From: a virus
Strand: one strand, 5' to 3'
IMG/VR virus record: IMGVR_UViG_3300000101_000007
Span: 29,648-56,354 of that record
Length of the DNA: 26,707 nt
In this document: piece after piece, positions 1 to 26,707 of the stretch
How the letters are laid out: every line of letters begins with the position of its first letter
Numbering within the stretch: position 1 is the stretch's first letter
Position numbers and translations under genes: made by a program
The notes under the pieces: generated by a model
Told to the model about the DNA's origin: nothing
The model's input: the letters and a program-made list of their open reading frames with translations, nothing else
Database searches by the model: none

Positions 1-69
1 GCATGGAACTGGACCGATGACTGGTGGGTGTCTATCAGACTAGCAGTAAGCAAAACAGCGTTTCAGTAA
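1..69 (+). CDS. C-terminal tail of an unidentified protein (partial)
   Basis: Frame 1 is open from the window edge to a TAA at 67-69 and gives 22 residues rich in Trp (WNWTDDWWV followed by SIRLAVSKTAFQ). The stop lies 8 nt before the ATG at 78, the usual spacing in this tightly packed operon, which is the main reason to believe it. The family cannot be told from so short a piece. It also argues against the GTG at 24 as the start of the next gene, because that would overlap this frame. Confidence 0.5.
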   Translation, partial: AWNWTDDWWVSIRLAVSKTAFQ

Positions 70-77
70 ATAGTAAC

Positions 78-1136
78 ATGCAAATATCGACAAATAATCA
101 TTGGGATCCTTTAGAAGAAATTATAGTTGGAATAGCCGATCATGCTCGTGTACCTACAGTAGATGTAAGCACAATGAACATGAGTTATACCAATTATAAC
201 ATTGAAGACATTAAGCCATTAGAAGGTGCATACCCAAACTGGTTAATCGATGAAGCTAATGAAGACCTACAAGGTGTTGCAGATGCACTTACTAGTTTAG
301 GTGTTAAAGTACATAGACCTAAAGCACTTGATCATAGTGTAAAGTACAGCACACCAGAATGGGAAACAACAGGTTGGTATACATGGTGTCCTAGAGACTT
401 ATTGTTACCACTAAACAATTTAATGATTGAAACACCTAGTGCATGTCGCTCACGTTTATTTGAAACTAGAGCATATCATGACATTTACTTAGAAGCCGTA
501 CGTGATGGTGTTGAGTGGATTGCTGCTCCTAAACCTATACTACCAGATGAAACATTTCAGTTTGAGGATATAGACGGCAAGCCAAGTTTACGTAATCTAG
601 AACCTATCTTTGATGCACCAAACTGTGTACGTTTAGGTAAAGACATACTATTTCAAATTAGTAATACTGGTAACCATTTAGGTATGCAGTGGTTAAAGAA
701 TACACTAGAACCTAGAGGATATAGAATACATGCTGCTGAACACGTTTATAGTTTTGCACACATGGATAGCACTATTGTTCCACTAGCACCTGGGAAAGTA
801 CTACTAAACAGTACAAGAGTAACCGCAGAAAACTGTCCTAAAGTATTTGATAAATGGGATAAGATTTATTTTGAAGATGTAAATGTTAATCCGTCAACAG
901 ATTCAGGACCAGGTAGTATTAGTCCTTGTAGTCCTTATATTGGCATGAACATACTAAGTGTAGATCCAACTACAGTTATTGTGGGAGATGATCAAACTAA
1001 TTTAATTCGTGTATTAGAAAAACAAAAATTTACTGTAGTTCCTGTAAAGATGCGTCATGCACAAACACTTAGTGGTGGCCTTCATTGTACTACTTTAGAT
1101 TTGCGTAGACGAGGAGAGCTAGAGGACTACACATGA
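78..1136 (+). CDS. Amidinotransferase (glycine/inosamine amidinotransferase family)
   Basis: This is a 352-residue member of the pentein-fold amidinotransferases, which move an amidino group from arginine to an amine acceptor such as glycine. Three hallmarks of arginine:glycine amidinotransferase are visible: PIFDAPNCVR with the catalytic Asp179, FAHMDST with catalytic His228 and Asp230, and GGLHCTTLDLRRRG with the nucleophile Cys337. The segment PRDLLLPLNNLMIETPSACR matches the substrate-loop region of the family. The open frame runs back to 24 (GTG), but ATG 78 is preferred: it follows the previous stop by 8 nt and puts the family N-terminus (HWDPLEEIIVG) at residue 8. Its stop overlaps the next start (ATGA at 1133), so the two are probably co-translated. 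The acceptor amine is unknown; modification of a surface or small metabolite is inference. Confidence 0.9.
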   Translation: MQISTNNHWDPLEEIIVGIADHARVPTVDVSTMNMSYTNYNIEDIKPLEGAYPNWLIDEANEDLQGVADALTSLGVKVHRPKALDHSVKYSTPEWETTGWYTWCPRDLLLPLNNLMIETPSACRSRLFETRAYHDIYLEAVRDGVEWIAAPKPILPDETFQFEDIDGKPSLRNLEPIFDAPNCVRLGKDILFQISNTGNHLGMQWLKNTLEPRGYRIHAAEHVYSFAHMDSTIVPLAPGKVLLNSTRVTAENCPKVFDKWDKIYFEDVNVNPSTDSGPGSISPCSPYIGMNILSVDPTTVIVGDDQTNLIRVLEKQKFTVVPVKMRHAQTLSGGLHCTTLDLRRRGELEDYT

Positions 1137-2578
1137 TAACCCGTGACATTATTAGTAATAATTTTAAAGGTATAAACCTACGCGGTACTAAGGAGCCTTT
1201 TACAAAATCACAATTAGTAGACAATATAGACTTATGGAAATATGTTTTATGTGAGCAGTGTAAAGCAAAGCATGGAGAATCTATTCTTATAGGATTGCAA
1301 AGATTAGACTTAGATTACATAGCTGCAATTTTTGCTGCTTCTGAACTAGGGTTAAAAATTGTAATAGTGGACTACAATAGGAAAGATGACTTTACTGATT
1401 TAGAATACTTTGATGCTAAAACAAAAATATTATCTCCTATAGATATTTTCTTACATGATCTTCTACCTGAATGGTTTGACGAATCTCAGAAGGCATTTGC
1501 TAAGTTTAACTTCTTTTCAACTTGCGCTCGTAGAACATATGTTACATCAAGAGATTTAAATTTTGAGATTACTGACAAAGAAGCGTTTAACAAAATTAAA
1601 GAAATACGTCCAGCACCTACAGATATCTTAATGAGATGTACAAGTAGTGGTACTACTGGAACGCCTAAAATTGTTGAACACACGCATGAATTTTTATACA
1701 AGGTTTCACAACGTAATGCAGATAAATTTTCATCAGGTAACTGTTTACATATTAGAAACTTAAATCATGGAAGTAGTGTAGCAGTGTATCTATTCCCTGC
1801 ATTGATTAGTAACGGTATCACTTCGCACCTGTTTTACGACCTTGATGAAAACGAACCATTTGATAATTTTATTGATGAGATCAAAGAATACAGTGATACT
1901 TTAAGTTTTGTTAACTTTCCGTATCCGTTTATGATTGATGTGTTTATTACAACTAGTTTAGCAAAGAACATTTCATGGCCAACCCTAAGTGTACAAACAC
2001 TGTCGTACATACAAGACTCTGCTAAAGATGCAATCAAAGATCAAATTTTTAAATCTATTACAAGTATCTTTGGTAGTAACGAAACAAGTGGTCCTGTATT
2101 TGAATGTACTATAACTAAAGACACTACTGAACAAAGTTCTTCATGCTTTACTAAGTTAGACAATTTTTACAATATATCTTTAGATAAAGAAGGTTTAATA
2201 CATGTAGGGATGCCAGTATATAATAATACTATAGTAACCAACGACATATTCAAACTAGAAGATAACTTGTATACACATTGCGGAAGAAAAGACATTGTTA
2301 AAATTAACGGAGAGATAATAGATTACGCAGATATTAACAAGTTTAATAGTAAGTTTTTAGATACCTACTTAGTTATAGATAGTGTTACTAACAGCATCTA
2401 TCTTGCATCTTGGAGTAAACTTAATGTTGAAGCATACAATGAGATTACAGCATTTTTTGATAATAACTATAAAAATGTAGTAATAAATAAGTTAGCAACA
2501 TTAAGTAAACAAAAGTTTCTATCAGGCATAAAGGTAGATAACGAATTGATAAGGGAATATTTTAGAAATCATGTTTAA
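1133..2578 (+). CDS. ANL-superfamily adenylate-forming enzyme (AMP-binding)
   Basis: A 481-residue enzyme of the acyl-CoA synthetase/NRPS adenylation superfamily, which activates a carboxylate as an acyl-adenylate. The phosphate-binding loop TSSGTTGTPK is at residues 170-179, the A5-like motif FGSNETSG surrounds residue 314, and the A8 hinge appears as GRKDIVKINGEIIDYADIN. The last residues (GIKVDNELIREYF) resemble the A10 region, whose Lys completes catalysis. It is at the short end of the family, mainly in the N-terminal lobe. It starts inside the stop of the amidinotransferase gene (ATGA), which suggests that the two act in sequence, perhaps activating a carboxylate and carrying a guanidino group. 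The acid substrate cannot be read from sequence, and no carrier protein is seen nearby. Confidence 0.85.
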   Translation: MITRDIISNNFKGINLRGTKEPFTKSQLVDNIDLWKYVLCEQCKAKHGESILIGLQRLDLDYIAAIFAASELGLKIVIVDYNRKDDFTDLEYFDAKTKILSPIDIFLHDLLPEWFDESQKAFAKFNFFSTCARRTYVTSRDLNFEITDKEAFNKIKEIRPAPTDILMRCTSSGTTGTPKIVEHTHEFLYKVSQRNADKFSSGNCLHIRNLNHGSSVAVYLFPALISNGITSHLFYDLDENEPFDNFIDEIKEYSDTLSFVNFPYPFMIDVFITTSLAKNISWPTLSVQTLSYIQDSAKDAIKDQIFKSITSIFGSNETSGPVFECTITKDTTEQSSSCFTKLDNFYNISLDKEGLIHVGMPVYNNTIVTNDIFKLEDNLYTHCGRKDIVKINGEIIDYADINKFNSKFLDTYLVIDSVTNSIYLASWSKLNVEAYNEITAFFDNNYKNVVINKLATLSKQKFLSGIKVDNELIREYFRNHV

Positions 2579-2813
2579 AAAACACCTTGTAAAAAGCCAG
2601 GTAACTTATTTTCAGCACCTATATTGGGCTATACTTGCAGGCTTCCGTTTGATATGGGCAGGCATTGCAAGTATTATTCACGGCTTTGTACCAACTCTAC
2701 TCGATGGCAGGGCACCTAAAACAGTTATCGACATATACCATAATCATCTCGAAGGACACCCCAATGGGGAATACAAAGAAATGATTAAAAAAGCGAAAGA
2801 GAAAAACAAATGA
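2571..2813 (+). CDS. Small membrane protein, DUF6356-like
   Basis: An 80-residue protein with a basic N-terminus (MFKKHLVKSQVTYFQHL), a hydrophobic segment at about residues 18-45 containing AGIASIIHGFVPTLL, and a Lys-rich tail. The pattern HL-x-TYFQHL...AGI-x-IIHG-x-P resembles the small DUF6356 membrane family, sometimes labelled capsule biosynthesis protein; this identification is from memory of the family pattern. It overlaps the ANL gene by 8 nt and the next gene by ATGA, so it belongs to the same operon. Its role is unknown; a membrane anchor for products of neighbouring enzymes is a guess. Confidence 0.75.
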   Translation: MFKKHLVKSQVTYFQHLYWAILAGFRLIWAGIASIIHGFVPTLLDGRAPKTVIDIYHNHLEGHPNGEYKEMIKKAKEKNK

Positions 2814-3304
2814 TAAAGTTTGAAAAGACTATATCAGACTTCTGGTCTCAAGATCTTAAAGATTTTAAGTTTAGTGTGCTGTCACCATTGACACAAGCAC
2901 AAAGAGAATACTGGACACACCCTAATTACAATAACGAACTAAACAAGTTAGAACAAGCATTTGATAATGACCTTCCAGACTACTGGCCAAGGTTTATGGA
3001 AGAGATGAATATTAAAGAAGGAACAGTTTCCTGGACAAACGTTGCTCCAGGCAATGTTGTACCTGTGCATACTGATAAGTTTTATAAATTAAGAAAAAAG
3101 TATAATGTAACAGAAGATGAATGCATACGTTATCTAATGTTCTTGCAAGATTGGGAACTAGGACAAATGGTAGAGTTTGAAGAAAAAATTCTTACTAGAT
3201 GGAAAAAGGGTGATGTATGGAGTTTTGGAATTAATGATTCACACTGGGCTGCTAATGGCACTCAGGATAACTTTATAACCTGTCAAATTAACACTTTTAA
3301 TTAG
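2810..3304 (+). CDS. 2-oxoglutarate/Fe(II) oxygenase-like protein (cupin fold)
   Basis: A 164-residue protein with a likely iron triad: HTD at residues 87-89 (HxD) and His145 in INDSHWAAN. Between them are RYLMFLQDWELGQ and WKKGDVWSF, like the core strands of aspartyl-hydroxylase-type oxygenases. The Arg usually found 10-11 residues after the distal His to bind 2-oxoglutarate is not obvious, so cosubstrate use is uncertain. It starts in the stop of the DUF6356-like gene (ATGA) and is the last gene of the plus-strand operon. Its stop overlaps head-on with the stop of the fibre gene on the other strand (3301-3304). Hydroxylation of the product made by the upstream enzymes is an inference. Confidence 0.75.
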   Translation: MIKFEKTISDFWSQDLKDFKFSVLSPLTQAQREYWTHPNYNNELNKLEQAFDNDLPDYWPRFMEEMNIKEGTVSWTNVAPGNVVPVHTDKFYKLRKKYNVTEDECIRYLMFLQDWELGQMVEFEEKILTRWKKGDVWSFGINDSHWAANGTQDNFITCQINTFN

Positions 3305-4794
3305 TGTAAGTCTACCCAACTACTACCAGCATACGCTTGTATCTTAGAAGTATCTGTATTATAAATCATTTGACCGTTAACTCCTGTAAGAGCATTACGT
3401 TGTGCTGTTGTATATGATTTAAGTTGAGCTGGTCCACCGAATACTGTTTCTTGTTTTGAGTTGAACGCAACTGCTAGTGCAAGTGTACCTGCTGCATTTG
3501 CTGTTATGATTTCATACTTACCTGGAATTTGGTTAGCTGCAATAGCACCATCTGCTGTAGCATCAAGTACAACTGATAACCCCAATGAAGATTCACTAGC
3601 AGCACCATAAGCAGAGTAAACGTGTCTAAAAATACCATCGCCATTTTGAATAGCCGCTGGACTTGCTTTTGTACCACGAGTTTTAACCATTACTTGTGCG
3701 GCTGCGTCTGCACCTGTGTTGTATGCTTTGAATGTGAATAGATCGTAATCGTCTTCACCGTCGCCTTGTGTTTCAAGTAACAAGCCGCCTGTAGCTAAAT
3801 TTTTATTAAGAATAATATTACCTGTATCAACAGTATCATTATTTACATTACCTTTGATTTGACTTGCAATGGCATCAACAAGTATAGTTGAGTCATCACC
3901 TGACACGCTACCTCTTAGGTCACCTGTAAGTGTTTCTGCTGTAACTGTTTTAGTGATAGAGTTAACAATAGCAGTACTGTCGTCACTGAATAAACTTCCT
4001 TTTACATCACCATTAAATGCTGCTGCTGTAACTGACGTTGCTGTAACTGATGTTGCACTAACTGAGTTGTTTGAAGTATTAATAATTGTGCTAGAGTCAT
4101 CACCAATGATGTTTGCGTTTACGTTTGCTCCCGGTTCTGCAACACCGCCAAGTGTTAATCCACCTACTGTTGAACCTGCTGGAAGTTCAATAGCGCCACC
4201 GTTGTTTGTAATATTTGCACCATTAACTGATACCGCAGTTTTAACATACACATTATTAAACATTGTGCCAGGTGCGCCAACGTTATGTGTGTCTGCTGTT
4301 GCAGGTACAATGTGATCTTTAACTGTGCCAGATAAGTTAATTGCACCTTCTACTGCATTTACAAGTATAGTTGAGTCATCGCCAAATACAGAACCATTGT
4401 AGTCTGCTACAATTTTACCTTCAACAGTCAAATTGCCAGTAATTGTGCTGTTTCCAGTTATGTTTAATCCACCACTGCCAGTAATGTTAAATGAGTTTAA
4501 GTCTAAATTCTGTAGCAACTGCGGTTGATTTGCTGTTGCGGAAATTGTGTTGCCCCCGTCGTTATATGTAAAACTAATACCTGTGTTAGGGCCTGCTACA
4601 AGCATATTAGCAACTGCGTCTTGTGCATCTTCTGCATTAAAACCAGTTACTGCTTCTAAATCTTTTAGTAAGGTTGTTCCGTCACCTACGTACAGCTTTG
4701 CTTGGTCTGTAACCCAAACTAACTCACCTGCTTGTGGCGCAGTTGCGAGCGTTTGACGTTCAGCATCGGTTCCTCTTCTTATCTGTAATGGCAT
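3301..4794 (-). CDS. Tail-fibre-like structural protein
   Basis: A 497-residue probable virion fibre. The N-terminus (MPLQIRRGTDAERQTL, then GELVWVTDQAKLYVGDGTT) is the domain common at the head of phage fibres and tropism determinants. The middle carries at least four copies of a unit built around G-[ST]-x-x-x-DDST-x-[IL]-V-[ND]-[AS]-[IV], typical of fibres of T4-like marine phages. The C-terminus has the collar-like motif YTTAQRNALTGVNGQMIYNT ending in SSWVDLH. Composition is rich in Gly, Asn, Thr and Ala, as in beta-helical shafts. The start has an upstream GGAGT ribosome site and a late-type promoter at 4835-4842, so it is probably expressed late and separately from the gene to its right. 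Which receptor it binds cannot be told. Confidence 0.8.
   Translation of the reverse strand: MPLQIRRGTDAERQTLATAPQAGELVWVTDQAKLYVGDGTTLLKDLEAVTGFNAEDAQDAVANMLVAGPNTGISFTYNDGGNTISATANQPQLLQNLDLNSFNITGSGGLNITGNSTITGNLTVEGKIVADYNGSVFGDDSTILVNAVEGAINLSGTVKDHIVPATADTHNVGAPGTMFNNVYVKTAVSVNGANITNNGGAIELPAGSTVGGLTLGGVAEPGANVNANIIGDDSSTIINTSNNSVSATSVTATSVTAAAFNGDVKGSLFSDDSTAIVNSITKTVTAETLTGDLRGSVSGDDSTILVDAIASQIKGNVNNDTVDTGNIILNKNLATGGLLLETQGDGEDDYDLFTFKAYNTGADAAAQVMVKTRGTKASPAAIQNGDGIFRHVYSAYGAASESSLGLSVVLDATADGAIAANQIPGKYEIITANAAGTLALAVAFNSKQETVFGGPAQLKSYTTAQRNALTGVNGQMIYNTDTSKIQAYAGSSWVDLH
3878..4380. repeat. 20-bp direct repeat within the fibre gene
   Basis: The 20-mer acaagtatagttgagtcatc occurs identically at 3878-3897 and 4361-4380. 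It encodes the DDSTILV core of two fibre repeat units. Identity at the DNA level suggests recent duplication, recombination or conversion between units. Confidence 0.85.
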
Positions 4795-4834
4795 ATTCTT
4801 TTAAACTCCTGGCAATATTCGTTTCTATACTTAG

Positions 4835-4842
4835 TATTTATG
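4835..4842 (-). promoter_or_regulatory. T4-type late promoter motif before the fibre gene
   Basis: On the minus strand CATAAATA is followed by a leader of about 40 nt to the fibre ATG at 4794, with a GGAGT ribosome site. T4-like late promoters consist of a single TATAAATA-type -10 element. The intergenic position before a structural gene fits. Confidence 0.55.
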
Positions 4843-4868
4843 CCTGTACGCTTATTCGTGCATAATTC

Positions 4869-5441
4869 CTAAGTTGTGATTTCAACGTCTGCTGCTATTA
4901 TATATCTATATTTATCACTTTGGGGAGCCGCAGGACGATGCCAATATTCGCTTGGGTATATTAACCATGTATATTGGTCAGGTTTAACAAAGAATTTACC
5001 GTCATTATCGGGTCCGTTAGGAGCGAATTCTGTGCCACATAGGTCTATGTCCTGTACATCGTCAGGTATTTCTAAGTACATAATACCACTCATGCTTTTA
5101 GGCTCTGGTTTGTGTTGATGATGGTGCCAAAGTCTTTTTCTATCTTCTGCACCTTCTTTATTTGTCATAAAACTCCAGGCCTGCATGTTACCTACTTGCA
5201 CTTCACGTCCAAAGTACATAAACACACTAAACAAGAAGCTCATACGATACTTTAACCATAGCGGCTCTGGTCTACTAAAGATGTTTTCCTTTGTTTGATA
5301 CTTAGGACTATTCTCCCAGTAGTTACCACTCTCAATGATATGCTTAACAATAGCAATAGCATTCTGATTATCTTCAGCAGTTATGGTACTGCTAAAGTTA
5401 AACTTTTTAAATATTTCGTTTTGATCTATAACATTATTCAC
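4869..5441 (-). CDS. 2OG-Fe(II) oxygenase-like protein
   Basis: A 190-residue protein. LWHHHQH (His106-His110) supplies the proximal His ligands, SGIMYLEIPDD is the strand that follows them in phage 2OG oxygenases, and WLIYPSEYWHRP contains the distal His168, with Arg179 eleven residues later as the likely 2-oxoglutarate anchor. The same His-x10-Arg spacing is seen in the oxygenases at 7074 and 7685. It starts with GTG inside the upstream stop (GTGA, 5438-5441), so it is translationally coupled to the unknown gene at 5438. The substrate is unknown; in phages such proteins often sit near fibre genes, as here. Confidence 0.75.
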   Translation of the reverse strand: MNNVIDQNEIFKKFNFSSTITAEDNQNAIAIVKHIIESGNYWENSPKYQTKENIFSRPEPLWLKYRMSFLFSVFMYFGREVQVGNMQAWSFMTNKEGAEDRKRLWHHHQHKPEPKSMSGIMYLEIPDDVQDIDLCGTEFAPNGPDNDGKFFVKPDQYTWLIYPSEYWHRPAAPQSDKYRYIIAADVEITT

Positions 5442-6163
5442 TGCGCTATTCTTTTCTTTATCTGTTTTAGGATAAGTGATTTTGTTTTACTATCTTTAAA
5501 TTTCTTATACCTATCTACTAAAGGTATCCACGAGTTCCAAGTTGTTGACGAGGAACATGCAACTGAATAACGTTTAAGTTCTTCATTCATACTAAAACGT
5601 ACAAATTCTATAGGACGATCTGTACCGAAACTAAAGTAGCATAACGGTTCATCTTCTTTAATTGTAAACTTTTTAATTCCTGGATCTAACATGAACTCTA
5701 CATTAACTGCTCTAAACCATTTGCCAATGTCATACTTACCAGGTATCATAGTTGCTATCTTTTGCCATGGTGAATTATTAAACCACGGAGCAGTAAGAGT
5801 ACAATCCAAGCTATCATCATCAGTAAAGAATACATAACGCAACCCATACTCTATCAGTATTTGATCATGCAAGTTAGGTTGTCGAACAACATTGCCAAAC
5901 ACACCTTGAATTTTAGTTGGTGGAATTTTCTGTCCATTGTTATCAAACTCAAATGTTGACGTAAGAGGATTCTTAAACTCTAGTGTATTTTTTGCTAGAT
6001 TTTTAAAGGCAGGACAGTAGAACACACTGTCATGTTTGTCAACGTCTGTTTTTTGTTTGTATGATTTATCAAAAACACTGATTGGATCTGGATACAGCAT
6101 ATTCCAGTCAATCTGATCTACATTATAATCAGGCGCCCAGTATACTTTTAGGGCTTTAGCCAT
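5438..6163 (-). CDS. Conserved-looking protein of unknown function
   Basis: I do not recognise the family. The 241-residue product has no signal peptide or membrane segment, is rich in aromatic residues (YWAPDYNV, APWFNNSPW, LCYFSFG) and ends in a basic helix (DSKTKSLILKQIKKRIAQ). The mix of short beta-like stretches suggests a globular cytoplasmic protein. It abuts the gene on its right without a spacer (stop 6164, start 6163) and overlaps the oxygenase on its left by GTGA. It is therefore part of the 7004-to-4869 transcript; a link with the oxygenase is suggested only by coupling. Confidence 0.7.
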   Translation of the reverse strand: MAKALKVYWAPDYNVDQIDWNMLYPDPISVFDKSYKQKTDVDKHDSVFYCPAFKNLAKNTLEFKNPLTSTFEFDNNGQKIPPTKIQGVFGNVVRQPNLHDQILIEYGLRYVFFTDDDSLDCTLTAPWFNNSPWQKIATMIPGKYDIGKWFRAVNVEFMLDPGIKKFTIKEDEPLCYFSFGTDRPIEFVRFSMNEELKRYSVACSSSTTWNSWIPLVDRYKKFKDSKTKSLILKQIKKRIAQ

Positions 6164-6718
6164 TTATAGAAGTCCTTCTTGACCTAATACTGCAACGTTG
6201 TCGTCTGTAATAGGGATCTCTGTTTTAACCATTAGCTCAAAGATCTCTTCTTCTAGTTGCTGTCTGTTAATTTTTAAGTTTGCCAGCTCTGCCTTTGCTT
6301 GTTTGATTTGATCCAAAGAAACAACACCAGTTGAAACACTGCCTGTTACTTCTTTTAGGTATCCTGCAAGTGCATCAGGATCTGTAAGCGGAACTGCTTT
6401 TGCAATTTGTTCTACCTGTGCTAATCTATTATCAACAAACCCAATCTTTGCTTGTGCTGTAGTAATACCGCTACCTGCATTTGCTTGAGCAATTAGTGCC
6501 GCAATATTGTAATAGATAGTTAATAGTTTGTTCCTACGCTCGTCAGTTTTAAACAATAACTCGTTTGAGTCTTGTAAAGTTTTTACGATATCGTCACTAG
6601 TATTAACTTCTTTTGAAAACTCAAGAGTAATTGCATCAATATAACGCTTAATATTATTCTGTAAGTGTGTTGCTTTGCGGATGTTCATTTGCATCTGCTC
6701 GGTTGTTTTCTCTTCCAT
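6164..6718 (-). CDS. Coiled-coil protein of unknown function
   Basis: A 184-residue, mostly helical protein with heptad-like stretches at residues 10-75 (NNIKRYIDAITLEF, DERRNKLLTIYYNIAALIAQ) and at about 137-165 (DQIKQAKAELANLKINRQQL). No family is recognised. The start at 6718 is well supported by AGGAGG nine bases upstream, although this puts the first 65 nt inside the omega-like gene in another frame. The overlap and shared transcript suggest coordinated expression with omega. It could be a structural or adaptor protein; no function can be assigned. Confidence 0.75.
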   Translation of the reverse strand: MEEKTTEQMQMNIRKATHLQNNIKRYIDAITLEFSKEVNTSDDIVKTLQDSNELLFKTDERRNKLLTIYYNIAALIAQANAGSGITTAQAKIGFVDNRLAQVEQIAKAVPLTDPDALAGYLKEVTGSVSTGVVSLDQIKQAKAELANLKINRQQLEEEIFELMVKTEIPITDDNVAVLGQEGLL

Positions 6719-7004
6719 ATTGCTCTTCCTCCTCTTGGAATCGTTTTGCCATTAATTCATCTTCAGCACTTTTAATTTTACCGTTATAATGATCTTCGGT
6801 ATAAAGTCCTAGTGCGATTTCCTTAATTGCTATTGTTGTTGTCTTTTGCCCTTTCTGATATTCAACTAAAGGTGCGGATCCTTGTTGTATTTCTCTTGCT
6901 CTTTTACTTGCCATTAAAACTAGCAAGTGTTGTGAATTTACTATATCGTGTGCCTGCTGGTGGTATCCGTATGCTTCTATTTGTTTATCATCAAGATCAG
7001 CCAT
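6654..7004 (-). CDS. rpoZ-like: RNA polymerase omega subunit-like protein
   Basis: A 116-residue protein matching the bacterial omega subunit pattern. LLVLMASKRAREIQQG (residues 27-42) corresponds to the conserved omega helix with RAR, SAPLV follows, and KTTTIAIKEIALGL (54-67) corresponds to the omega motif T-x-IA-x-[KR]-EI-x-x-GL. Omega helps fold and hold beta-prime in the core enzyme. The C-terminal 45 residues (EEEEQYGRENNRADANE) are acidic and polar, longer than usual. It has its own sigma70 promoter (7041-7069) and an AGGAT ribosome site, so it is likely made early by host polymerase. A phage omega could replace host omega or act as an anti-factor; this is inference. Confidence 0.75.
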   Translation of the reverse strand: MADLDDKQIEAYGYHQQAHDIVNSQHLLVLMASKRAREIQQGSAPLVEYQKGQKTTTIAIKEIALGLYTEDHYNGKIKSAEDELMAKRFQEEEEQYGRENNRADANEHPQSNTLTE

Positions 7005-7040
7005 TAATTATCCTATCGTTATTATTGTTAATATAGTACA

Positions 7041-7069
7041 AGTATAACATATACCAATCTGGAAGTCAA
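7041..7069 (-). promoter_or_regulatory. Sigma70-type promoter for the omega-like operon
   Basis: On the minus strand TTGACT, a 17-base spacer and TATACT, with an extended -10 (ATATGT just before the hexamer). The -10 lies 37 bases from the ATG at 7004. Nothing comparable to a late promoter is seen here, pointing to early, host-sigma transcription. Confidence 0.75.
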
Positions 7070-7073
7070 CACC

Positions 7074-7685
7074 TTATTTTGCTATAAGTTTTACATCCCA
7101 TGCCAAAATAGTTCTACTTCCTTGGCCTTTCCACGGATAAACTGTGTGTGGAATATAACTTGGAAATAAAATCATTTTCAAAGGTTCTGGCTTAAAACGC
7201 CATTGATCAGTAAAAACAAAATGAGCAGGGTTTCTAATTACTGGCAATCTAAACTCAATATTAGCATCACTGCTTTTTGAGCCTTCGTCCAATAATGGAA
7301 CGTCCATGTATATGTTCCCACTAATGTGTGCTTCGTGATTATGTAATGATTGGTAATCTCCTGATGTTTGCTTAATAGTCCATGCTGATACTAGCACAGG
7401 TTTGTAGCCATACAGGTCACCAACTCCACTTGTCTTAATAACGTTGTCAATGTATGCTTGACATCTTTCTTCAATGTATTGAGATAAGAAAGAAGTATCA
7501 AGTTTAAATTCATTAGGGACAACTTGTACTTGTTGTCCGCCCCTAATACTAATATCAGGATTTCCTTCATCGTTGTGTTCGCTATGTTCGTGAGCAGTGT
7601 TTACTATTTCACGTAACTTACTATATTGTTCAGCAGTAACGTCATCTACTGCCATCACCGTTGGATTAAAATATGCAAATTTCAT
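7074..7685 (-). CDS. 2OG-Fe(II) oxygenase-like protein
   Basis: A 203-residue protein of the phage 2OG-Fe(II) oxygenase type. LHNHEAHISGNIYMDVP supplies His115 and His117, FPSYIPHTVYPW supplies the distal His180, and Arg191 eleven residues on is the likely cosubstrate anchor. SAWTIKQTSGDYQ is the strand that precedes the first ligands in this family. Its ATG shares one base with the stop of the oxygenase on its right (TAATG at 7685), so the two are made together and may be a functional pair. Sequence identity between them is low outside the metal motifs, so a recent duplication is unlikely. The substrate is unknown. Confidence 0.8.
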   Translation of the reverse strand: MKFAYFNPTVMAVDDVTAEQYSKLREIVNTAHEHSEHNDEGNPDISIRGGQQVQVVPNEFKLDTSFLSQYIEERCQAYIDNVIKTSGVGDLYGYKPVLVSAWTIKQTSGDYQSLHNHEAHISGNIYMDVPLLDEGSKSSDANIEFRLPVIRNPAHFVFTDQWRFKPEPLKMILFPSYIPHTVYPWKGQGSRTILAWDVKLIAK

Positions 7686-8284
7686 TATACTTCTAACCTC
7701 ATTAGTTTATTTTGACACAAGTTACCTCTTACAAAGGTATTAAAACTTAACGAGATGCGAGGCTCATCACCATCGTATGGTTGTACCAAGTGTTCTACAC
7801 TTGATGGAAAGATAAGCATTGTACCAACTGCTGGCTCTACGGTCCAACTTCTACTATTCCAAAGATTTCCTTCTGTAACATCAAATTCAAGTGTATCATA
7901 CTGGCTTGTAATAAAACTAGTATTGCCACCTTTGCCAGTTTCTCCTGACAAGTATACAATTGCCGAAAGTGTTGAGTTAGGATGCCAATGCCTGTGATGT
8001 GTTTGACCTTTATTAGTTTTGTTAAACCAAGATTCTGTAATATAAATTTCTGTATCTTCTGCTACTTTCATTACTCCGTGAAAGTAATCATTAATACCTT
8101 TCATACATTCTTTTCTAAGTTTAGTAAAGTTAGATTCATCAAGTACATTCTGACTGGTACTAATCTCGTTTTGATAGTTTTGCGCCCATTCAATCTTGCT
8201 TAAATCTGTGCCTTCTAAATCTACTTGAGTGCGTACAATTGTTTTAGCAAACAGTGGATATACTTCTAAGTTCTCGTTGTTCAT
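7685..8284 (-). CDS. 2OG-Fe(II) oxygenase-like protein
   Basis: A 199-residue oxygenase. Metal and cosubstrate residues are visible in HHRHWHPNSTLSAIVYLSGE (His99, His101), GTMLIFPSSVEHLVQPYDG (His165) and RISLSFN (Arg176). The spacing matches the putative 2OG-Fe(II) oxygenase family widespread in marine phages. The frame is open up to 8368, but ATG 8284 is chosen because it has AGGAAAAGC just upstream and does not overlap the small gene ending at 8292; the extra upstream residues look unlike the family. It is coupled to the next oxygenase by TAATG. Possible targets are proteins, nucleotides or surface glycans; none is indicated. Confidence 0.85.
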   Translation of the reverse strand: MNNENLEVYPLFAKTIVRTQVDLEGTDLSKIEWAQNYQNEISTSQNVLDESNFTKLRKECMKGINDYFHGVMKVAEDTEIYITESWFNKTNKGQTHHRHWHPNSTLSAIVYLSGETGKGGNTSFITSQYDTLEFDVTEGNLWNSRSWTVEPAVGTMLIFPSSVEHLVQPYDGDEPRISLSFNTFVRGNLCQNKLMRLEV

Positions 8285-8291
8285 GCTTTTC

Positions 8292-8480
8292 CTAAGTTGA
8301 TAAAGAGTTAATAGGTTTACACTGGTACTGTATTGTTTCCCAATCTCCATCAGGTGGAATAGTTTCAAATATGTTTAGCATTTTAAAACACTCCTCTTCA
8401 GTTTCAAACCATTGTACGTCTTGTTCAATACAACTTGAACCTAAACATACTGTTAATAATATATGCCAGATAATTTCCAT
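8292..8480 (-). CDS. Small secreted two-cysteine protein
   Basis: A 62-residue protein with a hydrophobic start (MEIIWHILLTVCLGSSC) that looks like a signal peptide or anchor, followed by a short polar domain. The pattern W-F-x-T-E-E-E-C-F-x-M-L ... Q-Y-Q-C-K-P contains two cysteines about 24 residues apart that could form a disulfide in the periplasm. Two more proteins in this window (10360-10551 and 16276-16494) have the same plan. AGGAT lies seven bases before the ATG. Function unknown. Confidence 0.7.
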   Translation of the reverse strand: MEIIWHILLTVCLGSSCIEQDVQWFETEEECFKMLNIFETIPPDGDWETIQYQCKPINSLST

Positions 8481-8495
8481 TATATATCCTGTACG

Positions 8496-8571
8496 TGGTG
8501 GAGCCAGAGGGAATCGAACCCACGACCTCCTGAATGCAAATCAGGCGCTCTCCCAACTGAGCTATGGCCCC
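8496..8571 (-). tRNA. tRNA-Ala (anticodon UGC)
   Basis: The minus strand folds as a full cloverleaf: acceptor GGGGCCA pairs with TGGCTCC, the D-arm contains GCTCAGTTGGGAGAGC, the anticodon loop TTTGCAT sits between CCTGA and TCAGG, and the T-arm has GTGGGTTCGATTCC. The 3' CCA is encoded (8496-8498). The first base overlaps the last base of the stop codon of the gene on its right. UGC reads A-ending and, with wobble, most Ala codons, useful to an AT-rich phage. Confidence 0.97.
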
Positions 8572-8948
8572 TATTCATGTTCGCCTCCTGGATCGTTTTT
8601 ATCTAAAGGCACTTTATGGGCGTTACCTTTTTCATCTCTCCAAATGGTATAAGTTCTACTTCTGCCAAATGAATTATAGCCGCTGATAAAATTAAAGGCG
8701 GTCGGCTTTCTTTGAGCTGTTTCAAATGTTGCTACTGTAACTGCAATTGCACCTAATAGAAGTGTATGTAAAACCATACTAAAAACTCCTGCGTACATGC
8801 TGCCTACAATAATACCAAATACAATACACCACATCCATGCTAATACTTGCATGATCATATGTCTTGTACTAAAGTCAGGAATAGCACTTAAAGGATTCTT
8901 TTCATAATCCATTACACTATTCCAGCAATCATAAACCCATTCTCTCAT
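8571..8948 (-). CDS. Small membrane protein between two tRNA genes
   Basis: A 125-residue protein with two hydrophobic segments at about residues 31-52 (MIMQVLAWMWCIVFGIIVG) and 53-75 (VFSMVLHTLLLGAIAVTVAT), then a polar tail with GYNSFGRSRTYTIWRDEKGN ending in GGEHE. I recall similar small GGEHE-ending membrane proteins in T4-like cyanophages, but no function is known. The open frame extends right through the tRNA-Thr gene to 9167; the real start is ATG 8948, with AAAGG seven bases upstream and lying after the tRNA. The stop touches the tRNA-Ala 5' end, so RNA processing must cut next to the coding region. Confidence 0.75.
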   Translation of the reverse strand: MREWVYDCWNSVMDYEKNPLSAIPDFSTRHMIMQVLAWMWCIVFGIIVGSMYAGVFSMVLHTLLLGAIAVTVATFETAQRKPTAFNFISGYNSFGRSRTYTIWRDEKGNAHKVPLDKNDPGGEHE

Positions 8949-8977
8949 TGTATTACCTTTCTCTTCTTCTTCTAATC

Positions 8978-9053
8978 TGGTGCTGGATGTCGGATTCGAA
9001 CTGACCACCTGCTGATTACAAATCAGCTGCTCTACCAAATGAGCTAATCCAGC
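8978..9053 (-). tRNA. tRNA-Thr (anticodon UGU)
   Basis: Minus-strand cloverleaf: acceptor GCTGGAT pairs with ATCCAGC, D-arm TAGCTCATTTGGTAGAGCA, anticodon loop TTTGTAA between GCTGA and TCAGC, T-arm GGTCAGTTCGAATCC. The 3' CCA is encoded (8978-8980). It lies 7 nt after the kdsB-like stop and 29 nt before the next start, apparently co-transcribed with both. Confidence 0.97.
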
Positions 9054-9060
9054 GTATGTT

Positions 9061-9750
9061 TTATTTAACTTCCACACCGTGCTTGTAGTTCCATAAATGA
9101 ATGTCTTCTTGCGTGTTAATCTCAACTCCGTCGAAGTCAACATGCGAACATCCAATATCCCAACCATTCTTTACCCAGCGTAATTGTTCAAGTTTTTCTA
9201 CATCTTCCTCAATTGGAATCTCTAAATTTGGATACATCTCTAAAGCATTGCGTTTGTATCCATAAACACCTAAGTGCCATTCGCCATACCCGGTCATACC
9301 TCGTCCGAACCACAGTGCTTTATCTCCAGCTCTTACCATTTTAACACTTTCTGGTCTGTTCTGTTCTTCTTCACGCATTGTTGTATAAACGGTACTGACA
9401 GAATAATACTGTAACCATTCTTCGCAACGATCAATCATTGTTTCTGTAATGTCTGGCATGTCGCCCTGTACGTTTATAAACGTATCGTATGCTTTAAAAA
9501 AATTATTTGAAGCGGCTCCAGCACATCTTGCAGTTCCGTTTTCGTATGGAGTTTCTTCAATCCAACAACTGTCTGAATCAAACAAAGGAAAAATTTTCAT
9601 GCTATCTGTTAATACAAAAGTATCACGTCCGGTTGCTACACAAGCATCATACACACGTTTAATCATAGGCTTGCCATCTAATTCTACAAGAGGCTTACCT
9701 GGATATCGTGTGCTACCGTATCTAGCAGGAATTAAAATTGCTGTTGTCAT
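9061..9750 (-). CDS. kdsB-like: CMP-KDO synthetase-like cytidylyltransferase
   Basis: A 229-residue sugar cytidylyltransferase close to KdsB, which activates KDO with CTP for lipopolysaccharide core synthesis. The nucleotide loop IPARYGSTRYPGKPL (residues 7-21), GKPMIKRVYDA, NVQGDMPDI with Asp97, the fold motif GVYGYKRNALE, EKLEQLRWVKNGWDI and INTQEDI are visible. Two usually conserved spots differ: GTDR is GTAR (73-75) and the QGDEP motif is QGDMP (Met98), and the protein is about 15-20 residues short. It may therefore act on a related sugar acid. The ATG overlaps the stop of the small membrane gene at 9747 (ATGA) and is preceded by GGAG. Host envelope remodelling is a reasonable inference. 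Confidence 0.85.
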   Translation of the reverse strand: MTTAILIPARYGSTRYPGKPLVELDGKPMIKRVYDACVATGRDTFVLTDSMKIFPLFDSDSCWIEETPYENGTARCAGAASNNFFKAYDTFINVQGDMPDITETMIDRCEEWLQYYSVSTVYTTMREEEQNRPESVKMVRAGDKALWFGRGMTGYGEWHLGVYGYKRNALEMYPNLEIPIEEDVEKLEQLRWVKNGWDIGCSHVDFDGVEINTQEDIHLWNYKHGVEVK

Positions 9751-9905
9751 TCACTTACTCTCCATGTTTCATACATTCTCCAAAGTTCCCAAGCAATAAA
9801 CAATACAATACCTCCGACAAATCCTCCGTAAAATACTCCCATAACACCAAAGTAAAATAATTGTGTAAAGACTAGTATGGCAACATAATCATAAAATTTA
9901 AACAC
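9747..9905 (-). CDS. Very small membrane protein with GTG start
   Basis: A 52-residue frame filling the gap between the kdsB-like gene and the WYL_2-type gene. It starts with GTG 9905, overlapping the end of the upstream gene, with GAGG six bases before it, and stops with a TGA inside the kdsB start (ATGA). The product begins MFKFYDYVAILVFTQLFYF and is almost entirely hydrophobic to residue 42 (GVFYGGFVGGIVLFIAWEL), suggesting two membrane helices, then ends in RMYETWRVSE. Support comes from the two coupled junctions and the composition; no family is recognised. Confidence 0.6.
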   Translation of the reverse strand: MFKFYDYVAILVFTQLFYFGVMGVFYGGFVGGIVLFIAWELWRMYETWRVSE

Positions 9906-10266
9906 CTGCTACCTCAGTAACATTCTCCCAACGGAAACTTCTCCAACCTTTAGCATTAAGGTCCCACACAACTTGTACTTCTTCGTTAATCTTTTGTACT
10001 TTCTTCTGTGAGATTGTGTCTGTTTTAGTTGCTTCAGGCACAACACCTTCTTGCAACGTGCAAGTCATTATACGCTTGTCACCGTTAATTTTATTAAATG
10101 TAACTACTACTTGACCTTTAACAAGTTTTGCAACAGTATTTTCTTTTAAGATTTTAAGAACAGATGGCATCTCCTGTTTTAGATCCTCACCATTACGTCC
10201 TCGTTCTCTGTTACCGTCTGCATTTAGTTCAGTAAGGTCCTGTTGCTTTTCTTTGTAATCATTCAT
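9898..10266 (-). CDS. WYL_2 / Sm-like SH3 beta-barrel protein (formerly DUF2693)
   Basis: A 122-residue protein. The core at about residues 45-117 has the pattern of the phage Sm-like SH3 domain: VVVTFNKINGDKRIMTCTL, then VQVVWDLNAKGWRSFRWENV. In that family the N-terminal part reads as a K-x-[DN]-G-x-x-R-x-M-x-CTL strand pair, and the end as WDL-x-x-x-GWRSFR. About 40 charged residues precede it. The frame extends to 10302, but ATG 10266 is chosen because it overlaps the stop of the mini-gene before it (TAATG). The domain is found in many phages and is suspected to bind nucleic acid, without proven function. Confidence 0.75.
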   Translation of the reverse strand: MNDYKEKQQDLTELNADGNRERGRNGEDLKQEMPSVLKILKENTVAKLVKGQVVVTFNKINGDKRIMTCTLQEGVVPEATKTDTISQKKVQKINEEVQVVWDLNAKGWRSFRWENVTEVAGV

Positions 10267-10358
10267 TATAGACACCCACTTACACAGACCATTCCGTCCC
10301 ATAAACCGACAGCTTCTACAATTTTCATAACAACAACAGATATAATTAAATATTCCAT
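10266..10358 (-). CDS. 30-residue hydrophobic mini-protein
   Basis: A short frame (begins MEYLIISVVVMKIVEAVGLW) sits exactly between two genes. Its ATG follows the upstream stop by one base, with GAGGA a few bases before it inside the preceding gene, and its TAA overlaps the next ATG (TAATG). One short hydrophobic stretch could be a membrane helix. Too short for homology; the coupling on both sides is the evidence. It may serve only to carry ribosomes between its neighbours. Confidence 0.45.
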   Translation of the reverse strand: MEYLIISVVVMKIVEAVGLWDGMVCVSGCL

Positions 10359-10359
10359 A

Positions 10360-10551
10360 TTATCCTCTTCGTTGATCTGTACGAATACAGATTAGGTTTT
10401 GATTAACTGGTGGGTATCCATCAAGTTGACCCATATCCACCAGAGTCTTTTCACGTGCCATAAAGCACCTTTCCATGCTACTGAAATTTCCACGATCGTG
10501 TACAGTAGTTTTGAATGGCAAAATCGTTATTAATATTAGTATCCAAGTCAT
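10360..10551 (-). CDS. Small secreted two-cysteine protein
   Basis: A 63-residue protein with a hydrophobic N-terminus (MTWILILITILPF), then NFSSMERCFMAREKTL and, 25-26 residues after the first Cys, NLICIRTDQRRG. The layout of leader, aromatic residue, E-x-C, a gap of about 24-27 residues and a second Cys is the same as in the proteins at 8292 and 16276. AAGGAG at the end of the hydrolase gene is nine bases before the ATG. Exported, possibly disulfide-bonded; function unknown. Confidence 0.65.
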   Translation of the reverse strand: MTWILILITILPFKTTVHDRGNFSSMERCFMAREKTLVDMGQLDGYPPVNQNLICIRTDQRRG

Positions 10552-10557
10552 ACATAC

Positions 10558-11079
10558 CTACTCCTTATTGCCTGCATGATATTCGTCCACTATCTTCATT
10601 GCGTGGTTCCTTAGAGTTTGGTTACCTTTCGTCATTCCGTCAAGTAACAGTTTCTTTTCTTGCATGTATACCTTTGCAAAACTCGGATCGTGTTTCATAA
10701 TACTTTCGGAGTTAGCAATTAGGTCTGCATATTTAATTGTCTGCGCTTGTGCAGACGCACTAACAGAGTGCTCTCTGTCTTTTGCTTTACGGAACGCCCT
10801 GTTGCCATCTTCAGGATCTGAAATATCTGTAAGATCAGATACTAACGATTTTACTACTGACCCAAACTGTTTGTCAATGTCATCTAAGGTAGCTGCCGTA
10901 TCTTCTACGGTATCGTGTAGAACTGCCGCCATTAACATCTCTGTTGTGTGCGGTACAGTCCTTACAATACCCATCACCTCTATAGGGTGTCCAATGTAAG
11001 GAGCACCAGTGTATTTTCTTTTCTGGCCTTTGTGAGCAAGGGTAGCATAAGCAATAGCTTTATCTAAAATCTTGTCCAT
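10558..11079 (-). CDS. HD-domain (p)ppGpp hydrolase-like protein (SpoT/MESH1 type)
   Basis: A 173-residue stand-alone HD phosphohydrolase. The order of motifs is that of the SpoT/MESH1 hydrolase domain: AHKGQKRK (Arg21), APYIGHPIEV (His31), VLHDTVEDT (His55-Asp56, Glu59-Asp60), the FGSVVKSLVSDLTD helix, and IKYADLIAN (Asp119, Asn123). These residues bind Mn and remove the 3'-pyrophosphate of (p)ppGpp in characterised relatives. No synthetase domain is present, so a hydrolase-only role is expected. Its own consensus sigma70 promoter (11107-11135) suggests early expression. Lowering host (p)ppGpp during infection is a plausible purpose; another nucleotide substrate is possible. Confidence 0.85.
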   Translation of the reverse strand: MDKILDKAIAYATLAHKGQKRKYTGAPYIGHPIEVMGIVRTVPHTTEMLMAAVLHDTVEDTAATLDDIDKQFGSVVKSLVSDLTDISDPEDGNRAFRKAKDREHSVSASAQAQTIKYADLIANSESIMKHDPSFAKVYMQEKKLLLDGMTKGNQTLRNHAMKIVDEYHAGNKE

Positions 11080-11106
11080 GTTGGTTCTCCATCTTATTAT
11101 GTATTA

Positions 11107-11135
11107 ATAATAACATATGTGTGTTAGTTTGTCAA
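11107..11135 (-). promoter_or_regulatory. Sigma70-type promoter for the HD hydrolase gene
   Basis: TTGACA, a 17-base spacer ending in ATATGT, then TATTAT on the minus strand, 28 bases from the ATG at 11079. Same extended motif as the promoters at 7041 and 12492. Confidence 0.8.
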
Positions 11136-11402
11136 GTATTTAAGACTGTAAAATGTAAAATCTTTTCCTTCAAATTCAGCAAATACTTTTATTCGAAAGC
11201 CCATACTGTGATCGTCTGGGCCGATAGTTCTTGTCATTACCTTTGAATTAGTTTTAGCAAACTGTCCAGCTGGTTCTTTCTCCATCCAATCCCAAATAGC
11301 AATGTCAGCATACATTTCAGGGTCTTCAACATCACCTACGGTTGATTCCCAAACACAGATTCTATTCGGGTTCGAAGTCAAAGCCGTCATGCTCTGGAGC
11401 AT
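11124..11402 (-). CDS. Hypothetical protein; start uncertain
   Basis: A frame of up to 92 residues, no recognised family. The body (DPEMYADIAIWDWMEKEPAG, then MGFRIKVFAEFEGKDFTFYS) looks like a small globular alpha/beta protein. The candidate starts, ATG 11402 and ATG 11390, both lie inside the gene on the right in another frame, and neither has a good ribosome site; the first in-frame ATG beyond that gene's stop would leave only about 63 residues. Translation could depend on coupling. The stop lies within the -35/-10 region that drives the hydrolase gene. Confidence 0.55.
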   Translation of the reverse strand: MLQSMTALTSNPNRICVWESTVGDVEDPEMYADIAIWDWMEKEPAGQFAKTNSKVMTRTIGPDDHSMGFRIKVFAEFEGKDFTFYSLKYLTN

Positions 11403-11655
11403 ACTGTGTCATTAAGATATGCTTACCAATTTCAAATAAACCTACACCGGCTGCAATGTCAGCTACATTAGACCAGATAACAGCGTTGCCGTCTGCACCT
11501 AAACTTGTAGCAACAAACTCTGTAACTTCACCTGCTTCTACACGCTTACGTAATGCATCAACAATGTCTAGTCGACCTTGAATCTCTTCTGACACTTCTT
11601 CCTTCTGTTTAGGTTTAAAGTCTACTACCTTCATACCCTTATCGTCATTTTCCAT
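11362..11655 (-). CDS. Small conserved-looking protein of unknown function
   Basis: A 97-residue protein: a charged N-terminus, then IVDALRKRVEAGEVTEFVAT, SLGADGNAVIWSNVADIAAG and VGLFEIGKHILMTQ. The helix-strand-strand-helix rhythm with EAGEVTEFVAT and DGNAVIW resembles small proteins common in phages and proteobacteria, unnamed as far as I know. ATG 11655 has AGGAT seven bases upstream and follows the clpP stop by 9 nt, so it is in the clpP transcript. No function assigned. Confidence 0.7.
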   Translation of the reverse strand: MENDDKGMKVVDFKPKQKEEVSEEIQGRLDIVDALRKRVEAGEVTEFVATSLGADGNAVIWSNVADIAAGVGLFEIGKHILMTQYAPEHDGFDFEPE

Positions 11656-11664
11656 TTCTAAATC

Positions 11665-12228
11665 CTATAAGATGTGATCCGCAACGTTTAACTTAATCAG
11701 ATCCTTTGCGGTAAAGAACTGATCACTTGGACTGTCAAAATACTTTTTAACTTGTGCTAAAGTATATCCTGTCGCCTCTCTTAAAATTTGATATGCACGT
11801 TGTTCACAGTTTTGATTTTCATGCATTGCTGCTTTCATGTCATGCATCTTAGCATCTACTGTATCGCTGTGCTGATGATTCATTATACCTGTATTCTTTC
11901 CTATGTATCTTTCACCTTGCTTACCACTTGCAAAGATTAAAAATCCTGCACTCATAACTGCACCAACACCTATTGTTCTAATATGATGATGGCTTTGCTT
12001 CATTACATCAACAAGAGCAAATGCTTCGTATAAGTCGCCGCCATATGTGTTTACATATAGAGTGAGTGTTCTCTTAGGTTTTTTATTTAGATTAGCCGAA
12101 AGTACCCATTTAATCGTTTCACTAACATTCTCATTAGAAATATCGCCACTTAGATAATGAATATCACTATCATGGAGACTTTTGTCTATTGCATCGTTAG
12201 CTGTCAAAACTTCGTACTTTGCAGGCAT
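11665..12228 (-). CDS. clpP: ClpP-like ATP-dependent protease proteolytic subunit
   Basis: A 187-residue serine protease of the ClpP family, the barrel that degrades proteins fed by Clp ATPases. The fold motifs NTYGGDLYEAFALVDVM and IGVGAVMSAGFLIFASGKQG are present, with nucleophile Ser93, His118 in IMNHQHS and Asp169 in SPSDQFF as the likely triad. Length is normal. It has a strong promoter (12249-12277). No ClpA or ClpX ATPase is seen in the window, so it would need a host ATPase or form mixed barrels. ClpS is encoded at 24896. It could serve prohead maturation or degradation of host proteins; the second is favoured because ClpS is present. Confidence 0.9.
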   Translation of the reverse strand: MPAKYEVLTANDAIDKSLHDSDIHYLSGDISNENVSETIKWVLSANLNKKPKRTLTLYVNTYGGDLYEAFALVDVMKQSHHHIRTIGVGAVMSAGFLIFASGKQGERYIGKNTGIMNHQHSDTVDAKMHDMKAAMHENQNCEQRAYQILREATGYTLAQVKKYFDSPSDQFFTAKDLIKLNVADHIL

Positions 12229-12248
12229 AATATATCTCTTTCTTATTA

Positions 12249-12277
12249 AGTATACATATATTTATTGGTTGTGTCAA
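12249..12277 (-). promoter_or_regulatory. Sigma70-type promoter for clpP, with embedded late motif
   Basis: TTGACA, 17-base spacer, TATACT on the minus strand, 21 bases before the clpP ATG. The spacer contains AATAAATA (12259-12266), a late-promoter-like sequence, so early and late transcription from the same place is possible. Confidence 0.75.
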
Positions 12278-12290
12278 GCATTAAATACCA

Positions 12291-12485
12291 CTACTGATTG
12301 CTTGGGTTTTCACCATACTTTAGAGCGAACATCTGTGCATCTCTATCGTCCTTAAAAAACCAACGTTCTTCACGATTGTAGAACTTATCCACACAAGATG
12401 CCAAACACCAAACTAGTTTCTCTTCAGAATATCTGGAAGACAAAGTTGTCCAATCTTTAACTACAGTATAAATGTCATGACTCAT
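12291..12485 (-). CDS. Small hypothetical protein, probably from a leaderless mRNA
   Basis: A 64-residue protein (begins MSHDIYTVVKDWTTL) with a Trp/Cys-containing centre (KLVWCLASCVDKFYNREERW) and an end like DDRDAQMFALKYG. No family is recognised. The frame is open to 12536, but a perfect sigma70 promoter (12492-12520) lies inside that extension, so ATG 12485 is the start. With the -10 hexamer ending 6 bases before it, transcription should start at or within a base or two of the A of the ATG, so there would be no 5' leader and no ribosome site. Confidence 0.7.
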   Translation of the reverse strand: MSHDIYTVVKDWTTLSSRYSEEKLVWCLASCVDKFYNREERWFFKDDRDAQMFALKYGENPSNQ

Positions 12486-12491
12486 AAAAAC

Positions 12492-12520
12492 ATTATAGCA
12501 TATATTAAAAAACTTGTCAA
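12492..12520 (-). promoter_or_regulatory. Perfect-consensus sigma70 promoter
   Basis: TTGACA, 17 bases ending in ATATGC, TATAAT on the minus strand: both hexamers are exact consensus with optimal spacing and a TGn extension. It faces the small gene at 12485 and is divergent from the plus-strand operon at 12578. Confidence 0.88.
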
Positions 12521-12542
12521 ATAGTTTTATGCTCACAAAATG

Positions 12543-12550
12543 ACTAAATA
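12543..12550 (+). promoter_or_regulatory. Late-promoter-like motif before the plus-strand operon
   Basis: ACTAAATA lies 27 bases before ATG 12578, in a spacer with no sigma70-like elements on this strand. It differs from TATAAATA at the first two bases, so the call is moderate. AGGAG is at 12569-12573 or just before it, a little far from the ATG. Confidence 0.4.
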
Positions 12551-12577
12551 CTAATAAGTAGGAGCGAAAATACTATT

Positions 12578-12856
12578 ATGAACTTTTTAACATTTGTAAG
12601 CGAGGTTGGTTTTCCAATTGCAGGCGCAATAGCCGCAGGCTTTTTTGTGTTCACTACGCTAAAATTTATTTTGGCTAGTGTTACAGGAAGTGTATGTGGT
12701 CTGCAGAATATGATATCAGCATTAGATAATCGGGTACAAACAATGAATAACGATCTTGTTAAGATTGATGCATTAATGAGCTACGCTCTAAATGTAAAAC
12801 CTAACGTAGATCGTATAGCTGCCAATGAAGGCAAAGAAGACGCAAGAAGAGACTAA
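12578..12856 (+). CDS. Small membrane-anchored protein, related to the one at 13458
   Basis: A 92-residue protein with an N-terminal membrane helix (VGFPIAGAIAAGFFVFTTLKFIL) and a helical, coiled-coil-like domain (NMISALDNRVQTMNNDLVKIDALMSYAL). The arrangement, including the GFPI motif at the helix start and a [LM]-x-N-D-[LM]-[IV] helix after it, is shared with the 106-residue protein at 13458. Holin-like or spanin-like roles are conceivable for such single-helix proteins, but nothing in the sequence proves either. Confidence 0.65.
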   Translation: MNFLTFVSEVGFPIAGAIAAGFFVFTTLKFILASVTGSVCGLQNMISALDNRVQTMNNDLVKIDALMSYALNVKPNVDRIAANEGKEDARRD

Positions 12857-12883
12857 AACATTAATAGAAGAAAGGGTAACATT

Positions 12884-13081
12884 ATGTTATGGAAAGATTT
12901 ACTGATAACAAAATTTGAGAACGGTTTTCGCATACTAAAGAACAGTGATCCAGATGATAAATTTTTTATCATAGACGAAGTGGATATAGAAATTGGAAGT
13001 TGTTACAGAGTAGGACCAAACGGATACTTTGAATTGGTCAAGTCTGTAGACGCAGGAGTTGCAGTTGAAAATAACACTTGA
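12884..13081 (+). CDS. Small hypothetical protein
   Basis: A 65-residue acidic protein (begins MLWKDLLITKFENGFRILK; then DDKFFIIDEVDIEIGSCYRV). It is predicted to be mostly beta and soluble. AAAGGG lies nine bases before the ATG. It follows the membrane gene by 27 nt and overlaps the next frame. No family recognised. Confidence 0.6.
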   Translation: MLWKDLLITKFENGFRILKNSDPDDKFFIIDEVDIEIGSCYRVGPNGYFELVKSVDAGVAVENNT

Positions 13082-13256
13082 CGGTATTGAACATGAAGTC
13101 GATGCAGGTAGTGTCGGCGAAGGAATAAAAATCATTCGTGAGCAACAAGAAGCAATAACGAAAGGGTTTTTAAGTGTCCAAGAAATGACTTGGGCGAAAG
13201 ACAACGGTTTTGCCACAAAGGCAGAATGGTGGGAAGCAGAACAGAAGAAAGGATAG
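13065..13256 (+). CDS. Small hypothetical protein with TTG start
   Basis: A 63-residue protein (KITLDGIEHEVDAGSVGEGI, ... EMTWAKDNGFATKAEWWEAE). I choose TTG 13065 because AGGAG ends six bases before it; the frame is open a few codons further to TTG 13059, which would be too close to the same site. It overlaps the preceding gene by 17 nt. The first half looks like a beta-hairpin and the second like a helix; no family recognised. Confidence 0.6.
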   Translation: MKITLDGIEHEVDAGSVGEGIKIIREQQEAITKGFLSVQEMTWAKDNGFATKAEWWEAEQKKG

Positions 13257-13260
13257 AACT

Positions 13261-13452
13261 ATGATGTGGGTAGACTACACAATTGATCAGGCTGGACCGC
13301 ACTTCAAAGTAAATGGAGATTGGCCAGGAGAAGTAATGGGTGTACAGAAAGACGGCACACCTAAAGAAAATTGGTTATATAAACCAGGCGATCGTTTCAT
13401 TGTGAACGAATCAGGTTGGTTATGTAAAGTAGACGAGGAATCGAGCAAATAA
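13261..13452 (+). CDS. Small hypothetical protein
   Basis: A 63-residue protein starting at ATG 13261 (MMWVDYTIDQAGPHFKVNG), with AAGGAT six bases upstream and 4 nt after the previous stop. The frame is open further left, but that part overlaps the previous gene and is basic and unlike the rest. The core (KENWLYKPGDRFIVNESGWL) resembles a small beta-barrel with no known name. Confidence 0.6.
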   Translation: MMWVDYTIDQAGPHFKVNGDWPGEVMGVQKDGTPKENWLYKPGDRFIVNESGWLCKVDEESSK

Positions 13453-13457
13453 CGAGT

Positions 13458-13778
13458 ATGACAGCAGAACTAGCAGCAGCGATAAAAGATTTTGGCTTTC
13501 CTATAGTAGCTGCGATGGGTCTTGGATATTTTGTCTACTACGTGTGGAGATGGGTAACAACTGAGATTAAACCTGTGCTAAGTCAAGCCTCAGGTAAATT
13601 AGTTGGGTTGATAGATCGTATTCGCATGTTGGACAACGACATGATTAGACTTAATCAAAAGTTAAACATGGTATTAGAATTCAAAGATCAGTACGAAAAA
13701 GTTACAGGGAAAAAACTTGATCTTGACGTTGATGAAATTGAAGAAGCTGTAAAGTCAGCAGCGAAAAAGAAGAAATAG
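13458..13778 (+). CDS. Small membrane-anchored helical protein, related to the one at 12578
   Basis: A 106-residue protein. Residues 10-34 (DFGFPIVAAMGLGYFVYYVWRWV) form one membrane helix. Then comes a helical region (LVGLIDRIRMLDNDMIRLNQ) and a Lys/Glu-rich tail ending in KKKK. The GFPI helix and the L-D-N-D-M-I-R-L heptad echo the protein at 12578, pointing to an old duplication. Topology is probably N-out with a cytoplasmic coiled coil. Function unknown; lysis or membrane-associated virion assembly are possible. Confidence 0.65.
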   Translation: MTAELAAAIKDFGFPIVAAMGLGYFVYYVWRWVTTEIKPVLSQASGKLVGLIDRIRMLDNDMIRLNQKLNMVLEFKDQYEKVTGKKLDLDVDEIEEAVKSAAKKKK

Positions 13779-13779
13779 T

Positions 13780-14157
13780 TTGGAACTAGTTTTACTGTCA
13801 TTACTACTAATAAAGCACACTATAGTTGACCTTGCACTACAGCATTACATAAAAGGTCAGAAAAAACTTCAGTGGTTAAATCCTCTAGCACATTGGCACT
13901 ATGCACAACACGGCATTGGCACACTAATTGTTACACTTCCGCTTACAGGGGATTTGTTGGTGGCCGCATCAGTTTCGCTTTTAGACTATCTAATTCACTG
14001 GCACGTTGACTGGTCGAAGCATCACTGGATTGCACGGCATGGTTGGAGTTCTGTTGATAGTGGGTTTTGGTGGGCTGCTGCGATTGATCAGGCTTTGCAC
14101 TACTTAACTTACTGCGCAATCGTATTAATAGTTGCAAGTCATGTATTCGTCTTTTAA
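13780..14157 (+). CDS. DUF3307-like integral membrane protein, TTG start
   Basis: A 125-residue membrane protein with three to four hydrophobic segments and many His and Asp at their ends: KHTIVDLALQ, LAHWHYAQHG, LLDYLIHWHVDWSKHH and AAIDQALHYLTY. This order (D-x-x-LQ, H-x-x-x-H, DY-x-x-H-x-x-DW-x-KH, DQ-x-LH) is the DUF3307 pattern as I remember it. It starts with TTG one base after the previous stop. The His-rich membrane face suggests metal or substrate handling, but no activity is known. It ends 38 nt before the cyclase stop on the opposite strand. Confidence 0.7.
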   Translation: MELVLLSLLLIKHTIVDLALQHYIKGQKKLQWLNPLAHWHYAQHGIGTLIVTLPLTGDLLVAASVSLLDYLIHWHVDWSKHHWIARHGWSSVDSGFWWAAAIDQALHYLTYCAIVLIVASHVFVF

Positions 14158-14195
14158 GATTAGTAACTTTATCTTCTATACTTAACTGTTCAAAA

Positions 14196-16256
14196 TTATT
14201 TGGTCGTTGCAATGAAAACTCCGTTCCAGTCCTCAGGTAAGTCTTGTGTCATCATATACTCACAACGTTCAATCCACATATTATAGTAGCCTTCCATTTT
14301 ACCATCAAAGTTGCGTTCTATCTTTCTAGCAATCCATATTGCTTCTTCAAACTTTTGTGCTTGATATGCTCTATGCATATCTTCGTGGTAACGTTTTGTT
14401 GTGCGCCATGCTGGCTTAGGATTATCTAGTACTGTCCAAATGCCAATTCCAACTGTTTTACCTTTAACTGCTAAATCGTCTATTTTTAAATAAAAGAAAT
14501 CATCTTTAGTTTGTTGATATGTAGCATCGCCTATTAGTAAGACACATCCGTACTCTTTACATTTACTTTCAATTCTTGCTGCTGTGCTGACTGAGTCTCC
14601 CAGTACATCATACGAATGTCTTTGTGTGCTACCCATTTCTCCAAGATAGCCAAGTCCTGTATTGATGCCTGCTCCCATGCCAACAGGCGGTCTTCCTTCT
14701 GATGTAATTTTATCATTAAACTTCTCCACTGCTTTTAACATATCTAGTCCACATTGTACAGCCGTCTTAGGATGTTGTGGATCATCTATTGGTGCATTGT
14801 GTACATGCATACTTGCATCGCCAATATACTTAATAACCATACCGTCTGCATCAAGTATTGGTTGCGTAATAGCATCCATGTAGCCATTCATAATTTTGGT
14901 TAGTCCTTTTACATCATCTCCAAAGCTCTCTCCTAGAGGTGTAAATCCACGTAAATCTGAGAAGCAAATACTTACTTCTTTTTTCATACCGTCTTTAATC
15001 AGTGCAGGATTTTCTTGTAGCATACGCACTACTGTAGGTGATGCATAACCTGCAAATTGCTTCTTAATCTTTTGTTTTTCAAAGAATTCTACTACAAAAC
15101 GGTTAAATGTAGCATGGAAACCTACTGCTGTGCCTACTAACAGTATCCAGCTCACATCCCATAGCTGTAAGTGCCCCTTAAACAGCGTGTAAGCGCCGTA
15201 CAAGCACGTTGCGTACATAACAAGTACCAATGCACCCACAACGTAATACGGTGCTAAAACCGCCGCAATTATAAGAATAAGCCCAATTGCGATACTAGCA
15301 GCGTACTCTACAAATGTAGCATAATCAAAACGTACAATAGTATCTCCGTTCATAATAGTTTGTAATGCTGTTGCAGCCATTACGTGACTATACTGCTCTC
15401 CGTTTGGAGTAGCAACGATTGGTGCTAGTCCTTCTGCTGTGATTCCTATTATTACAATCTTGCCTTCCATTCCCCAAAAGAAATCATCTTCTGAAGCACT
15501 GTAAACATCAAAATCTTTGTTCCAACGTAACCAAATTCTACCATTTGGATCTGTTGAAATAGTTTCGTATGCAGGCACACGCATAGCAATGATGCCGCCC
15601 TCACCTGCTTTAACTTGATAACTAGGGTCGCCAACAGCAACACGTATAACTTCCATAGGAATACTTGGGTATACTTCGTCTCCAACACGCATTAGCAATG
15701 GTAAACGTCTTACAACACCATCTATCTCAGGTGCAGTATTGATTACACCAACTCCTGCTGCGTTGTTACCTAGTAACGGTATAGGACCTAACATACCTGG
15801 CCATTCAAATAGCCAAGGCATAGGATCACCTATTTTAGCAACACCTCTTGGTACTGCGTTTTTATTTGTTTGTGTTGTTCCTGTTTGTGCAATAACAACA
15901 CCATTATTAAGCAACATCTGTGCTAGTTCTGTATCGCCGCCCAGTCTATCGTTTTCAGAAAACAATATAGGCATAACAATAACACCAGCACCGTGAGCTC
16001 GTAAATTTTTAATAATATCTGCTAGTACATCACGCTTCCAAGGCCATTGTCCGTACTTTTCTATAGATGCTTCATCTATTTCTAGTATAGCAATGTCGCT
16101 GGATAGTGGTTCTACTGTGTCATAACTTTGAATAAGATCAAATGATTTGAGTCTTAAAGTCTCTTTTACATACGGGTCGTTGAAGCCTAGTATACTAATA
16201 ACTGCTAGAGTTAGAAGGGCTGTTGACCAATGTGTTAAGATCTTTGAAAGTTTCAT
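14196..16256 (-). CDS. CHASE2-domain class III adenylyl cyclase
   Basis: A 686-residue membrane receptor cyclase. Residues 11-24 are a membrane helix. About 40-310 form an extracytoplasmic CHASE2 sensor (IAILEIDEASIEKYGQWPW is its start motif). Three helices follow (about 319-338, 341-358, 368-384), then a class III catalytic domain at about 425-610. Metal ligands are Asp434 (CFSDLRGFTP) and Asp480 (KYIGD). Lys476 and Asp550 are the pair that selects ATP, and Arg561 is in VSTAARIE. The Asn normally four residues before that Arg is Ser557, which may lower activity. A helical, TPR-like tail ends the protein. CHASE2 cyclases often sit beside FecR genes in bacteria, and here a FecR gene is 2.5 kb upstream. 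It should make cAMP in the host inner membrane in response to a periplasmic signal. Confidence 0.9.
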   Translation of the reverse strand: MKLSKILTHWSTALLTLAVISILGFNDPYVKETLRLKSFDLIQSYDTVEPLSSDIAILEIDEASIEKYGQWPWKRDVLADIIKNLRAHGAGVIVMPILFSENDRLGGDTELAQMLLNNGVVIAQTGTTQTNKNAVPRGVAKIGDPMPWLFEWPGMLGPIPLLGNNAAGVGVINTAPEIDGVVRRLPLLMRVGDEVYPSIPMEVIRVAVGDPSYQVKAGEGGIIAMRVPAYETISTDPNGRIWLRWNKDFDVYSASEDDFFWGMEGKIVIIGITAEGLAPIVATPNGEQYSHVMAATALQTIMNGDTIVRFDYATFVEYAASIAIGLILIIAAVLAPYYVVGALVLVMYATCLYGAYTLFKGHLQLWDVSWILLVGTAVGFHATFNRFVVEFFEKQKIKKQFAGYASPTVVRMLQENPALIKDGMKKEVSICFSDLRGFTPLGESFGDDVKGLTKIMNGYMDAITQPILDADGMVIKYIGDASMHVHNAPIDDPQHPKTAVQCGLDMLKAVEKFNDKITSEGRPPVGMGAGINTGLGYLGEMGSTQRHSYDVLGDSVSTAARIESKCKEYGCVLLIGDATYQQTKDDFFYLKIDDLAVKGKTVGIGIWTVLDNPKPAWRTTKRYHEDMHRAYQAQKFEEAIWIARKIERNFDGKMEGYYNMWIERCEYMMTQDLPEDWNGVFIATTK

Positions 16257-16261
16257 ATACC

Positions 16262-16269
16262 TATTTATC
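16262..16269 (-). promoter_or_regulatory. Late-promoter-like motif directly before the cyclase ATG
   Basis: GATAAATA ends five bases before ATG 16256 on the minus strand. The same GATAAATA-N5-ATG arrangement occurs at 23620-23627. If active, the mRNA would start at or next to the ATG. Could also be chance in AT-rich DNA. Confidence 0.35.
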
Positions 16270-16275
16270 TTAGGA

Positions 16276-16494
16276 TCAATGATCGTAAACGTAAGGTCCG
16301 TCTTTCATCTTCATAGGTTTGCAGTATGCAGTTATGCGATGTTCTGGAGGTACCATTGAGCTATAGCTGTAATTTCCGTACTGTCGTGGTATACGTTTAG
16401 CATAGTATTGACACACATCTATACTCCTAAAATACATAGGTGATGGCTGCTGTACGTCAGCTATTAATACTACTAGCATAAAAACATGTATCAA
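16276..16494 (-). CDS. Small secreted two-cysteine protein, TTG start
   Basis: A 72-residue protein whose hydrophobic start (MIHVFMLVVLIADVQQPSP) looks like a signal peptide, followed by FRSIDVCQYYAKRIPRQYG and RITAYCKPMKMKDG. The Cys...Cys-K-P layout matches the proteins at 8292 and 10360. The start is TTG 16494, which overlaps the previous stop (TTGA) and has AGGAG nine bases upstream; ATG 16479 is the alternative, with no ribosome site. It lies between the late operon at 17276 and the cyclase, so an exported partner of the CHASE2 sensor is possible but unsupported. Confidence 0.6.
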   Translation of the reverse strand: MIHVFMLVVLIADVQQPSPMYFRSIDVCQYYAKRIPRQYGNYSYSSMVPPEHRITAYCKPMKMKDGPYVYDH

Positions 16495-16793
16495 CGTATT
16501 AATCTCCTGTCGGTATTACGTCCTGGTCTTCTAATAGCGGGTTTCTTTTCTTCCTGAATAGGAGTGGTGGGCGGTTCTTTAGGTTTCTTTGCTTCTGCTC
16601 TAAGTTTAACTACTTCTCTTTGTTCAAGTTGTGCCTTAAACATGTGTATTACTTCAGGTGCTGATTCTGTTGAGCTTAAGAATATGTTTATTGCGCTCCA
16701 TGAATTACCCATGAATAGCAATTTTCCTGCTTTATAAAGTATACCTTTATTGTTATCATTTACAAAAACATAGTCTTTATAAACATACCTCAA
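16491..16793 (-). CDS. Hypothetical protein with basic, proline-rich tail
   Basis: A 100-residue protein. The first half (MRYVYKDYVFVNDNNKGILY, ... GNSWSAINIFLSS) looks like a small beta domain, then comes a charged helix (FKAQLEQREVVKLRAEAKK) and a disordered tail (PKEPPTTPIQEEKKPAIRRP, then GRNTDRRLIR). It directly follows the stop of the gene at 16794 and overlaps the next start by four bases. No family recognised. Confidence 0.6.
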   Translation of the reverse strand: MRYVYKDYVFVNDNNKGILYKAGKLLFMGNSWSAINIFLSSTESAPEVIHMFKAQLEQREVVKLRAEAKKPKEPPTTPIQEEKKPAIRRPGRNTDRRLIR

Positions 16794-17276
16794 CTATATT
16801 ACACCTTTCGCCTTTGCTGTTAATACTATTATAAAAATTAAAAATCCACCAACAGCTAAACATCCACCAGCTATAGCAATACCTTCTACTAACTTACGTC
16901 TACGTTCTTCTTGATCGTAAATTGCTTTTTGTCGTTTCTTTCTAATCTGACCTTCGGTTTGTAAAAGCTCTTCCCATGCACTTGGTCCTCTAGTAAATGA
17001 GATTATATTTTTTAACTCACTTCGCATATCTTCTGCTTTTTTCTTAGCTATAAAAATTTGCATAGCTTCTTCTTCAACTGAGCCTGCTTGAAACAGTTTT
17101 TTAAATAGAGGCGGGTTGCTATTGTACTCTTCTGCTTTTTTAATATCTGAAACAGCACCCATCCAACGACCTAGATCGCCTGCCATGGATTCTATTTCGC
17201 GACCAGCTGCGAAGCCGGCCTTAATCGTGTTAAATGCGCCGGTCGCCATTGCGACGGCTGAGATGGGATCTATCAA
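16794..17276 (-). CDS. Membrane-tailed phage protein of unknown function
   Basis: A 160-residue protein with an N-terminal amphipathic part (DPISAVAMATGAFNTIKAGF), a helical middle (GDLGRWMGAVSDIKKAEEY, PPLFKKLFQAGSVEEEAMQI, SAWEELLQTEGQIRKKRQ) and a C-terminal membrane helix at about 133-153. I recall closely similar proteins in T4-like cyanophages, always of unknown function. The start is TTG 17276 with AGGAG eight bases upstream, and a late-type promoter is at 17306-17313. A late membrane role is suggested by its promoter and topology. Confidence 0.75.
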   Translation of the reverse strand: MIDPISAVAMATGAFNTIKAGFAAGREIESMAGDLGRWMGAVSDIKKAEEYNSNPPLFKKLFQAGSVEEEAMQIFIAKKKAEDMRSELKNIISFTRGPSAWEELLQTEGQIRKKRQKAIYDQEERRRKLVEGIAIAGGCLAVGGFLIFIIVLTAKAKGVI

Positions 17277-17305
17277 AGTGTTCGCTCCTTTGTTCTATTC
17301 ACCAG

Positions 17306-17313
17306 TATTTATG
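17306..17313 (-). promoter_or_regulatory. T4-type late promoter motif
   Basis: CATAAATA on the minus strand, followed by a 29-base leader with AGGAG before TTG 17276. The eight bases are identical to those in front of the fibre gene (4835-4842). It lies just after the big curlin stop, so the genes from 17276 leftward can be transcribed apart from the curli cassette. Confidence 0.6.
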
Positions 17314-17320
17314 CGAGATT

Positions 17321-18775
17321 TTAGTTTTGGGTTACTGTGGTTGTGCCGCAACCATTAGCAGTATTACAATATTGTTGTATTGAATATACCTGATTTGTTG
17401 AACTATCTTGTGTAAGGTTAAGTGTTGCACTGTGGCCAGTCATGTTAATACTTGCATTATGATTGCCTGTGCCGTCTTGTGTTATAGCAACTGTTTGATC
17501 ACTACCAACAGCAATTTCTGCATAGTGCGAACCTGCACCTTGTTGATATAAGTCTATATCGTTGTCGTCACCTTGTACACTTAGAAATGCTTTCTTATCT
17601 CCGTCATTGAGTTGACTTGTTAAAACATTATTGTTACTACCATCTATGTCAACACCAACATAATGCCCGTTTGTGCCTACTCCGTCATTATGTTTTTGTG
17701 TAACATTAAATGTATTGCCGTTACCAACAATGTCAAACTCTAATCTATTATCGTCAGCACCCGCTGAACCACCTTGATCAATTACAGTAGTATTTGAATG
17801 TCCTACCATATCAAACAATATAACATTGTCGTCACCTCTTTGAGTCATTGTGTTGTTATTGTTGTTTCCTGTAATATCAGCATTTACTATGTTGCTAGTT
17901 GTTGAGCCTACACCTGCTATAAGATTATCTTCACCGTCTTGTGTGATGTTAAGTGTATTGTCGTTACCAACTTGACTGATATAAATTCCACTACCTGTTA
18001 CTGCTCTTGATGTTGCTACCTGTGTAGTCTGTGCGTTGCTTATACTTGAAGTGTATGTTGATGTTGTATACAATCCTTCTTCTACCATTATTGATAACAA
18101 CATATCATCCATGTTACTTGCATATGAGCGAGTTGTAAGAAACTGTCCGTAACCAAATGTTACATAAACTGCACCACCATTTGAACCATAATCCCATTTG
18201 TGCCAAATTGAAATATTATTATTAAGAGATGAGTTGGCAGCAACAGTTGTACCACCAGTCACATTGTACATATATTTGTCTGAACCTGGCAAAGTATTTT
18301 CACTTGCTGTGCTACTTGAAAAGTCGCCTTTTCTTGTTGAATAATAACAATTAGCACATCCGCCGTTGTTAGGCCCTTGTGTAAAACTACCTACACTCAT
18401 CTTACTTTCGATCAGTGCTTCTATACTGCTATTTCTGTTGGTTGCGCCGTTAGATCCTACTATAAGTAATTTGCCGCCAGCTGATACATAATTGTCATAG
18501 TTTGTTTTACAAGTACTACCACAGTTTGACTCACCTGTTATGTCAATCACAAGATCTTTACCTGATATATCAGATGAACTAACTGACCCACTTGTGCTAC
18601 TTGATACAGTATAACCTAAATCTTCAAGTTGGCTTTTTAAATTTGCGTATTGAGAACTTGTTTCAGCATTCCCACTATTTTTATAATATATAAACGCTGT
18701 GTCAGCCCATGCTGGCGTTGTGACTGATATTAAAAAGAGGAATAATAAACTATTTCTGAATGATGTCAATATCAT
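17321..18775 (-). CDS. Large chimeric curlin-repeat protein
   Basis: A 484-residue exported protein. Residues 1-24 are a Sec signal peptide ending in PAWA. Residues 25-250 form a separate domain (AFIYYKNSGN, LKSQLEDLGYTV, DLVIDITGES, GGKLLIVGSNG) with the alternating strand-helix look of a Rossmann/GATase-like fold and four cysteines (CGSTC, CANC). From about 262 to the end are curlin-type repeats: IYISQVGNDNTLNITQDGED, NNTMTQRGDDN, NTFNVTQKHNDG, IDLYQQGAG, VAITQDGTGN, LNLTQDSSTN, TTTVTQN. Curlins are amyloid subunits with N/Q-x5-Q-type strands exported through CsgG. The start overlaps the FecR gene by 26 nt, with AGGAG nine bases before. It may be an amyloid-anchored effector or nucleator; the N-terminal fold is a tentative reading. 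Confidence 0.8.
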   Translation of the reverse strand: MILTSFRNSLLFLFLISVTTPAWADTAFIYYKNSGNAETSSQYANLKSQLEDLGYTVSSSTSGSVSSSDISGKDLVIDITGESNCGSTCKTNYDNYVSAGGKLLIVGSNGATNRNSSIEALIESKMSVGSFTQGPNNGGCANCYYSTRKGDFSSSTASENTLPGSDKYMYNVTGGTTVAANSSLNNNISIWHKWDYGSNGGAVYVTFGYGQFLTTRSYASNMDDMLLSIMVEEGLYTTSTYTSSISNAQTTQVATSRAVTGSGIYISQVGNDNTLNITQDGEDNLIAGVGSTTSNIVNADITGNNNNNTMTQRGDDNVILFDMVGHSNTTVIDQGGSAGADDNRLEFDIVGNGNTFNVTQKHNDGVGTNGHYVGVDIDGSNNNVLTSQLNDGDKKAFLSVQGDDNDIDLYQQGAGSHYAEIAVGSDQTVAITQDGTGNHNASINMTGHSATLNLTQDSSTNQVYSIQQYCNTANGCGTTTVTQN

Positions 18776-19886
18776 TACTACCGTCTCCTAGTTTATAATC
18801 TCTAAATTCAAAATCTGATTGTTGTAAATTAATGTTATATCCATTCTGTTGATCTAGTACTAGTTCTACATTCATACCTGTACCACTATCTCGTCTAAAT
18901 ACCCAATTAGGATTTTGATTATACAGTTCGATGCCTGTAACAGGATCTTTACCATATTTCTGTTTTGCTTTTGATTTAGATAATTGACCACTTAGTAAAG
19001 TTGATAACATCTGATTAAGTTGATCAAGTACGTTAACAAGGAAGTTTTGATCTAAGTAGTTTGCATCTAACTCTGTCTGCCAAACATCTTTTGATTCCTC
19101 ATCAAGTTGGTTTATATCTAATCCGTCGTACTCTAAGAAGTCAAACCCTAAGAAGTCTGCTAAGTCTTTAGCACGGTCTTTTTCTAACTGATACTCAACT
19201 TCTTTAGGCTTTCGAATGATTAACAAGTTATCAATAAGCGATTCGTTAATATCAAGTATAATAGGTTTTAAAGGATCTCTTTCTGGTACGTCTACAACAG
19301 TTGCTTGGAATGCTTTGTTTAATATAACTGATCCGGCATCTGAGCTTACTTCAATTTCTCCTACAACACAGATACGCTTAACACCAACAGCAGAACAACT
19401 TGGTAAAAGAATAATAGTTGAACTACCTGTTTCGTCAACGGTCATAGTAAAGTCAGTACCACGAACTCCGATAGTAGCAGTCGGAGTAGTAATCTTTATA
19501 TCTTGTCTACTGTTCTTTGCTATCTGTCCTGATGCATATCTAATAGTTCCAAAAGATGCTTTGAGGGAAAGTTTACCTTTTGAAGTATTAGGATCATATA
19601 CAAACTCGTCAATAACTAATTTACTATTTTGAGTTACGTCAACTCTAGTTTCATCTACAAACTCTATAGCAGTTTTACCTTGACCTGTACGAACGGTATC
19701 ATAACTTACTATTGAACTTCCTGTTTCTGAATCTAGTTTATCACCTGTTGATCTTTCAATTATAGTGTTACCAACCTGCTGAGTTACTTTTCCGATATCT
19801 GCTTGTGCAGCCATAACGGAATTGTTAATGGTTAGCATAACCATTAGACCTGCTACAAGAGCCAATCTGTCCAGCAATCGGATCAT
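18750..19886 (-). CDS. FecR-domain exported protein with curlin-like C-terminus
   Basis: A 378-residue protein with a signal peptide (residues 1-28, ending AAQA) and a FecR domain at about 45-200: YDTVRTGQGKTAIEFVDETR, SKLVIDEFVYD, LKASFGTIRYASGQIAK and the signature TPTATIGVRGTDFTM. FecR domains act in the periplasm as ligand or signal-sensing modules. The middle (200-330) is charged and helical. The last residues contain YNINLQQSDF and SNDIDIIQK, like curlin strands, so it might join the amyloid. It sits between two curlin genes, with a 5-nt gap on one side and a 26-nt overlap on the other. It has no helix to contact an inner-membrane anti-sigma system. The nearby CHASE2 cyclase is the likely signalling partner. 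Confidence 0.85.
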   Translation of the reverse strand: MIRLLDRLALVAGLMVMLTINNSVMAAQADIGKVTQQVGNTIIERSTGDKLDSETGSSIVSYDTVRTGQGKTAIEFVDETRVDVTQNSKLVIDEFVYDPNTSKGKLSLKASFGTIRYASGQIAKNSRQDIKITTPTATIGVRGTDFTMTVDETGSSTIILLPSCSAVGVKRICVVGEIEVSSDAGSVILNKAFQATVVDVPERDPLKPIILDINESLIDNLLIIRKPKEVEYQLEKDRAKDLADFLGFDFLEYDGLDINQLDEESKDVWQTELDANYLDQNFLVNVLDQLNQMLSTLLSGQLSKSKAKQKYGKDPVTGIELYNQNPNWVFRRDSGTGMNVELVLDQQNGYNINLQQSDFEFRDYKLGDGSNDIDIIQK

Positions 19887-19891
19887 GTAAA

Positions 19892-20656
19892 TTAATCCGT
19901 CTGTGTAATATCTATAGTTGCGTCATTACCTACTGTGGTAAGATTTATAACTTTGTCTTCAACACCTGACTGATTGATGTTCACAATAGAACCACCACCT
20001 TTCATATCAACTACCATACTGTGACCATTAACATCACCGCCACCAGATTGTGTAATTGCAACTGTGTTAGCAACACCGCTTTCAACTGATGAGCTTGATG
20101 ATGTAGTACCGCCAGCGCCAACACCTGATAGTGCTGTTGAGCCATCATTACCCATGTCAAAGTTTAAATCAGCGTTTGCTGCATTAAGAGTAAAAGTTAG
20201 TGTGTCTTGATTACCATTATTATCTAGATCAATTGTACCCACAAAGTTCTGTGCATCTGCTGATCCGCCAATTGTTGCTGTAATATCAAATTGGCTACCA
20301 ACAGCATCTATACTTAATGATACAGTTTCACAGTTTACACCGTTTGTATCACAATCTAAATCAACTGTGTTAGTGTTACCAGTTAAGTTGATGTTACCAG
20401 TATAGGTGTTACCATTAATGGTAGTTTCAACAATGTTGGCGTCTCCTGTTTGAACAATTGAAAACGTCATGTTGTTTCCGGTTAAAGCCACACCAGTTGT
20501 TGATGTACCTATTATGTTATTAGTTCCGTCTTGTGTTATGTCCAAGTCTAAGTCATTACCAGATTGCTGTATGTATATGTCATTAGCAAACACTGGAGAT
20601 ATCAACCCCAAACTTAAAACAAAAAGACTACTTGCTACTATTGTCTTTATCTTCAT
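19892..20656 (-). CDS. Curlin-repeat protein (CsgA/CsgB-like)
   Basis: A 254-residue exported protein with a clear signal peptide (MKIKTIVASSLFVLSLGLIS, then PVFA before NDIY). The mature start, NDIYIQQSGNDLDLDITQDG, is a typical double curlin repeat. More repeat-like strands follow: FSIVQTGDAN, INLTGNTNTVDL, VAITQSGGGD, VNINQSGVED, IDITQTD. The middle (100-185), with only two Cys and many Gly, Ser and Asp, is longer than in CsgA (about 150 residues in E. coli), so it is not a simple orthologue. The gene starts inside csgG (28-nt overlap, GGAGCG before the ATG). It is the expected export substrate of the adjacent CsgG. Confidence 0.85.
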   Translation of the reverse strand: MKIKTIVASSLFVLSLGLISPVFANDIYIQQSGNDLDLDITQDGTNNIIGTSTTGVALTGNNMTFSIVQTGDANIVETTINGNTYTGNINLTGNTNTVDLDCDTNGVNCETVSLSIDAVGSQFDITATIGGSADAQNFVGTIDLDNNGNQDTLTFTLNAANADLNFDMGNDGSTALSGVGAGGTTSSSSSVESGVANTVAITQSGGGDVNGHSMVVDMKGGGSIVNINQSGVEDKVINLTTVGNDATIDITQTD

Positions 20657-21659
20657 CTTCGCTCCCTTGGTCGTCTATTTCGTCAACCAATTTTTTAATT
20701 AATGGATCGTTATGCCAACACATATTATCTGCGTCACAATAGTAACTCTTTACACCTGGATACTGTTTGTTAAACTCTTCCTCTGACATTTTAACTATAG
20801 CATCATGTCTTTCGTGTATTGTCGGACGCGACTCCGGTATCAACATACTCTCTAGTTCTTCCCTCTCGAACTTCCACAGTTTCTCTTTCTCACCTTTCTT
20901 TATCAACTCAACTACGGCTGCTTCAATTGCTGTACGAACTGCATAGTTGGTTGGCTCATTTACTGCTGCGCCTACTTCTATTTCAAGTGCCTTTGTGCCT
21001 ACATCTAGGAAACGAAATACATCGCCTCCGCTACTGTAACTTGCAATTTTCTTTTCAGTTGCTACAGTTAGGAGTACTTCTCCTGTCTGTGTACTAATAA
21101 GTCTCATTGCAACAGTAACTTGATCTGTTCTATAAGAAGTTGAACTGCCAATGCCAAAATATCTAGCACCTACACCTCCACTTTCCATATTAGAATCGTA
21201 GCCTACTACGCCACCTTCTAATATTAGACCTGCAAAGAGAAGTGGTTTTAAAGATGTAGGATCATTTTCGTAAACATCTCTAGTTGATCTTATCAATTGT
21301 CTCTCTTTAACTAGATTGTCTAATCCTACACGTTCAATAACTGTAAACCACGTTCCTCCACCGACTTCTTTTAAGGCATTAATAACCCATACCTCAGCAC
21401 CTTGAGTAACCGCACTACTGAGCTGACTAAAATTGTCATTAGGCTTTCGCTGCCCTGTTTTGTCTAGAAAACTGTAAATTGCAATTGTTATTTTTGGTCC
21501 ATCAATAGCTGGCACGGTCTCCAATACACTTTGGTATGGACTTTCCGCCCTAACGGGTGGGGTCCAATCCTTCTTTGTAAAGGTGGCCGCACATCCTGTC
21601 ATTGCTATAGCCAGGACCACAAATAACAAACTTCTAAATAGTCTTTTCAATTCTGTCAT
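20628..21659 (-). CDS. csgG: CsgG, outer-membrane curli secretion channel lipoprotein
   Basis: A 343-residue protein with strong similarity to CsgG, the nine-subunit pore that exports curlins. The lipobox AMTGC places lipidated Cys23. Family motifs follow: ITIAIYSFLDKTGQRKP, WFTVIERVGLDNLVKERQLI, ILEGGVVGYDSNMESGGVGA then RYFGIG, and TGEVLLTV. The pore constriction of E. coli CsgG uses Tyr, Asn and Phe. Here Asn76 and Phe77 are kept, but the loop is two residues shorter and lacks the Tyr. A tail of about 65 residues beyond the E. coli end includes PGVKSYYCDADNMCW and an acidic end. The ATG shares one base with the csgF stop (TAATG). Confidence 0.95.
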   Translation of the reverse strand: MTELKRLFRSLLFVVLAIAMTGCAATFTKKDWTPPVRAESPYQSVLETVPAIDGPKITIAIYSFLDKTGQRKPNDNFSQLSSAVTQGAEVWVINALKEVGGGTWFTVIERVGLDNLVKERQLIRSTRDVYENDPTSLKPLLFAGLILEGGVVGYDSNMESGGVGARYFGIGSSTSYRTDQVTVAMRLISTQTGEVLLTVATEKKIASYSSGGDVFRFLDVGTKALEIEVGAAVNEPTNYAVRTAIEAAVVELIKKGEKEKLWKFEREELESMLIPESRPTIHERHDAIVKMSEEEFNKQYPGVKSYYCDADNMCWHNDPLIKKLVDEIDDQGSEDEDKDNSSK

Positions 21660-22114
21660 TAAAATCCAAAACCTGTCAAAGGCACAGTAATCGTAGTAAC
21701 AGTTCCGTCTTCTTCGGTAATCGTGATGCTAATAGTATCTGTAGTAATATCTTTTACCCAGTATATTATAGCGCCTTCGATTTCAGCTGTTCCGCTATTG
21801 GCTCCTGTATCATCGAACATACCGTCAACTAATTGCTTTGATAATTGTGCATAGATTCTACTCTCAACGTTGTTAAGAAACTTCGCTAAGTTTGTAGACT
21901 CTGCTTCACGCTTTTCTTTCGCAGCTTTGGCTTCAGCCTTCTCCTCAATATCTTTTTTACGAGTAAACTGTAATTGTTCAATACTCAAGACATGGCTGGA
22001 ATACCCTTTACCACTGAAAGATGGATTTTTAAACTGAAAAACTTCATCACCCGCAACGGCAGGTGCTGTAGCTAATAAGCCCAGAATGATAGCTATAGAA
22101 ATTACATTTTTCAT
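21659..22114 (-). CDS. csgF: CsgF, curli assembly factor
   Basis: A 151-residue exported protein. The signal peptide ends at AVA (residue 21). The mature N-terminus GDEVFQFKNPSFSGKG matches that of CsgF, the segment that plugs into the CsgG pore and forms its second constriction. A charged helix (about 52-74, KKDIEEKAEAKAAKEKREAE) replaces the region of E. coli CsgF that is rich in Asn and Ser, and the C-terminus (ITITEEDGTVTTITVPLTG) is the usual beta end. First gene of the curli operon, with AAGGAG before the ATG and a late-type motif at 22146-22153. In the family it holds the nucleator at the cell surface. Confidence 0.92.
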   Translation of the reverse strand: MKNVISIAIILGLLATAPAVAGDEVFQFKNPSFSGKGYSSHVLSIEQLQFTRKKDIEEKAEAKAAKEKREAESTNLAKFLNNVESRIYAQLSKQLVDGMFDDTGANSGTAEIEGAIIYWVKDITTDTISITITEEDGTVTTITVPLTGFGF

Positions 22115-22145
22115 AGATCGCTCCTTGTAGTTGTCGCGTCAACAC

Positions 22146-22153
22146 TATTTATT
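22146..22153 (-). promoter_or_regulatory. T4-type late promoter motif before csgF
   Basis: AATAAATA on the minus strand gives a leader of about 32 bases with AAGGAG before the csgF ATG at 22114. A second match, GATAAATA, is at 22183-22190. Either would make the curli operon a late transcript. Confidence 0.5.
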
Positions 22154-22196
22154 ATTCACAGCAAAGGCAACATCTACGTACATATTTATCAAACAG

Positions 22197-22214
22197 GTGT
22201 AAAAATTTTTACAC
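22197..22214. promoter_or_regulatory. 18-bp perfect palindrome in the csgF/Fis-like divergent region
   Basis: GTGTAAAAATTTTTACAC is exactly its own reverse complement. It lies 83 bases from the csgF ATG and 82 bases from the ATG of the Fis-like gene, that is, at the midpoint. A symmetric operator for a dimeric regulator is the likely use. It has no GC stem or one-sided T-run for a terminator. Confidence 0.55.
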
Positions 22215-22257
22215 TAACTATTTAGAATCATCAATATTTCCAATGTTAACGCTGCGT

Positions 22258-22265
22258 AATAAATA
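22258..22265 (+). promoter_or_regulatory. T4-type late promoter motif before the Fis-like gene
   Basis: AATAAATA followed by ACATG on the plus strand, with a leader of about 30 bases and AAGGGA before the ATG at 22296. It mirrors the motif in front of csgF, so both divergent genes may be late. Confidence 0.5.
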
Positions 22266-22295
22266 CATGTATCATAAGCACTGGAAGGGAATATT

Positions 22296-22538
22296 ATGAG
22301 TAGGGAATTATCTGAACAGGATGCAATGTGGGAGTTATTAGAAACAAACTTTCCTAGTAACAAAGACCACAATTTAGTAATTAACTTACCTAACGAAATA
22401 GCAGAACTTGAAAAAACTAAACTTGTTGAAGTTTTAGATTTTCACGATTGGAATAAATCAAGAGCAGCCAAAGATTTAGGCATAGGCCGAACAAATCTAA
22501 TTGCTAAAATAAAAAAATATGAATTGGTTCAGAATTAA
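22296..22538 (+). CDS. Fis-type helix-turn-helix DNA-binding protein
   Basis: An 80-residue protein whose C-terminal half (LVEVLDFHDWNKSRAAKDLG, then IGRTNLIAKIKKYEL) is a Fis/NtrC-type HTH_8: the W-N-[KR]-S-x-A-A-x-x-L-G-I-x-R-x-x-L pattern is exact. The N-terminus is a short acidic region without other domains. It is the only plus-strand gene between 14157 and the right end, divergent from csgF. Fis-type proteins bind as dimers to AT-rich palindromes, and an 18-bp palindrome lies between the two genes. Control of the curli operon is the obvious hypothesis. The stop overlaps the convergent gene by four bases. Confidence 0.85.
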   Translation: MSRELSEQDAMWELLETNFPSNKDHNLVINLPNEIAELEKTKLVEVLDFHDWNKSRAAKDLGIGRTNLIAKIKKYELVQN

Positions 22539-23614
22539 GCAGCTGAAGATCTAGTAATATGCGTTTGTGGATATAGGTTTCTAAATTCGCCGCTTATTGG
22601 ATAAGCTGTTGACATGTGTAATCTTAGTCCGCCAGCATTAAGAGATGCATTATCTATAAAGTATACAAACTCATATGGATTCTTTGTAAGATCAATCATC
22701 AATATACCGTCATCGTCTTTTGCTTCGATGTAGTTGTTTAAGCACATAACTGCATACACTTGTTTAGCAGGTTTTTCATTGCCTGCCATTACGTTAGAAA
22801 CAAACTTGCCTTTTAAAGAATCATCTGGTAAATTAGTAAAGATTTGATCTACTAAGTTTCTTAAGTTACCTTCAAAATCTTTGTTCATGTCAGGAGTAAT
22901 ACTTTGAGCAATTCTAATAATACTTGCTAAACTAACACCTGTTGCATTTTCTAATTTTTGATCAGTAATAATATCTCTGTATACTGCTTTGAAAGCATTT
23001 GCTGCTTGTTGGTATCCTGATCCAGGTTTAACCTGTTGATCCATAAAGCGGCCTGCACCGCCTTCTCTAGTCTTAACTTCAACCATCTTACCAGCAACTG
23101 ATAAATCACCTTTACCTGCTTTACTAATGCTTTTACTAAACACACTTAACAAGAACTCGCCTTTACCTTGTCCTAAGAAAGAAATCATTGACAAGTCGTC
23201 TGTCATTTCTTTAATAGCAGGGTTACTATCGTATCCGTTAATGATGTCTGCAATAGTATGTGCGCCTGGCTCAACTAGTTTACCTATATTAACTAGTTTG
23301 TCTGCTTTCCATGCAGTTAGTAATGCTTGTTTGTCTGTATTATTTGCTTCTAAACTTAAGAAATACTTTGCTAAGAGCTTTTGTGCTTTGTTTACTTCAG
23401 CATCATCTATTTGCTGTAAAGCACCTTTTACTACTTCTACTCTACTACCAGCACCAATGTTTGCTAATAGTTCTTCTATCTCTTGTAGTAATCCCATAGT
23501 CTTAGGATCAGTAGGAAGTTGTTTGATCTTAGATGCTAAGACCTTCTTCATGTTTTCGACGTCCGGGTTTTCTGCCGGTTCTTCGTCTTCTAATAAAAAT
23601 TCAAATGCTCTCAT
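22535..23614 (-). CDS. Possible internal capsid protein with PD-(D/E)XK-like nuclease motif
   Basis: A 359-residue protein. Its first residues, MRAFEFLLE, resemble the capsid-targeting sequence of T4 internal proteins (M-K-T-Y-x-E-F-I-x-E), which is cut by the prohead protease after L/I-x-E; here the cut would follow Leu7-Leu8-Glu9. In the middle, GQGKGEFLLS (Glu153) and GKGDLSVAGKMVEVKT (Asp170, Glu179, Lys181) fit the D-x(n)-E-x-K core of PD-(D/E)XK nucleases, followed by GGAGRF. Residues 20-110 are helical. If both readings hold, it is packed in the head and injected with the DNA. Both are inferences from short motifs. A late-type motif sits just before the ATG. Confidence 0.7.
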   Translation of the reverse strand: MRAFEFLLEDEEPAENPDVENMKKVLASKIKQLPTDPKTMGLLQEIEELLANIGAGSRVEVVKGALQQIDDAEVNKAQKLLAKYFLSLEANNTDKQALLTAWKADKLVNIGKLVEPGAHTIADIINGYDSNPAIKEMTDDLSMISFLGQGKGEFLLSVFSKSISKAGKGDLSVAGKMVEVKTREGGAGRFMDQQVKPGSGYQQAANAFKAVYRDIITDQKLENATGVSLASIIRIAQSITPDMNKDFEGNLRNLVDQIFTNLPDDSLKGKFVSNVMAGNEKPAKQVYAVMCLNNYIEAKDDDGILMIDLTKNPYEFVYFIDNASLNAGGLRLHMSTAYPISGEFRNLYPQTHITRSSAA

Positions 23615-23619
23615 ACTAA

Positions 23620-23627
23620 TATTTATC
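23620..23627 (-). promoter_or_regulatory. Late-promoter-like motif directly before the gene at 23614
   Basis: GATAAATA, then five bases, then ATG 23614: the same spacing as before the cyclase gene. It overlaps the end of the bilin reductase gene. No clear ribosome site is present, fitting a leaderless late mRNA, though chance is possible. Confidence 0.35.
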
Positions 23628-24321
23628 CAAGTTTGGGAAATAACATATCTGTGCAGAACTTGTCTACATCAGCTTCGTTAAGTCCTAGGCTTTTCATAGT
23701 GCGTGGAGTGTGTGGGTTTTGTTGCTGATTATGACAATAGTAGTCTTGTGAAGCTTGTACTAATGCAGTATCTCCTTCACCTTTAGTAAGGCCTACTTCA
23801 GCAAAGTAAGTGTGTAAATTATCTATTGCAAGATCAATAATAGCAACAGCTTCTTCTTCAGTGCTTACATTACCGGCAGCAATCATACTTGGACTAAAAA
23901 TATTTTGAGCCCATTCAGGTAGTTCACGTTTCTTACTTGGTATAAAGTCTGCTACTGCTTCTGCATATCCTTGTATCATAGGATGATTAGGATCACTACT
24001 AGCACTTACATCGTGGAATGCACCAGTCATCTTTCTTTTACCTGCAATAACATCAAAGCCGTATATAGGTGCTGGGTTATCTAATGTTGGAAAAATACAT
24101 ACATGCATCATCCACAGACCTTTACTATCTCTAGCATCAACTACATCAATATGCGCTCTACGAATTTCATCGTTATGCCACACACGGTTGATCCAACTAC
24201 CGTCTGGTTTATTAAAATAGTCAAGTCCTGGTTCTGAAAATTCTTTTGCTTTATCGTCAAAGATATCTATAATTTCATTCTGACAGTCAATTAGTCTATC
24301 CCAAATAACACTGTTACTCAC
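23623..24321 (-). CDS. pcyX: Phage ferredoxin-dependent bilin reductase, PcyX type
   Basis: A 232-residue member of the ferredoxin-dependent bilin reductases, closest to the PcyA/PcyX branch. MHVCIFPTLDNPAPIYGFDV (residues 72-91) is the family core with His73 and Asp90, equivalent to the His88 and Asp105 that bind the bilin in PcyA. RRAHIDV has Asp59 where PcyA has catalytic Glu76. QASQDYYCHNQQQNP and VDKFCTDMLFPKL are the C-terminal signatures. PcyX, known from uncultured oceanic phages, reduces biliverdin to phycoerythrobilin with four electrons from ferredoxin. The start lies eight bases inside the heme oxygenase gene, which makes its substrate. The purpose in a non-photosynthetic host is unknown. 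Confidence 0.88.
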   Translation of the reverse strand: MSNSVIWDRLIDCQNEIIDIFDDKAKEFSEPGLDYFNKPDGSWINRVWHNDEIRRAHIDVVDARDSKGLWMMHVCIFPTLDNPAPIYGFDVIAGKRKMTGAFHDVSASSDPNHPMIQGYAEAVADFIPSKKRELPEWAQNIFSPSMIAAGNVSTEEEAVAIIDLAIDNLHTYFAEVGLTKGEGDTALVQASQDYYCHNQQQNPHTPRTMKSLGLNEADVDKFCTDMLFPKLG

Positions 24322-24859
24322 TATGATGCTCCATCAACTCTTTAAATAATTCAGTAGCAAAATCAAAGCAAACTTTTGCTTCGTCTGCCATGTTGTCATT
24401 ACATTTTGCTCTAATCTTATCTTTATAATCGTTGATGTCAATGTCTCCAAACTTATACATATCTCCGTTACCCGGTACACGTTTTGCAATCATTTGTCCA
24501 CCACTTAGATCTCCCATGTGTCTAACATACACGTGAGCCATTAATCTGTTAGGATCGTCCATGATATCTTTTAAGTACATTACATACTTGTGAGTAGTTT
24601 TTAGTGTAGGTGGTCTATCTTCTCTTTTCCATAGTTCTAAGAAGTCTGACATAATGCTCTTTGAACGTAATAGTTCAGGTACATCATCAAGTAGACCGTG
24701 CTGTTGAGCCATTAATTCTAAGAGCTCATAAGCGGGAAATTGGTTCCAAAGATATAAGGCGTAAAACTCTGGATCAATCTTGCCAGAGAACATAACCTTT
24801 ACGAACTGTTGTCGTTCTGCGTTAGTATGGTTTTCTTTGGTTAATTCTTTTAAACTCAT
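24314..24859 (-). CDS. hemO: Heme oxygenase
   Basis: A 181-residue HO-1-type heme oxygenase that opens heme to biliverdin, CO and Fe(II). The proximal His11 is in KENHTNAERQQF near the N-terminus, and the distal helix is YVRHMGDLSGGQ (residues 111-122) with the flexible GDLSGG. It is shorter than most HO-1 proteins (about 200-240), with a trimmed C-terminus, as in other phage versions. AGGAGT lies nine to ten bases before the ATG. It is coupled to pcyX by an 8-nt overlap, giving a complete heme-to-bilin route. It could also free iron from host heme. Confidence 0.92.
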   Translation of the reverse strand: MSLKELTKENHTNAERQQFVKVMFSGKIDPEFYALYLWNQFPAYELLELMAQQHGLLDDVPELLRSKSIMSDFLELWKREDRPPTLKTTHKYVMYLKDIMDDPNRLMAHVYVRHMGDLSGGQMIAKRVPGNGDMYKFGDIDINDYKDKIRAKCNDNMADEAKVCFDFATELFKELMEHHSE

Positions 24860-24895
24860 ATATAGGTACTCCTAACATTTTAATTATAGTAGTAC

Positions 24896-25225
24896 TTATC
24901 GATTCTGTTCTTCAATGGTAAGTTTAAGTGGCGAGCCATTCATTCTAGCCATTTTAGTTGCTTCTAATGCTTTCTGTTCTGCGATTTCAAAAACATACTT
25001 CCCTACAACTGCTGCACCGTGATTGTGTATTTCAAGGGTTTTCTTGTTAGCAATGTCTTCTTCAAGTTTAAAGACTGCTTTTAGAATATCAATAACTAGT
25101 TCCATTGGTGTAAATTCATCGTTCATTACAACAACGTGCCACATCTTAGGAATCGCAACATCAATTTCTATCTTTTCATCAATTACTGCGTCTGTATTTG
25201 TACTCATTACTTTCAAATTCTCCAT
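24896..25225 (-). CDS. clpS: ClpS, ClpA adaptor for N-degron substrates
   Basis: A 109-residue ClpS. The core MWHVVVMNDEFTPMELVIDI holds Asn35, Asp36 and gatekeeper Met41, and EIHNHGAAVVGKYVFEIAEQ holds His67. These residues form the pocket for N-terminal Leu, Phe, Tyr and Trp in E. coli ClpS, at positions shifted by one. The variable N-terminus (residues 1-27) is the part that modulates ClpA. The start may be ATG 25225 or ATG 25207 (residue 7); neither has an ideal ribosome site, and the strong hairpin at 25230-25251 lies just before the first. The phage also carries ClpP at 11665. Confidence 0.93.
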   Translation of the reverse strand: MENLKVMSTNTDAVIDEKIEIDVAIPKMWHVVVMNDEFTPMELVIDILKAVFKLEEDIANKKTLEIHNHGAAVVGKYVFEIAEQKALEATKMARMNGSPLKLTIEEQNR

Positions 25226-25229
25226 AAGT

Positions 25230-25251
25230 GGGGGAGGTATTTCACTCCCCC
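25230..25251. other. GC-rich hairpin between hsp20 and clpS
   Basis: GGGGGAG and CTCCCCC form a perfect 7-bp stem with an 8-base loop, the strongest simple stem seen in this AT-rich window. No T-run follows on either strand, so it is not a classic terminator. In the minus-strand mRNA it lies 4-25 bases before the first clpS ATG and contains a purine-rich GGGGGAG, so it could protect mRNA or control clpS translation. Confidence 0.6.
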
Positions 25252-25261
25252 TAGATTGGTA

Positions 25262-25720
25262 CTACTTGCTTTTGCCCTCGATTGTAAGACCGTCATTGAT
25301 CTTAATTTTCTTAGGTTGTAGTTCTTCTGGAACATCACGCTTTAGGTGTACATTAAGCATACCTAATTCTAATGAAGCATTCTCTACATTTACATGCTCA
25401 GCAAGTGTGAACTCTCTACGGAAGTTACGTCCGCCAATACCTTTGTGTAGGTAATTAACTTCTGAATCTCCTTTAGGAGCCGTTCCTTCAATCTTTAGTT
25501 GATCACCATCTTTAGTAATCTCAAGATTGTCCATGCCAAAGCCAGCAACTGCCAACGAGATCATAAACTCGTTTTCGTTAATCTGTGCAATGTTATATGG
25601 GGGATAACCGTTTCCGTTTGGGCTATTTTGAAAACCTCTTTCAAGTTCGTCAAATAGTCTATCAAAGCCAATTGTAGCTCTGTGGAAGTTAGGTAGGTCT
25701 AGGGTTGTTAGTCTTGTCAT
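25262..25720 (-). CDS. hsp20: Hsp20 / alpha-crystallin small heat-shock protein (IbpA-like)
   Basis: A 152-residue small chaperone that holds unfolded proteins without ATP. The N-terminus (FHRATIGFDRLFDELERGF) is IbpA-like. The alpha-crystallin domain covers about 40-135: YNIAQINENEFMISLAVAGF, LEITKDGDQLKIEGTAP, GIGGRNFRREFTLAEHVNVE, GMLNVHLKRDVPEE. The last is the conserved G-x-L strand. C-terminal PKKIKIN resembles the I-x-I anchoring motif. Hsp20 is common in T4-like marine phages and is thought to aid virion protein folding. It has its own late-type motif 92-99 bases upstream and GGAG before the ATG, and lies next to clpS. Confidence 0.95.
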   Translation of the reverse strand: MTRLTTLDLPNFHRATIGFDRLFDELERGFQNSPNGNGYPPYNIAQINENEFMISLAVAGFGMDNLEITKDGDQLKIEGTAPKGDSEVNYLHKGIGGRNFRREFTLAEHVNVENASLELGMLNVHLKRDVPEELQPKKIKINDGLTIEGKSK

Positions 25721-25811
25721 ATGTTTTCTCCTTTAATAAGCAAGATTTTAATTTAAGCACCCTTTCGGCGTGCCACTGTATGTAAAAAAGAATCAGTCTT
25801 TTCTACACATT

Positions 25812-25831
25812 TATTTATCACTTTAAAGTGA
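25812..25831 (-). promoter_or_regulatory. Late promoter motif and 14-bp palindrome upstream of hsp20
   Basis: GATAAATA (25812-25819, minus strand) overlaps a perfect palindrome, TCACTTTAAAGTGA (25818-25831). The leader to the hsp20 ATG would be about 85 bases. The 138-bp gap also holds a small GC stem with a GAAA loop near 25759-25775, possibly a weak terminator for the GMP reductase gene. Confidence 0.4.
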
Positions 25832-25858
25832 CAAAATTCATAAATTGAATGCAAAAAA

Positions 25859-26707
25859 TTATCCAAATGCATTAAACACTTGATTAACTTGCTGTGTACA
25901 ACGTACAAATGTAGTACATTTAGGCATATCTTTAATGCGTTTTGCACCAATATATGTACAAGTGGATCTTAGTCCACCTAGTATTTCTGTTAGCGTGTCT
26001 TGTACTTCACCTTTGTAAGGAATAGAAACAAGTTTACCTTCAGCACCTCTATATCCATCTTTACGTGTACCATGTGTTGCCATTGCTGCATCTGAACTCA
26101 TACCGTAAAACTCAACAAAGTTTTGTTCTTCAAATCGTGGAACATAAGTTCCGTTGTCTAACTTGTACGCACCACCATCTGCAGTATGTTTTGTAATAAT
26201 ATTGCCGCCACCTTCTTTGTGTCCTGCTAACATTCCGCCTAGCATTGTAAAGTGAGCTCCTGCTCCAAAGGCTTTACTTACATCTCCTGGATACACACAG
26301 CCGCCATCAGCAATAATGTGTCCGCCAATACCGTTGGCCGCATCAGCACATTCAATAATGCCTGATAGTTGCGGAACACCAACACCGGTCATTAGTCTTG
26401 TAGTACATACTGATCCTGGGCCAATACCACACTTAACAATGTCAGCACCTTTGATAATAAGTTCTTCTGTCATCTCTGCTGATATAACATTACCAGCTAT
26501 AATAGTTTTGTTAGGATATTCATCTCTAACCTTTGATATAAAGTCTGCATAGTTTTCATGATAAGCATTTGCAACATCAATAGTAATAAACTTGATGTCT
26601 GGATACATTGCCAAGACTGCTTTCATAGTAGCATAGTCTTGAGCATCTTTATCCCAAATAACTCCTGTACCTGTACAAACACTTAGGTACTTCATCTTAA
26701 CACCTTG
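25859..26707 (-). CDS. guaC: GMP reductase (GuaC), N-terminus outside window
   Basis: The enzyme converts GMP to IMP with NADPH. The visible 282 residues align with GuaC from about residue 95 to the end: IKFITIDVANAYHE, GADIVKCGIGPGSVCTTRLM with catalytic Cys (residue 97 counted from ATG 26695), ECADAANGIGGHIIADGGC, MLGGMLAGH, FYGMSSDAAM, YRGAEGK and GGLRSTCTYIGA. These distinguish GuaC from IMP dehydrogenase, which lacks FYGMSS and the short flap. The frame stays open (KVGQ) to the window edge, so ATG 26695 is internal and the true start is further right. It probably helps balance purine pools from degraded host nucleic acid. Confidence 0.93.
   Translation of the reverse strand, partial: QGVKMKYLSVCTGTGVIWDKDAQDYATMKAVLAMYPDIKFITIDVANAYHENYADFISKVRDEYPNKTIIAGNVISAEMTEELIIKGADIVKCGIGPGSVCTTRLMTGVGVPQLSGIIECADAANGIGGHIIADGGCVYPGDVSKAFGAGAHFTMLGGMLAGHKEGGGNIITKHTADGGAYKLDNGTYVPRFEEQNFVEFYGMSSDAAMATHGTRKDGYRGAEGKLVSIPYKGEVQDTLTEILGGLRSTCTYIGAKRIKDMPKCTTFVRCTQQVNQVFNAFG

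Follow-up and report, generated by a model that had tools for sequence, protein, structure and literature searches.

Phages add sigma factors, inhibitors and clamps to the host RNA polymerase, or bring whole polymerases of their own. The locus described here raises the question of why a phage would encode an omega subunit, and which polymerase such an omega would be meant for. It lies within a 26,707-nucleotide stretch of DNA (hereafter "the window"; positions 29,648 to 56,354 of the 107,186-base virus record IMGVR_UViG_3300000101_000007, G000), and the features needed to follow the argument, given in window coordinates, are:

4869..5441, minus strand: 190-aa 2OG-Fe(II)-oxygenase-like protein
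5438..6163, minus strand: 241-aa protein after the partner gene, phrog_17480, function unknown, syntenic in contigs L002, L014 and L015
6164..6718, minus strand: conserved partner gene, 184 aa as annotated, recognized by homology and adjacency, overlapping omega by 35–65 nt
6654..7004, minus strand: phage omega (RpoZ/Rpb6 homologue), 116 aa, recognized by profile, fold and dN/dS
7041..7069, minus strand: sigma70-type extended -10 promoter TTGACT-N17-TATACT, 37 nt upstream of the omega ATG
7074..8368, minus strand: two 2OG-Fe(II) oxygenases (203 and 227 aa), directly upstream of omega
10558..11079, minus strand: SpoT/Mesh1-like small alarmone hydrolase (HD_4), PF13328 at 58.1 bits against a cut-off of 27.2

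The omega gene and its promoter

The initial annotation had placed an RNA polymerase omega-like protein at 6654–7004 and left its strand unstated; the coordinates were right, and the frame is open on the minus strand from the ATG at 7004 to the stop at 6654. Its product is near-certainly a true omega/Rpb6 homologue, as the profile search against RpoZ gave above-cut-off matches to both PF01192 (RNA_pol_Rpb6; 42.3 bits, E 7.8e-11, cut-off 26) and the NCBIfam TIGR00690 rpoZ (42.4 bits, cut-off 23.6), solved omega chains match it at E of about 4e-6, and nothing in the Pfam library other than RNA_pol_Rpb6 matched the ORF up to E 1. The RAR helix (LVLMASKRAREI, residues 28–39) and the second omega motif (TTTIAIKEIALGL, residues 55–67), which had both been pointed out from the outset, are present within a layout consisting of a 9-residue N-terminal extension, a core (residues 16–68), a long C-terminal helix and a disordered end. 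The AlphaFold2 model, for which an alignment with 47 viral omegas was used, reaches a pLDDT of 81 (86–96 in the core) and has helices at residues 6–22, 25–40, 55–64 and 70–107, the last of these being a single uninterrupted one that precedes the disordered end. The top 50 matches of this model in a Foldseek search of the PDB are omega chains (probability 0.99–1.00, best E 2e-3) and VIA-align gave a Z of 10.5 over 80 residues (rmsd 3.3), a fold match that confirms more than it discovers, given that an alignment of omegas went into the model; the identification has, nevertheless, survived both the profile and the fold comparison. The "longer acidic tail" remarked upon previously is long indeed, but its acidity is only mild (11 acidic and 6 basic residues among residues 76–116).

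What the window omega shares with bacterial RpoZ (TIGR00690, PF01192) is the core 16–68, the fold, the RAR helix and the IAIKEI helix, whereas it differs in having no MAR start, in the 9-residue extension, in the long C-terminal helix and in showing NSQH instead of N-R-F/Y at the start of the core helix (NR[FY] is found in 112 of 114 bacterial omegas and is conserved there, not strictly defining). It is the most divergent omega seen, scoring 42.9 bits as opposed to 44.2–82.4 bits for those of 147 Pseudomonadota genomes, and this divergence, together with the NSQH replacement, means that its binding to beta' may be weaker or altered. The gene is, at the same time, under purifying selection (dN/dS of 0.14–0.30 in pairs of distinct relatives). 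While gmk and rpoZ are linked in bacteria (PMC9973325), the window omega sits in no gmk/spoT operon, overlapping the partner gene and adjoining the 2OG oxygenases instead; the gmk-rpoZ(-spoT) neighbourhood, MAR and NR[FY] by which a chromosomal rpoZ orthologue would be recognized are all missing from it.

The TTGACT-17-TATACT promoter reported to precede omega was found at 7069..7041 on the minus strand, and it is kept in the relatives L003 and L004, in which the spacer has largely changed and the TTGACT hexamer, the 17-nt spacing, the TG-N and the TATACT/TATAAT hexamer have not, which argues for it being a real element. Omega is, as had been proposed, the first gene after this promoter, although its being first in an operon is less certain, because only 69 bp lie between omega and the end of the preceding gene on that strand and read-through is possible. 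The description of the promoter as "early-type", on the other hand, found no support: the full record holds 23 sigma70 sites with at least 11 of 12 matches, compared to 3–7 in shuffled sequences (an approximately 4-fold enrichment), and near-consensus TTGACA-17-TATAAT sites precede many kinds of genes, often directly. This phage uses host-type promoters widely, and early timing of the omega promoter is thus not established.

Phage context and the viral omega family

Several isolate "phage" records with rpoZ turned out to be bacterial DNA, which makes it necessary to consider that the window might likewise be host DNA wrongly binned as viral. Campylobacter phages A11a and A18a (MG065691, MG065686) hold a bacterial rpoZ, the A11a omega showing not a single difference from that of E. 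coli, and Acinetobacter phage MD-2021a (CAKLQH020000003, CAKLQF020000004) contains a bacterial gmk-rpoZ-spoT operon; all four records are, therefore, probably contaminated or misassembled. For the window such an explanation is already contradicted and can hardly be credited at all: its contig carries phage genes for ribonucleotide reductase, a PAAR/baseplate-hub-lysozyme protein, an exonuclease, a DNA ligase and Mtd-type fibre proteins, the omega neighbourhood is syntenic across four independent contigs (three close relatives from other metagenomes, 90–97% identical, keep the order 2OG oxygenases, omega and partner as far as the contigs reach), and relatives are found on contigs of 270, 349 and 355 kb, which carry T4-type terminases whose nearest isolates are the PA5oct-like Pseudomonas jumbo phages and Sinorhizobium phage Phosso (48–53%). 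The Gp23, Terminase_6N and Terminase_6C profiles gave no match on the 107,186-base record (Gp23 having been run without a positive control), which would make it either a fragment without those genes or one with divergent versions of them.

Between the oxygenases and a cytidylyltransferase gene there are a tRNA-Ala(tgc) (8496–8571) and a tRNA-Thr(tgt) (8978–9053), both on the minus strand. A curli-like cassette, which is very unusual for a phage, occupies 14196–22114 (minus strand; CHASE2-cyclase, two curlin-repeat proteins, FecR, CsgG at 171.7 bits and CsgF), and a ferredoxin-dependent bilin reductase gene adjoins one for heme oxygenase at 23623–24859 (minus strand); ORFs resembling hemC and hemE by eye are seen at about 85.5–87.3 kb of the full record. 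Many ORFs with CxxxCxxC-like radical-SAM starts lie at about 7–29 kb of the record (left of and into the window), and this cluster, which includes an AMP-binding enzyme at window positions 1133–2578, could make a peptide or a small molecule.

Viral omegas of this kind seem to be far from rare, as well over 100 uncultivated viral contigs were found by profile scans to carry a short omega. With narrow queries, the first viral scans went no further than the three close relatives; about 25 more viral contigs, with omegas of 70–81 aa, came from a query alignment that mixed phage and bacterial sequences, and a scan with those viral omegas resulted in 173 confirmed stretches, the best 80 of which were examined, while a 353-kb contig (L348) was reached via the partner gene. 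The viral loci have neither gmk nor full-length spoT as neighbours, i.e., the gmk/rpoZ/spoT setting is absent from them, and their omegas conserve the core, LV(L)xA..RAR and A(IL)(KR)EI included. In a tree of 93 unique viral omegas (92 and that of the window) and 72 Pseudomonadota omegas, all of the viral ones fall on one side of a branch with an SH-aLRT of 98, the same split from Pseudomonadota omegas having been seen, also with an SH-aLRT of 98, in an earlier tree of 62 viral omegas and the window; with 75–84 alignment columns, a viral set chosen by similarity and bacteria from Pseudomonadota only, these trees do not prove a single viral origin.

Among cultivated phages the picture is quite different. 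When 50,697 phage records were queried with three omegas, the matches that were inspected were bacterial DNA only, the others being annotated Salmonella rpoZ or tiny unannotated contigs; MT839270, a 4.4-kb metagenomic "Bacteriophage sp." contig, also matched an omega query (E 2e-5). PHROGs contains no omega family, as neither the window nor a bacterial omega query matched there, and the best viral fold match in BFVD is A0A6J5T227, a 73-aa omega of an uncultured Caudovirales phage that has the same fold and is named in UniProt/BFVD only automatically ("DNA-directed RNA polymerase"). No paper describing a phage-encoded omega was found in the open-access literature searched (subscription journals were not covered); jumbo-phage RNA polymerases lack omega according to a 2026 review (PMC13282480), and omega goes unmentioned in a comparative survey of 224 jumbo phages from 2021 (PMC7824862).

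The partner gene

The gene directly after omega in the window belongs to what is a new conserved protein family, undescribed before (family A7). Its family-conserved part begins at the ATG at 6688 (174 aa), the ATG at 6718 having the better ribosome-binding site (AGGAAG), and it is homologous to the gene directly following omega in 28 other viral lineages (34–44% identity, E 1e-21 to 1e-48), in nearly all of which the ~190-aa partner gene overlaps or touches omega; the window pair thereby conforms to the viral module of a PF01192 protein beside a member of the A7 family. The reverse scan placed the partner in at least 227 viral stretches, and among the best 80 of these, omega was near it in 58, lying 125–690 nt downstream in 26 loci and about 1.4 kb upstream in one, with omega immediately upstream (-19 to +8 nt) in 31 of 76 testable loci. 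The omegas so linked are all on the same strand as the partner and score about 54 bits or more (other ORFs there reaching 6.3 at most), and 20 of 26 partner records contain a PF01192 match. Adjacency in either order over such divergence is strong evidence for a functional link of some kind. In the remaining 22 of the best 80 loci, no omega was found nearby, meaning that the partner is able to work alone. Partner genes with no omega in reach include those of L287, L309, L320, L332, L343 and L354–L357, among others, and other partner genes checked lie directly behind their own TTGACA-17-TATAAT promoter.

The AlphaFold2 model of the partner is all-helical (pLDDT 95.1). Searches of Pfam, PHROG and PDB gave no usable match for the family, and isolate phages gave none at all: its PHROG matches (E above 0.001) are coiled-coil noise, and what Foldseek and VIA matched were generic coiled coils, the best of which (3kdq, Z 10.1, rmsd 7.2) is within the range of unrelated helical models, so that no function can be read from them. 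Oxygenase, metallophosphatase and Mtd-fibre-like ORFs recur around the omega-partner pair in L348, L344 and L302 (as judged by ORF starts), ORFs of 190–192 aa similar to the 2OG-Fe(II)-oxygenase-like protein follow the partner in L348, L289 and L302, and in the 353-kb L348 a protein whose start is similar to that of the 203-aa oxygenase precedes omega. Given the tail-fibre (Mtd_N) and oxygenase genes around it, the partner might be a virion or assembly protein. One could go further and suppose that the omega fold itself has been recruited for another job, e.g., alongside the helical partner in a module for tails or assembly, and is not a polymerase subunit at all; the tail-fibre-like and oxygenase genes near omega in both the window and L344 would fit this, as would the lack of any transcription-related match for the partner in the family and fold comparisons, but the conservation of the omega core in the viral copies argues for a kept beta' interface and the omega gene has a host-type promoter of its own, which renders this supposition improbable.

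A phage omega presumed to act on the host polymerase

Searches of 40 viral omega records for beta' (PF00623) and of 16, the 270–355 kb contigs included, for Sigma70_r2 found neither; the controls were positive for both, and the records may be fragments. With neither beta' nor sigma-70 detected, the target is presumably the host RNA polymerase, and the viral omega, judging from these genomic data, most likely serves it. The host target proposed in the initial annotation, i.e., a viral omega favouring phage transcription through the host polymerase, therefore gains from these searches and from the host-type promoters, unlike the early expression that had been attached to it.

The reading we prefer, at roughly even odds with everything else taken together, is that a phage-specific omega replaces or competes with the host one and marks the host polymerase, the partner acting with it. 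Made from a strong host-type promoter, the phage omega would enter the host alpha2-beta-beta' assembly, taking the position of host omega or competing with it, and so result in a phage-marked polymerase; the helical partner would probably act with omega, either as a co-factor docking on the omega-marked enzyme or by helping to load omega, and in the window lineage ppGpp site 1 of the marked enzyme would also lack its omega half. What we infer here is that the phage omega binds host beta' and displaces host omega, that the partner interacts with the phage omega and that phage transcription is affected. There is precedent for omega mattering to phage-like gene expression, as GafA steers RcGTA expression in Rhodobacter capsulatus through omega (PMC9638019) and E. 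coli RNA polymerase without omega is redistributed in prophages (PMC5811629); in some bacteria, R. capsulatus (PMC9638019) among them, omega is not needed for growth, and the consequences of exchanging it may be small.

A simpler role would be that of a mere chaperone or stabiliser of beta', keeping the polymerase assembled in a dying cell with no regulatory meaning attached. E. coli omega is a chaperone of beta' folding (PMC5811629) and the core fold is kept in the phage protein, but this would explain neither the conserved partner gene nor the separate viral clade nor the loss of MAR, and we regard this role as unlikely.

The MAR of RpoZ is a (p)ppGpp-binding motif (PMC6416229), and the window omega has lost it: E10-A11-Y12-G13-Y14 stand in place of M-A-R-V-T behind the 9-residue extension, and residue 10 of the model aligns with residue 2 of the ppGpp-bound omega in 4jk1. 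With the start codons of viral ORFs assigned by rule, MAR is present in 36 of 93 unique viral omegas as opposed to all 114 bacterial ones, and after clustering at 80% in 25 of 49 versus 62 of 62 (Fisher p 5e-11). The HD_4 hydrolase, 3.6 kb upstream of omega and behind a TTGACA-17-TATTAT promoter of its own, has an intact HD...ED motif (HDTVED in the sequence) and is a predicted hydrolase with relatives in 284 phage records; in two other viral lineages, an HD_4 gene lies on the strand of omega at distances of 2.4 and 4.4 kb, which makes three lineages with the two genes within 5 kb (single-lineage P of 0.075, 0.14 and 0.04). These observations bring forward the leading rival, namely that the main role is an escape from the stringent response, in which host omega would be replaced, ppGpp site 1 would be gone and the SpoT-like hydrolase would destroy ppGpp. 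Half of the viral omegas keep MAR, however, so this cannot be the general role; when residues 2–5 of omega were removed and beta' was changed as well, RNA polymerase lost only about 2-fold in ppGpp binding (PMC7676912), stringent control may depend mainly on site 2 (PMC5811629), and the HD_4 linkage was noticed after the fact, with HD_4 being absent from most omega records. As an account of the main role, escape is thus rather doubtful, even if less easily dismissed than the chaperone.

Returning to the replacement of, or competition with, host omega, the known systems offer only partial parallels. The multisubunit RNA polymerases of the jumbo phages phiKZ and AR9 are also cellular subunit homologues encoded by large phages, but these phages bring beta/beta' without omega, alpha or sigma (PMC13282480), while here omega is encoded and beta' was not detected. 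In RcGTA, phage-like gene expression is likewise steered through omega (PMC9638019), yet there a transcription factor uses host omega, whereas here the phage supplies it. The Rpb6 of giant eukaryotic viruses is a virus-encoded member of the same omega/Rpb6 family, annotated as a subunit of the viral RNA polymerase, in contrast to the present case, in which no viral large subunit was found.

Phage modification of the host RNA polymerase is, of course, already known; the partner family is new, and the swapping of a core subunit by a phage was not described in the open-access literature searched. Taken at its widest, and quite tentatively, uncultivated T4-type phages of a large clade, many of them jumbo-sized, might be re-equipping the host polymerase with an omega of their own and a dedicated helical co-factor, with the omegas of half of the lineages being without the ppGpp site, so that the captured polymerase would be deaf to the stringent alarm. 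A widespread phage omega with an obligate-looking neighbour constitutes a natural handle on the long-standing question of what omega is for, and through it one could see whether ppGpp control is disarmed by phages at the level of the polymerase itself.

Follow-up and report, generated by a model that had tools for sequence, protein, structure and literature searches.

A curli export block with a FecR-domain protein and a putative CHASE2 receptor cyclase on a virus contig

Genes for CsgF and CsgG were reported in pelagimyophages by Zaragoza-Solas 2020 (PMC7029224), and no agreed function of the curli genes of abundant marine phages has emerged since that 2020 report. Buchholz 2022 discussed the pore of phage Melnitz as a lysis device and saw no clumping during Melnitz infection (PMC9004378). 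Wittmers 2022 described curli genes together with FecR and adenylate cyclase genes in podo- and myovirus pelagiphages, read FecR as an iron regulator and annotated a gene before csgF as a 'histidine kinase' (PMC9599517). A role in aggregation or exclusion was proposed in both PMC7029224 and PMC9599517. In bacteria, clusters of FecR and CHASE2-adenylate cyclase genes are known from Campylobacterota (PMC9239204), and a LysM-FecR/CHASE2-histidine kinase operon from Burkholderia (PMC5192318).

Here we analysed 26,707 nucleotides (the window), bases 29,648-56,354 of a 107,186-base IMG/VR virus contig (IMGVR_UViG_3300000101_000007) from a marine phage. The window carries a curli-FecR-cyclase block that recurs in hundreds of other marine viruses. 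A preliminary description, made from the window alone, had pointed to such a module; the block itself is already published (PMC9599517) and is not new as a module.

Gene content and promoters of the block

The block lies on the minus strand in the order csgF-csgG-curlin-FecR-curlin-(two variable small genes)-cyclase, with the cyclase as its final member and the genes of CsgF, CsgG, FecR and the two curlin-repeat proteins immediately 5′ of it. The CsgF pore accessory protein (21659..22114, E=7.6e-17) is followed by the CsgG outer-membrane export pore lipoprotein (20628..21659, E=1.7e-50), curlin-repeat protein 1 (19892..20656; 254 aa with a signal peptide, Pfam 2.2e-5), the FecR-domain protein (18750..19886; 378 aa, FecR Pfam E=1.6e-11) and curlin-repeat protein 2 (17321..18775; 484 aa with a signal peptide and repeats from ~265), which matched Curlin_rpt at 1.1e-10 and a CsgA model at 6e-5. 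With the CsgG pore, CsgF and curlin-repeat subunits all in the window, the block belongs to the curli or type VIII secretion systems. The gate CsgE, an accessory and not essential curli component (PMC7029224), was found in none of 8 phage records. Curlin-repeat protein 2 has an N-terminal part with no assigned fold (residues ~25-240), and in many relatives it is much shorter. The variable cargo within the block comprises a 160-aa protein with a C-terminal TM helix (16794..17276, phrog_32327) and a 100-aa protein (16491..16793) that is missing from some relatives; the cyclase, of 686 aa, occupies 14196..16256. Divergent from csgF is the gene of an 80-aa Fis-type HTH protein (22296-22538, plus strand), a candidate regulator with homologues in the same place in many relatives.

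Two small membrane proteins of 92 aa (A; 12578..12856) and 106 aa (B; 13458..13778) are encoded as a tandem pair on the plus strand, downstream of the cyclase. Such a pair of ~100-aa single-TM proteins lies beside nearly every well-flanked block, either just ahead of csgF or past the cyclase, in most cases in convergent orientation; among the fetched loci with 5 kb or more to either side, 24/24 have the block. The pair belongs to PHROG 18771, with function unassigned, and is possibly a holin-like or energising pair; it matched no Pfam family. One Melnitz member gave a weak holin-family match (phrog_4898, 1.1e-4, residues 1-23 only), a faint hint that the pair may be holin-like. The histidine kinase partner placed before csgF in PMC9599517 was rejected, as HATPase_c was found in 0 of 8 records, both cultured phages included, and the ~100-aa pair would be what was called a histidine kinase.

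Late-promoter-like boxes were found upstream of the cyclase and of csgF. The first base of GATAAATA (16262..16269, minus strand) lies 13 bases before the cyclase ATG, with a predicted +1 at or near this ATG, and that of AATAAATA (22146..22153, minus strand) lies 39 bases before the csgF start; a second GATAAATA upstream of csgF begins at -76. The general motif NATAAATA, which we take to be the T4-type late box of T4-like phages, occurred in the 120 bp before the cyclase gene in 23 of 63 distinct upstreams (background 1.8%) and before csgF in 21 of 59 (background 1.6%), and showed no enrichment before csgG or fecR in the upstreams of relatives. The late box before the cyclase is at -12/-13. Throughout these phages a spacing of 12-13 bases to an ATG was seen for 69/377 motifs, part of them contributed by the cyclase itself, versus 19/1,444 control words, which suggests that late transcripts of these phages may be leaderless. 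Scans for sigma-70 promoters and terminators gave results at about chance level.

The record holds other genes of interest. In the window a bilin reductase gene (Fe_bilin_red, 23623-24321) overlaps a heme oxygenase gene (24314-24859), both on the minus strand, and elsewhere in the record (L190:9245-11885, L191:3-746) we found porphobilinogen deaminase, uroporphyrinogen decarboxylase, ALA dehydratase and a PF00155 aminotransferase, perhaps an ALA synthase. This tetrapyrrole set seems more extensive than the AlaS-HemO-PcyX cassette of PMC11480375. Two tail-type proteins (3301-4794 and L189:17313-18884, both minus strand) have an N-terminus of the Mtd_N (major tropism determinant) type, tRNA-Ala(TGC) and tRNA-Thr(TGT) lie at 8496-9053 (minus strand), and near the record start (L187, L188) are many tandem proteins with radical-SAM-like CxxxCxxC motifs, one of which matched a radical SAM PHROG. 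The record is not a close relative of Melnitz or HTVC008M, as only ThyX matched among 17 proteins of these phages.

Linkage of curli, FecR and cyclase genes

The preliminary description had named a lack of co-occurrence of cyclase, FecR and csgG in relatives as one refutation of its proposal, and the co-occurrence was found in searches from the cyclase and from CsgG. An IMG/VR scan detected relatives on 396 contigs, of which the best 80 were fetched. Genes for csgF, csgG, curlin and FecR are present at each of the 47 cyclase loci whose upstream flank reaches 7.5 kb or more, two of the 47 being those of the cultured phages. A second scan, started from CsgG, matched at least 593 contigs, and FecR and cyclase were both there in 20/20 newly fetched CsgG loci with at least 9 kb downstream. 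In both surveys the loci are the best-scoring relatives, some of them nearly identical to one another, and the counts do not represent independent events. Identity nevertheless falls to ~50%, and in three loci (L004, L005 and L018) the csgF..curlin genes have the opposite orientation with respect to the cyclase while remaining next to it. The linkage is near absolute among well-flanked loci. It is not universal, since FecR and cyclase are sometimes missing, above all in podoviruses (PMC9599517). One further locus, on a contig of a 'Pirellulales' MAG (L084), has the phage block with a cyclase 68% identical, and is probably a phage contig in a bacterial bin.

That FecR and CHASE2-cyclase genes are often neighbours in bacteria, as the preliminary description had also stated, agrees with our counts and with the published clusters (PMC9239204). 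A FecR gene lies within 10 kb of a CHASE2 cyclase gene in 19/30 bacterial loci by a local HMM search, and in about 22/30 by Pfam coordinates, from which contig identity was sometimes inferred, versus a chance expectation of roughly 1.7%, given 86 FecR genes across about 114 Mb. The same pair is present in the window and in 47/47 phage loci. No csgG, csgF or curlin gene was found within 10 kb in 79 bacterial CHASE2 loci, and the phage module therefore looks like two bacterial modules joined. A bacterial ancestor with curli, FecR and CHASE2 together was sought among these 79 nearest loci, and none was found.

The cyclase active site and the FecR tail

The reading of the 686-aa ORF as a CHASE2 protein with a class III cyclase domain was confirmed by Pfam, which assigned CHASE2 to residues 18-328 (E=1.5e-43, 149.6 bits with a cut-off of 26.3) and Guanylate_cyc to residues 425-601 (E=2.9e-16, 60 bits with a cut-off of 21.9). 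In the predicted topology a TM helix (9-25) precedes a periplasmic CHASE2 domain (~29-303), three TM/signalling helices (313-401), the cyclase domain (424-610) and C-terminal helices (615-668); CHASE2 thus lies between an N-terminal TM helix and C-terminal TM helices in the model, as in CHASE2 sensors. The structure model has the same fold as CyaB/CyaC (Foldseek, TM 0.85-0.87). Foldseek searches with the cyclase and FecR models returned no CHASE2 match and no curlin match.

Class III cyclases use an asparagine in the transition state, and at this canonical position the window cyclase has Ser557. The metal-binding D434 and D480, the substrate-pair K476 and the transition-state R561 are invariant in 93 phage cyclases, down to ~50% identity, in line with the metal Asp and Arg561 noted from the window alone. 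Residue 550 is D in 73, T in 4 and S in 2 of the 79 full-length phage cyclases, and residue 557 is Ser in 73 and N in 6. Over all 93, D550 with S557 occurs in 84, the window included, and S/T550 with N557 in the remaining 9 (HTVC008M, L063/L167, L066-L069 and L185/L186), while the bacterial relatives have Asn557 in 78/78 and S/T, rarely G/R, at 550. The preliminary description had argued for ATP selection from the Lys476/Asp550 pair. Both residues are present, but D550 never occurs without the non-canonical S557, which leaves the argument incomplete.

In a tree of 88 sequences, obtained by a quick search and with long bacterial branches and an unsure deep root, a branch with full support separates the phage cyclases from the rest. 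The D550/S557 sequences form one fully supported clade, whose 62 tree members all retain both residues, and a single change suffices for residue 557. Judged from these sequences, S/T550 to D and N557 to S appear as a single concerted switch on one branch, with no intermediates, in the main phage clade. Because the transition-state Asn is replaced by Ser557, we file the window protein as a class III homology-domain cyclase with a non-canonical active site and leave its identity as an adenylyl cyclase putative. Cyclase activity may be low or altered in the main clade; we found no paper that settles the effect of Ser at the transition-state Asn. The concerted change and its retention in the whole clade would also fit an enzyme whose catalysis was abolished or changed by D550/S557, leaving a structural sensor or a producer of another cyclic nucleotide, but the invariance of the metal Asp residues, Lys476 and Arg561 in 93 sequences is hard to explain without catalysis, and we consider this unlikely.

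The phage FecR protein consists of a signal peptide or N-terminal helix, a FecR domain (63-157) and a curlin-like C-terminal tail (~319-378). In phages the last ~60 residues follow the consensus GYxINxxQxDFExxDYxxGxGxxNxIDIxQ, with an invariant Q356. At least two strands of the form [ILVMF]x[ILVMF]xQ are found within the last 34 aa of 32/34 phage FecR proteins, versus 0.15 such strands per 34 aa outside the tail, and two strands occur in 0/27 bacterial FecR-family neighbours. By hhalign the tail matched the curlin-1 family with E=0.005 and a probability of only 7%, curlin-2 with 0.011, and CsgG, CsgF and the cyclase with 0.28 or worse. AlphaFold2 predicted six strands at 319-377 (pLDDT ~80). 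The similarity is short, and neither Pfam Curlin_rpt nor Foldseek reports a curlin match for the tail. The tail is a good lead, and not a proof, that FecR may touch the fibre, and to this extent it favours the earlier suggestion that curli is the sensed object.

The FecR model matched anti-sigma periplasmic domains by Foldseek, at E~1e-3 only. The anti-sigma N-terminal domain PF16220 is missing from phage FecR, and no ECF sigma gene adjoins the block: HTVC008M and Melnitz have Sigma70_r2 matches away from the block, and the record of the window has none. An anti-sigma regulator of the FecI/FecR/FecA type was rejected on both grounds, and from its sequence the phage FecR and cyclase set is to be read as a bacterial FecR/CHASE2 pair and not as an iron regulator.

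Possible function and comparison with known systems

These data are best explained by a transferable module, borne by the phage, that combines curli export with a FecR/CHASE2 sensor. As to how it works, we tentatively favour a link, late in infection, from exported fibres through FecR to CHASE2 that would gate cyclic-nucleotide synthesis. Gene content and order, linkage, catalytic residues, the curlin-like FecR tail and the late-type promoter motifs were observed directly; from them we infer export, contacts of FecR with the fibre and with CHASE2, catalysis, its product and its output. CsgG and CsgF would form an outer-membrane pore late in infection that exports both curlin-repeat proteins. 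Periplasmic FecR would bind or nucleate the fibre subunits via its curlin-like tail, with a CsgB-like anchoring role, and would present its own state to the inner-membrane CHASE2 domain, which in turn would gate the cytoplasmic class III cyclase. The cyclic nucleotide made, most likely cAMP, would act on a host receptor. A phage-encoded receptor was rejected, as no cyclic-nucleotide-binding protein (PF00027) was found in 14 phage records, several of which are fragments, and the output is therefore probably in the host. Weighing against this model are Ser557 in the main clade, the shortness and low probability of the curlin match of the FecR tail, the shorter cyclase C-terminus in HTVC008M and its relatives, and the Melnitz infections without clumping (PMC9004378).

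A bolder version, which we hold as rather speculative, is an amyloid-gated second-messenger system of phage origin, where FecR is both fibre nucleator and sensor and the cyclase reads the export status. Phage FecR would have acquired its curlin-like tail, D550/S557 would have changed in one concerted step, and the phage would thereby change host physiology late in infection.

The gated-pore/pinholin idea of the Melnitz authors makes the curli pore a lysis or permeability device, in which the moment of envelope breakdown is set by CsgGF and the small pair, and the cyclase does no more than report or adjust it. The tandem single-TM pair beside nearly every well-flanked block, the short holin-family match of its Melnitz member and the late promoters agree with it (PMC9004378). 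However, that match spans 23 residues only, and two conserved signal-peptide curlin-repeat proteins would be needless for a pure pore; we regard such a device as improbable. We give even less credence to the view that the fibres capture siblings or exclude superinfecting phages and that the cyclase came along passively with a bacterial island. The fibre genes are conserved, and aggregation or exclusion has been proposed (PMC7029224, PMC9599517), but passengers would disappear, and none of the well-flanked blocks examined lacks the cyclase, which also persists across rearrangements. The published proposal that FecR controls the curli genes in an iron(citrate)-dependent way, with a histidine kinase encoded upstream (PMC9599517), has the FecR Pfam domain and the annotation of its authors in its favour and is very hard to credit, as phage FecR has no anti-sigma part, no ECF sigma stands by the block, and the flanking genes encode ~100-aa proteins in records free of HATPase_c.

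For the favoured FecR-to-CHASE2 link, the gene pair and the curlin-like tail turn the question of curli in phages into a testable one: does fibre export switch the cyclase, what is the product, and which host receptor responds? A phage membrane receptor cyclase that reports the envelope state would, if true, be an unusual means of host steering by a lytic phage.

The T8SS module of Wittmers shares with the window CsgF, CsgG, one or two curlin-repeat proteins, FecR and the adenylate cyclase. It was described as having an iron regulator in FecR and a histidine kinase in the flanking gene, and the term CHASE2 has 0 occurrences in PMC9599517, where the FecR tail, the active-site switch and the late promoters were not found either. 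Nor did we find in PMC7029224, PMC9004378 and PMC9599517 the CHASE2 type, the FecR tail, the D550/S557 switch, the small membrane pair or the T4-type late promoters, and the sensor type, the fibre-like FecR tail and the altered active site seem to be novel. The cultured Pelagibacter phage HTVC008M (NC_020484) and Methylophilales phage Melnitz (MZ577097) have the six-gene order of the window, with cyclases, annotated as such in both, that are 48% and 70% identical to that of the window, respectively. The HTVC008M cyclase has S550/N557 and is without the conserved C-terminus, and its relatives are also shorter there. In both phages the small membrane pair is upstream of csgF, whereas in the window it is convergent and downstream of the cyclase. 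With bacterial curli systems (CsgA/B/C/D/E/F/G) the phage block has in common the CsgG and CsgF families and curlin repeats, and differs from them by the lack of CsgE and the addition of FecR and the cyclase. With the bacterial FecR/CHASE2 clusters it shares the gene of a FecR-domain envelope protein beside that of a CHASE2 sensor, whereas the bacterial clusters have no curli genes within 10 kb, a FecR without the curlin-like tail, and CHASE2 cyclases with mostly S/T550 and N557 that are at most 33-34% identical.

Follow-up and report, generated by a model that had tools for sequence, protein, structure and literature searches.

An ocean-phage curli operon with an exchangeable curlin head and a predicted adjoining regulator

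A curli (type VIII secretion) operon was identified in the window, a 26,707-nucleotide stretch covering positions 29,648 to 56,354 of the 107,186-base (107-kb) IMG/VR virus record IMGVR_UViG_3300000101_000007. It was best explained, at a probability of about 0.55, as a late-expressed phage curli export system that would display the N-terminal head of its second curlin on infected cells, with adhesion as the most likely purpose; a head-bearing adhesion fibre was the best of several readings, at about even odds. The operon adds one more member to a system already in print, the full cluster having been described in 2022. New here, relative to the accessible portions of the published accounts, are the exchange of the curlin 2 head, the pairing of an HTH_8 gene with a palindrome, and a late-promoter-like box beside that palindrome. 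The literature searched, as far as its accessible text extends, contained no mention of the exchangeable head, the HTH_8-palindrome pair or the late box, and a literature search found no paper on a PA14 domain joined to a curlin repeat.

The operon runs from 22114 to 17321 on the minus strand in the order csgF, csgG, curlin 1, fecR, curlin 2. The frames are tightly packed, and since the genes abut or overlap they are consistent with one operon; the gene content, coordinates and order given in the preliminary description were right. CsgF (151 aa; 21659..22114, minus strand) has a signal peptide and matched Pfam CsgF at 7.6e-17. Its FQFKNPSFSG motif after the signal peptide was aligned with the N-terminal peptide FQFRNPNFGG of E. 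coli CsgF, and the PDB alignment to 6l7a_J was weak (E 0.37). CsgG (343 aa; 20628..21659, minus strand) is an outer-membrane lipoprotein channel with the lipobox MTGC (Pfam 1.7e-50), residues 12-267 of which matched the solved E. coli CsgG (PDB 3x2r, E 2.3e-49). A charged C-terminal extension of about 75 aa with two cysteines (CDADNMC; 20628-20858, minus strand) is shared with two related loci (L005, the closest relative, and L006) and is absent in the cultured pelagiphage HTVC008M. Curlin 1 (254 aa; 19892..20656, minus strand) is a secreted curlin-repeat protein (Pfam Curlin_rpt 2.2e-5). It is constant among relatives, with complete copies of about 227-262 aa across 87 loci.

Profile searches for CsgF, CsgG, FecR and both curlins all gave Pfam matches above the curated cut-offs. 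Curlin-type motifs numbered 4 and 5, against means of 0.2-0.3 in composition shuffles, and 0 of 5000 shuffles held as many; this motif was defined after the sequences had been viewed, so Pfam is the cleaner curlin test. The survey of gene order in related phages, covering 91 viral loci, showed csgF-csgG-fecR in every locus long enough to display it; in 87 loci csgG was followed immediately by a curlin gene. The operon is also syntenic with those of HTVC008M (KC465899) and the OM43 phage Melnitz (MZ577097). The identities and order of the genes are near certain. CsgE was not found in the record or in six related records by a search that detected CsgE in Vibrio, and no CsgC or CsgD was seen in the operon. 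The absence of CsgE from the window that the preliminary description had reported thus extends to the whole record. Its proposal of a self-contained export system was supported as to a channel accompanied by substrates, with the missing CsgE as a caveat on "self-contained"; CsgE is cited as dispensable for the curli phenotype in the available text of one report (PMC7029224). Functional curli export is likely.

A phage origin, also proposed in the preliminary description, was borne out by the deposit as a virus record, by its phage-type genes and by the synteny with two cultured phages. The record contains tRNAs and a tmRNA, encodes many phage-type enzymes, including an NrdA whose best match was pelagiphage Mosig (70% identity), and has an endolysin-type PHROG match away from the curli operon. 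Terminase_6N and DNA polymerase B gave no match in the record, and a plasmid search gave none. Matching the record to HTVC008M through core genes was dropped, as 0 of 18 HTVC008M core proteins were found, with csgG, fecR and cyclase controls working. A capsid search, run without a positive control, returned nothing. Because the virion hallmark genes sought were not found across 107 kb, the record looks like a piece of a larger phage genome. The operon also occurs in a 236-kb record (G208), which encodes a T4-like terminase, 36% identical to that of HTVC008M, and a B-family polymerase. The simplest reading of the 107-kb record is as a portion of a distant, large T4-like phage. A bacterial-chromosome origin of the operon is unlikely because of its synteny with the two cultured phages. 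Five contigs were rejected as bacterial donors: L033-L036, which sit in genome bins of SAR11, Rhodobacteraceae or Flavobacteriaceae, carry phage-like operons, and L078 is a phage contig with terminase, portal and endolysin.

CsgF and CsgG in pelagimyophages were first reported in 2020, according to the accessible text of PMC7029224, which agrees with the background given in the preliminary description. The whole cluster of CsgF, CsgG, curlins, FecR and cyclase was published in 2022 from pelagi-podo- and myophages (PMC9599517), so the novelty that had been claimed for the cassette did not stand. In the consulted portions of that paper, CsgE is reported absent from pelagiphage clusters generally, and the cluster is described as lacking CsgC and CsgD too and is recorded from 65 ocean stations and in metatranscriptomes. 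As far as the published cluster could be compared from that text, it shares the order csgF-csgG-curlin-FecR-curlin-cyclase with the window, whereas the window adds an alpha/beta curlin 2 head, an HTH_8 gene with palindrome, three short ORFs ahead of the cyclase and a longer CsgG. The podophage form as described there has a histidine kinase gene before csgF, in place of which the window has a divergent HTH_8 gene. HTVC008M and Melnitz have the same gene order as the window, with CsgG identities to it of 60% and 56% (matched part). Both lack the HTH_8 gene near csgF and the palindrome, unlike the window, and their curlin 2 carries a PA14 head in HTVC008M and none in Melnitz, against domain A in the window. 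E. coli curli (csgBAC/csgDEFG) has the CsgG channel, CsgF and curlin-repeat substrates in common with the window, in which FecR, a CHASE2 cyclase and a folded curlin 2 head are added, CsgE was not found, and CsgC and CsgD were not seen in the operon.

Curlin 2 (484 aa; 17321..18775, minus strand; Pfam Curlin_rpt 1.1e-10) consists of a signal peptide, an alpha/beta module (aa 25-240), a linker and curlin repeats (about aa 255-484). The module, here called domain A (about 215 aa; 18056..18703, minus strand), gave no match in Pfam and was modelled by AlphaFold2 as an alpha/beta fold with a moderate pLDDT of 72. Foldseek matches to the model were modest (TM up to 0.57) and comprised 5fms, the ThuA-like 4jqs and 4e5v, and the mannosidase 7bob; the nearest folds of the model were the IFT52 N-terminal, ThuA-like, flavodoxin and glycosidase-associated domains. 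The top BFVD fold match was a phage protein named autotransporter, another type of surface display. Among 49 distinct complete curlin 2 proteins from viral loci recovered by CsgG and by domain A, 13 carry domain A, 6 carry PA14 and 30 carry neither. PA14 exceeded the Pfam cut-off in the curlin 2 of L005 and of HTVC008M, and domain A sits in curlin 2 in all 39 viral loci that have it.

The head does not follow the rest of the operon. Between the window and L005, CsgG is 90%, FecR 85% and the curlin 2 repeats 75% identical, with unrelated heads; between the window and L026 the corresponding values are 60%, 56% and 44%, with heads 81% identical; and L026 and HTVC008M share 80% of the curlin 2 repeats, again with unrelated heads. 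At least 14 changes of head state were counted among 46 labelled rows on a CsgG tree, a quick one in which support was weak for 20 of its 68 inner branches. These comparisons indicate that the curlin 2 head is a module exchanged between phages. PA14 is common among sugar-binding adhesins. Binding of sugars by the heads is no more than suggested, because of the pLDDT of the domain A model and the modest fold matches.

The gene divergent from the operon (22296..22538, plus strand) encodes an 80-aa Fis-type DNA-binding protein (Pfam HTH_8 7.3e-12), predicted to be a local regulator of the curli operon. An operator candidate co-occurring with this gene, the palindrome GTGTAAAAATTTTTACAC (22197..22214), lies upstream of csgF and has the pattern GTGTAAAA-N2-TTTTACAC; no further copies with fewer than 3 mismatches were present in the 107-kb record. 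Under a stricter rule, the palindrome or a close variant preceded csgF in 17 of 18 loci with the HTH_8 gene and in 0 of 55 without it. The counts became 17/17 and 0/53 under a relaxed rule set after the sole exception (L140) had been seen. On the best tree the HTH_8 gene was gained or lost 8 times or more. Of the independent contrasts, however, just 2 fall on well supported branches, so that shared ancestry could account for part of the link. A scan of IMG/VR for the pattern gave 9 sites, of which 7 adjoin an HTH_8 gene; 5 of the 7 precede csgF and the other 2 another secreted-protein operon. The HTH_8 regulator probably binds the palindrome. TyrR-type regulators and boxes (TGTAAA-N6-TTTACA, PMC4374768) have a similar Fis-type HTH and TGTAAA/TTTACA arms, whereas the arms in the window are separated by 4 bases rather than 6 and HTH_8 is the sole Pfam match of the 80-aa protein. 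As a separate observation, the HTH_8 gene, palindrome and late-type box in L229 (10879-13030) and L230 (1-1037) precede the non-curli operon, which encodes secreted proteins of 180-200 aa followed by a large Ser/Thr-rich protein.

Just downstream of the palindrome is a T4-type late-promoter-like box, GATAAATA (22183..22190, minus strand), matching NATAAATA, the late promoter of cyanophage S-PM2 (PMC2984593). A second such box, AATAAATA (22146..22153, minus strand), lies 39 nt upstream of csgF, and the same AATAAATA box was seen before the HTH_8 gene (22258..22265, plus strand). In nearly all listed promoters the palindrome is about 0-8 bases from a TAAATA-type box. A copy of NATAAATA lay no more than 110 nt from csgF in 42% of loci, compared with 9% of shuffled sequences. 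In HTVC008M it stood before 8 of 20 structural and 1 of 17 replication-type genes, on hand-chosen gene lists. Late expression of the curli operon is likely because of this enrichment near csgF and before structural genes of HTVC008M.

FecR (378 aa; 18750..19886, minus strand) is a secreted FecR-domain protein (Pfam 1.6e-11; PHROG 37870, 7e-124) whose structure prediction was too poor for use (pLDDT 48). The FecR proteins share a conserved C-terminal N-x-I-x-I-x-Q stretch (GSNDIDIIQ) that is similar to a curlin half-repeat (GDDNDIDLYQ). Between curlin 2 and the cyclase are a 160-aa ORF with a C-terminal hydrophobic segment (16794..17276, minus strand; PHROG 32327), kept in L005, L012, L013 and L016, and ORFs of 100 aa (16491..16793) and 72 aa (16276..16494), both on the minus strand and at the same position in some relatives. 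The CHASE2 sensor adenylate/guanylate cyclase (686 aa; 14196..16256, minus strand) matched Pfam CHASE2 at 1.5e-43 and Guanylate_cyc at 2.9e-16. This gene, the HTH_8 gene with its palindrome and the curlin 2 head had been missed in the preliminary description. In the viral loci the cyclase usually lies downstream of curlin 2, and fecR directly before curlin 2. An alignment gave Ser (VSTAAR) in the cyclase of the window's clade against the usual Asn (VNLAAR) in L002, L008 and L026. Since Ser replaces the Asn of the VNxAAR motif, usually catalytic, the activity of this clade's cyclase is uncertain, and the enzyme may have little or no activity. In Nitrosomonas and in a beta-proteobacterium FecR likewise immediately precedes a CHASE2 protein, with no curli genes in view there. 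As a general bacterial rule the association is weak, FecR lying next upstream in just 6 of 24 CHASE2 loci, three of these hand-picked. A sensing pair of FecR and CHASE2 cyclase is plausible.

In the proposed mechanism, CsgG and CsgF would form an outer-membrane export pore. Curlin 1 would be the constant fibre subunit and curlin 2 a modular one whose exchangeable head, which may bind sugars, would sit on the fibre or at the cell surface; this head is ThuA/flavodoxin-like in the window, PA14 in other phages and missing in others. The system would most likely serve to attach infected cells to other cells, to particles or to glycans. Transcription would probably be late, from the T4-type box adjoining a palindrome bound by the phage's own Fis-type regulator, and FecR with the CHASE2 cyclase may be an envelope-sensing pair feeding cyclic-nucleotide signalling. 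Counting against this explanation are the absence of CsgE, the Ser at the usual catalytic Asn of the cyclase, and the lack of clumping in OM43 cells infected with Melnitz (PMC9004378); the curlin 2 of that phage is headless, however, which may explain that result. More tentatively, and as a doubtful rather than a favoured proposition, ocean phages may carry a late-switched adhesion platform, an amyloid fibre leaving through the phage's own curli pore, with swappable heads and a private regulator and operator. The heads would be swapped much as tail-fibre tips are and would decide what the infected cell sticks to.

The published proposals include sibling capture, superinfection defence and solute import (PMC9599517 and PMC7029224, in their accessible parts) and a lysis-timing pore in Melnitz (PMC9004378); pore, coat and aggregation, the roles listed in the preliminary description, were not told apart there. 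A repurposed pore, in which CsgGF would open the outer membrane to time lysis or to let solutes in, with the fibre proteins secondary, draws on pinholin/secretin or uptake ideas (PMC9004378 and the available text of PMC7029224). The absence of CsgE, the periplasmic gate in the E. coli system, would suit it, as would the late-promoter-like boxes at a lysis-stage role and the endolysin-type match elsewhere in the record. It was nevertheless judged improbable: the curlin gene after csgG is retained throughout the 87 loci, exchange of curlin 2 heads would be needless for a bare pore, and head swapping moderately favours a displayed fibre. The Melnitz paper states that fibre genes are lacking (PMC9004378). 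A Melnitz without curlins was rejected, as its curlin 2 passes the Pfam cut-off and its record lists two curlin-repeat genes (L003 12845-15639, plus strand), which also argues against the pore. An amyloid coat blocking superinfection by rival phages, or trapping them, was given equally small odds. Surface amyloid could mask receptors, head exchange could reflect an arms race with rivals, and the idea is already found in the consulted text of PMC9599517, but the late-type boxes suggest expression later than most exclusion would be needed. That the heads are enzymes or sensors, for example a hydrolase of ThuA type, or a sensor of some ligand that is linked to FecR and cyclase, would fit the ThuA-like and glycosidase-associated resemblances of the domain A model and the neighbouring fecR and cyclase genes, but is very unlikely, since PA14 replaces domain A in close relatives and many phages are headless, so that no single head activity is conserved.

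With the displayed adhesion fibre as the preferred reading, the curlin 2 heads point to where the purpose of ocean-phage curli operons should be sought. If they bind cells or glycans, infected cells would be sticky, and encounter rates and marine particle formation would be affected. The regulator-palindrome pair offers a simple handle on the timing and mode of operon activation.

Other genes of the record were noted. A ferredoxin-dependent bilin reductase adjoins a heme oxygenase (23623-24859, minus strand) in a hemO/pcyX-type cassette, known in marine phages (PMC11480375); the reductase is nearest to that of pelagiphage Mosig (51% identity). This match and that of NrdA were the observations considered for a possible SAR11 host. 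A protein with an Mtd N-terminal domain (3301-4794, minus strand) is likely of tail-fibre type, and a diversity-generating retroelement for it was rejected, reverse transcriptase being absent from the record. An AMP-binding (adenylating) enzyme (1133-2578, plus strand) lies alongside a PHROG 25854 protein. Past the cyclase, the genes at 12578-12856 and 13458-13778 (both plus strand) are homologues, at 50% and 44% identity, of two small HTVC008M genes that directly precede csgF there and are on the opposite strand in the window. At record positions 1-29,700 (L028, L029), 9 radical SAM proteins were found among 32 ORFs scanned, together with ThyX, DAHP synthase and PTPS-type genes.
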